A stretch of DNA of 64,000 bases from Allorhodopirellula heiligendammensis (lineage in GTDB: Bacteria > Planctomycetota > Planctomycetia > Pirellulales > Pirellulaceae), in NCBI RefSeq assembly GCF_007860105.1, contig NZ_SJPU01000001.1:2439700-2503699 (forward strand). Direction: 5' to 3'. The notes under the pieces were generated by a model. It saw only the letters and a program-made list of their open reading frames with translations, searched no databases and was not told the DNA's origin. Made by a program: the position numbers and the translations under genes. Of this stretch, positions 1 to 64,000 are shown piece after piece; within the stretch, counting starts at the first letter, position 1, and every line of letters begins with the position of its first letter.

Positions 1-2
1 TG

Positions 3-734
3 GGGATGATTGTCAACATCGACGAGAACATGGGACTGTTAATGCGGAAGCTCGACGAGTGGGGCTTGGCTGATAATACGCTGTTAATTTTCATGACAGA
101 TAACGGCAGCGCAGCGGGCTCAGGCGTTTTCAATGCAGGCATGAAAGGCGGTAAGGGGTCGACACATGAAGGTGGATCTCGCGTGCCATTGTTCATGCGA
201 TTGCCCGGCCTCACCACACCCGGCGCCGACGTGGAGGTGTTGACGCGGCACTACGATCTCTTTCCAACGCTGATGGAGATCGCGAACGCAGAGGCGCCAG
301 CAGAGCTTGATTTAGATGGTCGTAGTCTCGTTCCACTGATTAAGGATTCGCAGACCCCGTGGCCTGATCGGTACACTTTTTTCCACGGCGGTCGTTGGAA
401 CAAGCAAGGGGCCCCGGGACGCTGGGGAGAGGGCAACACCGATCCAGACGCGGCCAAGTACGATAAATTCGCGGTCCGCAATGAACGTTGGAGATTGGTG
501 GGTGACGAACTGTACGACATTCAAAAAGATCCCGGAGAACAGCACAACGTCGCCGCCGAACATCCTCGAATCGTTGCCTTCATGAGGGCGGCATTCGACA
601 GTTGGTGGGATGAGGTTCGTCCCCTGATGATCAATGAGGACGCTTCGCTGGACGTCCCCAAGCCATTCCGTGAAGGATTTGAAAAGCAGAAATCAAGCTC
701 TGGAATCCCAGCTTGGGTCGCCCCGGAACTCTAA
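3..734 (+). CDS. Sulfatase, C-terminal part (5' end outside window)
   Basis: C-terminal half of a family S1 (formylglycine-dependent) sulfatase. The reading frame is open to the window edge, so the true start and the C-x-P-x-R active-site motif are missing. Visible sulfatase features are the segment VNIDENMG, the metal-site stretch MTDNGS, the loop GGKGSTHEGGSRVPLF, and the late element WRLVGDELYDIQKDPGEQHNV that closes the fold. The last 40 residues are an acidic/basic tail ending in PAWVAPEL. The arrangement of TDNG, the FNAGM(K/R)G(G/A)KGS loop and a late FDSWWDEVRP element matches the complete sulfatase at 22614-24410, so the two are likely paralogues of one subfamily. Secreted or periplasmic location is inferred from family. 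Substrate unknown. Confidence 0.93.
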   Translation, partial: GMIVNIDENMGLLMRKLDEWGLADNTLLIFMTDNGSAAGSGVFNAGMKGGKGSTHEGGSRVPLFMRLPGLTTPGADVEVLTRHYDLFPTLMEIANAEAPAELDLDGRSLVPLIKDSQTPWPDRYTFFHGGRWNKQGAPGRWGEGNTDPDAAKYDKFAVRNERWRLVGDELYDIQKDPGEQHNVAAEHPRIVAFMRAAFDSWWDEVRPLMINEDASLDVPKPFREGFEKQKSSSGIPAWVAPEL

Positions 735-952
735 AATCTATCCGGCAAGCTCCACACCACTTCCCCACGGGGCTAATGTTTCGATCGCCGCACTTTATGG
801 CGAAGTTTCTTCCGCTGTGGCGTGATTGCGTGGCGTAAATTGTTACTGCCGTGTCGCAAAAATTGACTCTCCCTCTCGATTTGCTGTGTACGTTGAATAC
901 GGAGTCGCAATTGCGGCCCTCCTCTCGTTCTCTTGTAAATCAAGGACTTGTC

Positions 953-1795
953 ATGAAGAACCAGCGTTTTAAGCGTGGTTTCACGCTTGTGGAACTACTT
1001 GTGGTGATCGCTATTATTGGGGTTCTAGTGGGTTTGCTATTGCCGGCCGTGCAAGCGGCCCGTGAGGCGGCGCGGCGGATGAGTTGCAGTAATAATTTCA
1101 AACAACTCGGGCTGGCGATTCACAACTATCACGCCGCGTACAATCAACTGCCGACTCACGGCACGGGGACGCAGCCGGGCACACCTGATGCCTATTTCAG
1201 ACCGTCGGCTCTTGGAAATCGCCTTCGTCTGAGCATGTTGGTTCCCAGCCTGCCCTTCATTGAGCAGCAGGCATTTTGGCAGCAGATCTCTAATCCGAAT
1301 ATGCAGCGGACGGATGGCACCGTGCAATCGCCGCCATGGCCAGCGATGGGGCCAACCCCCGACGATATTCAGTACATCCCTTGGGCGACCGAAATCCCTG
1401 CCTTTCGCTGCCCCAGCGATCCGGGGTTCGGGCTTCCCGCATTGGGCAGGACCAACTACGCGGCCTGCATGGGCGACTCATCCTGGGATCTATATTTTGG
1501 GCCCTGGAACAACCTTCGCACAACTCAGAGCAATGCTGAGGATGCGCGAGCGGCCCATCGCGGGTTCTTTAAGCCTATCGACGTATCACGCTTTGGGGAC
1601 TGCTTAGATGGATTGTCCAATACAATCGCCATGGGAGAAATCATTACCGACTTGGGGGATAACGATAACCGCGGTCAGGTGACCGAGTCTGCCGCCAACT
1701 CCAGCGCACCCGGCATATCGCTGGCGAATATCCGCAACAATCCTTCGCGATGTTTACCATTGTTATCTTTTACGAAATATCGGACTTTACGATGA
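953..1795 (+). CDS. DUF1559 / type IV pilin-like protein, C-terminally truncated
   Basis: Planctomycete DUF1559 protein of 280 residues. The ATG at 953 is chosen because it places the prepilin-type motif [19 protein letters not shown] near the N-terminus (Gly before FTLVE is the prepilin peptidase site). It is followed by the family signature [30 protein letters not shown] and FRCPSDP. The central part is intact up to [10 protein letters not shown]. The usual C-terminal third, which contains an SYHxGGV...DGSV(R/K)F-like segment, is absent: the frame runs into a short unrelated tail and stops in a TGA that overlaps the ATG of the next gene (ATGA, 1792-1795). Function of DUF1559 proteins is not established; a pseudopilin or surface role is suggested by the N-terminus. 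The truncation may be real or a degenerate copy. Confidence 0.85.
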
Positions 1796-4719
1796 CATTC
1801 AGACGCTTCTGTCAATACAGTCTCCTGGTCAGTGGTATGTGCTTGAGTACAAGCCCCATGGCTGCTGATATTTACGTCAGTACCGATGGCAGGGACACGA
1901 ATCCCGGGAGTCAGTCTGCGCCTGTTGCGACGCTTGAGAGAGCGAGATCGTTGGCAGCTACATTCAGCGGCAGCGATCCCGTCACAGTTCATGTTGCTGA
2001 CGGGACATACTACTTGCCTGAAACGTTGGTGTTCACGCCCACTGATTCAGGATCGGCGGGGGCGCCCGTTGTCTACCAAGCCGACGGCGAAGCAGGCGCG
2101 GTTCTAAGCGGCGGCACACCTTTGCAGCTAGAATGGCAGCCTTTTCGAGACGGTATTTTCATGGCGGTAACGGAGCCGGGCTTAGCGATCGACCAGCTAT
2201 TTGTTGATGGCCAAAGTCAACGGATGGCCCGTTACCCCAATTTCGACGCCGCGAGGAAAACGGATGCCTATCAAGGCTTTGCCGCTGACGCATTTTCCCG
2301 ACAACGCGCCGCGAAATGGGCGCATCCGGAGGGGGGCTATATTCATGCCATGCACCGGGCGCGGTGGGGCGGCTATCACTACCGCATTACTGGAAAGGAT
2401 CCCGACGGCAATGTCCTTTTTGAAGGTGGATGGCAAAACAATCGCCAGATGGGCATGCATCAAGACTTTCGGATGGTCGAAAACATCTTCGAGGAACTCG
2501 ATGCTCCCGGCGAATGGTTCCACGACAAGACGACCCACACGCTGTACTACATGCCAGCTGAGGGCGTTGAACTCGCGTCGGCGACGATCGAAGTCGTTCG
2601 GCTGCGTCACTTGGTCGAGTTTCGTGGCAGCGATAGCGTTCCGGTCAAACACATCACACTGAAAGGTTTTGTTTTTCGACACGCCGCGCGCACGTTTATG
2701 GAAACCAAGGAACCGTTGCTCCGCAGTGACTGGGCAATCTATCGTGGCGGAGCTGTCCTGCTGACAGGGACTGAAAACGTGCAGATCCTGGACACTGAGT
2801 TTGATCAGGTCGGCGGCAACGCCATCTTCGCGAGCAACTATAACCGCGGACTGCGAGTGCAAGGTTGCCATATCCACGACTGCGGCGCCAGTGGCGTGTG
2901 CTTTGTCGGTGACCCCAACGCGGTCCGCAATCCACTCTTCGAGTATCGGGAAAAGAATGATCTGGTAGAGATTGATCGCACGCCTGGTCCCAAGACGAAC
3001 AACTATCCCGCCGACAGTATCGTAGAGGACTGTTTGATCCACGGCATTGGTCGCGTGGAACGGCAGCCAGCAGGCATTTTGATCGAAATGTCGAAGCAGA
3101 TCACCGTCCGAGACTGCTCCATCTACGACTGTGCCCGCGCTGGGATCAATATTGGCGACGGAGCTTGGGGCGGTCACCTAATCGAAGGCTGTGATGTATT
3201 CGATACCGTCCAAGAAACGCACGATCACGGTTCTTTCAATTCGTGGGGCCGCGATCGCTTTTGGCGCAGCGATCGGGATGTGACTCAAGCGGCCGTCGAT
3301 ATGGAACCAAATCTACCCTTTCTCGATGCCGTCGAGACGACGGTCATTCGTAACAGTCGCTGGCGCTGCGATCATGGTTGGGATATTGATCTCGATGATG
3401 GTTCGTCTAACTATGACATCTACAACAACCTGCTGCTGTCAGGTGGCTTGAAGCTACGCGAAGGGTTCCGTCGGCACGCCTGGAACAACATCACGATCAA
3501 CAACGGTTTGCACCCGCACGTTTGGTACAACAACAGCGGTGATGAGGTGTATAGCAACATTTTTATGGCGGCTCCGCAAGGAGCGCGGATGCCCAGTCAT
3601 ACTGCCAAAGGCAAGCGTGTCGATGGCAATTTGTTCTTTTCTGAGAACCAAAAGATGAAGGATCGCTTTACTCAGTTCGGTTGGGATGTCAATTCAATCG
3701 TCGCCGATCCCGAGTTCATCGATCCGGCACAGGGTGACTTTCGAGTCGCCAAAGGTTCGCCAGCTTTCCAGATCGGCTTCGAGAACTTTCCGATGGATCA
3801 GTTCGGAGTCAAGAAGAGTTCGCTCCGAGCAATCGCAGAAACGCCAATCATACCGCAGTTGGAGATTCAGCGCCAGCTTGCCAAGCCGCGTCGCGATAGC
3901 CCCCAGCCGGCGACGGAGATTTCAAGCTATTTCCTCGGCAGCAGAGTACAGTCACTCACGGGTGAAACCTATTCGGCGTTTGGTGTCTCCCAGGAAGACG
4001 GTGGCGTCGCAATCTCGCAAGTTGGCGCTCACAGTGAGGCTGCGAAAATTGGTTTGTTGGAAGGAGATCTGATTCAGAACATCAATGGCAGGCAGGTGAA
4101 AACAGTTGCCGATTTATTGCAAGCGTTCAGTCTTGCCGGCGACACGGAGTTGTCCCTGCAGGTGATTCGTAACCAGCAACCGGTTACCATCCAAGCATCA
4201 TCCGGTTCTTTCGTGTTGACCGCACAGGCGTCGCGAGCGGACGATTTCACCAAGCTAGCGGTGCCCGATGCGGTGTCCGCGAAAGTCGCTGCGAATCAAC
4301 TGCCATCCGATGCTCCGTTGAGTATACTCAGCGATGGTCAGCTCAGCGATGGATATGGGCCGGTATTTGCCAATGGTGTAGTCTCGGGGCTGTATCGTAT
4401 GGACTTAGGTGAGTCGAAACCAATCACTGCGATCACGACTTGGAGCACCAATAAGAACGGTAATCGAGGTGCTCAAAACTTCACGCTTTATGGCAGCAAC
4501 AAGTCCGAGGCACCAGGTTGGGATGTTCGCGACCGCGATCGAGTCACGCCGTTGGCGACAATTGACACGACAAGGGAAGCCTCCCGTGCGTTCCAGGCCA
4601 CGTCTTTGCGCGCTCGGGAGGGTCACCACCTCGGAACGTTCCGGTGGATCTTTTGGGAGGTGAGTCCTGTGACCGATCGAGGTGAAAACACGGCGTTCCA
4701 AGAGTTCTACGTGGAGTAG
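1792..4719 (+). CDS. Right-handed beta-helix glycosidase-like protein (GH141-like) with PDZ and discoidin-like C-terminus
   Basis: Secreted protein of 975 residues. A signal peptide spans about residues 1-25 (cleavage near SPMAA). The mature protein opens with [14 protein letters not shown] and a GTYYLPETL motif, the entry strand typical of right-handed parallel beta-helix proteins of the GH141 type, and beta-helix coils continue to about residue 660 (many [24 protein letters not shown] turns). Residues about 713-810 look like a PDZ domain ([20 protein letters not shown]), and about 815-975 resemble a discoidin/F5-8 type carbohydrate-binding sandwich. GH141 members include an alpha-L-fucosidase, which suits the fuconate dehydratase at 31 kb, but the activity is inferred. 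The start at 1792 overlaps the preceding stop by 4 nt, suggesting translational coupling. Confidence 0.85.
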
Positions 4720-5179
4720 ATCAAGGGCGTTAGGGTGCGTTGGAATCCGCTCAATCTCGAAATTGAGATGGGCGGGTATGCCATTGTGTGCCCAGACTCG
4801 CGGTCGATCCTCCCACCCTACCTCATCCGTTTTCATTTCGAATGACGGCTCCCCGCGTTTGCTTGGTGTGGGCTTGACCGTCGCTTTGGCCAGCGGCCTT
4901 GGCACGATGACGCAAATCGTTGGTGTCGTGTCGCATATTATCCTCGGCATGGCGGAAATCCCGTCCACAATGTGGTATCCTTGCCCGCTAAAACGGCGTT
5001 GACTCCTGGCGGCTGGTTGTTTGCGGTGACGCAGTTCGTTGTGTGACGTAGCGAACGCAAGCTCTGAACGCAATTCAGCACACCCTCTGGGCGTTGCGAT
5101 CTGGCTAAGCTCAACGGCACCGACAAAGCAGCTGTGATCTTTTGTCTTTCCCCATGTCCCCTCGAAGTCCCTGGTATTC
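4720..5179. other. Intergenic region, 460 bp
   Basis: No recognisable gene. Open frames on both strands here lack domain motifs or a start-site context and are judged accidental. It probably carries the promoter of the downstream sulfatase; no convincing -35/-10 pair was identified by eye. Confidence 0.5.
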
Positions 5180-6586
5180 ATGAAACCCCTTGCACTGTTC
5201 GTCGCCTTGGCATTGTTGTCGGTAAGTGACGCCCCCCCCGTAATTGCTGCCGAAGATACCCGGCCTAATATCCTGTTCGTTTTTGCCGACGATTGGGGAT
5301 GGGGTGATCTCAGTTGCCATGGCCACCCCTATGTGAAGACACCGAATATCGATCGGCTGGCCAAAGAAGGCACCGACTTCACTCGCTTCACGGTCGCGAG
5401 CGGGGTTTGCTCACCCAGTCGCACGGCAGTGATGACAGGACACTTCCCAGCTCGCTACAACATCGACGGGCACTTTGCGTGGGTGCCGAGCAATGCGAAA
5501 CGGAATATGCCCGACTGGTTGGACCCGAGCTCGGTGACGCTACCGCGATTATTGCAGCAGTCAGGCTACGCAACGGCCCACTTCGGTAAGTGGCACCTTT
5601 CTAACAATATGATTCCCGATTCGCCGCTGCCCAGCGAATACGGCTACGACGAGTACGGAGCATTCAATTGCGCTGGCGAGCAGATGCCGGTGCACGAAGA
5701 CGCCCAGCATACCATTGCATTTATTGAAAAGTGCGAGCGGGAGGGAAAACCATTCTTCGTCAACCTGTGGGTGCATGAGCCACATACGCCCTTTCATACC
5801 GTGCCAAAATACGAATGGCGTTTTCGTGACATGGAGAGTGCGCCCGATGCGATTTATGCATCGGTATTGTCTCACGCGGACGATCGCATCGGAGACGTGC
5901 TCAATACACTCGATCGCCTCGAGATTGCCGACGACACGCTCGTAATCTTCAGCAGTGATAATGGACCGGCGAGAGCGGGCGGCAATGCGGAACCGACCTT
6001 GATGTACGACACCGCCACGGGCGCCGGCTGGGGAACCGGTGCTTCCAAAGGTATCACCGCCGGCAGAAAAGGTCACAAAGCGGCTTTGTATGAAGGTGGA
6101 ATCAACGTGCCCTTCATCGCTCGTTGGCCTGGAAAAATTGCGCCGGGCGCAATCGATGACTCTTCACTGATTTCGGCTGTTGACTTACTGCCGACATTCT
6201 GCGAGATCGCCGGTGCTGAGCTTCCCGAAGGCTACCAGCCCGATGGGATCAGTCAGCTCGCCGCGCTCACAGGAAGTCCTTCGGAGGTTCGCGAAAAGCC
6301 CTTGTTTTGGAAGATGAAAGGAACATGGCCCATACGCAAAGCAGCGCCCTATCACTGGGTCGCTTACGCCATCGTTGATCAGAACTGGAAACTACTCGCT
6401 AACGAGGACCTGAGCTATTTCGAGCTCTACGATATCGCGCAAGATCCCTACGAGAAAACAGATCTCAAGTCCAGTGAGTCCGTAGCCACGGATGTGCTCC
6501 TTGCGAAGCTCAAACAGTGGAAATCCACGCTTCCATCGCAGCCCAGCGGAAGCGTGTTCTCGACTGAGCGAGATAACCCGAAATAG
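5180..6586 (+). CDS. Secreted sulfatase (CSPSR type)
   Basis: Family S1 sulfatase of 468 residues. The signal peptide covers about residues 1-24, directly followed by TRPNILFVFADDWGWGD with the paired metal-binding aspartates. The formylglycine motif is C77-S-P-S-R81, canonical for conversion by FGE or anSME, and the second signature GKWHL lies at 136-140. The metal-site SSDNG and the GRKGHKAALYEGGINVPF loop are present. It hydrolyses a sulfate ester, presumably on a carbohydrate, outside the cytoplasm. The next gene, another sulfatase, begins 51 nt downstream, so the two are probably co-transcribed. Length is normal for the family, and no extra domain is seen. Confidence 0.95.
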   Translation: MKPLALFVALALLSVSDAPPVIAAEDTRPNILFVFADDWGWGDLSCHGHPYVKTPNIDRLAKEGTDFTRFTVASGVCSPSRTAVMTGHFPARYNIDGHFAWVPSNAKRNMPDWLDPSSVTLPRLLQQSGYATAHFGKWHLSNNMIPDSPLPSEYGYDEYGAFNCAGEQMPVHEDAQHTIAFIEKCEREGKPFFVNLWVHEPHTPFHTVPKYEWRFRDMESAPDAIYASVLSHADDRIGDVLNTLDRLEIADDTLVIFSSDNGPARAGGNAEPTLMYDTATGAGWGTGASKGITAGRKGHKAALYEGGINVPFIARWPGKIAPGAIDDSSLISAVDLLPTFCEIAGAELPEGYQPDGISQLAALTGSPSEVREKPLFWKMKGTWPIRKAAPYHWVAYAIVDQNWKLLANEDLSYFELYDIAQDPYEKTDLKSSESVATDVLLAKLKQWKSTLPSQPSGSVFSTERDNPK

Positions 6587-6637
6587 TGCCCATCCGCACC
6601 GACGAACTGAATTGAGTCACCTCTTGCCAAACCCACC

Positions 6638-9028
6638 ATGCGAACGATTCACGTGATAAAGCTATTCACTGTTGCCTGTTTGATCCATTCACTTGCGACC
6701 CTGCTTCCTGCGTTTGCTGAGGAGACCCGTCCCAACATCATCCTGATTCTAACCGATGACCAGGGCTATCAAGATGTGGGCTGTTTCGGATCGCCACATA
6801 TCAAGACTCCTCATCTCGACCAAATGGCTGCTGAGGGATTGCGGCTAACAAATTTCTACGCGCAACCGGTCTGCGGCGTTTCGAGAGCGGCGCTCATGAC
6901 GGGATGCTATCCGATTCGCATTGCCGAACCGGGCAATCTCAAACGCTTGCACACGGTTCCGCATCCCGATGAGACGACGATGGCGGAAGTTCTCAAGCGG
7001 GCTGGCTATGCGACCGGGATGGTGGGTAAGTGGCACCTTGGTCTGGACCGTCAAGGTACTCCCGGCGGAGTCGTGCCTGCGACGATGCCGAACGCACAGG
7101 GATTTGATTATTTTTACGGCACGCCGAAGTACAACGGCTTCACGGTTCACGTCGATGATGTGCCTTCACGCAGTCCGATCATGCGGAATGATGACGTGGT
7201 GGTCGAGGCGGTTCAGGACTGGGATCACATCACCGCCGTCTACACGCTCGAAGCGACCGAGTGGATCCAACAGCATCACGAGAGTCCATTTTTCCTCTAC
7301 GTCGCGCATAACATGCCGCACGTTCCCCTGGGGGCCTCGGAAAACTTTAAGGGCAAGTCAGACGGAGGACCTTACGGCGACGCGATTGAAGAGCTTGATT
7401 GGTCCTGTGGCGAGATTTTCAAAACGCTGCAAGAGCTCGGTATCGATGATAATACCTTGGTTGTCTTTGCGTCGGACAATGGACCTTGGGTAGAAACTAC
7501 CCGTGGCATGCAAGCTAACGGAAAACCTTTTATTCCCCGCGACCACTCCGGCAATGCCGATCCGCTGCGCGGTTGGAAGATGTCGGCGTGGGAGGGTGGC
7601 TCGCGAGTGCCGTTCATTGCTCGATGGCCAGGCCACATCCCCGCCGGTTCAGAGTCGAGCGAATTGCTCACTACAATGGATTTGCTGCCGACGTTTGCGT
7701 CGATTGCCAACGCAGAGCTGCCGGCTGTTGAACTCGACGGTGTTGACGCCTCGAGTTTTTTGCAAGGACAAGCCGAGAGGAGTCCGCGTGATGAGTTTCT
7801 CTATTACGCAGGTAGTCTGCTGACGGGCGTACGCCGCGGGCAGTGGAAATTGGTATTGCCCCGCGAAAAATCACCGGCCGGTCTTGGCTGGTGGGGGCGA
7901 ATGATTGAACAGGTGCCAGAGTTACAGCTGTTTGATTTAAATACGGATCCAGGTGAATTGAACAACCTGGCATCAGCGCACCCAGACACCGTCACCTCTT
8001 TACTCAAGCGTATCGATCGAGCCCGCGCTGAACTCGGCGACATCGACCATCAAGGGAGTGGTGCGCGGCTCTACGACAACGGACCGCGGAGACTACAGGT
8101 TCCCGTGACAACGCAGGTCCGCACGAACTTGGTACAGGAGGATGCAAACGAAGTTCCCCAGACAACGCACAGCTTTATCGCATTCGGCCAAAAAACTTAC
8201 ATCGTCGATGAAAACGGTGTGAAAACCTGGACCTATCCCCACGCGACTCGCGATGGATATGTGCTCGACAACGGCAACATCATACTGACGCTCAATAAAG
8301 GGAAACGGTATCCCGGTGGTGCCGTCATTGAGATTACGCCTGATGGCAAAGAGACCTTGATTTGGAGCGGTACTCAGGCAGAGGTCAACAGCGCCCAGCC
8401 AACCGAAACTGGCACGTTCGTGATCACCGAAGCCGGAGACATGCCGCGTTTGCTGGAAGTCGATCGATCAGGAAAAGTATGGGTCGAGTTTCCGCTGCAG
8501 TGCCAAACCGACAATCATCATTTGGAAACACGGATGGCTCGGAAATTGGCCGACGGCACTTACCTGGTGCCTCACTTGCTGGATTTCGCAGTGAAACAGT
8601 ACGACGCCACGGGCACGGTGATCAGCGAGATTGACACGACCGTACCAGGCGACTCCGCGAGATCGATTCACACTTGGCCATTCACCGCCATCCGGCACGG
8701 TGACGGCCAAACCCTCGTATGCTGCACCAATGGAAACCGAGTAATTGATTTTGACGCTGATGGAAATATCGCTTGGCAACTGACCAACGACGACTTGCCC
8801 GGACCGTGGTTACAGGATCCCTGCGGTGGGCAGGTGTTAGCCAATGGGAATGTTGTGATTGCCTGCTACGCCGGTGGTAGGAAAGATGCACAGGCACCCA
8901 AGCTGGTTGAGGTCAACCGACAGAAAGAAGTTGTTTGGACATACACCGACGGTCAGAAAGTTGGGATTCATCATTTCCAGATTCTTGATACCGACGGAGA
9001 AAAAAATCGAGGTAAACAACTCAAGTGA
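6638..9028 (+). CDS. Sulfatase fused to a C-terminal beta-propeller; active-site motif CGVSR
   Basis: Protein of 796 residues. After a signal peptide (about 1-28), residues 31-490 form a family S1 sulfatase: TDDQGYQD metal site, GKWHLG at 130-135, and ASDNGPW. The formylglycine motif reads C79-G-V-S-R83, with Val81 where C-x-(P/A)-x-R is expected. From about residue 490 an additional 300 residues carry repeated blade-like strands ([42 protein letters not shown]), resembling PQQ/ASST-like beta-propellers. The related sulfatase at 18662-20122 ends at the equivalent of the RLQVPV junction and lacks the propeller, which supports a modular fusion. The propeller could bind glycan or another partner; this is not known. 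Lies 51 nt after the preceding sulfatase. Confidence 0.92.
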
Positions 9029-9198
9029 TGCACCGCTTCGTCCTACGTTCCACAGATCGCGCCGCCATCTCGGCACATGCCGTCGACGGTCCGTGTGTTC
9101 ACGTTCATGCCCTCTCACTTTATTGTTCTTCCGACTTGCCGTAATCACTAAGAATCAAGCAGCACTGCTGCTGTATATCAACTCGATGGACGTGATGT

Positions 9199-10185
9199 AT
9201 GAAAACCACCCAGCCGTTAAATAGAACAACAATGCCGATAGCAATACGAGAGACGACGAATTGGTTTGGAGGCGTGGTGGTCTGCTTGATCCTCATGGGG
9301 GCAATCGCGTCTGCCCAATCCAGTGCAGGTACGGATGGCAGTGAAAACCTCAGCCAACTCGCACAGGAGACACCTATTGCTCAGGTGGCGCGGGTGGATG
9401 AGTTTCCCGGGGAAAAGTCCGATTGTGAAGGTTTCGACCGGTATGAAATTCGTACCTCGCAGGGCACTATCTCGGTGGTATGTCCCCACCATCCTGCACC
9501 CGGCAAACCCTGGATGTGGCGTAGTATGTTCTGGGGAGTCGGCGCGAACGCGACAAAGCGTGTGGCCCGCGGTGACCTGAAATTGGTTGAGCAGGGCTAT
9601 TATGTTGTGATCGCACCGGGAGATGTTGCTGGTCATCCGAGGGGCAACCCGATCATTGATGCCGCCTATCAAATGCTCACGCAGGAATACGGGTTTTCCA
9701 AGACGCTTTCGATGGCCTCGATGAGTCGGGAGAATCTGGCTCTGTTTCGTTGGGCCGCCGCCAATCCGGAAAAGGTAGAGAGCATCTACGTTGACAACGG
9801 AGTGTGCAACGTCAAGAGTTGGCCGGGAGGTAAACTCGTGCCTGGTAACGACTCCGTTGCGGATGGGGACCCGAGATCGTGGGCGGGAATGAAACACGCT
9901 TATGATTTCGAGACTGACGAAGAACTGCTCGCGGCAAAGGTGAGCCCCATCGATCTGCTTGAGCCGCTGGCCAAGGCAGGCGTTCCGATACTGATGGTCT
10001 GCGGCACCAAGGATACCACGGTGCCGTACGAAGAAAATGGAGCACTCATGAAGGAACGCTACGAGAGGCTCGGCGGTGATATCACCATCATCTTTGAAGA
10101 GAAAGGGCACCATCCCCATGGGCTAGCTGATCCGACTCCGGTCGTGAGTTTTATTCAAACGATGCGTTCACGCCATCAGCAGTGA
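9199..10185 (+). CDS. Secreted alpha/beta hydrolase-like protein with atypical nucleophile elbow
   Basis: Alpha/beta hydrolase-fold protein of 328 residues, or 317 if started at the second ATG at 9232, which gives a more standard signal peptide ending near AIASAQ. Core features are a strand followed by GYYVVIAPGD, a helix with AYQMLTQEYG, the nucleophile elbow S174-M-S-R-E178, and NGVCNVKSWPGG. Late elements are MVCGTKDTTVPY (probable acid) and EKGHHPHGL (probable catalytic His). The elbow is normally G-x-S-x-G; here both flanking glycines are replaced although Ser176 remains. It may be a carbohydrate or polyester esterase or a degenerate member; substrate unknown. It sits between a sulfatase fusion and a ThuA gene, all on the plus strand. 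Confidence 0.83.
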   Translation: MKTTQPLNRTTMPIAIRETTNWFGGVVVCLILMGAIASAQSSAGTDGSENLSQLAQETPIAQVARVDEFPGEKSDCEGFDRYEIRTSQGTISVVCPHHPAPGKPWMWRSMFWGVGANATKRVARGDLKLVEQGYYVVIAPGDVAGHPRGNPIIDAAYQMLTQEYGFSKTLSMASMSRENLALFRWAAANPEKVESIYVDNGVCNVKSWPGGKLVPGNDSVADGDPRSWAGMKHAYDFETDEELLAAKVSPIDLLEPLAKAGVPILMVCGTKDTTVPYEENGALMKERYERLGGDITIIFEEKGHHPHGLADPTPVVSFIQTMRSRHQQ

Positions 10186-10236
10186 GTGGCTCGGTAACGA
10201 ATCATTTAATTTACCTTGACGATTAGGTCACCAACG

Positions 10237-11139
10237 ATGAAAAAATTTGGCATATTTAATCCTCCGCGTCGGCAGGCTCGCAGTCTGCTGGGGCTGATCA
10301 CAACGCTCATCGCCATGTTGTTGGGTGCATCCAGCGTGGCGTTCGCGGTAGAGAAACCGCACGTTGTCCTGGTGGTGGGGACACTGCACTACTCACCGGA
10401 ATTGAGCATGCCGCTGCTGGCGGAGGAGTTGGAACGATTCGGATTTCGCACGACGGTCGTGATGGGGACCGGTGATCCTGAGAAGAAGAGGGAGAACGTT
10501 CTGCCCGGCATCGAGGTATTGGCAGACGCCGATCTGGCAATCTTCTTCATGAGGTTTCTCCAACTCCCCGATGAGCAATGGCAGCCAATCGAAGACTATG
10601 TCAGATCCGGAAAGCCTGTGATCGGATTGCGTACGGCAAATCACTCGTTCAAGTATCCAGCGAAACATCCGCGATTCAGCTGGAACGATGACTTTGGGCG
10701 ACGCGTTCTTGGTACCCCGTACGTCGTCCACCAGTCCAGCGCAACCAAGATTCAGGTGAACGAAGACGCTCGCCTTCATCCGGTCATGACAAACGTATTG
10801 AAGTCGCATTGGACATCGCCGGGGACGTTGTATTTAACACATTTCGAAGAAGGCTGTATTCCGCTCGTAACAGGCACCGGGACTGGCCGACCACGCGAGT
10901 TGAAAAAATCATTCGGGGTTATCCAGACGAAGCAATCGGAGACGGATACCGTCGCGTGGGTGTGGCAGAACGAGTGGGGCGGGAAAGTCTTCGGAACGAC
11001 GTTTGGTCACCCCGGCGATTTCGCTGAAGAAGCAGTTGTCAGGATGATCGTCAACGCTGCGTGCTGGGCGGTTGAACTCCCACTGCCTGGCGCGGACGTT
11101 GAGATGACGACTTGGGAAATCGAGCGGGCCGACAAGTAG
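10237..11139 (+). CDS. Secreted ThuA-like protein
   Basis: Protein of 300 residues with a signal peptide of about 33 residues (hydrophobic stretch LLGLITTLIAMLLGASSVAFA). The rest matches the ThuA/trehalose-utilisation fold, a class I glutamine amidotransferase-like domain common in planctomycetes: VVLVVGTLHYSPELSMPLLAEEL, DADLAIFFMRF, YVRSGKPVIGLRTANHSF and the C-terminal FGTTFGHPGDF. The Cys of true amidotransferases is not apparent at the expected elbow (GLRTANHSF). In PVC bacteria such genes often neighbour haem-HEAT proteins, as here. A TTG 21 nt upstream is a possible alternative start; the ATG is preferred. Biochemical role not established. Confidence 0.88.
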   Translation: MKKFGIFNPPRRQARSLLGLITTLIAMLLGASSVAFAVEKPHVVLVVGTLHYSPELSMPLLAEELERFGFRTTVVMGTGDPEKKRENVLPGIEVLADADLAIFFMRFLQLPDEQWQPIEDYVRSGKPVIGLRTANHSFKYPAKHPRFSWNDDFGRRVLGTPYVVHQSSATKIQVNEDARLHPVMTNVLKSHWTSPGTLYLTHFEEGCIPLVTGTGTGRPRELKKSFGVIQTKQSETDTVAWVWQNEWGGKVFGTTFGHPGDFAEEAVVRMIVNAACWAVELPLPGADVEMTTWEIERADK

Positions 11140-11233
11140 CCGCGCCGTGAGCGATGCTCCGTTTTCACCGCAAAAATCCGTCTGCATATCGCGTTAGCTC
11201 CGGCGATTCCTACCAAGAAAGAAGCACCGAAAG

Positions 11234-12511
11234 ATGAGAAGTATTTGTTATACCGCTGCATTGCTAAGCTGCTGGCTGTCCGTCTCCCACGTACCCGCCC
11301 AGGCACCGATTCGACCAGGTGACCACGTCGCTATCGTTGGAAATACCTTTGCGGACCAGTTGCGTATTCACGGGTACCTCGAAACCATGTTGGTGCAGCA
11401 TTGGCCTGAAGACCCGGTATCAATTCGCAACCTGGGCTGGGGCGGAGATATGCTAACGGCGCGTGATCGGCCGACGGGGTTCCCGTCGGAAGAGCAAACT
11501 CTCACCGATCATCGTACCGATGTGATCATCGCCTGTTTCGGGATGGGCGAATCCTTCGGCGGCGAGAGCCGTCTCTCCGATTTTCGAGCTTCGGTGCAGG
11601 CGTTCATCGAGTCTCATGCGGGCAAACAGTACAACGGGCAGACGGATGTACGATTGGTGCTGATCTCTCCGATCGCTTACGAGCAACTCGGTGAGTTGAC
11701 ACCTCACCACCAGCGGCGGAATCACGAACTGGCCATGTACAGCCGCGCCATGGAAGAAGTCGCCCGTGCTCAGAACGTGCCCTTCATCGATATCAATGAG
11801 CAGACGCGTTACCTGATGGATGAGCCGCAGGGCCCGAATCTGACCACCAACGGAATCCATCTGAACCGGTACGGTTACTGGGCGACCAGTCATTTTATCT
11901 TTCGGGAGCTTATCGCTGACGACAAAGAATTCAGCGAGCGCCCCTGGCGGATATTCATTGACGCTTCCGATTCATCCGTCAGTAGTAGCGGCGTGAAGGT
12001 TTCACATCTTTCGGACTTCGAGACAGGGCTGACTTTTCGTGTCGCCGAAGTGGCTGCCGCGACTCTGCCACCGCCCACTCACGACGAACTACCGCCACAA
12101 CTTGCGCATCTGAGAGACTCGTTGACCGTCGTTAATCTGCCCCCGGGGATCTATTCGCTGAAGGTTGATGACGAACTCGTCGTGACGGCGAGTCACCGAC
12201 AGTGGGCAGAGGGCGTCGCCGTTGACGGGTCGCCGGCTCACAAGATCGCCGAGGCGATTCGCTCGGAGGTCAACGAGAAGAATTTGCAGTTCACCTATAG
12301 TTGGAAGACGCTCAATCAGGTGCACATTGTGGGCGAACGAAAAAAGTCTCCCAGCGGAAAACAGTTGCCCGCCGAAGTCATCGAGTTCAATCGACTCGCC
12401 AATGAACGCGACGCAAGGTTGCGTAGTGGGATCCAACGGACAACTCGCGAGTGGAGTTTGACGCTGGATACATCAGAACAGAAGACTAACGAGATCAAGG
12501 CTAACCAATAA
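11234..12511 (+). CDS. SGNH/GDSL-hydrolase-fold protein, apparently without the catalytic serine
   Basis: Secreted protein of 425 residues (signal peptide about 1-23, ending PAQA). It opens with GDHVAIVGNTFADQLRIHGYLE, the block I region of a planctomycete SGNH subfamily in which the usual GDS is replaced by GNT. Block II is GWGGD, block III is FGMGESF rather than GxND, and the C-terminal His block is NGIHLNRYGYW. The canonical Ser and Asn are therefore not visible, so hydrolytic activity is doubtful. The last 180 residues form an extra domain of unknown type. The stop overlaps the start of the haem-HEAT gene by one base (TAATG at 12509-12513), indicating translational coupling. A partner role for that cytochrome-like protein is an inference. 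Confidence 0.85.
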   Translation: MRSICYTAALLSCWLSVSHVPAQAPIRPGDHVAIVGNTFADQLRIHGYLETMLVQHWPEDPVSIRNLGWGGDMLTARDRPTGFPSEEQTLTDHRTDVIIACFGMGESFGGESRLSDFRASVQAFIESHAGKQYNGQTDVRLVLISPIAYEQLGELTPHHQRRNHELAMYSRAMEEVARAQNVPFIDINEQTRYLMDEPQGPNLTTNGIHLNRYGYWATSHFIFRELIADDKEFSERPWRIFIDASDSSVSSSGVKVSHLSDFETGLTFRVAEVAAATLPPPTHDELPPQLAHLRDSLTVVNLPPGIYSLKVDDELVVTASHRQWAEGVAVDGSPAHKIAEAIRSEVNEKNLQFTYSWKTLNQVHIVGERKKSPSGKQLPAEVIEFNRLANERDARLRSGIQRTTREWSLTLDTSEQKTNEIKANQ

Positions 12512-15500
12512 TGAGAATGGAAACATCACCGATGCCCCCTCGCCCCCGCCCGGTTCAACGTCGCAATCACCTTTGGCGCTGCTCACGCGGCAGTCGTGTG
12601 TGGATGGTTCTATTGGCCACGATCGTTTTCACCAGCTCGACGTCAGCTCAAGATGCGTCAGGCATCAAAAACTTGGCGGACGCTGACCTCGACTTAATGG
12701 AGAATCATGATCCGGCGTCTGAACTTGAAAATTTTGAGTTGCTCGATGGATATCAGGTAAACCTGTTCGCCGCCGATCCGATGTTGGCAAATCCGACACA
12801 CATGCACTGGGATTCACGTGGGCGACTTTGGGTTTCTTGTTCGTGGGCGTATCCACAATTGAAGCCAGGTGAGGTCGCCAATGACAAGATTATTATCCTC
12901 GAAGACACCGACGACGATGGCGTGGCCGATAAATCGACGGTATTTGCTGACGGGCTCTACCTGCCGACGGGCCTCGAATTGGCTAATGGAGGATGTTATG
13001 TCGCGCAGTCTCCAGATGTATTCTTTCTCAAGGACACCGATGGAGATGATGTCGCTGATGTCAAAGAATTGGTGCTGACTGGATTTGGAATCGAAGACAG
13101 TCACCACTCAGTGAGTGCCTGGCGACGGGGGCCCGGCGGATGGATTTATTTTCAAGAGGGAATCTTTTTGCATTCACAAGTTGAGACACAGCATGGCGTG
13201 TTGCGAAATTTCAATGGTGGCGTTTATCAGTACAACCCCCGCACGCAAGAACTCAGGATGTTTTGCACCGGTACCGGCGGGAACCCGTGGGGACACGTGT
13301 TTGACAAATGGGGACAGTCGTTCATGGTCAATAACCCCCGGATCATGTATCTGTCTCCTGCCACCGGGAATGGTTCCCAAAGCGTGAAAGTACCAACACT
13401 GATCAGCACAGAAAAACAATGCGGTGGCGATCTCGCGACCGGCTCGCACGTGGGAGACGACATCCGCGACAACCTGCTCAGCGGGCGATTTAAAAGTCGC
13501 ACCATTATTCGATACGAGTTCACCGAAAATGGTGCTGGGTTCAGCGCGAATGTCCTGCCACCATTGATGACGAGCAAACATCCGAATTTCAGGCCGGTCG
13601 ATGTCAAAGTCGGTCCCGACGGCGCGATTTACGTTGCGGATTGGTACAACTCCATCATCAATCATGCCAACCATGATTTCCGCGATCCACGCCGGGATCA
13701 TGAGCATGGTCGAATTTGGAGAATCACTCACAAAGAGCGGCCGCTCGTCAAGAAGCCGGATTTTGATGGTGCCACCACCGAACAACTCGTCGACCACTTG
13801 AAGAGCCCTGAGACCTGGGTCCGTCATCAAGCGAGAAAGGAGATCAGTGAACGCGACCCCGACGAAGTCGCAGTCGTCCTTGAGGCTTGGGTAGATCGCC
13901 TTGATGCGGAGTCACCTGACTACGATCATCACCTCGTTGAAGCGATGTGGGCTTGCCAGAATGTGGAGCGTCCGAGCCAGAAAATTCTTAAATTGGTGCT
14001 AAGTGCCAACGACGGCCATGCTCGCTCGGCAGGCGCCCGCATGATTCGCTACTGGCACGAAGATCTTGACGATCCGATTGGCTTGGTTGCCAAGGCAGCC
14101 GGGGACGCTTTCCCGCGAACGCGAATGGAGGCGGTGCTATCAGCGGGATTCATCCCCGATGCGCAGGCGTATCCCGCGGCGCTGAATTCGCTGGATTATC
14201 CAGGCGACGATTTCCTCGATCTGGCCCTGCCTCAGACGAAATCAGCCTTGGAACCACTATGGCGTCCCGCCATGGAAGCTGGAACCCTCCGTTTCGATAA
14301 TGAGTCTCACCGTGTTTTTGCTGAACAGGCGGCTGGGATAGGTTTTACCGAGAGAATTACTAGCTTTCTTGCTCAAGACAGTCCGACCGAAAAAGAGATT
14401 GCAGATTTCTGCAAACAGCTTCAGGCGATCGGCACGAACGACGACGTCCTCCCGGTAGTTTCAGCGTTGGTGAAGACTGGTGAAGAAAGATCACCTGAGG
14501 TTGCCATCGCCTTGCTCGAAACGCTCCGGCCGATGGCCAATCCGCGTCAGTCGCGAGCGCTTCGCCGGCGTTTGCAGTCGTTGACGCGACTGCTCGACCA
14601 TGACGACGCTAACATCGCTTCACTCGCCGCTGAGAATCTCGCGGCCTGGGGTGTCAACGGTGTCACAGGACAACTTCTCGAGGTTGTCGAAAGTGAGCAG
14701 CGGCCGCCTGTGCTCCGACGATCCGCAGCTGTTGCCTTCGCGGAACTCGGTGGTGACCGCGAGCTGCAGAAGCTCGTTGATCTCGCCGAAAACGGCAACG
14801 CCGAAACACGCTACTGTGCGCTCGCAGGCGTTGTAGCCTCCGACCTGGACAAGGGAGTGAACATGACCGCGACGTTGTTGAGCGAGGATCCAAACGAAGC
14901 CGATCCTGCGCCGTTGCTTGTCGCGATTTTGAAAAATCGAAACGGAGTGAAAGCTCTTGCCGATGCGATGCAGGGCGTCGCTGTGGATCCGACTGTCGCG
15001 CTTCGAGTGGATGAGTTTCATCGCTCGACTGGGCTGCTCCCCAACCGTCTTGCTAGGCTATTTAGGTCGCATCCGAAATCGACTTCGCTCAATGAGCAAC
15101 TGCTAGCAGAAAATCAAGCGAAGCTGACAAGCGATGTGGATCAATTCGGTGACGCCGATCGTGGTGAGCTGATCTACCGGCGAAAGTCGCTGTCATGCAC
15201 GACTTGTCATGGAATTGGTCCGGTCGGTCCAGAGATCGGTCCGAACCTCGTTGCTGTCGGAGCAGCCGCTAAAACCGACTATATCGTCGAGTCCATCTTG
15301 CTGCCTAACAAAGCGATCGCTGAGCACTACGACAATCGAATGTTTGTGCTCGACGACGGTACCATCCAGACCGGCATCGTCACCTCCAAGAGCAAGGACG
15401 AGGTGGTCGTCCGAGATGCGGCCCAGGGTGGAAAGGAGGTGCGGCTTGCGGTGGATGAGATTATTGCTGAAAAGGCGATGGTTTCGGCCATGCCTGCTGG

Positions 15501-15987
15501 TCTCCCTGACCAACTCGCCAACCGTCAAGAGTTTCTCGACCTCGCAAAATTCGTGGCATCTTTGGGGCGGCCAGGTGCCTTTGCTAATGATGAAACTCCC
15601 GTCATCCGAAAGTGGCGACTTTTCACAGCGGCCCGAGGAGAAGAGCTTCCCAGCGACGATGACGAAGGCAGCACCGTATATAGCATGGTCAATGGTGAAC
15701 TGCCCGCGAACGATTTTCCTGATGGCGATCGAGTGATTGCTCGCGGATATCTTAATGTACTCGTTGCCGGCGGTCTGCAATTTCAGGTCAATGATCTTAC
15801 CGGTCTCAACTTCTGGATCGATGGCGAAAAGGTGAGTGATATATCCAGCCCAATTGAGCTTGCCAAAGGTCGACGAGAGTTGACGGTGGTCGTTGACAGC
15901 CAAAAACGCGGAAGTTTGGGTCTGCGAGTGGAATTGCAGCCAGCACCGAAGTCACCTGTAAAATTCCAAATCGAAGGCGGAATTTAA
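12511..15987 (+). CDS. PVC-type haem-binding CxxCH protein with HEAT repeats
   Basis: Large exported protein of 1158 residues. Hydrophobic export signal at about 30-47. Residues about 65-410 form a beta-propeller of the membrane-bound dehydrogenase type (GYQVNLFAADPMLANPTHMHWDSRGRLWV, DGAIYVADWYNSIINH). Residues about 430-850 are alpha-helical HEAT-like repeats. A single c-type haem site, C896-T-T-C-H900, sits in the family segment RGELIYRRKSLSCTTCHG, followed by SILLPNKAIAEHYDNRMF. The final 120 residues look like a PA14-like beta domain. Members are predicted periplasmic electron-transfer or oxidoreductase proteins attached to carbohydrate catabolism in Planctomycetota; the reaction is unknown. 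Translationally coupled to the SGNH-like gene upstream. Confidence 0.93.
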   Translation: MRMETSPMPPRPRPVQRRNHLWRCSRGSRVWMVLLATIVFTSSTSAQDASGIKNLADADLDLMENHDPASELENFELLDGYQVNLFAADPMLANPTHMHWDSRGRLWVSCSWAYPQLKPGEVANDKIIILEDTDDDGVADKSTVFADGLYLPTGLELANGGCYVAQSPDVFFLKDTDGDDVADVKELVLTGFGIEDSHHSVSAWRRGPGGWIYFQEGIFLHSQVETQHGVLRNFNGGVYQYNPRTQELRMFCTGTGGNPWGHVFDKWGQSFMVNNPRIMYLSPATGNGSQSVKVPTLISTEKQCGGDLATGSHVGDDIRDNLLSGRFKSRTIIRYEFTENGAGFSANVLPPLMTSKHPNFRPVDVKVGPDGAIYVADWYNSIINHANHDFRDPRRDHEHGRIWRITHKERPLVKKPDFDGATTEQLVDHLKSPETWVRHQARKEISERDPDEVAVVLEAWVDRLDAESPDYDHHLVEAMWACQNVERPSQKILKLVLSANDGHARSAGARMIRYWHEDLDDPIGLVAKAAGDAFPRTRMEAVLSAGFIPDAQAYPAALNSLDYPGDDFLDLALPQTKSALEPLWRPAMEAGTLRFDNESHRVFAEQAAGIGFTERITSFLAQDSPTEKEIADFCKQLQAIGTNDDVLPVVSALVKTGEERSPEVAIALLETLRPMANPRQSRALRRRLQSLTRLLDHDDANIASLAAENLAAWGVNGVTGQLLEVVESEQRPPVLRRSAAVAFAELGGDRELQKLVDLAENGNAETRYCALAGVVASDLDKGVNMTATLLSEDPNEADPAPLLVAILKNRNGVKALADAMQGVAVDPTVALRVDEFHRSTGLLPNRLARLFRSHPKSTSLNEQLLAENQAKLTSDVDQFGDADRGELIYRRKSLSCTTCHGIGPVGPEIGPNLVAVGAAAKTDYIVESILLPNKAIAEHYDNRMFVLDDGTIQTGIVTSKSKDEVVVRDAAQGGKEVRLAVDEIIAEKAMVSAMPAGLPDQLANRQEFLDLAKFVASLGRPGAFANDETPVIRKWRLFTAARGEELPSDDDEGSTVYSMVNGELPANDFPDGDRVIARGYLNVLVAGGLQFQVNDLTGLNFWIDGEKVSDISSPIELAKGRRELTVVVDSQKRGSLGLRVELQPAPKSPVKFQIEGGI

Positions 15988-16432
15988 TCCGCGCTTTCAT
16001 AGCAGGTCTCATTCTCGCACGGCGCTGCGTGAATGAGACGCGGTGGGTGATCTGCTACTCAGTGATGCTCGCGAATCAATGGTAATTCACCGTGGGGCTG
16101 CAGCCGCGAAGATGAGTCGAGCACGGGTCGGTTCGTTCGATCGATTCCGACGATTGTCTTTGTCGCAAATCCGCACTCAGGTGTCGCAAAATGCCAGCCA
16201 CTAGGGTCGTGCAAGTTACTACAATTACATGTGTTGGCGGTTTCTTGTCCGTAGCTATCTAGCGGACGATGAGAATCACCCTCAGGGTGGCATTGCTGAA
16301 CTTCAAAGACGCTACCGCATGGCATGCACCCGCTGATTCTCCTGTCGCTCCGGCGGAACTGCCATCAACCATTCCAGATACATCAATCTCGTGACGTTGG
16401 AAACACCCAACCTCGACCTGGCTAACAGCTAC
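15988..16432. other. Intergenic region, 445 bp
   Basis: No gene recognised. The downstream sulfatase frame is open from a GTG at 16391, but those residues precede the signal peptide and are probably untranslated. A separate promoter for the 16433 sulfatase is likely, but no clear motif was seen. Confidence 0.5.
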
Positions 16433-18337
16433 ATGAATTCATTCAATCGCTTGTCATGCGTAATTGCACTGGTAATTTTGCTGGCGCCGGTGTGCTTTGC
16501 GGAAGATACAACGCGACCGCAGCCCAACATTATCCTGCTTCTGACGGATGATTTGGGTTGGCAAGACGTGAAGTGTTACGATATTGACGCCCCGTGTCCC
16601 TATGAGACACCGAATATTGATGCACTGGCAACCAAAGGCGTGATGTTCTGGCAAGCCTATTCACCTGCTCCGACGTGCGCACCTTCGCGGTGCGCGATAA
16701 TGAGTGGAAACCATCCCGCTCGGGCTCAGAAGACGCATGTCGTCGGCGGTGCGCCACCGTCACCGCACTCTCGCCAAGGCTCACGGATGATGGATCCCTG
16801 GTACAGCGGACGGATGCCAGCTGATGAGATGACGCTCGCGAGGGTACTGCGAGATAATGGCTATGTCACTGGGCACTCGGGAAAATGGCATATGGCAATC
16901 GATCACCATTCGTTTCCCCAACCGGAGGATCAGGGATTCGACTTCACCCGTTCGAATCGTGGTTCGCGGCGTCGCATGGATGATCGGCTGACGGGGTTCG
17001 CGACGGCCGCACCCGATGACCCATTTCGTCTAGACAAGAATGGCTACCCTTTCGATCAAACGAACCAAGACGCTTTGGCGTTTTTGGAAGAGAGCAAGGA
17101 GGAGCCGTTCTTTTTGTACTATGCAACTTGGCTGGTGCACTCGCCGATCCACACCCGCTCAGCAGCACACTTGAAGAAATACGTTGAGCGTCTGGGGACC
17201 GATCCCGCTGCGACTCCCAACAAGGACACCCCTGGCCAACTCAATCCGTTCTACGCGTCGATGGTTCAAGAGTTGGACTATTACGTTGGGCAGGTATTCG
17301 ACTATCTAGACACGACCGACGACCCGCGCTGGCCTGGACACAAGCTTTGCGAGAATACCTATGTGATCTTTACGTCCGACAATGGAGGCATGGAGGGTGG
17401 TCCCAAGGAACGCTACACCGACAATCACCCACTGGCTCGAGGAAAGATCTCTGCCATGGAGGGTGGGACGCGGGTGCCATTGATCATCACCGGCCCAGGG
17501 ATCTCCGCAGGAGTCGAAACGAACGTGATGGCGAACGGCCTCGATTTCTATCCCACAATCCTTTCGCTGACGGGCGTCAATTTGCCTGCTGGCAAACACC
17601 TTGATGGCTGCGACCTCGAGCCGATGTTGCATGGCGATCCTACGGACCCTGCGCTCGTCAAAGAAACCGATGGCTCGGTGCGCGACACGATGGTATGGCA
17701 CTTTCCCCATGGTACGGCCTTAGAGAGTACGATTCGTACAGGCGACTACAAATTGATTCACAATTATGATTCTGTGAATGATCCGTCGACTCCTCCATTC
17801 GAACTATACCGTCTCTATCGAACCGCCGACGGCAGACAGCAGCGAGCGGATATTGAGGAGGCCATCAATTTAGCTGACGAATTGCCTGAGAAGACGGAGG
17901 CGATGTTTGGCGATCTGAACAGGGCACTGACAGAAATGAAGGCCAGCTACCCCAGCTACAATCCGAATTACAAAGGCAGTATGCCGCATAAGGATGAAGT
18001 GCCATCAGTGATCTCGCACTCCCAACACGGCAACACTGTTGAGTTCACCGTGCAGCAGGAGCATGCCAAGGTGGACCATGCCGATTTGATTTACACGCTA
18101 AACGGTGGCAAACAGTTTGAAGAGTTCTTTCGCGCCCCAGCCACACTGGCTCCCGACGGTACCGTCCTCGCTGAATTGCCCGCCGGGACAACGCATTACT
18201 TCCTCAACCTGATTGATGAGCATAATTTTTTGGTTAGTTATCCAGAGGTGCCCAATGCCCGGAGTCTCTTGCAAGACAAACTGAAGTACTCCGATGTTGC
18301 GTTGACCGCCCAATCGATTGGAGGGGCAGGGAAATAG
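16433..18337 (+). CDS. Secreted sulfatase with C-terminal extra domain (CAPSR type)
   Basis: Family S1 sulfatase of 634 residues from the ATG at 16433, chosen because it begins the signal peptide MNSFNRLSCVIALVILL (cleavage near CFAE). Metal-site TDDLGWQD, formylglycine motif C82-A-P-S-R86, GKWHM in place of GKWHL, and TSDNGGMEGG are present, with the MEGGTRVPLI loop. Beyond the normal sulfatase end (about residue 520) there are about 110 more residues rich in beta strands (TVEFTVQQEHAKVDHADLIYTL, TTHYFLNLIDEHNFLV), likely a small accessory sandwich. A run of 14-bp tandem repeats crosses its stop codon. Sulfate-ester hydrolysis is confident; substrate is not known. Confidence 0.94.
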   Translation: MNSFNRLSCVIALVILLAPVCFAEDTTRPQPNIILLLTDDLGWQDVKCYDIDAPCPYETPNIDALATKGVMFWQAYSPAPTCAPSRCAIMSGNHPARAQKTHVVGGAPPSPHSRQGSRMMDPWYSGRMPADEMTLARVLRDNGYVTGHSGKWHMAIDHHSFPQPEDQGFDFTRSNRGSRRRMDDRLTGFATAAPDDPFRLDKNGYPFDQTNQDALAFLEESKEEPFFLYYATWLVHSPIHTRSAAHLKKYVERLGTDPAATPNKDTPGQLNPFYASMVQELDYYVGQVFDYLDTTDDPRWPGHKLCENTYVIFTSDNGGMEGGPKERYTDNHPLARGKISAMEGGTRVPLIITGPGISAGVETNVMANGLDFYPTILSLTGVNLPAGKHLDGCDLEPMLHGDPTDPALVKETDGSVRDTMVWHFPHGTALESTIRTGDYKLIHNYDSVNDPSTPPFELYRLYRTADGRQQRADIEEAINLADELPEKTEAMFGDLNRALTEMKASYPSYNPNYKGSMPHKDEVPSVISHSQHGNTVEFTVQQEHAKVDHADLIYTLNGGKQFEEFFRAPATLAPDGTVLAELPAGTTHYFLNLIDEHNFLVSYPEVPNARSLLQDKLKYSDVALTAQSIGGAGK

Positions 18338-18364
18338 AGGCAGTGAAATAGAGGCAGGGAATGA
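18325..18364. repeat. Three tandem 14-bp repeats across a stop codon
   Basis: Units of the form ggcag(g/t)gaaataga occupy 18325-18338 and 18339-18352, followed by a partial unit at 18353-18364. The TAG stop of the sulfatase lies inside unit one. Possibly replication slippage; no function inferred. Confidence 0.7.
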
Positions 18365-18661
18365 ATGAGCATTCCACGCAGGTGAGTGCTGCCAGTTTGC
18401 CAACCACCGATCCAGTTGCCCTCGACGGATTTTTCGGCCATTGTCAAATCGAAACGAGAATTGGCGAGGAAAACGCAACCCGTACCCGCAGAGATATCCC
18501 TTAACAAGAAGTGTTTCCGTCGACGACGCAGCTTCATTACAGTCAGCCATCGGCGGATGATGAATGCTCTATCTCTACGTGAAAACAACCATCGCTCATC
18601 GCAAAGTCATGGCCGTCGACTGCGATATTCCGATTGCCTAACACGGATTACAAACGATCAC
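18338..18661. other. Intergenic region, 324 bp
   Basis: Apart from the tandem repeat at its start, nothing recognisable. The reading frame of the next sulfatase is open back to 18386, but the encoded sequence is basic, non-hydrophobic and precedes a good signal peptide, so it is regarded as untranslated. Confidence 0.5.
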
Positions 18662-20122
18662 ATGCACAATATTTTGATTCGAGTTCTACTTCTGCTCTGG
18701 GTTGTTTCAGGCTGCTTTTCGGAGACCGTTGCGGCAGATGAGCGACCCCCTAACTTCGTGGTTATTTTCGTTGATGACTTGGGCTATGGAGATCTCGGCT
18801 GCTTCGGTTCCACCACGATCAAGACGCCTCACATTGACCAGCTGGCTGCCGAAGGGATGCGACTAACGAGTTTTTATGCGCAGACCGTTTGCGGACCTTC
18901 GCGGGCGGCACTGATGACGGGGAGCTATCCGCTGAGGGTCGCGATTCGTCAAAACAAGGTGGAGGTGCACCCGGAATTGCATCCCGATGAAATCACCATC
19001 GCCGAGGTCCTCAAGCCTGCTGGGTACGCATCAGCCGCGTTTGGTAAGTGGGATTTAGCGGGACATCGAGGGGACCGATATGTGCCGACTTTGCTGCCCC
19101 TGTACCAGGGTTTTGACGAGTTCTTTGGTACGTCAACGAGCAACGATACCCGGGTCGACCTGATTCGAGGTAACGAGATGGTTGAAACAAAAGCTGATAT
19201 GCGATTGTTGACCGAACGCTATACCGACGAAGCCATTGATTTTATTCGGCGCAAGGGTGACCAGCCGTTCTTTGTCTATCTTGCTCACTCCATGCCGCAT
19301 GTAACGTTGGCGGCTTCAGATGACTTCAGAGGCAGGTCTGCGGGCGGATTGTACGGGGACGTCGTCGAAGAAATTGACGCCAATGTCGGCCGCATCATGA
19401 AGTCGCTCACAGACATGGGACTTGATGAGCATACATACGTGGTATTCACCAGCGACAATGGGCCATGGTATCTGGGACGCAGCCCCGCGCATCGCAAGCG
19501 GTTTGGTATCGACGCGGCTTCGCATGGCGGATCGGCCGCGCCGCTTCGAGGGGCAAAGACCTCAACCTGGGAAGGCGGCTTGCGAGTCCCATGCATCATT
19601 TGGGCGCCTGGCAAAGTCCCAGCGGGCACAACCTGTGATGAGATCGCGTCGACTATGGACCTGTTGCCGACTTTCGCCGACTTGGCCGCCGTGGATGTGC
19701 CCACTGATCGTGTTATTGATGGGCACGATATTGGTGATCTGATGCACGGCGTTGAAGACGCCACGAGTCCGACGGACGCGTTTTACTTTTACAGGCGTAC
19801 TCGCTTGGAAGCTGTGCGGTCGGGTAAATGGAAACTGCATCGAGCGCTACCGGCAGATAAAACGTGGGCACGGTACAGCAAGGCAGAAGACTCGATCGAC
19901 ATCAACCTTCCAATGTTGTTTGACCTCCAAACTGACGTGGGCGAATCAAATGATGTCGCTGATGAGCACCCAGAAAAGGTGGCAGAATTGTTGCAATTGA
20001 TCGAGCAGGCGCGTATCGATATCGGCGACTACGATCGCGTCGGCGAGAACGCCCGTTTCTTTGATCCGCAACCTCACCGACCTGACATTCGTGTTCCCGT
20101 TTCGTCAAATGCGCAACAATAG
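18662..20122 (+). CDS. Secreted sulfatase (CGPSR type, GKWDL variant)
   Basis: Family S1 sulfatase of 486 residues. Start at 18662 gives a signal peptide MHNILIRVLLLLWVVSG with cleavage near VAADE. VDDLGYGD metal site, formylglycine motif C77-G-P-S-R81 and TSDNGPWYLG are normal. The second signature reads GKWDLAG instead of GKWHLG, replacing the conserved active-site His by Asp. Its C-terminus (ARFFDPQPHRPDIRVPV) aligns with residues around 470-490 of the sulfatase-propeller fusion at 6638, so the two are paralogues, this one without the propeller. A beta-helix gene follows 115 nt downstream. Confidence 0.94.
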   Translation: MHNILIRVLLLLWVVSGCFSETVAADERPPNFVVIFVDDLGYGDLGCFGSTTIKTPHIDQLAAEGMRLTSFYAQTVCGPSRAALMTGSYPLRVAIRQNKVEVHPELHPDEITIAEVLKPAGYASAAFGKWDLAGHRGDRYVPTLLPLYQGFDEFFGTSTSNDTRVDLIRGNEMVETKADMRLLTERYTDEAIDFIRRKGDQPFFVYLAHSMPHVTLAASDDFRGRSAGGLYGDVVEEIDANVGRIMKSLTDMGLDEHTYVVFTSDNGPWYLGRSPAHRKRFGIDAASHGGSAAPLRGAKTSTWEGGLRVPCIIWAPGKVPAGTTCDEIASTMDLLPTFADLAAVDVPTDRVIDGHDIGDLMHGVEDATSPTDAFYFYRRTRLEAVRSGKWKLHRALPADKTWARYSKAEDSIDINLPMLFDLQTDVGESNDVADEHPEKVAELLQLIEQARIDIGDYDRVGENARFFDPQPHRPDIRVPVSSNAQQ

Positions 20123-20237
20123 TGGCGTTCCTTCTGGTCTGTGGGCTGACCGCATGGGCGACGTCTGCGTCCCACGCGGAGAGGTCTGCAAACCTGTCGT
20201 AGCGCGGCCGCACGGAAGTCATCCTCGTGGTATTAAA

Positions 20238-22439
20238 ATGATTCAAGACATGCAACGTAATCTCATTCTCATATTGACCTTCGTGCTCAGCGGCTTCGCG
20301 AGCGCGTCTGCGCAGCCTCCCGTCCATGAGGCAGACTTCTACCTGTCGCCGGATGGTTCCGACACCTGGTCGGGAACCTTGGCGGAGCCAAATGCACAAG
20401 GTACGGATGGTCCTTTCGCCACGCTTCAAAGAGCTCGTGACGCTGTCAGGAAATTGAAGGAAGGCGGACCAACGGACGTTCTCGTGCTGTTTCGAGGAGG
20501 CACGTATACGTTAAGTGAGACTGTTGTTTTTGGTCGCCAGGACTCGGGAACGGCGGCGGCCACGATCACGTATGCTGCCTATCCCGGGGAAACGCCGGTG
20601 CTGTCCTCCGCGAAGCGTATTTCAGGATGGCGGGATGTTGGCAATGATGTCTCTGGGCTGCCTCCAGCGGCACGGGACCACATTTTGGTAGCGGATGTGA
20701 CCGAGAATTTTAAATGCCTTTTCGATCAAGCAGGCCTGTTACCACGCGCACGATCCAAAGGCTTCATTCCGCTGCCGGGAAGTAGCCGAAACAAGTTGCA
20801 CTATCCCGCCGGAACGCTGAGGAATTGGCGAAATGTGGAGGATGTGGAAGTTGTCGTGCGGCCACACCACGCATGGATCGTCAATGTGCTTCCCCTGGAG
20901 TCTGTCGATGAACAACGGCAGATTGCCAGTACATCGGTTGACGCCACCTATGCCATGAACGAGCTTCATTTTCTCAAGGGCACGAACTCGTGCTGGGTAG
21001 AGAATGTTTTGGAGGCACTCGATGAGCCAGGCGAATGGGTACTCGATACCCAGCAAAACAAAGTTTACTTGTGGCCGCGAAATCGAGGAGAGGTGCTGGC
21101 ACCCCAACTCCAGGAGCTCGTCCGTGTCGAGGGTGAGGTCGATGAGTCGGGACCCGTTGACCTGCCTGTTGAGCATCTCTGTTTTCGCGGCCTGAGCTTT
21201 CGCCACGGTGACCGGGATACGTTGACCAACGCCGACGCGGGGTTGCAGCACGATTGGGAAATGCATGACAAGGGCACTGCCTTACTTCGACTGCGTGGAG
21301 CAGAGAACTGCATAATCGAAAAGTGCCATTTTGCTCACAGCGGCAACGGTGCAATCCGCGTGGATCTTCACGGGATGCACAATACGATTTCGGGTAACCA
21401 CATCGAGCAGATCGGCGGATCCGGCATCTTGCTATGTGGGTACGGTCCGGGGACAAAGGATGTTAACCGGCACAATTTGGTCTACAACAATCACGTCCAT
21501 CATACCGGACGGATTTACTCTCACGCACCGGGGATCATGCTGTGGCAGAGTGGAGAGAATCGTGTGGCGAACAATCTGATTCACCATACGCCCTACACGG
21601 CACTGATTCTATCGGGATGCATGACTGACTTTTTCTCGAAATCTGGCCGTGAACTCTCACGGACGATCCGGTGGCATGAGATCGGGTCCAAACCATCGCG
21701 AAATACAAAATTGACGTTTGACGACGTGCGTTCTTTCTTACACACGCACGACAACATGATCGAATACAACGAGATTCATCATGCCATGGAATCGCTGGGT
21801 GACGGCAACGCGATTTACATTCGCGGGGCAGGGGCAGGCAATGTGATTCGCCGCAACTACGTCCATCATCTCGTCGCTCCAATGATCATGCAATGTGCGA
21901 TCCGAACAGACGGCGGTCAGATGGATACTCTGATCGCCGAGAACATTATTTACAAATGCACTTCCCAAGGAATCATGCTGAAACTCAACACACGCGTTGA
22001 GAATAATTTTGTAGTCGATGTCATCGCGCCGCCGCGTGGCTACTATTTGTCGGTTCGCGAGGGTCCACTGACGGGAGCGACCATCAAACGGAACATCTTC
22101 TTGTCGTTCAACCCTGAAAGTGAGTTCATCAATGAACTGGGGCCTGGCAAAGGGAGAGCCAACGAGGATCGGCGAGGACGAGCCTTGGCCCGATCGGCAG
22201 ACGCTGACACCGATTACAATATATATTTTTGTGCCGCGGAGCCTGCGTTGAGTGATGAGATGCTGGCAACGCAACGACGCAGTGGAGTCGACGCTCATAG
22301 CGTGGCAATCGATCCACTATTCGTCGATGCAAGAAAGGGGGATTTTCGGCTCCGTCCAGATTCGCCAGCTCTGCAGATGGGGATCGTTCCTATTGACATT
22401 TCAATGATAGGATTGCGGCCTCCTGTGACAGAGGACTGA
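20238..22439 (+). CDS. Secreted right-handed parallel beta-helix protein (GH141-like)
   Basis: Protein of 733 residues from the ATG at 20238; a second ATG at 20250 is also possible. Signal peptide ends near ASASAQ. The mature N-terminus has FYLSPDGSDTWSG, FATLQRARDAVRKL and FRGGTYTLSETVVF, and the DSGT...ITYAAYPGETPVLS segment seen in GH141-type enzymes and in the protein at 1792. The body is a parallel beta-helix with repeated turns (IEKCHFAHSG, NTISGNHIEQIG, NRVANNLIHH, NVIRRNYVHH). The final SPALQMGIVPIDISMIG is a common end of such proteins. Likely a glycoside hydrolase or polysaccharide lyase acting on the same glycan as the neighbouring sulfatases; specificity is inferred. No PDZ domain here. 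Confidence 0.87.
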   Translation: MIQDMQRNLILILTFVLSGFASASAQPPVHEADFYLSPDGSDTWSGTLAEPNAQGTDGPFATLQRARDAVRKLKEGGPTDVLVLFRGGTYTLSETVVFGRQDSGTAAATITYAAYPGETPVLSSAKRISGWRDVGNDVSGLPPAARDHILVADVTENFKCLFDQAGLLPRARSKGFIPLPGSSRNKLHYPAGTLRNWRNVEDVEVVVRPHHAWIVNVLPLESVDEQRQIASTSVDATYAMNELHFLKGTNSCWVENVLEALDEPGEWVLDTQQNKVYLWPRNRGEVLAPQLQELVRVEGEVDESGPVDLPVEHLCFRGLSFRHGDRDTLTNADAGLQHDWEMHDKGTALLRLRGAENCIIEKCHFAHSGNGAIRVDLHGMHNTISGNHIEQIGGSGILLCGYGPGTKDVNRHNLVYNNHVHHTGRIYSHAPGIMLWQSGENRVANNLIHHTPYTALILSGCMTDFFSKSGRELSRTIRWHEIGSKPSRNTKLTFDDVRSFLHTHDNMIEYNEIHHAMESLGDGNAIYIRGAGAGNVIRRNYVHHLVAPMIMQCAIRTDGGQMDTLIAENIIYKCTSQGIMLKLNTRVENNFVVDVIAPPRGYYLSVREGPLTGATIKRNIFLSFNPESEFINELGPGKGRANEDRRGRALARSADADTDYNIYFCAAEPALSDEMLATQRRSGVDAHSVAIDPLFVDARKGDFRLRPDSPALQMGIVPIDISMIGLRPPVTED

Positions 22440-22613
22440 ATCGGGCCAGTCGCTTGCATTTGCATGAACGGCAGCTGATTCGAGCGGTTCCGCAGAAAGC
22501 ATGACCAATCGCCGCACCGAAAACATGCATTAATATAAATCTCCAGAAAATCTTTTCAAATCGATTCATTTCAAGACACGCCAACTCACGACTCTATCTC
22601 AACAGGAAATAAC

Positions 22614-24410
22614 ATGACACCAATTATCCGCACCTACTTACTTCTTCTGGGGGTCTTGATTTCCGCATCGTTGCAGGCAGCGCCCACCAATGTTGTGTTC
22701 GTCATGTCGGATGACCAAGGATATGGGGATCTTGGTTGCACAGGAAATCCTATTATTAAGACGCCGAATATTGACCAACTGGCGTCGGTCAGTTCTGGCT
22801 TGAGCGATTATCATGTCGCGCCGACGTGTTCGCCCACAAGGTGCTCGCTCCTGACCGGACACTGGACGAACCGCACGGGGGTTTGGCACACGATCATGGG
22901 CCGCTCAATGTTGCGTGAGAATGAAATCACCATTGGCCAAATGTTTGCAGACGCGGGCTATGAAACCGGAATGTTTGGCAAATGGCACCTGGGTGATAAC
23001 TATCCCTACCGTGCCGAGGACCGTGGCTTTACGGAAGTCTTTCGCCATGGCGGTGGCGGTGTCGGGCAGACTCCAGACCTGTGGGATAACGCCTACTTCG
23101 ATGGCTCGTATTTCCACAATGGAAAAGTTGAGCCGGCAAAGGGGTTTTGTACGGATGTGTTCTTTTCCCGTGCCAACGAGTTCATCAGCAAATGTGCGAG
23201 GGAACAGAAACCTTTTTTAGCCTACATCGCGACCAACGCTCCTCACGGACCGCTGCACTGTCCACCCGAATACTCGGCAATGTACGAAGGTCAATCTGCA
23301 AACATCGCGTCATTTTATGGAATGATTACCAATGTCGATGACAACGTTGGTAAGACTCGCCGCCTGATCGAAGATTTGGGAATCGCTGACAACACGATCT
23401 TCGTATTCACCACCGACAACGGAACTGCCAGCGGTGCCAAAGTTTTTAATGCAGGGATGAGAGGGGCCAAGGGTAGTCCCTATGATGGTGGTCACCGGGT
23501 CCCGTTCTTTTTGCATTGGCCAGCCGGTGGTATTACAAAGCAGCATGACGTCGATGTGCTCACTCATGCCGTTGACATTGTCCCAACTTTGCTTGAGATG
23601 ACTGGTGTGAAGAAGCCCGCGGGCGTGAAGTTTGATGGTGTCTCGATCGCTGGGCTCCTGGATCCTGCCAAGGATGTCGACTTTCCTGAGCGATTCGTCA
23701 TCAGTGATTCGCAGCGCGTCCGCGATCCGATCAAATGGCGTAGTTCATCCGTCATGTCTCAGAAGTATCGACTGATCAACGGCAAGGAACTCTATGATAT
23801 CGCCGTCGATCCCGGACAGCAGAACGATGTCGCGAAGCAGCAGCCAGCAGTCGTTGCGGAGATGCGTCAGTTTTATGAAGATTGGTGGGCGGAGTTGAAG
23901 CCAACCTTTGCCCAGACGACAGAGATCTATCTGGGGCATCCCGAGCATCGTGTCGTAAGTCTCACCGCTCATGATTGGATCCAAGATGTCTATCCCCCCT
24001 GGCATCAGGGGTCGATTCGGCAGGCAGATCGTAAGCATCCGAAGTCCGAGAAACTTGCTCATCAGGGTCACTGGGCCGTCAAGGTGATCCGAGATGGCAA
24101 GTATCAGGTATCGCTCCGCCGCTGGCCGGTTGAGTCCGGCGCGGCGATCAACGACGCCCTCCCCGCTGGAGCCAACGTCCCGGGGGCAGCGCAAGCTTTT
24201 CGTACTGCGGAGGGAAATGCCATTGGCGCTACCCACGCGGTGCTCCGCATCGACGAAGAGGATGTTGACCGTAAATCCATTGAGCACGACGCGGCCGAGG
24301 TGAGCTTTGTCGTCGACCTAAAACAGGGCTCGTATCGACTGGCGCCATGGTTTGAGATCGAGGAAGGTGAATTGGGGGCCTATTACGTGGTCGTCACTCA
24401 GCTTGATTGA
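22614..24410 (+). CDS. Secreted arylsulfatase-like sulfatase (CSPTR type)
   Basis: Family S1 sulfatase of 598 residues, preceded by an aggaa Shine-Dalgarno-like sequence. Signal peptide about 1-22 (SLQAAP). MSDDQGYGD metal site, formylglycine motif C72-S-P-T-R76, GKWHLG, TTDNGT and the loop MRGAKGSPYDGGHRVPFF are present. The catalytic domain closes with INGKELYDIAVDPGQQNDV, and a C-terminal domain of about 150 residues follows (GHWAVKVIRDGKYQVSLRRW, a beta-rich module common in arylsulfatases). It shares loop and tail motifs with the truncated sulfatase at the start of the window. Acts on extracytoplasmic sulfate esters; specificity unknown. Confidence 0.95.
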   Translation: MTPIIRTYLLLLGVLISASLQAAPTNVVFVMSDDQGYGDLGCTGNPIIKTPNIDQLASVSSGLSDYHVAPTCSPTRCSLLTGHWTNRTGVWHTIMGRSMLRENEITIGQMFADAGYETGMFGKWHLGDNYPYRAEDRGFTEVFRHGGGGVGQTPDLWDNAYFDGSYFHNGKVEPAKGFCTDVFFSRANEFISKCAREQKPFLAYIATNAPHGPLHCPPEYSAMYEGQSANIASFYGMITNVDDNVGKTRRLIEDLGIADNTIFVFTTDNGTASGAKVFNAGMRGAKGSPYDGGHRVPFFLHWPAGGITKQHDVDVLTHAVDIVPTLLEMTGVKKPAGVKFDGVSIAGLLDPAKDVDFPERFVISDSQRVRDPIKWRSSSVMSQKYRLINGKELYDIAVDPGQQNDVAKQQPAVVAEMRQFYEDWWAELKPTFAQTTEIYLGHPEHRVVSLTAHDWIQDVYPPWHQGSIRQADRKHPKSEKLAHQGHWAVKVIRDGKYQVSLRRWPVESGAAINDALPAGANVPGAAQAFRTAEGNAIGATHAVLRIDEEDVDRKSIEHDAAEVSFVVDLKQGSYRLAPWFEIEEGELGAYYVVVTQLD

Positions 24411-24542
24411 GTTGGCAAGCCCCAAAAGAAAGAACGCAACCGGCTAGCAAGCAGCGCTCGATTTGCACGGTGGCAGGACATGACGGAATAGGATGGGAGT
24501 CGCTGCTCCCATCGGACAGACTCATTCGATAGGGAACCCAAA

Positions 24543-25775
24543 ATGAACAGGATCTGGTGGGCAGTCGTTGTCTTCCTATGCTCGGCTTGTTGGTCGATCC
24601 AAGGGATCGCTCAAACGTTGCAGGTTGCTGATGGAAACGCACTAGTTGGAAATCGAAAGCTGGCCGACGCTGTCGGTGGCAGTGGAGTGGCGCCTCGTCC
24701 TCAGTTCAGCTGGGACCATGTGCCGCTGTACATGCATATGCGGAAGGCAACGGACTTTACGTCCGAGGAATTGGAGTACTTGGCAAACTTTCCGCTGATC
24801 ACGCTCGAGAAAACCACAGGAAGCCGCACGCATGGCTCATCAGAGGACGGCTCTCTGGCGGCGGCGAAGGCCATCAAAGCCGTCAATCCAGATGCCTGCG
24901 TTCTGTATTATCGAAACGTCCTCTGCAACTATTCCGGTTACAAGGTGAATCGCGAGTTAGCACAAATTCCTGACGCGTTCCTGCAAGGCAGTGACGGCAA
25001 CAAACGTCTTCATCGCGGGGTAAGGGAAGTGTACGACTTGTCCAATCCCCAGATTCGCCAATGGTGGGTTGATCATTGTGTTCAGATGGTTGGTCATGAC
25101 GAGATCGATGGCATTTTCCTGGATGGCAACATAAAGGCTTTGGAACCAGAGTTTTTACGCAAGGAAATCGGGGCGGAACGCAAACAAGAGGTCGCGACTG
25201 GGTACGGGCTGATGATGCAAACGCTTCGCCGACAGATGCCAGCGAACAAAATGTTGGTGGCGAATATTATCCGCGCACGTTTACCTGATTCTGGATTGAG
25301 CTATCTGCAGTATTTCGATGGCTCGTACCTCGAAGGAATTGAGAGCCAAGCAAATGGTCTGACCCGCGTAGAGTACTTGGCAAAAGGTATTGATGCCGTG
25401 CAGCAGGCTGCGCGCCAAGAGAAAATAATCTGCATGTCGATAGGGCTCGGCCGTGAGGCGCTGACTGGGCTTAAGATCGATGACAGTCGAAAAAGGCTTG
25501 GTCGGAACGCCGATATTCAGCCTCGCTTGGAGTACTGTTTGGCGTTGTTTTTGATTTGTGCAGAGAAGTATAGCTATTTCCTGCCACATGACGGATACGA
25601 TGTGAACAATGGACGTAGTTCAGTCTGGCTCCAGCGGTTTCCTGAATATGACAAGCGTCTCGGGCCCCCTCAAGGACCGGCAATGCGAGATGGACACGTC
25701 TATAGCCGCGACTTTGAATCAGCGAGTGTCGTTCTCGATATCGAAAACGAAGTGGGCAAAATTACCTGGAAGTGA
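24543..25775 (+). CDS. Putative secreted TIM-barrel glycosidase (GHL15-like)
   Basis: Protein of 410 residues with a signal peptide (about 1-23, IQGIAQ). After a short linker it contains FSWDHVPLYMHMRKATDFTSEELEYLANFPLITLEKTTGS, typical of putative glycoside hydrolases with a (beta/alpha)8 fold in which a sequence of hydrophobic strands ends in acidic residues: VLYYRNV, DGIFLDGNI, FDGSYLEGI, ICMSIG. The acidic residues in DGIFLDG and DGSYLE are candidate active-site residues. Resemblance to the 'hypothetical glycoside hydrolase 15' class is from memory of motif style and should be tested. The next gene encodes a paralogue 164 nt downstream. Activity unproven. Confidence 0.72.
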   Translation: MNRIWWAVVVFLCSACWSIQGIAQTLQVADGNALVGNRKLADAVGGSGVAPRPQFSWDHVPLYMHMRKATDFTSEELEYLANFPLITLEKTTGSRTHGSSEDGSLAAAKAIKAVNPDACVLYYRNVLCNYSGYKVNRELAQIPDAFLQGSDGNKRLHRGVREVYDLSNPQIRQWWVDHCVQMVGHDEIDGIFLDGNIKALEPEFLRKEIGAERKQEVATGYGLMMQTLRRQMPANKMLVANIIRARLPDSGLSYLQYFDGSYLEGIESQANGLTRVEYLAKGIDAVQQAARQEKIICMSIGLGREALTGLKIDDSRKRLGRNADIQPRLEYCLALFLICAEKYSYFLPHDGYDVNNGRSSVWLQRFPEYDKRLGPPQGPAMRDGHVYSRDFESASVVLDIENEVGKITWK

Positions 25776-25939
25776 ATGTGTTCAGTTCGGTAGACGAAAC
25801 TACCGGCAAGTTCGCGTCTTTCACTCATTCCTCCGGCCGGTCATTTCAATTCCCAACCGCGAAAGTGGACCTCTCCTCAGTCTGATAGCCCTGCTTCGAG
25901 TGAGGCTTGATCGAAAGTTACTACCTGGATTCAACGGAA

Positions 25940-27181
25940 ATGACAACGAACCTATTCGCAGCATGCATGCTGCTCGCAATCGCCACTCTGTTCTCCAGTC
26001 AGCCCTCGTTGGTACATGGACAGGAGCATGAAGAAACGGTGCCCCTGCTCGTTAGCGACGGTAGTCGCTTCCAGGTGCAGGACAGTTTTCCGAAATTTAG
26101 CTGGGACGTGACGCCCCAATATTTCATGTTTGGCGATACTCAAAGGGTGTTGAGCCCAGAGGAAGTAAGGTCTATCGCCTCACGAACAGATTTTCTCTGC
26201 ATCGAAAAGTCGCATGGATCGAAGGCCCTTGGTGCCGCTGAATTGGGCGCAAAGCATGAGGTCGAGGCGTTCAAGCGAATCAAACCCGAAATGAAAGTTT
26301 TGTTCTATTTCAATTCAGCATATGCTTGGCCTTTCACCTCTTACAATAAGGTTTTCACGCCGGATCAGATTAACGCGCGACCCGATTTGAAGAGCTTGTT
26401 GCTTATCGATCCGGCAACCGGCGAGCTTGCTCAGCGCCGAAAGGTGTTCTTCTTTGATGTGTTGAACCCACAGATGCGGAAATGGTGGGTCGACACCGTT
26501 GCCAAAGGAGTTGCCGACTCCGGTAGCGATGGTGCTTTCATCGATCAGATGCATGGTTTTTTCTGGATGCGAAAGGACAGGGCAGCGGAGGTGCGAGAAG
26601 CGATGGGTGAGATGATGTCGTCGCTGAAAGAGAGGCTAGGTCCCGACAAAATCCTGTTGGGAAATAATGTGCACCAGGATCTCGCGGAGCATGTTTTTCC
26701 GGCCGTCGATGCGAGTATGTTCGAGCACTACAACGCCGCACTTCTCAGTAAGGAAAGCTTGCTCCATGATTGGCAGGATATGTTGCGGCTCGCCCAGGCC
26801 GGCAAGATGTCGGTTTTTCGGATCGGGGTTGAGTCCGAGGCCTTACCTGAGCATGTGCAGGGACGTCGTCGTGGTCATGACACGGCTGAATTGGCGAAGG
26901 CCCGATTGGAATACTATCTCGCTTGTTACTTGATTGGTGCTCAGCCGTACTCGTTTTTTCAGTACGGATGGGGGTGGACTCTTTCATCGGGCTCCCTTGA
27001 GGATTACCCTGAGTTGCATCGGCCGCTCGGTGCGCCCCAGGAGGCTTTTCGGCGAACCACACCGGACGGCTGGGAGTTCACTCGCGAGTTTGAGCATGCC
27101 AGTGTGTGGGTGAATACGGAAAGTAAGCAGGCCAGAATTACATGGCGTTTGCCGGACGGTCTCAGCGATGCTCAGGAGTAG
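25940..27181 (+). CDS. Putative secreted TIM-barrel glycosidase (GHL15-like), paralogue of upstream gene
   Basis: Protein of 413 residues from the ATG at 25940; the frame is open upstream to a TTG at 25907 but the ATG gives a normal signal peptide ending near VHGQE. It parallels the 24543 protein region by region: FPKFSWDVTPQYFMFGD, FLCIEKSHGSKALG, VLFYFNSAYAW, FFDVLNPQMRKWWVD, DGAFIDQMHGFF, MFEHYNAALLS and LEYYLACYLIGAQPYSFFQYGWG. Candidate catalytic acids lie in DGAFIDQ and FEHYN. The duplication suggests two related specificities or one backbone cut at different positions. A DUF6250 gene follows closely, implying an operon. Function inferred from fold-like motifs only. Confidence 0.72.
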   Translation: MTTNLFAACMLLAIATLFSSQPSLVHGQEHEETVPLLVSDGSRFQVQDSFPKFSWDVTPQYFMFGDTQRVLSPEEVRSIASRTDFLCIEKSHGSKALGAAELGAKHEVEAFKRIKPEMKVLFYFNSAYAWPFTSYNKVFTPDQINARPDLKSLLLIDPATGELAQRRKVFFFDVLNPQMRKWWVDTVAKGVADSGSDGAFIDQMHGFFWMRKDRAAEVREAMGEMMSSLKERLGPDKILLGNNVHQDLAEHVFPAVDASMFEHYNAALLSKESLLHDWQDMLRLAQAGKMSVFRIGVESEALPEHVQGRRRGHDTAELAKARLEYYLACYLIGAQPYSFFQYGWGWTLSSGSLEDYPELHRPLGAPQEAFRRTTPDGWEFTREFEHASVWVNTESKQARITWRLPDGLSDAQE

Positions 27182-27226
27182 CGTGTGGACACCGTCGGTT
27201 TTGTTCCCATATTGAGACATGTCTCC

Positions 27227-28249
27227 ATGCAGAAAGATTCACCAATTCGCGAGACGAGCCCCCATCGAGTTTCCGAGTTTCTGCCGAGGATGGCGGCAAG
27301 AGGGGCGGCTTTCACGCACGCATTGAACCGCCCCGCCACACGACTGGTTCTTGTTTTCATCGTGCTGGCGATTCCCGGCCGTCTCGTAGCAGATGCCCCC
27401 GTGATCCTCGGCCATGGCGAGGGTGTGTTCCAGGTCGGGCCACTTTTGGCACACGGTAACTTTGAGAATCTGGACCACTGGGTGATTCAGATCCAGCAGC
27501 GTACAGGGTTTCCCGAAGCAAGCGTCAAGGTGCGAGACAATGCGCTCGATTGCCTCGCACCGGGTCGGGGATGCACGATTTGGTTCAAGCAGAGTTTTCC
27601 GACCCGAGTCGCGATCACCTACGACGTGCTCTGCCCCACGTCCGTGCCTGGGATCAAAGGCATTCAGCCACGTGATATTAATAATTTTTGGATGGCCAAT
27701 GATCCCTCCTCTCCCGACGAAAGTCTTTTCGATTCATCTCGCTACACAGGCGCGTTTGCCTCCTACGATAAAATTCATGGCTATTACGCGAGTACGGGGG
27801 GAGGCGGAGCGAACGCGAACTTAACGACCCGCATGCGACGCTACCCACGTGAAGTTGACGGCGGTCCGGTCGAGCACTTGGCCCTCCGTTATCGAGATGG
27901 CAAGCCCGGTTACCTCATTACACCTGACAAGGTGATGAGCGTACAGCTAGTCGCCTACGACGATATTGTTCAATACATCGTCGACGAGAAACTCGTCTAT
28001 CAGATCAGCCGTGGAGACCGTGTTCAGGTAGAGGGGCGTGATCGCAACGGCCAGCAGGTTGTAAGCGATACCATATACGATCTTGATCGGTTTCCGGTAT
28101 ACCGGGAGGGTTACTTTGGCTTTAGAATGGTCGGCACCCACCATGTCTACACCAATTTTCAAGTGCATGCGCTCGAGCCTGTTCCGTCGTCACCGCCTCA
28201 ACGCTCGTCAACCAACCGACGATCACCGCCACCACAGAGTACAGAATGA
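27227..28249 (+). CDS. Secreted DUF6250-like protein
   Basis: About 340 residues from the ATG at 27227; an in-frame GTG at 27185 and an ATG at 27290 are alternatives, and the hydrophobic export segment RLVLVFIVLAIPGRLVA fits any of them. The mature part has the order of motifs seen in DUF6250 proteins: LDHWVIQIQ, a hydrophobic strand with CTIWFKQSF, ITYDVLCPT, NFWMANDPSSPDESLF, FASYDKIHGYYASTGGGG, TTRMRRYPR, and the terminal YFGFRMVGTHHVYTNFQVH. The fold is probably a concanavalin-like beta sandwich, so a polysaccharide-binding or lyase-like role is possible but unproven. Its stop overlaps the start of the next gene by 4 nt (ATGA), so the two are translationally coupled. Confidence 0.78.
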   Translation: MQKDSPIRETSPHRVSEFLPRMAARGAAFTHALNRPATRLVLVFIVLAIPGRLVADAPVILGHGEGVFQVGPLLAHGNFENLDHWVIQIQQRTGFPEASVKVRDNALDCLAPGRGCTIWFKQSFPTRVAITYDVLCPTSVPGIKGIQPRDINNFWMANDPSSPDESLFDSSRYTGAFASYDKIHGYYASTGGGGANANLTTRMRRYPREVDGGPVEHLALRYRDGKPGYLITPDKVMSVQLVAYDDIVQYIVDEKLVYQISRGDRVQVEGRDRNGQQVVSDTIYDLDRFPVYREGYFGFRMVGTHHVYTNFQVHALEPVPSSPPQRSSTNRRSPPPQSTE

Positions 28250-29745
28250 AAAACGGGAGATTTTCCTTGTTCGAGTCGAGTTGCGAGATGCCATCGCCGT
28301 GGGGGCTGGCCAAGCTCCGGGGCCTGGCCAATCTCCGGGTCCTGACTGCGGTCATCATGTCGATCGGGTGCAGTTTGGGGCTACAAGCTCAAACGAAGCT
28401 TGCCGTGTCGACATTGTCAGAACTGCGTGATGCCGTCCAGAAGAGTAATCAGACAATTGTGATGGCGCCTGGCCGCTATATGCTCACGGATCTTCCCGTC
28501 GGCCACCGCGATGTGCCGTGTTCAGGATCCCATAACACGATCGATCTCTCGGATGTGTACGTAACGGTGCCGGTGGGGACGACACGTCGCAGCTATATCA
28601 CGATTTCTGGTGACCACAATCTATTTCGAGGAGGCGTCTTCGAAGATGTCTATCCGAATGGACTAAAAGAGGTTACAGACTTCAGTGCCTATAATCAAAA
28701 CCGCTCGACCCTGGCAAAAGGGTTAAGTGGTAGCGCCGTGTTGTCGGTGACTGGCGATAATAATACGGTTGCCGACACAAAGTTGACCGTTCGCGGTTCG
28801 TTCCCGTACGGCTATGGCAGTATCTACGGGATCGGCGCGGATAATGTCTACGGCCTCGATAAACGTTGCGGGATCCTTGTCAAAGGCAAGCAAAATATAA
28901 TCGATGGATGCGAAATCCAGCAGCAGGCGTTTGGACACGGAATCTACATGCAGCGTCCTGCCGATGAGACGGTGGTCAGGAATTGTCTGGTTGAAGGTGT
29001 GATGCGTCCGAGCAATGACCTCTACTTGGAAACGGATCCCCGGGATCTGCCTGTTCGGTCAGACTACCGGATTCCGGAAACGAGAAGAGGGGGACGGAAC
29101 GGGAGTAGAAATCGGCGACGGGGCCGACCGGAGCGTGAACCAGAGACCACACCCGCGAATTTGGGTACTCCCATTCCCAGAGACACCATGATTCCGCTTT
29201 CAGAAGACGGGATCCGTGTGTACACCGATGGCGGGAGCGTGACCGTCGAAAACTGTACGGTTAAAAAGATGAGAGGCGGAATCCGGCTGTATTTAGCCAG
29301 TCGTGCAACGGTCATCAATTCCACCGCAGTTGATTGTGGAGCCACGAATTTTAACATGCCTAAAAATGGCAAAGTCATCGGCTCGGCGGGAAACTTTGCC
29401 TACGCACCACTGAGCGATTTTCGGCTCTCGAAGTCCAACCAGGATATTGAGCTGACGATCATGCCGTCGCCTCACCTCGTGGGACCGCACCATGTTGCCG
29501 ATATCCTCGGTAACAATCACAACATCGTCTTCCATCGCACCGAAGGTCCACTCGATGTCAATTTGCGACCCATCGTGGTAGTAGGGAGCGGCTCGACGAT
29601 CCGCAATGAAACAGAGTATCCCGTCATTCTCCAAGCGACAGCAAGTGCGAATTCGGTCGTCAGTTATGGGCCTGTCACTGACCTCGGAAGCGATAACAAG
29701 GTAGTCCGCATCGACCCTCCCGGAGACAATAGCACGCAGCCATAG
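28246..29745 (+). CDS. Secreted parallel beta-helix protein with Arg-rich insertion
   Basis: Protein of 499 residues with an N-terminal signal (hydrophobic segment about 31-47, ending LQAQT). Begins STLSELRDAVQKSNQTIVMAPGRYML, an entry typical of right-handed beta-helix carbohydrate-active proteins, and continues with coil repeats (YITISGDHNLFRGGVFED, AVLSVTGDNNTVADTKL, HGIYMQRPADETVVRNCLVEG, SVTVENCTVKKMRGGIRLYL). Between coils, at about residues 280-303, lies a strongly basic loop with many Arg and Gly followed by acidic residues. It could contact a sulfated polyanion or be a disordered linker. Coupled by ATGA to the DUF6250 gene, which suggests a functional pair. It is more divergent than the GH141-like genes, so lyase or binding function is open. 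Confidence 0.8.
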   Translation: MKNGRFSLFESSCEMPSPWGLAKLRGLANLRVLTAVIMSIGCSLGLQAQTKLAVSTLSELRDAVQKSNQTIVMAPGRYMLTDLPVGHRDVPCSGSHNTIDLSDVYVTVPVGTTRRSYITISGDHNLFRGGVFEDVYPNGLKEVTDFSAYNQNRSTLAKGLSGSAVLSVTGDNNTVADTKLTVRGSFPYGYGSIYGIGADNVYGLDKRCGILVKGKQNIIDGCEIQQQAFGHGIYMQRPADETVVRNCLVEGVMRPSNDLYLETDPRDLPVRSDYRIPETRRGGRNGSRNRRRGRPEREPETTPANLGTPIPRDTMIPLSEDGIRVYTDGGSVTVENCTVKKMRGGIRLYLASRATVINSTAVDCGATNFNMPKNGKVIGSAGNFAYAPLSDFRLSKSNQDIELTIMPSPHLVGPHHVADILGNNHNIVFHRTEGPLDVNLRPIVVVGSGSTIRNETEYPVILQATASANSVVSYGPVTDLGSDNKVVRIDPPGDNSTQP

Positions 29746-29864
29746 TCAGCAGAGATATGAAACAACCCGGGTGAACCGATCGCAGATAGGTTTTCGTGCA
29801 TGTCGCGGTTGTCCATCAATCCAACGAAATCCATTCACGCAATTTTTTTATCGATCGGACACAG

Positions 29865-31361
29865 ATGAACCGAGGCATTATTGGGCTATTGATCGCAACC
29901 ATGACGCTTGCAACTTCCACGTGCGCAGACGTCCCGACTCGTCCGAACATCATCTATCTTATGGCGGATGATCAGAATGTCGGGTCTGTTGGCTGTTACG
30001 GAAACACAGAGGTGAGCACGCCCAATATGGACCAGCTCGCGCGCGACGGCATGGTGTTTGATCGTCATTACAACACCACGTCAATCTGTATGGCGAGTCG
30101 GTCCAACGTGTTCACCGGAATGTATGAATACAAAACGGGGACCAACTTCGGTCACGGTAACATGAGACCTGACGTGTGGGCGAAGTCATACCCCGTTCTG
30201 CTGCGGGAATCGGGATACTTGACCGCGTTTGCAGGAAAGTTCGGTATCGAGGTGGACAACAAGGGATTATGCGAACAGGACTTTGATATGTGGGGCGGCG
30301 GGCCCGGGCAGACGGATTATCGGACCGCCCGGAATCCCTCGATGGCCAAGTACGCAAAGGAATATCCCCATTCAACGCTTTCGTATGCTGCTTTCGGCCA
30401 GGATGTCATTCGCGAAGCGGTTAAGCAGAGCAAGCCTTTCTGCCTTTCGATCAGTTTCAAAGCCCCGCACCGACCAGTGACACCGGATCCAAAATTCGAC
30501 CATGTTTACGCGGGCAAGAGTTTCACCAAGCCGGCCAATTTTGGGCGTGAGGCGGGCGCCCATCTGGCACCGCAGAGCAAGCAAGGTCGCCAGTATCCTC
30601 GCTTTATCGAATGGGAATACGACACCGACTATGATGGTGTGATGGCCAAGTATTACCAACTCATCTATGCGATCGATGTAGCATTGGGAACGATTCGAGC
30701 CGAGTTGGAAAGTCAAGGAGTCGCGGATAATACTGTGATTATCTATACCAGTGACAATGGATATATCTGCGGATCGCACGGATATGGATCCAAAGTGCTG
30801 CCGATGGAAGAGTCTTCCCGGGCGCCGCTAATGATCTATGATCCTCGTCATTCATCGGCCGGCAAGCAGTTTCGCAGTAATGCGCTGACTGGAAACATTG
30901 ATTTTGCGCCCACCATTCTGGAACTTGCTGGTGTGCCCGTTCCCGAGAACGTCGACGGCGTCAGCCTGCTACCGCTGTTGGACGATCCCACCAGCGATGT
31001 GCGTGAGCAGATGGCGTTCATCAACGTTTTTCCGCCGGCACCGACAACGAGCCTAACCTGTCTGACTAAGGATTGGAAATACACTTACTGGTGGTATGGT
31101 GATGCGGAGATGAAACCCACCGAGGAGCTATTTCATTTGGCTCAGGACCCGTTTGAAATGTCAAATCTCGCTGGGGATCCGGAAGCGGCAGCTTCGCTTG
31201 AGTTGATGCGGAAGAAGTACGATGACGAATTGGAGCGTTGGAAGCAGCAAGCGGTTCCTTACAACGACTATGTGCGGTACGGAACCCTGTTCGATCGCAC
31301 GATTCCCGTGGCAGACAAACAGTTCAAGCGAGTTCGGGCAAACGGGAAAGAGAACGAGTGA
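29865..31361 (+). CDS. Secreted sulfatase (CMASR type)
   Basis: Family S1 sulfatase of 498 residues; start at 29865 gives the signal peptide [20 protein letters not shown] (Cys20 before ADVPT might also be a lipobox-like site, not convincing). [11 protein letters not shown] metal site and formylglycine motif C75-M-A-S-R79, the C-x-A-x-R form also accepted by maturases. The second signature is AGKFGIEV rather than GKWHLG, as in a distinct sulfatase subfamily. [16 protein letters not shown] and the SSRAPLMI loop are present. The stop codon lies 2 nt before the start of the L-fuconate dehydratase gene, the strongest local link between desulfation and fucose catabolism. Confidence 0.94.
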
Positions 31362-31363
31362 GC

Positions 31364-32695
31364 ATGGAATCCATTCGCATCCTGTCCGCGAAGGTTACTG
31401 ACGTCCGCGTCCCTACGTCCGACGCACTGCTCGGTTCGGATCCTTTTCACAAAAAGCCGGACTACTCCTCGGCCGTATTGCAGCTCGAAACAGACTCGGG
31501 ACTTTGTGGGATCTCTGTCGTCTTTACCGTAGGGGCAGGAACAGATTGGATTTGTCACGGGATTCGCGACTTATGCCAGCTCGTGATCGGATCCAGCCTC
31601 GACGATTTCTCTGCCTCACCCATAACGCTCTATCGCAGGCTGATCGACCATCATCAACTGCGTTGGCTGCACGATGGCGTCTTTCGGATGGCTGCAGGGG
31701 CTGTCCTGAATGCGATGTGGGATCTCTGGGCGAAAGCCCTCGGCAAACCATTGTGGAAACTTCTCGTCGATCTTGAGCCGGAGTTTGTCGCCGACTGTAT
31801 TGACTGGAGAAATATCAGCGACGCTTTGACTCGCGAGCAAGCGATCGCTCTGCTGCAAAGCCGGCGAGCTGATGTTGAGCGACGTGAGCAAGAATTGACC
31901 CGTCAGGGCCCCGAGGCATATTGCACCGCAGGGTGGCTGGGCCTCAGCGATGACGAGATTCTTATGACCATACGCAAATTGCAGGGGTGTGGTTTTGGTT
32001 CGTTTAAGCTGAAGGTCGGGCTCGACTCAGACCTGGACGTGCAGCGGATTCGATTCATGCGAGATGCCATTGGCCCCGACTGCAATCTGATGGTGGACGC
32101 CAATCAGTTCTGGGGGATCGATGAAGCAAAACGCCATATTGAGCAGTACCGCCCATTCAGTTTGAAATGGATCGAAGAGCCAATCGCCCGCGACGATGTT
32201 CTGGGGTATGTCGAGCTTGCGCAAACATTCTCCAATGCAGATTTCGGCTTTGCATGCGGTGAACATGCAGCATCGCCGGTGATCTTCAAACAATTATTGA
32301 AAAGCCGAGCGATTCAGTACTGCCAGATTGATGCGGTGCGGGTGGGTGGTGTCAACGATGTCATGGCGATCGTGTTGATGGCGGCCAAGTTTGGCGTGCC
32401 GGTTTGCCCCCATGGAGGCGGGATCGCACTCTGTAACATGATCCAGCACTACGGCATGTGGGATCAAATTGCTGTGTCCGGACACTCCGATACCCAGCTC
32501 ATCGAGTACATCGATTTCCTCCAAGAAGCCCTCACGCATCCAGTCGCGGTCCGAGACGGCTGCTACGTCGCACCGACGGCGATGGGATGGGGATTGGAAT
32601 TTGACGCTCAATTCATTGATGACCACCGATTCCCAGATGGTGCCATGTGGAAGCCACGCAGTTCAGCATCCAAGGGCGTTATGTTCGAAGCGTAA
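31364..32695 (+). CDS. L-fuconate dehydratase, enolase superfamily
   Basis: Cytoplasmic protein of 443 residues, no signal peptide. It dehydrates L-fuconate to 2-keto-3-deoxy-L-fuconate in the oxidative L-fucose pathway. Family marks are the N-terminal capping domain, the sequence YCTAGWLGLSDDEI, the base motif FKLKVG (Lys215 and Lys217), metal ligands Asp245 (MVDANQ), Glu271 (WIEEP) and Glu300 (CGEH), and His350 in PVCPHGGGIALC. The MAAKFGVPVCPH and VDAVRVGGVN-like (QIDAVRVGGVND) stretches are close to those of fuconate dehydratase and of the ENOSF1 group. A related acid-sugar dehydratase is the alternative. The start is fixed by the ATG 2 nt after the upstream sulfatase stop. It defines the probable sugar of this locus. 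Confidence 0.88.
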   Translation: MESIRILSAKVTDVRVPTSDALLGSDPFHKKPDYSSAVLQLETDSGLCGISVVFTVGAGTDWICHGIRDLCQLVIGSSLDDFSASPITLYRRLIDHHQLRWLHDGVFRMAAGAVLNAMWDLWAKALGKPLWKLLVDLEPEFVADCIDWRNISDALTREQAIALLQSRRADVERREQELTRQGPEAYCTAGWLGLSDDEILMTIRKLQGCGFGSFKLKVGLDSDLDVQRIRFMRDAIGPDCNLMVDANQFWGIDEAKRHIEQYRPFSLKWIEEPIARDDVLGYVELAQTFSNADFGFACGEHAASPVIFKQLLKSRAIQYCQIDAVRVGGVNDVMAIVLMAAKFGVPVCPHGGGIALCNMIQHYGMWDQIAVSGHSDTQLIEYIDFLQEALTHPVAVRDGCYVAPTAMGWGLEFDAQFIDDHRFPDGAMWKPRSSASKGVMFEA

Positions 32696-32815
32696 GATGG
32701 AATCAAAGTGACGACTCACCAATCCCGGACTCGTGTATTCGGCCGTCTGGTTGGCGGAGGTCTGGATAACCAGCAAGATACGGAATATTCACTCGAACCC
32801 CAGACGATCTCAATC

Positions 32816-33838
32816 ATGATAATTATTCGACCGTTGGCAGTACATTCCGCGATGATCGCCAGGCCGTTCCTTGCATACTGCCTTGTCTCCCTATTGATTT
32901 CCCCTTTCGCATCAGCTCAGGACCGCACAGGCAGTCGTCGTGTTGGAGGAACTGCGGCCAGCGTCCAATACGCCCCCGCAGTGCCTGTGCCGACACTGAT
33001 GAACGTTCGTTACGGCGAGCACCCACGCAACGTTCTAGATTTTTGGAAAGCTGAGGCTCAGACGCCAACGCCTCTGGTCTTTGTAATTCACGGTGGCGGT
33101 TGGGTAGGGGGAAGCAAAGAACGTGTCGACCGCTTTGCAGATGTCGACGCCCTCCTGAAAGCGGGCATCTCAGTTGCGGCCATCAACTACCGTTACACCT
33201 CGCAGGCGGACGTCTCGGATAACGATCCACCTGTGAAGACGCCGCTCCATGACGCCGCCCGCGCATTGCAGTTTGTTCGCAGCAAATCGGGTGAATGGAA
33301 CCTGGACAAGGAGCGTGTTGGCGCTGCGGGTGGATCCGCTGGCGCCTGCTCCAGTTTGTGGCTTGCCTTTCATGATGATTTGGCCGATGCGGATAGCGAT
33401 GATCCTATCTCGCAGGAATCGACTCGGCTCTGGTGCGCGGCCGTTACCGGAGCGCAAACGACGCTTGATCCTCAACAGATGAAAACCTGGACGCCGAATA
33501 GCAAATACGGCGGCCATGCATTCGGTAAGAAGTCGTTCGCAGAATTTCTGGATCAGCGCGAGCACATTTTGCCCTGGCTTGCCGAGTACTCGCCTTATGC
33601 GCTCGTGTCGCAGGACGATCCGCCCGTTTACCTGATCTACTCCGCACCCCCAGCAATTGGCCAGAATCAGAAGGATCCGACACATACCTCCAATTTTGGT
33701 GTGAAGTTACAGGAGCATTGCCAGGACGTGGGAACCGACTGCGAACTCGTCTACCCAGGTGCTCCGAGCGCCCGTCACAAGACACCCACTGAGTTTTTGA
33801 TCTCGACGCTATCCGCGCCATCAGAGTCCCGTCAATGA
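32816..33838 (+). CDS. Secreted alpha/beta hydrolase (esterase/lipase-like)
   Basis: About 340 residues from the ATG at 32816; an ATG at 32852 also gives a good signal peptide (IARPFLAYCLVSLLISPFASAQ). Oxyanion-hole motif VIHGGGW, nucleophile elbow AGGSAGACSS with G-x-S-x-G, and a YRYTSQ segment characterise HSL/BD-FAE type esterases. The catalytic Asp and His are probably in PPVYLIYSAPP... and RHKTPTEF, but the acid residue is unclear: the usual HG(x)5D is not plain. Directly downstream of the fuconate dehydratase; it could be a glycan deacetylase or a lactonase-like esterase. The substrate is inference. 222 nt separate it from the next sulfatase. Confidence 0.85.
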   Translation: MIIIRPLAVHSAMIARPFLAYCLVSLLISPFASAQDRTGSRRVGGTAASVQYAPAVPVPTLMNVRYGEHPRNVLDFWKAEAQTPTPLVFVIHGGGWVGGSKERVDRFADVDALLKAGISVAAINYRYTSQADVSDNDPPVKTPLHDAARALQFVRSKSGEWNLDKERVGAAGGSAGACSSLWLAFHDDLADADSDDPISQESTRLWCAAVTGAQTTLDPQQMKTWTPNSKYGGHAFGKKSFAEFLDQREHILPWLAEYSPYALVSQDDPPVYLIYSAPPAIGQNQKDPTHTSNFGVKLQEHCQDVGTDCELVYPGAPSARHKTPTEFLISTLSAPSESRQ

Positions 33839-34060
33839 AGGGAGCCAGCCGAGTTTATCGTGCGTGACGACCACACGCATGGATCGTTGCAGTGAAACTC
33901 ATGATCATCCCTCATGGCTCTCACAAAACGAGTTGTGATTGTGTTGTGCAATTCTGATCGCTGAGCGAGTGGCGAAGGAACTCTTTCATCATCATGCTGC
34001 TCTTCACCAGCGAGGTTGGAGCGAGCTTTTTCATGGAATTTAAATTACCTCATTTAACAT

Positions 34061-35536
34061 ATGAACATGAACCATTGTATTTCGAGTTTGTTTCTATCTC
34101 TTGTAATCCTGACAGCACTGCCTGTCGGCGGTCATGCTGCTGATCCAGCTGACTCATCAAAACAATTAAACTTCGTCGTATTTGTGGTGGACGACCTCGG
34201 CTACATGGACATTGGAGCCAATAATTCGGAGTGTTTCTACGAAACGCCCAATATCGACCGCTTGGCTGACTCGGCAATGAGGTTCACCGATGGCTACGCC
34301 GCCAATCCGGTGTGCTCGCCGACTCGTTATAGTTTGATGACCGGGAAGTACCCGACTCGTGTTCGGGCGACCAATTTTTTCTCAGGGAAGCGGAGTGGGC
34401 GGTTCAATCCTGCACCACTCAACGAGCACATGCCGCTTGAGGACGTCACGGTCGCCGAGATGCTCAAGAGCAAGGGATACGCAACTTTCTTTGCCGGAAA
34501 GTGGCACCTGGGGGAGAGCGAAGAATACTACCCTCAGAAACAAGGTTTCGACGTCAATATCGGCGGCCATCGCATTGGTGGACCGTACACAGGAAACAAG
34601 TACTTCGCCCCCTTTAAGAATCCAGAAATGGAGGTTGAAAGCCCCGCGGGCGATCATCTACCTGACCGCCTCGCTCGCGACACAGTTCGCTTTATTGAGG
34701 AGAATAAGGACAGACCGTTTCTCGCTTATCTCTCGTTCTATTCGGTACACACGCCCCTGATGGGGCGACCCGACCTAGTGAAAAAGTATAAGCAGAAGGC
34801 GGCCTCTATCGACGGTGCTGAGTTTGCCGAGGAAGAACAAGTGTTGGGAAATCAGGTGCGGAAAGTCCGCGTGTTGCAAAAACACGCTGTGTACGCCGCG
34901 ATGGTGGAGGCCATGGACGAAGCCGTGGGCAAGGTGCTCCGAGAGCTCGACGACTCAGGCGTTGCCGACGACACAGTGGTGATATTCACATCGGATAACG
35001 GCGGTCTATCGACATCGGAGGGACTACCCACCAGCAACCTGCCGCTGCGAGGAGGTAAAGGTTGGGTGTACGAAGGGGGCATTCGTGAACCATGGATCAT
35101 TCGATATCCGGGGGTCACGCCCGCTGGTTCAGAGTCGTCCGAGCCAATCTGCTCGATTGATTTGTTCCCGACGATCGCGGCCGCAGCAGGGGTAGAGGTG
35201 GGCCATGATGTTGACGGAGTGAATATTCGGGCAGCCCTGGAAGGAAAATCACTCGACCGGGAATCTCTGTATTGGCACTACCCGCATTACAGCAACCAGG
35301 GCGGCATTCCCGGCGGCGCGATTCGCGAGGGCGACTTTAAATTGGTCGAACGGTACGAGGACGGGCGCGTGCATCTATACAACCTCAAGGATGATATTGG
35401 CGAACAGCATGACCTGGCCGATACAATGCCTGAGCAAGTGGACCAAATGCGCCGTCGTCTGCATGCGTGGTATCAAACCGTGGATGCACAATTCTTGCAA
35501 CCGAAAGATGGTCTGGTTCCCTGGAAACCTGAATAG
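34061..35536 (+). CDS. Secreted sulfatase (CSPTR type)
   Basis: Family S1 sulfatase of 491 residues, starting at ATG 34061 (a second ATG lies 6 nt on). Signal peptide about 1-27 (GHAADP). VDDLGYMDIGANN metal site, formylglycine motif C85-S-P-T-R89, GKWHLGES, TSDNGGLSTSEG and GGKGWVYEGGIREPW loop are present. The long internal insertion around AEFAEEEQVLGNQVRKVRVLQ and the ending YEDGRVHLYNLKDDIGEQHDL are typical of a common marine sulfatase subfamily. Followed 50 nt downstream by the esterase-sulfatase fusion gene, so probably co-expressed. Specific sulfate position unknown. Confidence 0.95.
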   Translation: MNMNHCISSLFLSLVILTALPVGGHAADPADSSKQLNFVVFVVDDLGYMDIGANNSECFYETPNIDRLADSAMRFTDGYAANPVCSPTRYSLMTGKYPTRVRATNFFSGKRSGRFNPAPLNEHMPLEDVTVAEMLKSKGYATFFAGKWHLGESEEYYPQKQGFDVNIGGHRIGGPYTGNKYFAPFKNPEMEVESPAGDHLPDRLARDTVRFIEENKDRPFLAYLSFYSVHTPLMGRPDLVKKYKQKAASIDGAEFAEEEQVLGNQVRKVRVLQKHAVYAAMVEAMDEAVGKVLRELDDSGVADDTVVIFTSDNGGLSTSEGLPTSNLPLRGGKGWVYEGGIREPWIIRYPGVTPAGSESSEPICSIDLFPTIAAAAGVEVGHDVDGVNIRAALEGKSLDRESLYWHYPHYSNQGGIPGGAIREGDFKLVERYEDGRVHLYNLKDDIGEQHDLADTMPEQVDQMRRRLHAWYQTVDAQFLQPKDGLVPWKPE

Positions 35537-35586
35537 TCGGATGAGCCAATTTTATTTATTCGCAAACTACTACCAGATGTGATGCC

Positions 35587-37920
35587 ATGACTTTCCCGAG
35601 ACTGTTGCTTTTTCTAGTGGTGATGCTTGGCAGCAAACATCTGCATGCAGATGTCTATGACGTGTACCTGCTCGCTGGACAATCCAATATGGATGGCCGG
35701 GGTGACGCCGACGAACTCTCCGAAACACAGCGACGTTGCCCTGCCGACGCGATGATTTTCTACCGAAATCCTCCGCACGCCAGCGACGGTTGGAGTCCGC
35801 TAGCGACGGGATTCAGCGTGCCGCCGAAATTCAAGGGCGCGTTGCCGTCGACCAAATTTGGCCCCGAGATTGGGTTTGCCGCAACGGTTGCTCGATCGAC
35901 TACTGCGAATAAACTCGGCTTGATCAAGGGGGCCAAAGGGGGCACCAGTCTGCGTGTGGACTGGAATCCTGGGCGTGCGGGAGAACCGGATTCTCAAGGT
36001 CCCTGCTATCGCGATTTTATCGAAACGATTGAGCTGGCAACGTCAGAGCTGACCTACAAGGGGCATTCGTATGTGATTCGCGGATTACTATGGCATCAAG
36101 GCGAATCGGACAGTCGGTCGAGCGAGCAACGATACCGAATGCGGTTGACCGAATTGATCAACCGTATTCGACAAGACGTCGGGAGCCCTGACTTGCCCGT
36201 GGTTATCGGTGAAGTGTTTGACAATGGACGACGTGACACTGTCCGTGCTGCTCAGCGAGGCGTCGGCTCGTCGATGGCCAACGTAGAGGTTGCACCTGCA
36301 CGCGGGTTGACGACCTGGGATGAGGGCACGCACCTCGATGCTCAGAGCCAGTGGCAGCTCGGCCAACGTTTCGCCACTGCGTTATCGAAACGCTCCAATT
36401 CGAAACGCCTGAAACCTGCAAACGGTCCGCACGAGAAACCCAACGTACTTTTCATTTCGGTCGACGATTTGAACGATTGGGAAGGCAGCCTAGGAGGCAA
36501 CCATCAGGCTCAGACACCGCATATGGACAAGCTGTTCCATGAGAGTGTCCTGTTTACGAATGCTCATTGCTCGCAGGCTGTGTGCACGGCGTCGCGAAAC
36601 TCACTGTTGAGTGGCATCCATCCCAGTCGCTCGGGCTGGTATGCATCGACGGCGGCCATGCGGAAATCGTATGACGAGGTGATGGGTGATCACAAGATGC
36701 TGCCGCAGTATTTCCGCGATCACGGATACGAAACATTGGCCTGCGGCAAAGTTTTCCACCAGGGTGTTTCTGATTATAAGGATCGTACAAAGGATTTTTG
36801 GGATGAAACAGCTCCCACGTACAAGATTCCCAAAGAATTGCTCGCCCGTGGTGATGGTTACGGAGGGAAAATGTTTTACCCGTTTCCAAAACGCGGCAGC
36901 CAAATCGTTGATCGATATGGTGAGGAGTACGCCGATGGACACTCGCTGTGTTACGGGGCATTGGATCGCGATGATATTCCCGGCGGCATGATGTTCGACG
37001 AGTTGACTGCCGACTGGGCGTCCGAACAACTTCGTCGTGACCACACGAAACCGTTCTTTCTGGCCGTGGGCTTTGTCAGGCCGCATGTTCCCTACACGGC
37101 ACCACGAGAGTTTTTTGATCTCTACAATCTAGACGACATCCAGTTGCCTGACGTGCCCGATGACGAAATGGCAGATATTCCCATGATGGGAAAATCAATT
37201 GCATACGGTACGCTTCCCGCCGGTGACCATTATGCCGTCGTGAATCTGAGCGATAGTTACTGGCGTGAGATGATCTTTGGCTATCTGGCATGCGTTTCAT
37301 TTGCCGATGCTCAGGTTGGCAAAGTTCTCGATGCGCTCGCCAACAGCCAACACGCCGAGAACACGATTGTTGTCTTGTGGTCTGACCATGGCCAGCACTT
37401 GGGCGAGAAGAAGCACTGGCGGAAACAGTCGCTGTGGGAGGAATCAACCCGTGTTCCTCTGTGCATTCGGTTACCGGGCCAGGCAACCGGTAGCAGTTGC
37501 TCCGAAGCGGTCAGTCTGTTGGATGTCTACCCGACGCTGATCGATCTATGTGGCCTCCCCGCCACCGCCGAGCTCGATGGTGCGAGTCTCCTTCCACAGA
37601 TCCAGGATCCCAAGACGCCGCGTGACACTCCCGTACTTTCAACTTGGTACTATCGGAACCACTCGGTTCGTAGCAATGATTGGAGATACATACGATATCG
37701 TGATGGGACCGAAGAACTTTATGATCACCGGAGCGATCCTGGAGAGCATACAAATTTGGCGGGTCTGTCGGAGTTCGCCGATGTCGTGGCTGAGCATCGA
37801 CGATGGTTGCCCAAGATCGATGCCCTCCCCGCGGGAGACGATCGCTGGGAGGGTGATAAGCTGGATCGACGCGTGCGGGAGTGGACGGAAAATGAGAGTG
37901 TGCCAGCTTGGCTGAAATAA
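35587..37920 (+). CDS. Bifunctional SGNH acetylesterase (SASA-like) fused to iduronate-sulfatase-type sulfatase
   Basis: Protein of 777 residues with a signal peptide (about 1-22). Residues 23-265 form a carbohydrate acetylesterase of the sialate O-acetylesterase/SASA SGNH type: nucleophile block G31-Q-S-N-M35 (Ser33), W169-H-Q-G-E-S-D175, and the C-terminal block DEGTHLDAQS with His249. Residues about 284-777 form a complete sulfatase of the iduronate-2-sulfatase-like group: ISVDDLNDW, formylglycine motif C333-T-A-S-R337, ACGKVFHQG, FLAVGFVRPHVPY, LWSDHGQHLGEKKHW and ESTRVPL. Both halves appear intact, so the enzyme could remove acetyl and sulfate groups from the same glycan outside the cell. 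The substrate is inferred from context. Confidence 0.94.
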   Translation: MTFPRLLLFLVVMLGSKHLHADVYDVYLLAGQSNMDGRGDADELSETQRRCPADAMIFYRNPPHASDGWSPLATGFSVPPKFKGALPSTKFGPEIGFAATVARSTTANKLGLIKGAKGGTSLRVDWNPGRAGEPDSQGPCYRDFIETIELATSELTYKGHSYVIRGLLWHQGESDSRSSEQRYRMRLTELINRIRQDVGSPDLPVVIGEVFDNGRRDTVRAAQRGVGSSMANVEVAPARGLTTWDEGTHLDAQSQWQLGQRFATALSKRSNSKRLKPANGPHEKPNVLFISVDDLNDWEGSLGGNHQAQTPHMDKLFHESVLFTNAHCSQAVCTASRNSLLSGIHPSRSGWYASTAAMRKSYDEVMGDHKMLPQYFRDHGYETLACGKVFHQGVSDYKDRTKDFWDETAPTYKIPKELLARGDGYGGKMFYPFPKRGSQIVDRYGEEYADGHSLCYGALDRDDIPGGMMFDELTADWASEQLRRDHTKPFFLAVGFVRPHVPYTAPREFFDLYNLDDIQLPDVPDDEMADIPMMGKSIAYGTLPAGDHYAVVNLSDSYWREMIFGYLACVSFADAQVGKVLDALANSQHAENTIVVLWSDHGQHLGEKKHWRKQSLWEESTRVPLCIRLPGQATGSSCSEAVSLLDVYPTLIDLCGLPATAELDGASLLPQIQDPKTPRDTPVLSTWYYRNHSVRSNDWRYIRYRDGTEELYDHRSDPGEHTNLAGLSEFADVVAEHRRWLPKIDALPAGDDRWEGDKLDRRVREWTENESVPAWLK

Positions 37921-38191
37921 CCGCCCCCACGACATGAGTTCGCCTCGTCGGACAGACGCGGTCGTGGCGTCTCGAATGCAGGTTTGCTGCACAGTCGCAC
38001 CCCTGCCCGCTGAGGCGTCACTGTCCGCCTCCGACGCATCTCAGTTTTCTGGTCGTTCGTCGCTTTTGCGTCGGTTCGGTGATGGAAGTGCCCGGTTCGA
38101 TGTTCTCCTGTCGGATTGCTGTTAAGCTATTTGTTACGATTCGCAAACACTCGGATCGTTTTTTATTCGTTGCTTTTGAAATGACTCGCCC

Positions 38192-40327
38192 ATGCGGTTC
38201 TCTGACGAAAACAGAAAAAACCTCGCGCGTTGTGAACCGACACGACGGCTCGCTGCAATCTTGTGGATTGCATTGGTCGTGATCACGGATTGTATCCCTG
38301 CCCATGCTGCCAGCCCCTTTACTGAAGTCATTTCGCCGGCTCTGAAACGACACTGTGCTAAGTGTCATGGTTCCGCAGATGAACGCGAAGCGGACATGGA
38401 TCTTGCGTCGCTCGACGAAGAATCCTTGATCGCACAGCCAGAGCTGATCCGGACAGTGATCGATGCGCTGGATCTCAACGAAATGCCACCTCTCGACGAA
38501 CCGCCTCTTGAGCCGGGACTCCGTGAACATTTGATTGAGCAGCTGACGTCGATTCTACGTACGTCGATCGCTCAGCAGCGTCCATACTCCCAAACGCCCA
38601 TTCGGCGAATGAACCGGTTTCAATACAATAACGCAGTGACGGATTTGTTTCAGCTGAAGTGCGCCGTCTTCACTCTTCCTGAGCGGATGATGCGGGAGCA
38701 CAACGGGTACTTCAATCCGAGCTCCGGACGCATGGCCGACGTCGTCGCCGTCGGCAGTCGGCCACTGGGAAAGTCTCAGATGATCGAATCGCGACTTGGA
38801 GGCGTCACCGCATTTCCGCAAGATCTGCGAGCGGAGCACGGATTCGATAATCAAGCAGATCATCTTTCGTTGTCACCGCTGCTAATGGAATCCTTCTTAC
38901 AGCTGGGCCAGTCCATCACTCAGAGTCCTGATTTCGATCCACGCAACGTAGGCATTTGGAGTAAGTTTTTCGCTGCCCCGCGTAACGAACATGATCTCCA
39001 GGGCGAGGTGGCGGGACGCCTGCGTCCGTTTCTCACGGAGGCCTTTCGGCGTCCTGTGACTGCGGAAACGCTCGCGCGATATTCCGCATTTACCAATGCA
39101 CAGATCCAATCGGGTGTCCCGTTCACCGATGCAATGAAGGCGGTCGCTGCAGCGGTCATCGCGTCTCCCAGGTTTCTGTATCTGTATGAAACGTCCCACG
39201 AAGATGAGGACGGGAAAGAAGTGGACGATTTTGAGCTCGCTTCGCGTCTCTCCTTTTTTCTGTGGGGGAGTCTGCCAGATCAATTGCTATTGAATCTGGC
39301 ATCCAAGGGCGAACTAGGAGATCCCGTCGTTTTGGAAGAGCAAGCCGACCGGATGCTAAAGGATCCAAAACTGAAACGTTTCTGCGATAGTTTTCCAACC
39401 CAGTGGCTGCAGTTGGAACGGATCGTTTCGTCGGTTCCCAGTCCTGATAAATATCCGGAGTTTTACTACCTGAAGTTCCGCGACAGTATGCACATGATGA
39501 TCGAGCCCTTGTTGATTTTCGAAACGGTTCTCATCGAAAATCAACCGATCACTCAGCTGGTGGATTCCGATTTCACATATCGGTCTGGTCTGTTGGAGGA
39601 CGCGTACCAGCCGCCAGCCACCGGGCGGAAGGGCACCGGGCGGAAGGGGACAGGCGGAGAGGTCGCCGTCCTGCGGTTTCAGCGGTTGCCTGTGACCGAC
39701 CGACGCCATGGGGGCGTGATCACCAACGCGGCCGTGATGACGATGACGTCCGGTCCCGAGCGAACGCAGCCGATCACACGTGGAGCGTGGATTTCGGCGG
39801 TCATCTTTAATAATCCACCGGATCCCCCACCGGCTGATGTCCCAGCTTTGGACGATACCCCATCCGCCGCGGAGGAGAACCTCACCCTGCGTGAACGGCT
39901 GGAGATGCATCGGAAACGTTCGGATTGCAAAGGCTGTCACGAACAGATCGATCCACTCGGATTTGCGTTGGAGAATTACAATCCCATCGGCGTTTGGCGT
40001 GATCACTATGAGAACGGCCGTGAAATCGACATGGAGGGGAAACTGTTCCAGAAACATGAGTTTTCGACCGTCATCGAGTTCAAGGATGCCATTCTTGCTG
40101 AGCAAGACAGATTCACACGTGGTTTAGGCGGTCACCTCCTTTCCTTTGCTCTTGCTCGCCAACTCGATGCAGCTGACCATCTCGCTCTCGACAAAATCAC
40201 GGCCAACTGCGCAGCGGACAACTATAAAATGCAGACGCTCGTGAAACAGGTCATCCTGAGTGAGCCCTTCCGACGTAAACACAATCCCGTCAGCCCTCCC
40301 GCACAATTCAGTGGAACCGAACGATGA
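38192..40327 (+). CDS. Planctomycete cytochrome c-type protein, DUF1587/1592/1588/1585 family
   Basis: Exported protein of 711 residues (hydrophobic signal about 20-39, AHAAS). An N-terminal c-type haem site C55-A-K-C-H59 lies in LKRHCAKCHGS. Then come the DUF1587-like IRRMNRFQYNNAVTDLF, the DUF1592-like AVAAAVIASPRFLYLYE and LASRLSFFLWGSLPDQ, DUF1588 with TRGAWISAVIFNNPPDPPPADVPAL, and a second CxxCH at 579-583 (CKGCHEQIDPLGFALENYNPIGVWR), ending in a DUF1585-like segment. Two-haem redox proteins of this kind are frequent in Planctomycetota and of unknown reaction. A 15-bp tandem repeat codes TGRKGTGRKG at about residues 477-486. Its stop overlaps the DUF1552 start by 4 nt (ATGA). Confidence 0.93.
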   Translation: MRFSDENRKNLARCEPTRRLAAILWIALVVITDCIPAHAASPFTEVISPALKRHCAKCHGSADEREADMDLASLDEESLIAQPELIRTVIDALDLNEMPPLDEPPLEPGLREHLIEQLTSILRTSIAQQRPYSQTPIRRMNRFQYNNAVTDLFQLKCAVFTLPERMMREHNGYFNPSSGRMADVVAVGSRPLGKSQMIESRLGGVTAFPQDLRAEHGFDNQADHLSLSPLLMESFLQLGQSITQSPDFDPRNVGIWSKFFAAPRNEHDLQGEVAGRLRPFLTEAFRRPVTAETLARYSAFTNAQIQSGVPFTDAMKAVAAAVIASPRFLYLYETSHEDEDGKEVDDFELASRLSFFLWGSLPDQLLLNLASKGELGDPVVLEEQADRMLKDPKLKRFCDSFPTQWLQLERIVSSVPSPDKYPEFYYLKFRDSMHMMIEPLLIFETVLIENQPITQLVDSDFTYRSGLLEDAYQPPATGRKGTGRKGTGGEVAVLRFQRLPVTDRRHGGVITNAAVMTMTSGPERTQPITRGAWISAVIFNNPPDPPPADVPALDDTPSAAEENLTLRERLEMHRKRSDCKGCHEQIDPLGFALENYNPIGVWRDHYENGREIDMEGKLFQKHEFSTVIEFKDAILAEQDRFTRGLGGHLLSFALARQLDAADHLALDKITANCAADNYKMQTLVKQVILSEPFRRKHNPVSPPAQFSGTER
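39620..39664 (+). repeat. In-gene tandem 15-bp repeat
   Basis: Two near-identical units (accgggcggaaggg plus one base) at 39620-39634 and 39635-39649 and a decayed third unit to 39664. They keep the reading frame and encode repeated Thr-Gly-Arg-Lys-Gly. Probably a slippage site in a surface loop between the DUF1592 and DUF1588 regions. Confidence 0.75.
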
Positions 40328-41670
40328 GAAAAACGTCGCGTAGAACGATCCTCCGCGGAATGGGCGGAGTTGCACTATCGCTTCCTTGGATGGAGAGTTT
40401 CGCCGCCGCACCCGAAGCGGTGAGACCTCTGCGAATGGCACACTACTATGTGCCGATCGGTGTTGTCCGACGCGGGTTCTTTCCGGGCGAGGCGCAAAGT
40501 GTGATCCCCAAGGGAAACCTGGGGAACTTGATGAAGTCGTTGAGCAAGCAGGATCCCCGTTTCTTTGCCAAGCCGCTCGAGGAATTGACGCCGACCATGC
40601 AGCCCCTGGAGGCATCGAAAAGTAAGATTAACTTGATCACAGGCATGGATCGCGTTTTTCAGCAAGGCACCGATGTGCATGCCCAGTGTGGATCTTGTTA
40701 CCTCAGTAGCGCGGTTCCCTACACCATCGAAGGAACCGCTTGGCCTCTCGACCGCACGCTCGATCATCTGGTCGCCGATCATGTGTCTGCAACAACGGCT
40801 TTTCCAACACTGGAGTTCAGTTGCAATAGTCACCGTGACAACAAAGAGTCCATTTATTTCGACAATATCTCATGGTATGGAACCGGGCACGTAGCGCCCT
40901 CCATTCGCGATCCCCGCAAGATGTATCGCCGGCTTTTTTCCACGAAGGAAATTGCTCAATACCGCGACATCACCGACCTCGTTCTTGAGGACGCAGCCTC
41001 GCTACGCAGAGACCTTGGCTACGCTGATCGGCAAAAATTTGCTGAATACTTCGAGTCCATCCGCACGATTGAAACGCAGATGGACCGTCTCGAGGCGATG
41101 AAAGCTGAGCTGGCGACAGTTCATTTCGACGAGCCGAAGGCGGATTACCTCCCCCGCGGAGAGTACATTCGCTTGATGGGAGACCTGATGGTCGTGGCCC
41201 TTCAGACGGGGCTGACCAACGTGGCGACGTTCATGATTGGCCCTGAGCGATGGGACACACCGTATCGATTCGAAGGGCTATTTGACAAGCCACGAAGTCA
41301 TCACCAGATGTCACACAATCAGACCGAAATGATCGACGATCTGCTGAAGGTTGATCATTTTCATATGCAGCAGTTTGCGTATTTGGTCGAGAGGATGGAT
41401 GCAATTGAAGACGCCGATGGCACGTCTCTACTGGACAATACGTTGTTCACCTATGGGTCCGGATTGGGGGATGGTTCAACCCACCAATACAACGACCTCC
41501 CCATCATTGTCGCTGGGGGCGGCGAACACGTTCAGTCGGGACAGCACATCAATATGCCAGAGGGCACGCCATTGGCAAATCTTTGGCTGACCCAAGCGAG
41601 ACTAATGGGCGTTCCATTGCAACAGTTTGCCGATAGCACGGGAATGATTGAACCACTGCTCCGAGGGTGA
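40324..41670 (+). CDS. DUF1552 protein with Tat-type signal
   Basis: Protein of 448 residues. N-terminus MRKTSRRTILRGMGGVALSLPW carries a twin-arginine-like motif (Arg6-Arg7) and hydrophobic stretch, suggesting export in a folded state by Tat. DUF1552 marks include RMAHYYVPIGV, INLITGMDRV, ALQTGLTNVATFMIGPE, and LLDNTLFTYGSGLGDGSTHQYNDLPIIVAGG. The fold resembles alkaline-phosphatase-like/DUF1501 proteins, but catalytic activity is unproven. Coupled by ATGA to the cytochrome-type gene upstream, an arrangement repeated twice more in this window, so the pair probably acts together. Confidence 0.92.
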   Translation: MRKTSRRTILRGMGGVALSLPWMESFAAAPEAVRPLRMAHYYVPIGVVRRGFFPGEAQSVIPKGNLGNLMKSLSKQDPRFFAKPLEELTPTMQPLEASKSKINLITGMDRVFQQGTDVHAQCGSCYLSSAVPYTIEGTAWPLDRTLDHLVADHVSATTAFPTLEFSCNSHRDNKESIYFDNISWYGTGHVAPSIRDPRKMYRRLFSTKEIAQYRDITDLVLEDAASLRRDLGYADRQKFAEYFESIRTIETQMDRLEAMKAELATVHFDEPKADYLPRGEYIRLMGDLMVVALQTGLTNVATFMIGPERWDTPYRFEGLFDKPRSHHQMSHNQTEMIDDLLKVDHFHMQQFAYLVERMDAIEDADGTSLLDNTLFTYGSGLGDGSTHQYNDLPIIVAGGGEHVQSGQHINMPEGTPLANLWLTQARLMGVPLQQFADSTGMIEPLLRG

Positions 41671-41846
41671 TTGTTCCCAGGACACCCCGGCGCGGCAGGA
41701 TCCTGTTGACGATTTGACGCAGCCACCTCAGGTTGACCGATCACCCACAGGATGCCACCATTCAGGATGCGAATACGGTACCGGATTTGTTGAATTCCCC
41801 CCCGTATCCTTCGAACTAACTTGGAAGACTCCGAGGCGGACATTTA

Positions 41847-42035
41847 ATGGAACAGTTACAGGGGCTTTGGCGAGATACGAAATGGGTGTGGATGTCCTTC
41901 GTCTGCTTCGTCGTATTGCTTTCCGCATCCGTATCGTGGTTCTTCCTGTTGACACTGCCGGCGCTCCCGGTCAGCTATTGTTACTTTGCTTTTGTCCGAT
42001 ACGACGACAACGGCAACGAGAAAGCAGAGTTCTAG
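41847..42035 (+). CDS. Small inner-membrane protein, conserved in planctomycetes (tentative)
   Basis: 62 residues: an amphipathic N-terminus MEQLQGLWRDTKWVWM, one or two hydrophobic segments (FVCFVVLLSASVSWFFLLTLPALPVSYCYFAFVRY), and a charged tail. Preceded by a purine-rich sequence (gaggcgg) about 7 nt upstream. I have an impression of similar short proteins in Rhodopirellula, not checkable here. Function unknown. It converges on the small minus-strand gene at 42053-42310, with a hairpin between them. Confidence 0.55.
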   Translation: MEQLQGLWRDTKWVWMSFVCFVVLLSASVSWFFLLTLPALPVSYCYFAFVRYDDNGNEKAEF

Positions 42036-42044
42036 ACATACCGC

Positions 42045-42070
42045 GTGAAACGTTATTTTCGACGTTTCGC
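42045..42070. terminator. Hairpin at convergent gene ends (possible bidirectional terminator)
   Basis: Arms 42045-42053 (gtgaaacgt) and 42062-42070 (acgtttcgc) pair over 9 bp with one G-U, around an 8-nt loop. It lies between the ends of two small convergent genes and overlaps the stop codon of the minus-strand one. No long T-tract follows on either strand, so it is a weak terminator candidate. Confidence 0.4.
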
Positions 42071-42310
42071 CGCCGCGAGCAGCGCTTCGAGTTCGACGAC
42101 GTGGCTTTCCGGCACACGTCGTCTGCGAGATTTCTTCGAGACAATGTCGTGCAGTGTTTCGAGATCGTCGAGCGGGATCTCGGGAAAGAGCGTCCACTCC
42201 ACGTCCGATTTGAGTCGCGACCGGAGTTGCCATTTCCCCGCATGTCGCGAAGCGGTGACGAGCCGAGTTGCCCCGTCCTCGGTGGTCTCACGCCATTCGT
42301 GTTTCTTCAT
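42053..42310 (-). CDS. Small conserved hypothetical protein
   Basis: 85 residues from the ATG complement at 42308-42310: MKKHEWRETTEDGATRLVTA, then HAGKWQLRSRLKSD, IPLDDLETLHDIV and a basic C-terminus ending AAAKRRK. The frame is open upstream to 42382, but this Met starts the ordered part. Charged, soluble, no signal peptide. The sequence is the kind of short conserved planctomycete protein often found with no assigned function. It does not belong to either flanking cytochrome cluster by sequence. Function unknown. Confidence 0.6.
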   Translation of the reverse strand: MKKHEWRETTEDGATRLVTASRHAGKWQLRSRLKSDVEWTLFPEIPLDDLETLHDIVSKKSRRRRVPESHVVELEALLAAAKRRK

Positions 42311-42446
42311 TGTTCGATTACCTGATGGAATGAGAGTTGGAGACGCTGTCGAGTGACGGCAGCGGAAAATCCTAGCAATCATCCGTCACCAGGGATACCA
42401 GCCTGTGGAGTGCGTTGCCTTCCCTGTCCGCATGCACAATCGCTAA

Positions 42447-42464
42447 ACCGAAGCGCCAGCGAGG
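42447..42464. repeat. Single half of the 54486 palindromic repeat
   Basis: 18 bases reading accgaagcgccagcgagg match the left arm of the hairpin at 54486-54503 at 16 of 18 positions. No second arm is found here, so it may be a decayed or half copy of an intergenic repeat family. Confidence 0.5.
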
Positions 42465-42523
42465 ATAAGCAAACCGGCAAATACGCATTGACGTCCAGAC
42501 CTCCCCGACGGCACCCCGTCTGA

Positions 42524-45004
42524 TTACTTGCGGAACAGGAATGCATCGGAGGTGAGTAGCGATACCAGGAGGGCGTTCATGCTACCGCCACTCTCTTGGT
42601 ACGCGCGGTGGGCTTCTTGGAGCACGGGCCCATCGTGGAGCGTCTCATTACGGCCCATCCAAAATCGGAACGCATGACGGACAAAAACCTGTTCGGCGCG
42701 CTCGCTGTCAGCGAGCTTTCGAATCATGTCGATAGCGTCAGTGACTTTGCCGTCCAAGCTGGGATCGCCCGAGTCGATGATTTCGCCGGATGTATCGACA
42801 GGTTTGTTGAGTTCAGTGAGTCGGTGCAGACCCGCGTGATTGTACATTTCAAACGGGAGGCCCAGCGGATCCATTTTCTTATGACACGTCCAGCAATAAT
42901 CTTCTTGGGTCACCCGCATCCGCTCACGCAGCGTGTTGCCCGGCTCATCGGGCAGCATCGCATCGACGGTAATCGGCACGTCAGGGATACCACCCCCGAG
43001 CAGCCGTTCCTGTATCCAGCGGCCGCGCCGGATGGCGTGGTTGTCCATGGCGTCTGAGTGAGACACCAGCCAGCTGGGATGGGTCAGGATGCCAAGCCTT
43101 TCACCTTTCGGGACGGTTGCCAATACTCGTTCCGGCGTCATGGATCCACGACCGAAACTACGCCGACTCACGCGAGCGTAGATCTGCGGTCCGGTCAAGT
43201 CTGCTGCGGCGACGCTGTGATTCGTAACGCGTGGGTTCTTGAATTTCCGAGGTGTCGGTGGTTCCTTTCCTGGGTTGGCTTTCCGCCACGCCTCGATCTC
43301 AGCAGCCGCTTCCTTCGCCGCCAGCGCGTTTGCATTTTTCTCGGCCGCCATGGACGCCGCGACTGCCTCGCGTGAACGTTTGGTGCCGAAATAGATATTG
43401 TCCGCTTTGGTAGCGACCACCTTGTCAGTGGTCAGTAGCTGCTTCAGGACGTCCGTGTCCGCGCTCAGAATAAGTTCGATCAAGCGATCCGTGCTCGCCG
43501 TGGCATCGAACATGGCTCGGTAATGGGCCTGTCCCTTGTTGTTGGCGCCGGTATCGGCCAGTGCTGGTGTGTCTTTACAGATGTATCCGCCCAGGTCGTA
43601 GTCGAAATACTCGCGGAAGAAACGCAGGACGCGCGGCTTGCGAATGCTCTCATCAGCCAGCATTCGTTCAACTTCACGCTTAACGTCTGCCCGAGTACGC
43701 ATTCGCCCTTCCACAATGGCGGCACGCAGGTCAGCGTCTGGCCGGATGTAGCGCAGTGCATGGTTGATCGCCATACCCAGTTCCCAGTCCTGAAGCATAA
43801 CGCGTCCATGTTTGTCAGGCTCGCCGTTCTCAGCTAACTCCGGTCGAAAGAGCGCGTCGCGGTCCAGGAAAATGGCGGATAGACCAAGGACTGCTCCATC
43901 TTGTTTACCGAGCTTGTCGATCGCCTGGTTGACGATTGCCAGATAATCGTTCGACTCCGTTTCACTCGGCGGGCGAAACGTCAATGCTTCGAAGAGATAA
44001 TCCACCGCGGCGCGTAGCGTTTTTTCGGTAACCACTTCTTCACGCATCAGATCGTGGACGGGTGTTAGCGGTCGGACAATTTTGGTGCTGTAGACCAAAC
44101 TCGTCGGTAGGCCACGAAGGTCCCCCTTCATTTTATCCGCGATCGACTTGGGATCGTCCGTGATCTGGTAGGGCTCGGCGATGCTCAGCGGGCCGTCGGC
44201 CATGTAACGGAGGATATCGCCTGCGATGCCCAGAATCTGCGTCGCTTCGGCGCTGTTAACAGTATAAAAGTCCGGGTAGTTTTCCAGTCCATGGTGACGC
44301 GCCGACGACAGGATCGCAGGCACACTCTTAACCGAGGTGGCGTACGCGACTGTTCCGCCCTGCCACTGAATAATACGATCGGTGCCGAAGTAGAGTTTGA
44401 GTTCACCTCCATGATTGGTGGGGACCACGTCGCCGTGGGTGCGAAGTCCAGGTTTCTTGGGGTCGAACCTTGCTTCCGTATTGATTAATTCGTTCAGCCG
44501 CGTGATGTGTTCCTGGGGAGTAACCCGCCAGATGCGTGCTGGCGATGATGTTGGTTCCAGCTCAATGCCGGCGGGCAGCGGACCGAACAGCAAGTCGTGG
44601 TCAACAAAGTTTCCTTTGTCAGGGTCAAGGTGAGCATGAAAACCGCCCTTATCTCGCAAGACGCGCGTTAACTCGCCAACGATCGCATCGGAAAACTGTA
44701 GACGCTCAATCACGCCGGGCTCCTCGGCGTCCTGGGGCGGCATCTCTTTCAGGGCCACCTGCGCCCACACACTCGTCCACGTGCTGGCGTTGACTTCATC
44801 AATGGGCGCTAAACCCGCGAGTGAAAGATCTCCTTCCGGGTAAGACTCGCCGTGACAGTCGATGCAGTAAGTTGTGAGAAACGATTCAGCAAGGTTGGCA
44901 AAGTCGTCGCTGTTGACATGGCCGGGTGTGTACGTCTGGGCGTTTGCTGCAGAGACCAAACACCACGCGAAACTCAACGCCAGAGCGAGTCTAACTCTTC
45001 TCAT
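42524..45004 (-). CDS. Planctomycete cytochrome c-type protein, DUF1592/1588/1585 family
   Basis: Exported protein of 826 residues, start at 45004 (signal [22 protein letters not shown]). N-terminal haem site C47-I-D-C-H51 in [14 protein letters not shown], then [19 protein letters not shown], the DUF1592-like [18 protein letters not shown] and [15 protein letters not shown], a long insertion rich in Ala and Lys around [21 protein letters not shown]1588 with [24 protein letters not shown], and a second CxxCH at 704-708 ([20 protein letters not shown]). The last part is DUF1585-like. It is longer than the 711-residue copy by the insertions. Its ATG overlaps the stop of the upstream DUF1552 gene by 4 nt. 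Redox role inferred. Confidence 0.93.
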
Positions 45005-46320
45005 GCCAGCACTTCTTTGAGCGGGCCGGTACCGGTGTCGAACTTCTTCGCCATTTTGTCGTCCATGTTGAAACGATCGCAATTTTGGCCTGCCGCTCGC
45101 AGCAACGATGTGTAGAGCGCGTTGATCGGTCGCTTGCCATCAAGTTGCGTGAAACAGCCCGATTTGAAAGCGCCGTCCAAGTTACCCAACAGCATGACCG
45201 GCCAGTTGGCGCCATTGGTGTGCTGTTTGTCCGCGTTATTGCTGGTGTACACGATCAGCGTATTGTCCATCATGGTTCCGCTGCCTTCTGGAACGCTCTC
45301 GAGCGCCTCCATGATTCGAACCAACATGCGACTGTTGTATTGCCGGATCTTGATCCAAATGGGATTGTCAGGTTGATCCATATGCCCCAGGTTGTGCCCT
45401 TGTTGCTCAACGCCGAGTCCCTTCCAAGCACCAAAGATTTCGCCCCGACCTGAGCCGATCGTCAGCGTATTGGTGATTCCGGACGTCAGGGCCGAAATGC
45501 CCAGGTCGAGTAAGCTATCGTGCCAGTCCGTTTCGAACTCGGGCGAAGTGTAGCGCTCGTCTACCGTGGGTGCGAATTTTCGCAGCTGTCCCGCAACCGA
45601 GTCGAGACGAGTTCTGAGGCCGTTGACGTCTTGAAAACCACTGACAAATTGTCCGTATCGTTGTTGATCGGAGGCGGGAAGCGATCGCCCCTTCGCGACA
45701 GCCAGTCTTTCGACTTGATTCATCACGCTCGATCGCGCTTCGTGTTGGCGTCGAATGTCGCCTGACGAGATCCCACCGTACAACATCTGATAGAGATGGT
45801 TCGGATTGGAGTGCATGAAAATTGGCTGACCGGCACCGCTGGCAGATAGCGTTGCAATGGTGGGTTTGGTCTTCATGTTCTCAATTGAGTCCATGCCAAT
45901 GCAGAGATGAGGCAACAGCGTCTGAGGCAGAGTCTTGCTGAGCTCATAATCGATCGTCGAGGCGCTGGGTGGCACCCCATCACTACCGCGATACCCGCCC
46001 AACGCACCAAAAAATGCACTGTGCGAAGGACTCGTGTGAATGCCATGCAGACCGTTGATGATATGCAGTCGTTCCTTGTAAGGCTCGAGGGCACTGATGG
46101 GCTCGGGAAGTTTCGCTTTGGCCAGCGAGCCGCTGCTGGTCATTCCGGAAGGGACACATGTTTTTGGATCGAAGCCCTGGTTCTGCATGAAGAACACGAT
46201 TCGCTTTGGCGTAGCAGGACTAGCGGGCGAGGCCATCAAACTTTCTCGACCAAGCGAAACGCCCAATGCGGCACCGGTGCTAGCTGCGATTCCCTGCAGC
46301 ATTCTTCTGCGACTGAACAT
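45001..46320 (-). CDS. DUF1552 protein with Tat-type signal
   Basis: Protein of 439 residues from the ATG at 46320, which gives [19 protein letters not shown], a twin-arginine signal (Arg4-Arg6 region). DUF1552 marks: [58 protein letters not shown], and [30 protein letters not shown]. It is in front of the cytochrome gene here, the opposite of the 40 kb copy where the cytochrome comes first; in both cases the two genes overlap by 4 nt. The sequence differs strongly from the 40324 copy, so this is an old duplicate rather than a recent one. Confidence 0.92.
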
Positions 46321-47005
46321 GATTGTTCTCTTTTTAGGAAAGGACGGTCGTCTGTCAGAATTCGGTGTGGACTTGTCGAAACAATTCGATCCGAACAGGC
46401 CCAACTTCAAGAACTCCTACACCCGCAGCAGCGGTATCGGCGACGGTTGGCGATCGTGAGACGACTGGAGGCGGGAGGCGGGAGGCGGGAGGCGGTGAAG
46501 GCGGGATTGGTCGACAAATGTGTGAGTCAACTCGACCATTCTAGCGTTTCAGTACCTCACCGCAACATAATTTTGGCCTTACCCGACCTCGCCATCCGAC
46601 AGCGTGCAGTGGACAGTGCTCTTCCACTGACTGCCGTACCCGATCCGGTTTTTAAAACGTCTCCCCGACGAACGAATGTTCGGCAGGGATTCGCCACGCC
46701 AGGAGCGGACCAGCGACTGCGGTCGTCCCCACGGAGTACATCGGTATCGTTTGATTGAGTTCTTCACAGCGGTTTCCATCGAGCTTGGACGTTCGCGAGG
46801 CCGGAGCACATCGTGGGCCCGGAACGCATTACCGCCGCAAGCGATCTGACCCAACTGCTATGTTCTTGCCCAGCACCCGGACCTGCATGGATCAAAGATC
46901 AATTAAGATGGATTCAGATCACACTGTGTTGTCTACCTGTATCCAGGGCGATTCAGCTAGCTCTGGAAGACGAATTTATCGCTCCCTCTACGCAGAATAA
47001 TATCG
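46321..47005. other. Intergenic region between divergent genes, 685 bp
   Basis: Lies between the starts of the minus-strand DUF1552 operon and the plus-strand SDR gene, so it should carry both promoters. No operator or riboswitch was recognised. A 7-bp tandem repeat is at 46467-46494. Reading frames within it have no domain signs. Confidence 0.55.
46467..46494. repeat. Four tandem copies of 7-bp unit ggaggcg
   Basis: Perfect array of four ggaggcg units upstream of the DUF1552/cytochrome operon. G-rich on the plus strand. Candidate slippage array; no known binding site inferred. Confidence 0.8.
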
Positions 47006-47785
47006 ATGCATCGTTGGCCCGGCCTCGCTCAATTTCAACTCACCAATCAGGTGGCAATCGTTACCGGCGGATCGAAAGGACTTGGCGAGGCGATGGCGGC
47101 CGGCCTGGCATCGGCGGGAGCCCACCTGCTGATTGTCAGTCGCAATGAGGATGAAGCGAAAGCAGCGGCAACTAGAATCGCCAATGAGTATCCCATCCGA
47201 GCGATTGGCATGGCAGCGGATGTTTCGAGCGAGGATCAAGTCGTCGCGATGGTTGCTCGCTGTATGAACGAATTCGGTCGAATCGACATCCTGCTCAATA
47301 ACGCGGGCATCAATATTCGTGGTCCGATCGAGAAGCTATCGCTGGAAGAATTCCGCCAGGTGCAGAGCATTAATGTCGAAGCAATGTGGCTTTGTTGCAA
47401 GTATGTTTCAGTATCGATGAAACAGCAGCAGTACGGTCGGATCATCAATATGGCCAGCACGCTCGGTCTGGTTGGCTTGGCGAATCGAACTCCGTACGCC
47501 AGCAGCAAAGGAGCGGTTGTGCAAATGACCCGCGCACTCAGTTTAGAGTTCGCGCTCGACAAAATCATGGTCAATGCAATCTGCCCGGGGCCTTTCTTAA
47601 CCCCGATGAACGTGCCGATCGCGGAGAGTGAAGAGGCGAGACAGTTTATCGTCGGCGCAACGGCGCTGGAACGCTGGGGGGAATTGAAGGAGATCCAGGG
47701 AGCCGCAATCTACTTGGCCAGTCCTGCGGCAAGCTACACGACCGGAACGATTCTGACCGTCGACGGCGGTTGGACGGCGAGGTAA
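47006..47785 (+). CDS. SDR-family NAD(P)-dependent dehydrogenase
   Basis: Cytoplasmic protein of 259 residues, normal for a classical short-chain dehydrogenase. Cofactor motif T20-GGSKGLG27, NNAG at 98-101, catalytic Ser151, Tyr164 and Lys168 (in RTPYASSKGAV), and the ICPGPFLTPMNV segment. Arg46 just after the second strand (IVSRNE) suggests NADP preference, though this is only a guess. Close in style to gluconate 5-dehydrogenase and to the dehydrogenases of acid-sugar pathways, so it could act in L-fucose or 2-keto-3-deoxy-fuconate oxidation with the dehydratase at 31 kb. No operon partner is adjacent. Confidence 0.88.
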   Translation: MHRWPGLAQFQLTNQVAIVTGGSKGLGEAMAAGLASAGAHLLIVSRNEDEAKAAATRIANEYPIRAIGMAADVSSEDQVVAMVARCMNEFGRIDILLNNAGINIRGPIEKLSLEEFRQVQSINVEAMWLCCKYVSVSMKQQQYGRIINMASTLGLVGLANRTPYASSKGAVVQMTRALSLEFALDKIMVNAICPGPFLTPMNVPIAESEEARQFIVGATALERWGELKEIQGAAIYLASPAASYTTGTILTVDGGWTAR

Positions 47786-48100
47786 CCCCGAGCCAACACG
47801 CCGAGATTGCGTGTGCACCTAGCCGGTCAGGGCAGCTAGCCGGTCAGTGCAGCTAGCCTGTCAGTGGAGCTGGTCACGGCAATAGCAGACCAATCCAGAT
47901 GCCACGTCGACAGGCGAGTAACTCGTTCGTTAACGCCCCGGTTGGCAGCGACCTGGTTGGTGTCTTTGATCACACGCAGCTCCGATTGAACCGGGTGGCT
48001 GATTTGACCAAATCGAACTCTTTACCCGAGGGCCTCGACGTATCGCTCAACCATCGGCGTCGCAAACGCGACCGAAGTACGCGTCCTGCCGGAGAGTCAA
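47786..48100. other. Convergent intergenic region, 315 bp
   Basis: Lies between the ends of the SDR gene and the minus-strand S9 peptidase. Contains the triple 17-bp repeat at 47819-47869. No gene recognised; no hairpin with a T-tract was found. Confidence 0.5.
47819..47869. repeat. Three imperfect 17-bp tandem repeats
   Basis: Units of the form ctagcc(g/t)gtcag(g/t)(g/c)... at 47819-47835, 47836-47852 and 47853-47869, each with the core ctagcc-gtcag and few mismatches. Located just after the SDR stop codon. Confidence 0.75.
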
Positions 48101-50173
48101 CTATTGCGGTCCGGGCGTCAGGTTTTCTATCAGATAGCGAAGAATAAGCATCCGCACGTGCACCACAGTTCCTGATCCCTCACGCAACCCATGGTCGCGA
48201 TTCGGGTAAACCATGTAGTCGAACGGTTTGCCAAGTTCGACGAGGCGATCGACGAGGCCCTCGATGATCTGAATGTGTGTGTTGGTCTCGCCGGAACCCG
48301 TGATGATAAGTAGTTTACCTTCGAGGCCTTCGGCGAAATGGATGGGTGCCGAGCGTTCATAACCGTCCGCGTTGACCTCACGCGTTCGCATGTAAATTTC
48401 TTGGAACCATGCGTTGTAGAGATGCGGCTGAGGCTTAGGGACGACCGCAATTCCCACGTCGTACAATTCGGGCTGGCGGAACATGGCATTGAGCGTGTTG
48501 GATCCACCGCCACTCCAGCCCCAAATTCCGACGCGCGATAGATCCACGTACGATCGTTGACGACCGAGTTCCTTTAACGCAGCGGCTTGTTCCTCGGTTG
48601 AAAGCGGACCGAGGCTGCCGAAGATGCTCCGCCGCCATGCCGCACCCTTCGGCGCGGGCGTTCCCCGGTTGTCGATCGAAACAACGAGATATCCCATGTC
48701 AGCGACAACGCGGTGAAAGTCAATCTGACCTGCTCCCCATTTGTCCAAGACGGTCTGCAAATAAGGTTCACCGTAAACATACACGAACACCGGATATTTC
48801 TTGGTGTCGTCAAAGTTTTTCGGCTTGATCATCAACGCGTCCACCGAGATACCATCCCCGATATCGAGTTGCAGGAACTCCGTTGGATGCGAGATTACCC
48901 GCTCCATCTTCGCCCGCAGTTCAGCTTGATCCTCCAGCACACGTAGGACCCGGTGACTTGGCAGTTCGACGAGTTCAATGATCGGTGGTGAATCCAGCGT
49001 CGAGAATGTATGAAACGCTAGGTCGGCATTCGGTGAGAAATCGTAGTCATGGCTACCAGGCTGGTCTTTCGAAGTGATTCTTTCCAGCGTCCCCGTGCCA
49101 TCGAGCGGTACGCGATACAGGTATTTTTGAGTTGCGTTTTCGGGTGATGCGTAGAAGTAGAACCACCCATCGTTCTCATCGACGACGGCGCGATCGATGA
49201 TGTCGTAATCGCCCGGTGTGAGCACGGCAATCTCGTCACCATCGCGGGAGTAGAGAAACGCATGACGCCAGCCATCTTTTTCGCTGACGACGATGAACGC
49301 ATCGCCTTCACGAACCCAGTTCAACCCGGAGTTCGTCCCCTGGCTACCGACGGCCCAGGCCGGGTTGGTCTCACTGTAAATTCGAGTGGATTCGCCATCG
49401 AGCGAGTACAGTGTGAATTCACGCGTGTCACGGAACCGGCTCAGGGTTTCGACGAGCACCTGATCCGAGTTTTCTGCCCAGTCGACCTGGCCCAGATAGC
49501 AGCCTTCCTCCGGCACTTCTAACGGCAGCCACCGCACGTCACCCCCGGTCGAGGCCACCACACCGACCCGCAGCGCCGGGATCTGCTCACCGACTCTGGC
49601 AAAGCGAACGTCTCGAACGCCGGGATACGATGGGTCGCTGGGGACCAGTACCGATCGTTGTCTGACTTGGGTTGAATCCGACTCGATGAATGCAATGTGC
49701 TTCCCGTCGGGGCTCCACACGGGATCACGGTACGAGACGTCTCGGTCACGTGGCCGCTGAGTCAGGCGGATTTGTTCTCCACTTTTCAGATCCCGAACAA
49801 CTAGATTTCGTTTCTGAAACTCCACCACATGATTTTCATCGGGAGAGAGACGCTTCCCATGCTCGAGCTTATGTTCATCCTGCTGATCCGCTGGGCTCCG
49901 CTCCCCGCTCTGAGCGTCATAACTCCACAGGGACCGTTTCTGCGTCTCCGGATCACGTTCGCGAATTGTATATCCCGAGCTGTCAGGAAGCCATTTACCG
50001 TCAAACCCAGCTGGCTGGAACTCTCCGTGCTCGTAGACTGCTTGCAGTCGGGGCAACGCCTCCTCGACCCAGTTGGAGCGAGGCGCGTCTTGCGCCGGCA
50101 GGCTTTGAGGGTCCAACCCCATTGCGAGTATCAGGAACCCAGTCGTACAAGTGATCGCTAGGTGATTTCTCAT
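48101..50173 (-). CDS. Secreted DPP-IV-like S9 peptidase
   Basis: Protein of 690 residues: signal peptide about 1-27, an N-terminal beta-propeller of about 380 residues (RDPVWSPDGKHIAFIES, FYFYASPENATQKYLYRV), then an alpha/beta hydrolase domain. The nucleophile elbow is GWSGGG with Ser554; His661 is in YPNRDHGL. The third member, normally Asp in a GTADDNVHFQ-like motif, is Glu629 in GSGETNTHIQ; spacings of 75 and 32 residues equal the DPP-IV pattern. It would release dipeptides with proline-type residues at position two. The dehydratase gene ends 48 nt upstream on the same strand, suggesting one operon for hydroxyproline-type peptides. Substrate is inference. Confidence 0.9.
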   Translation of the reverse strand: MRNHLAITCTTGFLILAMGLDPQSLPAQDAPRSNWVEEALPRLQAVYEHGEFQPAGFDGKWLPDSSGYTIRERDPETQKRSLWSYDAQSGERSPADQQDEHKLEHGKRLSPDENHVVEFQKRNLVVRDLKSGEQIRLTQRPRDRDVSYRDPVWSPDGKHIAFIESDSTQVRQRSVLVPSDPSYPGVRDVRFARVGEQIPALRVGVVASTGGDVRWLPLEVPEEGCYLGQVDWAENSDQVLVETLSRFRDTREFTLYSLDGESTRIYSETNPAWAVGSQGTNSGLNWVREGDAFIVVSEKDGWRHAFLYSRDGDEIAVLTPGDYDIIDRAVVDENDGWFYFYASPENATQKYLYRVPLDGTGTLERITSKDQPGSHDYDFSPNADLAFHTFSTLDSPPIIELVELPSHRVLRVLEDQAELRAKMERVISHPTEFLQLDIGDGISVDALMIKPKNFDDTKKYPVFVYVYGEPYLQTVLDKWGAGQIDFHRVVADMGYLVVSIDNRGTPAPKGAAWRRSIFGSLGPLSTEEQAAALKELGRQRSYVDLSRVGIWGWSGGGSNTLNAMFRQPELYDVGIAVVPKPQPHLYNAWFQEIYMRTREVNADGYERSAPIHFAEGLEGKLLIITGSGETNTHIQIIEGLVDRLVELGKPFDYMVYPNRDHGLREGSGTVVHVRMLILRYLIENLTPGPQ

Positions 50174-50221
50174 GATGCGTTTGTTTCAATCGGGATGAGA
50201 TGGAAAGTGGATGGATTACGA

Positions 50222-51325
50222 CTACTTCACTTCGAATACAGGCTTGCCCAGGACATCCATTTTCGGTGTGATGCCCAGTCCTGGCTCGATATTGGCAGCC
50301 ATGAAGCCCTGTTCGCGTCGAGGTGCGCCATCAGCAGTACTGACGGTGACGTAGCTGTTGAAATCAGTGGCGGTGAACCGAAACTCTTCGGGTGTGCTGT
50401 GAGCCAAGTGAGCGATCGCAGCGGTCGTGATATCGCCACCCCAGCTATCTTCCAGTGTCATCGCGATGCCCATCGAAACGCATAGATCGCGAGCCTGTTT
50501 GGTTTTGGTCAGACCGCCGAGTTTGCTAATTTTCAGGTTCACGACATCCATCGCGAGGTCGTTCTTTGCCAGCATCAACATCTCCAGGCTGTCGAGATTC
50601 TCGTCGAGTACAAAGGGGTGGTCGGTGTGCCGTCGGATGGCGAGACATTCCTGGTAGCTCAAACACGGTTGTTCGATGTAAACGTCCACCTCGCGAACAG
50701 CGCGAACCACTCGCATTGCCTCATGCTGTGTCCATCCCGTGTTGGCGTCGGCCACCAATCGATCGGTGGGGCGCAGCACTGAGCTCACCGCGAGAATCCG
50801 CTCGATATCGGTATCAGGATCGCCACCGACTTTCAGCTGGAACCGCGTATATCCTTCATCGCGATATCCCGCCACGTTACCGGCCATCTCATCCGGCTCC
50901 ACCTGTGAGATCGCGCGATACAAACGCACGCTCTCGCCAAACCGGCCACCCATCAGTTCACACACGGGTAAGCCGCAGGCTTTGCCTAGAATATCCCAAC
51001 AAGCGATGTCGATCCCCGTCTTGACGTATGCATGACCTTTCAACGCCTGATCCATGCGCTGGTTCAGCACGCCGAGCTGCCGCGGATCAATGCCGAGCAG
51101 GTGGGGCGCCAGTTCGCGAACGCCGGCTCGCACCCCCTCAGCGTATGCTGGCAAATAGAACGGCCCCAGCGGACAAACTTCGCCGTAGCCGACCATTCCA
51201 CAGTCCGTTTCCACCCCGATAACGGTGCTGTCGAACACAGAAACTGATTTGCCTCCGGACCATTTGTACGAGCCCTCAACGAGCGGGAGTTCAACACGAT
51301 GTGCAAAAATACGAGCGATCTTCAT
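50222..51325 (-). CDS. Enolase-superfamily dehydratase, cis-3-hydroxy-L-proline dehydratase-like
   Basis: Cytoplasmic protein of 367 residues; start at 51325 ([15 protein letters not shown]). Mandelate racemase/muconate-lactonizing type with both acid-base lysines: Lys165 (FQLKVGG) and Lys265 (LKISKLGG), metal ligands Asp193 (VADAN), Glu218 (YIEQP) and Asp241 (LDENL). The segment [41 protein letters not shown] is like that of cis-3-hydroxy-L-proline dehydratases, which convert it to delta1-pyrroline-2-carboxylate. A dipeptide epimerase or other racemase is the alternative. Lies 48 nt before the S9 peptidase. Confidence 0.82.
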
Positions 51326-51610
51326 AGAACAACTATCTTTCAGGATGTCACGACAGTGGGGAATTGCATTGCGACAGCGAATGCAGCAACTCAGAGCGGC
51401 ATTCATGAGAACGTCGGTACCGTCTTCGCGGGGGTGGCTGCATCGCATGGACACATCAGTAGGATGTTGGATGGTCTCGCTGTCGTCCAATACGAGCGGC
51501 ATTGTATAGCACGCTCCGTCGGGGCGCTTGATCCAAAATGTCCCCCATCAGTGAAAACGCGCACAGTGTGTCACCCAGCTCTCGTATCTGCTCGGGCGCC
51601 CTCGACATCA

Positions 51611-54151
51611 TCACTCGTCACCTGCTTGCCCGTCGGCAACATCACGAATCGCTTCGCGTGTGCGGACCACCATCGGATGGTCCTTCCATGGAGGAGCAAT
51701 TGAGTCGATGTCGCTGACGGCACTTGCCAGCGCAACATCGGCCGCCTCCTGGTTACCCGATTCGCGATACAATGTCGCCAGGTTGCGGTACAGCATCGCA
51801 CGCCAGCATCGATGTTGAACGTTGTCTGGCCTGGTTTGTATGAGCGATGTTTGAAGTAAGATCGCGCCGGATAGCAACTGTTCGGCTTCATCAAACCATA
51901 ATCGCGATCGGGCGACTGCTGACAATTTGTGGCGTAGATGAACCTCCGTCACCAGATATACCGAATTGTCGGCGTCCGTGGATCGCAGCGTCTCGACCTC
52001 GTGGAGTGCTTCACGCAGCCGTTGGGCAACTTCTGCAAACTGCCTTGGTGATCGCCGTCCACGCAAATTGACATCCGCCAACGCCTCCACCAGTTCGAAT
52101 CGCACGTCGTCGTCGTCCGGTGTCGCCGCCAATTGGTCTCGAAGAATCGCAACAGCCTCTTGAAAGTCGCGCTGCTTGGAGGGGGGCTTGGCACCTTCTG
52201 CTGCAGGAGGAGTGAGTCGTGATCGGGCTAACAGGCTACTCGCGTATAAAATACTCGTCGTTTTCGATTGCGGCTGGAGATCTCGTAGCCCTTCCAGAAT
52301 CTCGATTGCGTGATTGATATGCCGGAGATCGTCGCTGCGCTGAGCGGGCATGAGAGCTTCGCCACGACGCAAGTGGGGAGGGCGACTGCCAAGATTCAGA
52401 TAGGCACGGGCAAGTTCCAAACGCGCCGCCGTGTTCGCAGCATCAAGCTCAGAGGCGGCCTGCACGGCGGATTCGTAACATTGTTTGGACGCACCCCGAT
52501 CGAATTCCGCTTCGAACATCGCTCCAAGCTCGTTGTTCAACCGTGCCAAGCGTAAGTACAGATCATCATTTGGAATTGATGCGACCTCACCACGCTCATC
52601 GAGCAGCGTAATACTGGCACGGAGTGTGTCGATGCTATGGGAGGTGCGTCCCAAGCTGTGTTGAATCCGCGCGAGCTGAATGCTGGAGTCAACACTCCTT
52701 AGAATGATGTCACTGCGAGTTGGCGATTGCTGGGCGAGCCGCTCGTAGATCGGTTGAAGACGCTCCAGGATTCTCGCCGACGTGGGGGACGGTTCGAGAC
52801 CAACATTGGGCAATAAATCATCCTCTTCGAACGTCTCCCCCAGCGCGAGGCTGGCGGATGTCGGTGTGTGCAAGACGACATCGATCACGCCATCGAGCGA
52901 CTGGAGTGCCAGATCGACGGTATGCTCGGACGACTGCAATGCTGCAACGGATCGCTGATTTGCGGCGGATGTTTCCAAATACGCAATCGTGGAAATGATC
53001 GTCGCGGCGACTAATGCGACAACCGCGATTCCCACAGCGGCGGCGAGCTTCGGGTTGCGGCGCACCCAGCGAATGAAGCGACCCCAGAGTGGTGTTCGCC
53101 GCGCCCGGATTGGCTCATCGGCGAGAAAACGTCGCAGATCGTCGCGGAGGTCTGCTGCCGATGCGTACCGTTGAGATGGGGCTGCATGCATTGCCTTGCC
53201 AACAATGGTCGACAAATCCGTTGGAACATCAAGACGGACCCCATCAATCGGCTTTACTTGAGCGTTCGTGATCGAACCGATGAGGTGTTCAGCGTCGGTG
53301 GCGTCAAAGGCGGGACGCCCGCTGAGCAGTTCGTAGAGCGTGATGCCAATGCCATAAATGTCGCCCGCTTCGCCGGAGACTCCCGAGAATCGTTCGGGAG
53401 CCATGTAGCGTAGGCTACCGCTGACGCTCCGTGTATTGGTGAGATCGTTACCGACATGTTTCGCCAAACCAAAATCGGTGACTTGGACTGTCCCGTCATC
53501 TTCCATCAGGATGTTGGCAGGTTTTATATCGCGATGCAAAATACCGTTTGCATGCGAATATGCGATCGCATCCGCAACCTGCATTCCGATGCGGGCCGCG
53601 TCGAGGCACGAGAACGTTTTGCCGGCTGCAATGACGGCATCCATCGACTTTCCATGGATGAGCTGCATCACCAGGTAATGGGAACCGTCCGATTCACCGG
53701 TGCCATAGATCGGTACAATATTGGTGTGATGCATCGCCGCGGCCGTCATCGCTTCGGTGCGAAAGCGTTTCAACGCCTCATCGTCGAGCAGACTTTGCTT
53801 GGGAAGAATTTTGATGGCAACCACTCGATCGAGCGATTCCTGATGAGCTTCAAAGACGATGCCCATTCCGCCCCGGCCGATTTCGCGTACGATTCGAAAG
53901 TCACCGAGTTGCGACAACGCGTGACCCGCTAACGTCGCGGTGCCGTCGGCGTTGACCTGTTCGTCGATCTTGATCCGTTCGATGGATGCCACCAGCGGGA
54001 ACATTCGTCGAATGGAATCACTGTAATCTGGATGTCGCCTCGCATACTCTTCCACGGTGGGCCGTTCCCCATCGCGGTATCTCGCGAGGAAGTCGCTCGC
54101 GAGGGTATCGACCGTGGCAAGGGTGTCGTCAGTTGTCTCGGAAGCTCGCAT
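51611..54151 (-). CDS. Transmembrane Ser/Thr protein kinase with C-terminal repeat region
   Basis: Protein of 846 residues; start at 54151. Residues 1-80 are a planctomycete kinase N-terminus (FLARYRDGERPTVEEYARRHPDY). Kinase domain about 85-345: Gly loop 91-97 (IGRGGMG), Lys114 (VAIKIL), catalytic H206-R-D208 in HRDIKPANILM, D226-F-G228, and APE at 251-253. A transmembrane helix at about 369-392 is followed by about 450 residues of helical repeats, probably TPR-like, that would lie outside the cytoplasm. All catalytic residues appear intact. The ECF sigma gene upstream on the same strand, with a 509-nt gap, suggests a signalling partnership, which is inferred. Confidence 0.93.
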   Translation of the reverse strand: MRASETTDDTLATVDTLASDFLARYRDGERPTVEEYARRHPDYSDSIRRMFPLVASIERIKIDEQVNADGTATLAGHALSQLGDFRIVREIGRGGMGIVFEAHQESLDRVVAIKILPKQSLLDDEALKRFRTEAMTAAAMHHTNIVPIYGTGESDGSHYLVMQLIHGKSMDAVIAAGKTFSCLDAARIGMQVADAIAYSHANGILHRDIKPANILMEDDGTVQVTDFGLAKHVGNDLTNTRSVSGSLRYMAPERFSGVSGEAGDIYGIGITLYELLSGRPAFDATDAEHLIGSITNAQVKPIDGVRLDVPTDLSTIVGKAMHAAPSQRYASAADLRDDLRRFLADEPIRARRTPLWGRFIRWVRRNPKLAAAVGIAVVALVAATIISTIAYLETSAANQRSVAALQSSEHTVDLALQSLDGVIDVVLHTPTSASLALGETFEEDDLLPNVGLEPSPTSARILERLQPIYERLAQQSPTRSDIILRSVDSSIQLARIQHSLGRTSHSIDTLRASITLLDERGEVASIPNDDLYLRLARLNNELGAMFEAEFDRGASKQCYESAVQAASELDAANTAARLELARAYLNLGSRPPHLRRGEALMPAQRSDDLRHINHAIEILEGLRDLQPQSKTTSILYASSLLARSRLTPPAAEGAKPPSKQRDFQEAVAILRDQLAATPDDDDVRFELVEALADVNLRGRRSPRQFAEVAQRLREALHEVETLRSTDADNSVYLVTEVHLRHKLSAVARSRLWFDEAEQLLSGAILLQTSLIQTRPDNVQHRCWRAMLYRNLATLYRESGNQEAADVALASAVSDIDSIAPPWKDHPMVVRTREAIRDVADGQAGDE

Positions 54152-54660
54152 GACATGCAGATAGAAATGACAAGAAAGGAATGAAAGTAAATCCACACCG
54201 ATGGTGAAGCCGTCGCGGAAATTGTTAGGACTTTCGTCACGCCGCCACCCCCACCCAACATACCCGTGAGCAATACACTGCCGCGTCGACGAGACGTTTG
54301 TCGCGTTCGAAAGTCGGAACGCTGTACGAGATTGAAGCTCGTGAGGAGATGTGGATTCAAACAACTCCGGTGATGCAGGGTACGGGCCGAGTGCCATCTG
54401 GCCAATCCCGCCAGTCGCCCGGTTGTCTCCCCGCCTACCAACGCAACCATGAGCCGAACGCCGTAACTGCCTGTTAGCTCACGAACCCGACGCGCCAGCG
54501 AGGCATTCCACGTCGTTCCTCGCTCGCGCGTCGGGCGAGTGTTTGTGTTTATGGGTTCGGACAGCGAGCGCAACGAACTTTCAAGCCACCGGGGATCACT
54601 GCCTGTCCGGCCGCTGACCCGTCTCGGCTCACCCAATCATGAGCCCGTCGACGAGTACCG
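54152..54660. other. Intergenic region, 509 bp
   Basis: Between the sigma-factor stop and the kinase start, both minus strand. Holds the palindrome at 54486-54535. The kinase frame is open back to 54397 but has no domain signs, so it is taken as leader. Other reading frames here are shadows. Confidence 0.55.
54486..54535. repeat. Palindromic REP-like element / strong hairpin
   Basis: Two 18-nt arms (54486-54503 and 54518-54535) are complementary at 17 of 18 positions around a 14-nt loop. The arm core is cctcgct(g/c)gcgcgtcggg, close to intergenic repeats I recall from Rhodopirellula. About 125 nt after the sigma-factor stop, it could also act as a terminator. Confidence 0.75.
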
Positions 54661-55263
54661 CTACGGCATCTGTTCCAAGACGCTGCGGAGACGTTCCAGT
54701 GCCCGCATGTACCGGATGCTAGCTGCCTTGGGATTGATCGCCAATTCGATCGCGACCTCTTGATTGGTCAATTCTTCGAAGTGCCGGAGAGCGAGTACCT
54801 CTTGATCCATTTCGCTCATGCTGTCGAGCGCTTGCCGCACCTCGTCGATCAGTTCGGCTTTGACGGCAACTTGGCTGGGCGATGTCAGGTGGGCGATGAA
54901 ACGCTGGGACATGCACATTGAGGTATTGGCCCATAGCACTTGTCGCACGGGATTGGCTTCGCGCAGCACGCTACGCGATTCAGTCCCCACATGGGTACGG
55001 TGAATCTTGCTGAGCGTCTGCCCGACGACCAGACGTAGCCACAGGAAAAATGAGGGGAAGTCGCCGTGAATGTAGTGCTCGAGCCTCTTTTCCGCTTCCA
55101 AAAACACCTCTTGGATCACGTCATCGGGGTCCACGCGACCGCGAATTCGATCGCTGAGTCGGAAGTGGATAATCTGCCAGACACGGGGGCGATGAAATGT
55201 GAAGAGTTCTCCGAACACGGTCGTATCGCCCTTGGCGAGTCGTCGTTCGAGCTCGTCGGACAT
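54661..55263 (-). CDS. ECF-type sigma-70 family RNA polymerase sigma factor
   Basis: 200 residues from the ATG at 55263. Region 2: FGELFTFHRPRVWQIIHFRL and DPDDVIQEVFLEAEKRLEHY (core DxxDVxQEVF motif). Region 4: ALDSMSEMDQEVLALRHFEELTNQEVAIELAINPKAASIRYMRALERLR, a helix-turn-helix with the planctomycete-type KAASIRYMRALERLR. No anti-sigma gene is adjacent; the Ser/Thr kinase downstream may be the regulator, as with other planctomycete ECF/kinase pairs. The frame is open upstream to 55524 but without sigma features. Confidence 0.92.
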   Translation of the reverse strand: MSDELERRLAKGDTTVFGELFTFHRPRVWQIIHFRLSDRIRGRVDPDDVIQEVFLEAEKRLEHYIHGDFPSFFLWLRLVVGQTLSKIHRTHVGTESRSVLREANPVRQVLWANTSMCMSQRFIAHLTSPSQVAVKAELIDEVRQALDSMSEMDQEVLALRHFEELTNQEVAIELAINPKAASIRYMRALERLRSVLEQMP

Positions 55264-55491
55264 GAAATCGTTCTTCGTAGCGGAAGGCGTCAAGACTCGT
55301 TGGATTCCAATGCAGCAGCGACAGAGGTCAGGACTTTCTGGATTTTTAAAAAATGCCCGTAGATTGCATCGTCCACGCGGGTTTAGGTGAGTAGCCCCAC
55401 TCCCGACGCGAACGTTGCCGAGACGCTCGCAATACCAGATCGCCGAAACTCTCCACGAGTTCCGCTCCCAGCTTACCAGTGAATAATCCTC

Positions 55492-58473
55492 ATGAGAACG
55501 ATGCAATTCCCTATTCGGGTTCAACAGCGGCCCAACCTGGCAGCAAGCAAAATGTCAACATGTGGCGCAGGTTCCCTATCGAGTGTGCTCGTAGCCTGTG
55601 CTGTGCTGACATCGTTGATGACCGCCAGCGACGTATCGGCACAGCAACAAACCAGTTCGCTGGGAAGCACACCTAAAAACGTCGTTGTCTTGCTCGCTGA
55701 CGATCTTGGCTGGGGTGACATCGGTATTCATGGCGGCGTTGCCGCAACGCCGAACATCGACAAACTGGCCACGGAGGGTTTGGAGCTCGAGCGGTTCTAC
55801 GCCTATCCCGCCTGCAGCCCCGCTCGGGCAGCGATGTTGACCGGCCGTTTTCCGGGACGCTACGGGATCAGCGGACCCGTCCGACCACGTGACGAAGGGC
55901 TGCCGTTGACCGAGCGATTGTTGGTGGCGGACTTTCGAGACGCTGGCTACGAAACGGCGTTGATTGGGAAATGGCACTTGAACCACTCCACGGACATGAA
56001 GTTCAACCCCACTCGTCGCGGGTTCGATCATTTCTACGGATTTCTGGAAGCCTCCGTCGACTACTACCAGCATACGAGCAACCGGGGGCATGTTGACTGG
56101 CAGAGAAACGGCACAACTGTCAACGAGCAGGGCTACGCGACGGATTTGCTGACGCGGGAAGCGATCAATCGCATCAACCAACACGCCCGTAGCGAAAGTC
56201 GGCAACACTCTCGTGACCGACGATCCAGCGACGCAGTTCTTACCGAACTGGGAGAGGGGCAGAAGCCATTGTTCATGGTGGTGGCCTACAATGCTCCACA
56301 CTCCCCGTTCCAAGCTCCTGCAAATCGAGTGGCCAAATACAGAGGTCAACTTGACGAGCAGAATGCTACCTACGCCGCGATGGTGGAATCGTTGGATCAC
56401 GGCATCGGTCAGATTCTCGCGGCCATTCAATCGCAGGGCATGCGAGATGACACGATCGTTGTGTTCGCTTCGGACAATGGCGCCGCCCGGATGGGTTCCA
56501 ATGCGCCGTTTCGGGGGCAGAAGCGTCAGGTGTATGAGGGCGGCATCCGAGTTCCCTGTATCGTCCGGGCTCCCGGCATGACCGAGCCGGGCACGAAGTC
56601 GCAACAATTGATGGCGATCCACGATCTCCTTCCCACCCTGGCGGGCGCCACCGACGTTTCATTGCAGGAAGCCAAGCCCCTCGATGGCATCGATCTGTGG
56701 TCGAGTATCATCGGCAAGGCCACCACGCCGCGAACCTTGGTGATCGCAGAGGAGGACTTCGCAATCTTTCGCGGAGACTGGAAACTGATCCAATCCGCTG
56801 ACGGCGAATTGGAACTCTACGACGTTGTCCGCGACCCGAGCGAACGCACGGACTTGGCGGCGAGACCGAGTACCATCATCGATCAACTGGTCGCTGAGTT
56901 AACTACTTTCCAACAACGAGTTGCCGCCGACCAACCCGTCGCGGAAGTCGTCAAGACATTCGCAGCCACCCCCAAACCCACGCCAAAATCGCCGCAGACC
57001 CTGACGAGTTCCGCGGCCGATTCAAACTCCGCCATCAATGAAGGCTCTTCGCTGGCCAACGCCGAGCTTCTCGGCGACGTGGAATACAGCATCCTCGGTA
57101 ACCGTGCGGTGGAGTCCAATGGTGTCGGTATCCGGCTATTCTCCGGTGCTGACAAGAACGGTGATGGCGAGCTCGCTGGTGCAGCGTCGATCGTCAACCA
57201 CGATGTGTCCTCCGCTCACCGCTGGTACCGCTTTGACATCACCGGCATGGCTCAAGATGGATTCGCTGTCGACCAAGACAACTTGTACTTGCAAGTCGAG
57301 TTCCTCCAACAGAACGGCACCGATTCACTGGATCTGATTAAGACGCGAATCTATCCGCAGGTCGAGCGTGAGCGAAAAGACTTCCATGACGAATCGACCA
57401 ACGCTAATCTCGGCCATGCGATCTGGAGATCCTATGCGATGGATTTTCGAACCCCCTTCGCAGAAGTCGATTCCGTTCGATTGAGCGTCGGTTTTTCGGA
57501 TGGAAAAGGCGAAGGCACGAAGTCGGAGTTTTGGGTGCAATCGATGACGCTGCAACCGATCGCGACCCCCGCCGATTACCAGCCACCGGTTAACGCTAAT
57601 CGTCATTTTCCGCAGCCGGACGTCGACTCGCTCGTGGCCCTCGGCGGCCGTTGGTACTTCGATCCGCAAGGCGGCAGCAAGCAGGTTCCGAAACAGTTTG
57701 ACTACACAAATGCGGATCAGCTGCTGTATCGATCGGGACGTTTTGAGGCTCCCTTCGCCGGCAACATGTCATCCTGGTTGCGAGCCGGTTACAAGGATTT
57801 CTCGGGCGATCTCGTGGAACAGGACGTGGAGAAACCGTACGCGGTAGTGATCACCGTAACCGACGACCACATTGTGATGCGAAGTCGCAATTTGCCGAAT
57901 CACCCGACCGCCACGTTCCCCGATAAGTGGCGGATGCTCGATGGCAATCCCTCGTACATCCAAGAAAAAGCGAACACTTGGTATCTCCCCAAGTACCCCA
58001 AGCTGGCGACGGATCCGATCGCGATGGACGCTCATAATTCCAACGGCGGTCTACCGATGGGGCCGATTGGCGTGGCCACCAACGGCGTGATTTTCTTCAA
58101 CCCGTTCGATCACATTTTCGAAACCGATGCGGTGTGGCGTCTGGATCGCTGTTGTGGACACCCCAGTCCCCAGAGTGCCTACCACTATCACAAGTATCCC
58201 GTGTGCGTGAAAACGCCGTGGAGTGACGAGGGCCACATGCATTCTTCGGTGATTGGATTCGCCTTCGATGGATTCCCTGTTTACGGGCCATATGAAGCCG
58301 ACGGTTTGCTGGCGAAAGACAACAAGGATCATCCCCTCAACGAGTTCAATCTGCACACCGACGAGGAACGCGGCCCGCATTACCATGTCACGCCCGGCAA
58401 GTTCCCCCACATCATCGGTGGCTATTGGGGGGAAGTGGATCCGATGAACGGCCGCGGCCGCCGTGCCAGGTAG
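55492..58473 (+). CDS. Secreted sulfatase fused to a C-terminal YHYH domain
   Basis: Protein of 993 residues, with ATG at 55492 or at 55552 (MSTCGAGSL); the signal peptide ends near DVSAQQ. Residues about 61-490 form a sulfatase: LADDLGWGD, formylglycine motif C108-S-P-A-R112, GKWHLN and ASDNGA. A Pro/Ser/Thr linker around 490-540 leads to a beta domain containing DKNGDG, a possible calcium loop. Residues about 700-990 form a YHYH domain: CCGHPSPQSAYHYH with Tyr897-His-Tyr-His900, GFAFDGFPVYGPY and PHYHVTPGKFPHIIGGYWG. The His-rich YHYH region suggests metal binding. Combined function unknown; the sulfatase part alone is typical. Confidence 0.93.
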   Translation: MRTMQFPIRVQQRPNLAASKMSTCGAGSLSSVLVACAVLTSLMTASDVSAQQQTSSLGSTPKNVVVLLADDLGWGDIGIHGGVAATPNIDKLATEGLELERFYAYPACSPARAAMLTGRFPGRYGISGPVRPRDEGLPLTERLLVADFRDAGYETALIGKWHLNHSTDMKFNPTRRGFDHFYGFLEASVDYYQHTSNRGHVDWQRNGTTVNEQGYATDLLTREAINRINQHARSESRQHSRDRRSSDAVLTELGEGQKPLFMVVAYNAPHSPFQAPANRVAKYRGQLDEQNATYAAMVESLDHGIGQILAAIQSQGMRDDTIVVFASDNGAARMGSNAPFRGQKRQVYEGGIRVPCIVRAPGMTEPGTKSQQLMAIHDLLPTLAGATDVSLQEAKPLDGIDLWSSIIGKATTPRTLVIAEEDFAIFRGDWKLIQSADGELELYDVVRDPSERTDLAARPSTIIDQLVAELTTFQQRVAADQPVAEVVKTFAATPKPTPKSPQTLTSSAADSNSAINEGSSLANAELLGDVEYSILGNRAVESNGVGIRLFSGADKNGDGELAGAASIVNHDVSSAHRWYRFDITGMAQDGFAVDQDNLYLQVEFLQQNGTDSLDLIKTRIYPQVERERKDFHDESTNANLGHAIWRSYAMDFRTPFAEVDSVRLSVGFSDGKGEGTKSEFWVQSMTLQPIATPADYQPPVNANRHFPQPDVDSLVALGGRWYFDPQGGSKQVPKQFDYTNADQLLYRSGRFEAPFAGNMSSWLRAGYKDFSGDLVEQDVEKPYAVVITVTDDHIVMRSRNLPNHPTATFPDKWRMLDGNPSYIQEKANTWYLPKYPKLATDPIAMDAHNSNGGLPMGPIGVATNGVIFFNPFDHIFETDAVWRLDRCCGHPSPQSAYHYHKYPVCVKTPWSDEGHMHSSVIGFAFDGFPVYGPYEADGLLAKDNKDHPLNEFNLHTDEERGPHYHVTPGKFPHIIGGYWGEVDPMNGRGRRAR

Positions 58474-58650
58474 AACGGTCCGAGACGGCCTTCATACCAA
58501 CAACGGTGTGGGAAACCATGGCACGTCCAACTACCAGCCAACGCCCTGTTTATTAAACGTTGGATGGGACCACAGTTCCGTCAACATGTCGAGCGACGTG
58601 CCATGGTCTCCGTAATAGTCGCGACCGCTGCACGCATCGTCGGTCGCTGT

Positions 58651-59415
58651 TTACCGTTGCGCATCGGGCGTCGCCGCCGCAGTGGGCTGGGTGCCTTGCT
58701 GGATCAGTTCAATGGACTTCTCTGCAAAGCGTTTGCCTAACGTTTTGTAGCCACTGACGGAGTAGTGCAAGTCATCTTTCACCTCCTTGCCTCGCTTGTT
58801 CGTGCCGTCGTTCAGGTCGTCGGTATCGACCCAAGCACCGCGGGAATCGCCCGTGGCCACTTCGACTTGCGCCTCGCGGACCTTGGTCCAGTGCGGATGC
58901 TTTGCATTCCGAAGGTCAAAATCGCTCAGGCGGCCGATGACAAAGTTAATATCGTCACGTCCCAGATCACTGGCCAGTTGCTCGATCAGCCCCTTCATGC
59001 TGGCGGCATAGACGTCTCCGTGACTCTCCCTGGCATCCCGCTCTCCCTGCATCCAGACAAACGTCACGGTCGTGAATTCTTTCCCAGCGGTCTCGGCGTT
59101 TACCTTTTTCATCAACCGATCATACAGATCACCGGTTGCTTTGGGCTGATCACCTTGCGATGGCTTCCAGTTCTTAAACCAATGCCGAATCGGCTGGCCG
59201 CCCATGGCGTCTTTGACAACGGTGACGTTTTCCTTACCGAATGCCGCCTCTACCGTGGGCGTGAACGAGGTGCTGGGGTCGAGTCCCGCCATGTTGGACT
59301 GCCCCGACAAAATGAATAGATGCGTCGAGTTCTGGCGTGGCTCACTGGCACCCGTCGTGGCCGCCGCGAAGAGTGCGATAAGAAACAGAAGTGTGCGGGG
59401 AGTTCGTATTAACAT
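58651..59415 (-). CDS. Secreted SGNH (SASA-like) acetylesterase-type hydrolase
   Basis: 254 residues with a signal peptide (about 1-23). Block I G38-Q-S-N-M42 with Ser40, WMQGERD with the Gln-Gly-Glu block, and DDLHYSVSGY near the C-terminus for the catalytic His are all present. It belongs to the sialate O-acetylesterase-like group, as does the N-terminal half of the fusion at 35587, and probably deacetylates a glycan. It converges with the YHYH sulfatase, 177 nt apart. Acetyl-group specificity not determined. Confidence 0.9.
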   Translation of the reverse strand: MLIRTPRTLLFLIALFAAATTGASEPRQNSTHLFILSGQSNMAGLDPSTSFTPTVEAAFGKENVTVVKDAMGGQPIRHWFKNWKPSQGDQPKATGDLYDRLMKKVNAETAGKEFTTVTFVWMQGERDARESHGDVYAASMKGLIEQLASDLGRDDINFVIGRLSDFDLRNAKHPHWTKVREAQVEVATGDSRGAWVDTDDLNDGTNKRGKEVKDDLHYSVSGYKTLGKRFAEKSIELIQQGTQPTAAATPDAQR

Positions 59416-59585
59416 GATGGCAAGCAGTTCCTGGACGTGATGGAGGGGACAACACTATATCACGTATCATTGCGTTCAGCCTGATACTGACCTGTTAGCG
59501 GGCAACCGCGTCATCACGCCGATTTCGACCTGCTGAACTGTCCGTAACGCGACGTCAATTGGCGAGGTAACGCGGACGACGTCGA

Positions 59586-59939
59586 TCAAGTGGCCGAGCG
59601 GAACACGAAGAACACGGCACCCATGATACATAGGGCAGCCCACAAGTAATCGAGTTTGAGCGGTTGGTGCATGTAGAACACCGCAAACGGCACGAAGACG
59701 CTCAGCGTGATGACCTCTTGCAAGATCTTCAGCTGCCCCAGATTCATCTGAGTGAATCCGATGCGGTTTGCCGGCACTTGGATCAGATACTCAAAAAACG
59801 CGATACCCCAGCTCACCAGAACCGCAATCATCCACGGCCGACCGTCTAAGTTTTTTAAGTGCGCGTACCACGCAAATGTCATGAATACGTTCGACAGCAC
59901 CAATAGCGCAGCCGTCTTCCAAAACACTGGTCCCATCAA
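59586..59939 (-). CDS. DUF486 / DMT-superfamily small membrane protein
   Basis: 117 residues with four hydrophobic segments (ALLVLSNVFMTFAWYA, IAVLVSWGIAFFEYLI, LQEVITLSVFVPFAVFYM, YLWAALCIMGAVFFVF) and the DUF486 signature FEYLIQVPANRIGF. Related to small multidrug/DMT transporters; the solute is unknown. Met1 or Met2 could be the start. Ordinary chromosomal gene, apparently unrelated to the sulfatase island. Confidence 0.92.
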   Translation of the reverse strand: MMGPVFWKTAALLVLSNVFMTFAWYAHLKNLDGRPWMIAVLVSWGIAFFEYLIQVPANRIGFTQMNLGQLKILQEVITLSVFVPFAVFYMHQPLKLDYLWAALCIMGAVFFVFRSAT

Positions 59940-60037
59940 TGTCCTTTCTCAATCGTCACCAACATTCAGGTCGCAATACCCGTCAACGCCAGTCGATCTG
60001 ACGGAACCTGTTAATGCAAGGGATGAGCCAGCACGCG

Positions 60038-60523
60038 TCAGGCCGAACCCGGGTCGACCAGGGACGAGTCGCGGCGATCAAGGAACCGCAAGTGGTGAGC
60101 GGCATGCGCTGCGTGGATTTGCTCCACCCGTGCTCGCGATAGTCTCCCGAACGCTGGATGCGGCGCGTAGTCACCGAGGTGGGCCTGGAATCGAGCCACA
60201 CTCGTAGCAAACACCTCGACTTCTCGAGCGTCATCCAAATCCGCTGGTGGAACGAACATGGACGCGGTGCGAATGCCACGCGGCGAATCCCCGCTCAATA
60301 TTTTCGGCAACAGAACTCGCCGCATCACTGGGCGTAGAAAGGCGAACAGGCTCATCCATCTCGGATAGCCAGCGACGCTTGGATCTTGGACGAGTGTCAA
60401 GTGGCGGCAAATCTGTCCCAGCGACCAGTTGCCATGTCGCTGGTAGCCACTCGCTAGCAGCGATCTGGCTTCTTCCATCGCCGCGTTCAGATCATCGAAG
60501 TGGAGTTCACGCAGTTGTTCCAT
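60038..60523 (-). CDS. DUF1569 protein (DinB-like fold)
   Basis: 161 residues, soluble. LLASGYQRHGNWSLGQICRHLTL and a late HAAHAAHHLRFLD carry the spaced histidines typical of the DUF1569/DinB-like helical bundle, which may bind a metal. Basic and Pro-containing central part (LFAFLRPVMRRVLLPK). Enzymatic role not established. Divergent from the CoA-binding gene 87 nt away. Confidence 0.85.
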   Translation of the reverse strand: MEQLRELHFDDLNAAMEEARSLLASGYQRHGNWSLGQICRHLTLVQDPSVAGYPRWMSLFAFLRPVMRRVLLPKILSGDSPRGIRTASMFVPPADLDDAREVEVFATSVARFQAHLGDYAPHPAFGRLSRARVEQIHAAHAAHHLRFLDRRDSSLVDPGSA

Positions 60524-60610
60524 GCGGCTAGTTTATCGTACTAGGTCATTGTTGAAACCGTCGTTGCACGCTTTTTCGATGCAGCTCCCTCGTTCGGAAT
60601 AGATGTCGAT

Positions 60611-61003
60611 ATGAACTCCATCGAAGATTTTCTCGCGGCGAAGACATACGCAGTCGCCGGCGCATCCAACCGCCCACACAAGTACGGCAACAAAGTCTTC
60701 CGCGCACTCCTCGCTGCCGGCCGCGAAACCTATCCGCTGAATCCTGCCCAGGACGAGATCGAGGGCCACCGAGCCTACCCGACGATCACCGATCTACCGA
60801 TCCTTCCCGAAGCTCTGTCGATCATCACGCCTCCGGAAGTCACACGCAGCGTCGTCGCCGATGCGATCGCCGCCGGAGTCAAACACATTTGGATGCAACC
60901 CGGAGCCGAAGACGAACACGCCAGCGAAGCGGCACGTGAAGCGGGGTTGAACGTGATCGATGACGGCAGTTGTATTCTCGTTCTGTTAGCACGCCAATCG
61001 TGA
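60611..61003 (+). CDS. CoA-binding domain protein
   Basis: 130 residues forming a single CoA-binding (Rossmann-like) domain: YAVAGASNRPHKYGNKVFRALL, VYPLNP-like YPLNPAQDEIEG, and the conserved WMQPGAED near the C-terminus. Single-domain proteins of this type bind CoA or nucleotides. No partner acyl-CoA synthetase is adjacent. Upstream, 87 nt away, is the divergent DUF1569 gene. Confidence 0.92.
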   Translation: MNSIEDFLAAKTYAVAGASNRPHKYGNKVFRALLAAGRETYPLNPAQDEIEGHRAYPTITDLPILPEALSIITPPEVTRSVVADAIAAGVKHIWMQPGAEDEHASEAAREAGLNVIDDGSCILVLLARQS

Positions 61004-61117
61004 CGTGAGACGCCAGCGGATGGTAGAATTGTCTCCCTCGCCGGTACGGCGGATTCGCCGCTCGACAGACCGTTGGCGAGACAACAAATCATCAGCCGAT
61101 ACGAATAGGGGTCAGGG

Positions 61118-63055
61118 ATGCCGTTTGGAGTGAACATCGCAGCAGTACGTTTTTTCCGTGGCATCATTTCCATGGCAGTGCTCGCTGTCTGGTGCGTTCA
61201 CTCGCACCCCTGCTCCGCTGAATCGGCGAATCCCAACGATCTGGCGGAACGCAAAGCGGACGCGGAGAAATTTTTTCGAAAACGAGTGACGCCGTTTATC
61301 AAAACTTATTGCCTGGAGTGCCACCAAAACAGCCGGCCGACGGAGGCAGGGCTGAGTTTCACTCCGGCGCTGGACACACCGGGACACGCTGCCTTCAGCG
61401 AGAAGTGGAAGAAGGCGGCCGCCAGAGTGAAGGCTCACGACATGCCACCGGACGGGATGGACGAGCCCACTGATGAGGAGCGTCAGATGTTCGCCGCATG
61501 GCTCGACAAAGTCAAATACCTCAGTCCCAAGGATCCGGGGACGTTCGTGATTCGCCGGTTGACCAAAGCGGAATACGGCAACACGTTGCGAGATCTGTTT
61601 GGAGTGGATCCCGCGATCGCCGATGCATTGCCGGACGAGGTCAGCGGCGAAGGCTACCTCAATTCACTTTCCCCAATCCAACTCGAGCAGTATCTCGCGA
61701 TCGCTGAAGAGGTGCTCAATCGAGTTCTGGCACCCGCCGGCTCACCGCCGACTGCGTGGCAGGAACGCGCGTTTGGCGAAGTCCCCGAGACGCAAGAAGA
61801 TTATCGGGCAGCGGCCCGCCAAGTGGCCGCATCGTTGGCCAAGCAAGCCTATCGGCGACCGCCCTCCGATGCCGAGCTCAATGTACTGATCAACGTATTT
61901 GACTTGGGGCGGCAAAACGAACTCTCCTACCAAGCCGCTGTGCGGTTGATGCTCAAGGCGATCCTGGTTTCGCCGCAATTTCTGTTCATTACCCCGGCGG
62001 ATGATCTGGATCCCGAGGCCGGAATTGTTCCGCTCGACGATTATCAACTCGCTTCGCGTTTGTCGTACCTGTTGTGGGCGACGTTGCCCGACGACGAGCT
62101 GATGGAGCTCGCTGATTCTGCAACGCTTCACCAACCATCGATTTTAAAAACGCAAGTCAAACGCATGCTCGAGGATCCGCGATCCCGGGCACTCTTTGAC
62201 GGTTTCGGTGCCCAGTGGCTGGGACTGGGAGATTTGGATCGCAAGGTGTTTGATCCGGCGAAGTTCCCCGAGATGACCGGTCCCATGCGGACGGCGATGT
62301 ACGACGAAGCTCGCCTGTATTTTGAAAGCATCGTCCGCGAGAACCAGAGTATCGCGAGTTTCATCGATAGCGATTACACCTACCTCAATGAAGATCTCGC
62401 GTCCATCTATGGAATGGATGAAACCGTCACGGGGGCTGAGATGCGGCGGGTGGCGTTAACCGATGATCACCGCGGCGGGATCTTGGGAATGCCCGGAGTG
62501 CTCGCGGCGACATCCTTTCCGAACCGTACCAGCCCCGTGATCCGTGGCGTGTGGGTGCTCGAGCAAGTACTTGGAGAGGAAGTCCCGTCTGCGCCGCCTG
62601 ACGTTCCGGCACTCGAGAAACAGGACCAGCAGTCGATCGCCAACCTATCCCTGCGCGAACGCACCGAGCTGCACCGCAGTGATCCTGTCTGCGCCAATTG
62701 CCATCGTTTGCTCGACCCGATCGGGTTCGGACTCGAGAATTTCGATGCCATCGGCCGCTGGCGCGAACAGGACGAGAATGGCGAGCCGATCGACGCCTCG
62801 GGTGAGCTTCCTGATGGGAGCCGTTTTTCAACTCCTCAGGAGTTGAAAGGTATGATCACCGGTCGGCTCGACGATTTTTCTCGAACATTGGTCGAGAAAA
62901 TGTTAGCCTATGCGTTGTGCCGTTCGCTGGAGGGCTACGACGAAATTGTGGTCGATGAACTGATGCAGGAGATCGCCCAGGACGGCTACCACATGCAGAC
63001 GATCGTTACGGCGGTCGTCACCAGTTACCCCTTCACCCACCGTCGCACCGAGTAG
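61118..63055 (+). CDS. Planctomycete cytochrome c-type protein, DUF1592/1588/1585 family
   Basis: Exported protein of 645 residues, preceded by a purine-rich aggggtcaggg close to the ATG; signal about 1-34 (PCSAE). Haem site C65-L-E-C-H69 in [12 protein letters not shown]1587-like [23 protein letters not shown]1592-like [17 protein letters not shown] and [21 protein letters not shown]1588-like [28 protein letters not shown], and a second CxxCH at 525-529 ([25 protein letters not shown]), then a DUF1585-like end. Third member of this family in the window. The DUF1552 partner follows after a 400-nt repeat-rich spacer. Confidence 0.95.
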
Positions 63056-63103
63056 TCCCCCCCCATTCCCCCACCATATCCCCCATCCCACATCCCCCAT
63101 CCC

Positions 63104-63141
63104 ATATCAGCCGCACAGCGCTAGCTGCGGTTAACACCCGT
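63104..63141. repeat. 38-bp intergenic repeat, copy 1
   Basis: Contains the partial palindrome ccgcacagcgctagctgcgg. Identical to 63179-63216. Resembles intergenic repeat units I recall from Rhodopirellula. Confidence 0.9.
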
Positions 63142-63178
63142 TCCTCCCCACCCCACCCATTCCACCCACCCCCGTCTT

Positions 63179-63216
63179 ATATCAGCCGCACAGCGCTAGC
63201 TGCGGTTAACACCCGT
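63179..63216. repeat. 38-bp intergenic repeat, copy 2
   Basis: Identical to 63104-63141, 37 bp downstream of the first copy, separated by C-rich sequence. Direct orientation. Confidence 0.9.
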
Positions 63217-63455
63217 GTCCCTCCCCACCCCACCCGTTCCTCCCCACCCCACCTGTTCTTCCCCCACCCATCCTCCGCCGCGCACCACCCTCCGGTTCCC
63301 ACCCACCCGGACATCACCGCATCGTCGGGCCGATCCTCGCGACCATGCCACCCGGCACGTTATCGGTCGGCGGTCATCGAATGCATCCGCCGCACACGAC
63401 GTGACGCCAGCGTTCCACCGGATGTCCTCCGCAACCCATTTTCCAAATCAATCCA

Positions 63456-64000
63456 ATGATCAGAAACAGCACCATTGATCGCCGTGCCTGCCTCAAAGGC
63501 GTGGGTGTTTCGCTCGCCCTGCCCCTGTTGGACACCATGGCGTGGGCGGACACCGGCACGATTGCCACTCCTCAGCCTCCCGTACGGCTGGGCTTCATGT
63601 ACATGCCGCACGGGGTGATCATGGACCAGTTCTGGCCCGCCGACGCGGCCAGCTTCTTGACGTCGCCACCGCCCGCCCTCGATGCCCTGCGACCGGTGCT
63701 CGACCAATGCCTGATGATGAAGGGAATTGCGGGCGTTCCCAACGGCCCGTTCAAAGGCGCGCCGCACGCACTCGAGCTATCGACATGGCTGACCGCCGCC
63801 CTGCCGTCCGCCGAGAAGCGGGACGAGATCAGTATCTCGATCTCTGCCGACCAGATCGCCGCCGGTGCCCTGGGCGCTTTCACCGCATTGCCCTCGCTGG
63901 AACTTGCCACGATGCCGCAGACGTGGAAGGAGAATCAGGCAGGTCTGAACGAGGCCTACTACTCGCACTGCAGTTTTCGCTCTCCCACCCAAGCCGTACC
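63456..64000 (+). CDS. DUF1552 protein, N-terminal part (3' end outside window)
   Basis: At least 181 residues, running off the window without a stop. N-terminus [25 protein letters not shown] has a twin-arginine motif (Arg9-Arg10) and hydrophobic segment. DUF1552 marks: [67 protein letters not shown] and [10 protein letters not shown]. The start is judged from this typical Tat N-terminus. Partner of the cytochrome-type gene upstream, though here the two are not overlapping. The third such pair in the window. Confidence 0.93.

Follow-up and report, generated by a model that had tools for sequence, protein, structure and literature searches.

A FucD-like dehydratase gene adjoining a sulfatase gene in a likely fucan island of Allorhodopirellula heiligendammensis

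Results and Discussion

The gene pair and its surroundings

The 64,000-nucleotide stretch of DNA analyzed here (the window) comes from the 7.18-Mb genome of the marine Pirellulaceae planctomycete Allorhodopirellula heiligendammensis, where it occupies positions 2439700-2503699 of a 2.75-Mb contig (C1). On its plus strand, an S1 sulfatase gene running from an ATG at 29865 to a TGA at 31359-31361 (29865..31361; 498 aa) is separated by a GC dinucleotide from the ATG at 31364 of a gene for a FucD-like acid-sugar dehydratase of the enolase superfamily, presumably cytosolic, which ends with a TAA at 32693-32695 (31364..32695; 443 aa). The original prediction's description of this junction, i.e., a sulfatase stop codon, two bases and then the dehydratase start, is exact in the sequence, and the ATG fits the N-termini of homologous dehydratases. 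The next gene in the run (32708..33838, plus strand) encodes a BD-FAE type alpha/beta-hydrolase resembling carbohydrate esterases (PF20434, 82.8 bits, over the cut-off). The 2-nt spacing was ruled out as a sign of special coupling because six of the 20 gaps in the run of 21 consecutive plus-strand genes from 5180 to 41670 are no longer than 3 nt, which puts it within chance. In order, these gaps are 51, 170, 30, 94, -1, 403, 48, -62 (a value that hinges on the start codon picked), 174, 132, 131, 3, -4, 119, 2, 12, 222, 50, 271, and -4 nt.

The L-fucose:H+ symporter FucP (TIGR00885, 492 bits; cut-off, 280) and the L-fucose isomerase FucI (NF008220, 1020 bits; cut-off, 775) are encoded directly upstream of the window. 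Also upstream are genes for a class II aldolase-like protein (22 models matched, all below cut-off), a GH29 fucosidase match (PDB 9rzx, E 8e-228), another sulfatase and, as judged by eye, an alpha/beta hydrolase. Eleven sulfatases occur within 60 kb where 1.1 would be expected from the 50 sulfatase places on the 2.75-Mb contig (short fragments left out), making this the densest 60 kb of the contig. Window members, all on the plus strand, include S1 sulfatases at 18386..20122, 22614..24410 (PF00884, 182 bits), and 34061..35536 (PF00884, 192 bits), and an SASA-type carbohydrate esterase fused to an S1 sulfatase at 35587..37920 (PF03629, PF00884). Two GH141-like proteins are encoded on the same strand, a parallel beta-helix protein at 20061..22439 (PDB 9rx2, E 2e-286; BT_1002, 5mqp, E 1e-14) and a beta-helix protein with a PDZ domain at 1750..4719 (9rx2, E 8.5e-31; 5mqp, E 1.4e-17), the Pfam GH141_M match being below cut-off in both. 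We take BT_1002 to be the founder of GH141. A fucosidase (GH29) and fucanase-type enzymes (GH141-like by PDB match, below the Pfam cut-off) are found together with sulfatases, as in a fucan island, and GH141 includes endo-fucanases according to PMC12786026. Considering FucP, FucI, GH29, the 11 sulfatases, and the GH141-like proteins, the substrate of the island is therefore likely a fucose-containing sulfated polysaccharide. Fucoidan or another sulfated fucan had been proposed from the gene pair; the proposal is supported by evidence that lies mainly outside the window (FucP, FucI, and GH29), together with the GH141-like proteins and the S1_25 mark of the sulfatase described below.

A predicted S1_25-type sulfatase

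The sulfatase (PF00884, 158 bits, plus SGSH_C, PF16347) has a signal-peptide-like N-terminus by eye and carries the FGly motif CMASR at residues 75-79. At residue 124, GKFG replaces the usual GKWH, i.e., HisA is missing. Of the window's ten sulfatase ORFs, only this one has GKFG; GKWH occurs in six of the others and GKWD in one, a further ORF lacks any such match, and the last is partial. Both CMASR and GKFG were retained in all 15 orthologs fetched (60-75% identity). By phmmer, the closest PDB entry is 6hr5, which carries KYG and which we take to be the S1_25 part of an ulvan enzyme. An ulvan or rhamnan substrate on the strength of this match alone was rejected, since a Pfam search of 37 chosen window ORFs found no GH78 or ulvan lyase, and FucI, FucP, and GH29 are present.

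SWF4 of Wenyingzhuangia fucanilytica, a fucan exo-3-O-sulfatase presented by its authors as the first characterized member of S1_25, has likewise lost HisA (KFG), and the loss is described as characteristic of its S1_25 homologs (PMC6315715). The window sulfatase bears this mark (HisA replaced, K-F/Y-G) and shares with SWF4 the CXXXR-type FGly motif and a single domain of ~500 aa with a signal sequence, and by its KFG motif it appears to be of S1_25 type. The two differ in their neighborhoods, SWF4 lying near GH107 fucoidanases whereas the window sulfatase lies near GH141-like proteins. A homolog (66-69% identity) of the beta-helix protein at 20061-22439 adjoins the sulfatase ortholog, or lies no more than 1.3 kb from it, in seven of 15 loci.

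A FucD-like dehydratase in a separate clade

The second gene had been called an L-fuconate dehydratase with its full set of catalytic residues. Its product matches MR_MLE_C (PF13378, 168 bits) and MR_MLE_N (36 bits), and its best PDB matches by phmmer are human ENOSF1 (4a35, E 1.4e-111) and Xanthomonas campestris FucD (1yey, E 4e-108). Columns K218, K220, D248, N250, E274, E301, D324, H351, and E382 (X. campestris numbering) are all retained. We take these nine to be catalytic or substrate-binding, with their numbering anchored on K220; with that proviso, the claim of a full catalytic set stands. Length, fold family, and all catalytic and metal columns thus liken the enzyme to FucD (1yey/2hxt) and ENOSF1 (4a35). 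An NCBIfam scan matched 15 models, all below cut-off, none of which names FucD. The assignment to L-fuconate fared less well: it is favored by the chemistry, the nearest relatives and the operons of related enzymes in Verrucomicrobiota, and weakened by membership in a separate clade, in which we found no characterized member. From PDB matches, catalytic columns, tree, and clade operons, we consider the protein most likely to be a diverged form of L-fuconate dehydratase that serves a side route in the breakdown of fucose.

A quick tree of 71 rows placed the window dehydratase among 58 sequences, apart from 12 canonical FucD-type sequences; the clade, for which we assembled 80 loci out of 105 relatives, spans Planctomycetota, Verrucomicrobiota, Poribacteria, Latescibacterota, Gemmatimonadota, Myxococcota, and Pseudomonadota. 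The dividing branch measured 2.16 changes per column (SH-aLRT 100; support on the canonical side, 79), placing the window dehydratase in a sister clade and not with the characterized FucD proteins, which among the 12 canonical sequences are only Xanthomonas FucD and ENOSF1. The tree carries no bootstrap values, and the program flagged a meeting of long branches close to the clade split, at L159 and L024; L024 was included, and its very long branch is not trustworthy. Left out were L088, L110, and L114, besides partial sequences, and eight of the 29 Poribacteria were used.

Comparison of 77 of the 80 clade loci (L125, L150, and L155, being partial, were left out) with the 12 canonical sequences showed that 12 columns differ: 58, 97, 103, 104, 110, 191, 278, 279, 305, 306, 386, and 388. 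All 77 clade sequences have R58A, S97H, deletion of 103-104, H110R, deletion of S191, S278A, P279R, N305S, R306P, H386F, and H388Q, and the exceptions on the canonical side are a single K at 58 and a single G at 97. Compared with FucD and ENOSF1, then, the window dehydratase has deletions at 103-104 and 191, and R58, H110, N305, R306, H386, and H388 are replaced. Since 12 near-fixed canonical columns are changed clade-wide, the specificity of the clade may have shifted. D24, T190, K220, N250, H351, and E382 are unchanged across the clade, save for P351 in L114, whose reading frame holds one stop just after that residue.

Genomic settings of the clade

Neighboring ORF sets were called mechanically for comparison of loci. 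In one setting, genes for an SDR, an FAA hydrolase, and the dehydratase occur together, usually in that order, the SDR family being present at 19 of the 80 clade loci and the FAA family at 17. Operons of this oxidative kind hold the clade gene in Verrucomicrobiota and in some planctomycetes. One cluster (L116) additionally encodes a RhaM-type mutarotase domain and an FMN-dependent dehydrogenase. The closest relatives of the L101 FAA protein are 2,4-diketo-3-deoxyrhamnonate hydrolases, with a score below the model cut-off, so that, judged by this gene alone, rhamnose could be the sugar. At L119, a second SDR lies downstream of the dehydratase and scores over the cut-off of the NCBIfam L-fucose dehydrogenase equivalog (353 vs. 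300); it is the sole one scanned of eight such loci, L119 included, that have an SDR at least 66% identical to it downstream.

This L-fucose dehydrogenase-like SDR in eight of 80 loci, together with the constancy of D24, T190, K220, N250, H351 (save P351 in L114), and E382, argues against a shift of the clade onto a different acid sugar that shares the C2-C4 pattern, e.g., L-galactonate, D-arabinonate, or a substituted fuconate derived from the sulfated glycan. We regard such a shift as rather unlikely, although the 12-column changes in 77 of 77 clade sequences and the long dividing branch speak in its favor, as does the side activity that FucD already has on L-galactonate, D-arabinonate, and others, according to PMC13406643.

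A second setting was seen in Poribacteria, where 26 of the 80 loci have one gene family next to the dehydratase and 24 have another. At L132, the only locus at which members of these families were annotated, they are an HpcH/HpaI aldolase and a cobalamin adenosyltransferase, and the poribacterial clade enzyme probably works with a retro-aldolase. We found no paper describing this clade in a search by title and start of abstract, most subscription papers being outside reach.

Conservation of the pair

The clade dehydratase is present in seven of 97 other relatives (73-81% identity), and in all seven the sulfatase ortholog was absent from the fetched dehydratase flanks. Among the candidates scored, the best sulfatase homolog of these seven genomes (51-72% identity) was on a different contig from the dehydratase in five cases; in the other two, the distances were 395 and 539 kb. 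Taking the 80 clade loci together with three relatives, the window sulfatase was near the dehydratase in none of 83 other loci, the best match of at least 200 aa being 27% identical; four of the 80 loci span less than 6 kb, and the flanks of several are short, which limits what a missing neighbor means at those loci. Conversely, the dehydratase lay beside the sulfatase ortholog in none of 15 loci (one of which, L076, is only 3.4 kb long). A conserved pair was thereby ruled out, joint occurrence being confined to this genome among those examined, and the tie between desulfation and fucose oxidation through this pair rests on one genome. The two genes also differ in their distribution within the genus: an ortholog of the sulfatase (67-74% identity) occurs in all 12 other same-genus genomes, so that, counting the window's own, the sulfatase is present in 13 of 13 and the clade dehydratase in four of 13.

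Such a pattern would be expected if a mobile, sporadic dehydratase gene had simply landed behind an ancestral sulfatase gene to which it is functionally unlinked. The 0/83 count and the fact that 18% of contig positions lie within 8 kb of a sulfatase are consistent with this chance neighborhood, which we nonetheless judge to be unlikely. In two Verrucomicrobiales (L084 and L090), a different sulfatase gene, encoding a homolog (55-56% identity) of the window sulfatase at 18386..20122, lies 26 and 21 nt, respectively, upstream of the clade dehydratase. Because the L084 and L090 dehydratases are close kin (nested among planctomycete ones in the quick tree), they and the window represent two independent direct sulfatase adjacencies, not three. 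Lateral transfer of island pieces into these two genomes is likely. Some sulfatase lies within 8 kb of the dehydratase in 12 of 50 planctomycete and verrucomicrobial loci (ten of them besides L084 and L090) and in none of the 33 from Poribacteria and other groups; for comparison, the figures are 18% of contig positions in the window's own genome and seven of 20 control 20-kb stretches. Only sulfatases akin to nine of the window were detectable in this count, the loci are not independent, and the L091 match is a propeller, not a sulfatase; we claim no enrichment, and both the adjacencies and the ten further loci are suggestive only.

Routes of fucose catabolism in the genome

Direct linkage of desulfation to L-fucose oxidation had been read from the pair. 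Apart from the occurrence of the pair in this genome only, inspection by eye suggests that the sulfatase is exported and reveals no evident signal peptide on the dehydratase. The oxidative L-fucose route consists of a dehydrogenase, a lactonase, a dehydratase, a second dehydrogenase, and a hydrolase (PMC13406643). A genome-wide search for the L-fucose dehydrogenase (NF052481), which the original prediction had called for, peaked at 147.8 bits (cut-off, 300) among the 23 of 40 candidates that were scored. With part of the candidates scored, the enzyme was over cut-off in 13 of 98 genomes, none of them among the eight that carry the clade. Five SDRs encoded in the genome are 32-36% identical to the operon SDR. 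The SDR oxidoreductase at 47006..47785 (plus strand) was rejected as the operon dehydrogenase, being only 28-35% identical to the operon dehydrogenases and having relatives of its own (56-81% identity) in many genomes without the clade. The beta-propeller protein at 6638-9028 was likewise rejected as the lactonase; its stand-alone homolog looks exported, and there is no lactonase among its PDB matches. As for a dedicated 2,4-diketo-3-deoxyfuconate hydrolase of the FAA type, only a 46% match was found, belonging to a type that 97 of the 98 genomes carry; among the eight clade genomes, only G008, the source of the query, has an FAA hydrolase at more than 50% identity. The poribacterial aldolase had no match in the window's genome and matches of 25-36% in five of the other seven clade genomes.

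FucI and FucP, the marks of the isomerase route, are both encoded, as are four FGGY kinases plus a weak fifth, which are candidates for the L-fuculose kinase. Two bacterial microcompartment (BMC) shell genes (PF00936) lie at 334 kb of contig C3, and adjoining genes were read by eye from their translations as PduL, acetate kinase, aldehyde dehydrogenase, and class II aldolase. Since no L-fucose dehydrogenase over cut-off, no dedicated FAA hydrolase, and no match to the poribacterial aldolase was obtained, the oxidative route is incomplete by known parts, and FucP, FucI, FGGY kinases, and BMC genes are present. A microcompartment route for fucose and rhamnose has been described in Planctomycetes and Verrucomicrobia (PMC8857213). 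The genome resembles that system in having FucI, FucP, a class II aldolase-like gene, and BMC shell genes; however, the route has no slot for the dehydratase, and the FucD system, for its part, differs in that pathway partners of the dehydratase were not found in this genome.

These results do not bear out the direct link. A complete oxidative route coupled to desulfation through this operon seems very unlikely to us, even though the FucD catalytic set is retained, clade members stand in oxidative operons elsewhere and the five SDRs could be candidates for the dehydrogenase: L-fucose dehydrogenase is missing over cut-off from all eight clade genomes, against its presence in 13 of 98 overall, no dedicated FAA hydrolase was found, and an isomerase route and a BMC locus are present.

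A proposed side branch of fucose catabolism

We lean toward a reading of the pair as a local juxtaposition within an island for a fucose-containing sulfated polysaccharide, with the dehydratase serving a side branch of fucose catabolism. The exported sulfatase, most likely an exo-3-O-sulfatase, would act on sulfated fucose outside the cytoplasm; GH29 and other exported enzymes would free L-fucose, and FucP would import it. FucI, a kinase, and a class II aldolase would then convert the bulk of the sugar to lactaldehyde, to be handled in the microcompartment. The side branch would take fucose oxidised by some non-orthologous dehydrogenase; it counts against this reading that no enzyme forming L-fuconate was recognized in this genome, with 23 of 40 L-fucose dehydrogenase candidates scored. 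The dehydratase, presumably cytosolic, is expected from its complete catalytic set to depend on Mg and to use the KxK lysine and the His-Asp dyad to dehydrate an acid sugar, most likely L-fuconate, to a 2-keto-3-deoxy acid. A transcript shared with the sulfatase gene would give co-expression, not metabolic channelling.

Fucoidan is a carbon sink that is degraded slowly. The clade bears on how planctomycetes and Verrucomicrobiota finish the fucose of fucoidan, whether by isomerase and microcompartment or by oxidation, and it makes testable an oxidative branch in organisms thought to be reliant on the microcompartment. A bolder proposal, to which we give little credence, is that the clade forms an isofunctional family separate from FucD and acts on a substrate of its own derived from sulfated marine glycans, and that it joins three pathway designs in different phyla: a diketo-hydrolase design in Verrucomicrobiota, a retro-aldolase design in Poribacteria whose lactaldehyde enters a B12-linked propanediol step, and a FucI/BMC hybrid in sulfatase-rich planctomycetes.

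Two further settings complete the range seen for the clade, namely sulfatase islands, the window included, and loci with unrelated neighbors, e.g., a DEAD helicase, type II secretion, or arabinose genes. No further flanking gene family is common to more than two of the seven relatives that carry the clade dehydratase, and many of the neighbors have no tie to sugars; both points count against the side-branch reading. A GH43-like protein is encoded at clade locus L083.

Results and Discussion

The S1 sulfatase at 29865-31361 (+), which ends 2 nt before the window's clade dehydratase (a member of the sister clade of L-fuconate dehydratase), is without the HisA residue found in the usual S1 mechanism. 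In this respect it agrees with S1_25 as reported in PMC6315715, which urges more study of the mechanism of such HisA-less enzymes. Two other sulfatases are fused, to a beta-propeller (6638-9028) and to a YHYH domain (55492-58473). The propeller half shares 66% identity with a stand-alone gene of Planctomycetes bacterium SV_7m_r (L091 6759-7697), which lies directly 5' of that genome's clade dehydratase and whose product is apparently exported.

In a quick tree, clade dehydratases of Verrucomicrobiales (loci L084, L090 and L094) were placed inside planctomycete sequences. Since sulfatases are also found around them, these results suggest lateral transfer of island pieces. In Poribacteria (L127-L154, L158), two gene families recur next to the clade dehydratase. 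The first, seen in 26 of the 80 named loci, has one annotated member, an HpcH/HpaI aldolase; the second, seen in 24 of the 80, likewise has one, a cobalamin adenosyltransferase. This arrangement resembles a pathway in which a 2-keto-3-deoxy-acid is cleaved by an aldolase and the last stage is the B12-linked use of propanediol.

The window's second enolase-superfamily gene (50222-51502, -) matched the cis-3-hydroxy-L-proline dehydratase equivalog model (score 605.9; cut-off 500), with no evident link to the fucose genes. Within the + strand run that holds the sulfatase-dehydratase pair, Pfam identified two neighbouring GHL15 (PF14885) genes (24543-25775 and 25907-27181, both +); GHL15 is a hypothetical glycoside hydrolase family.
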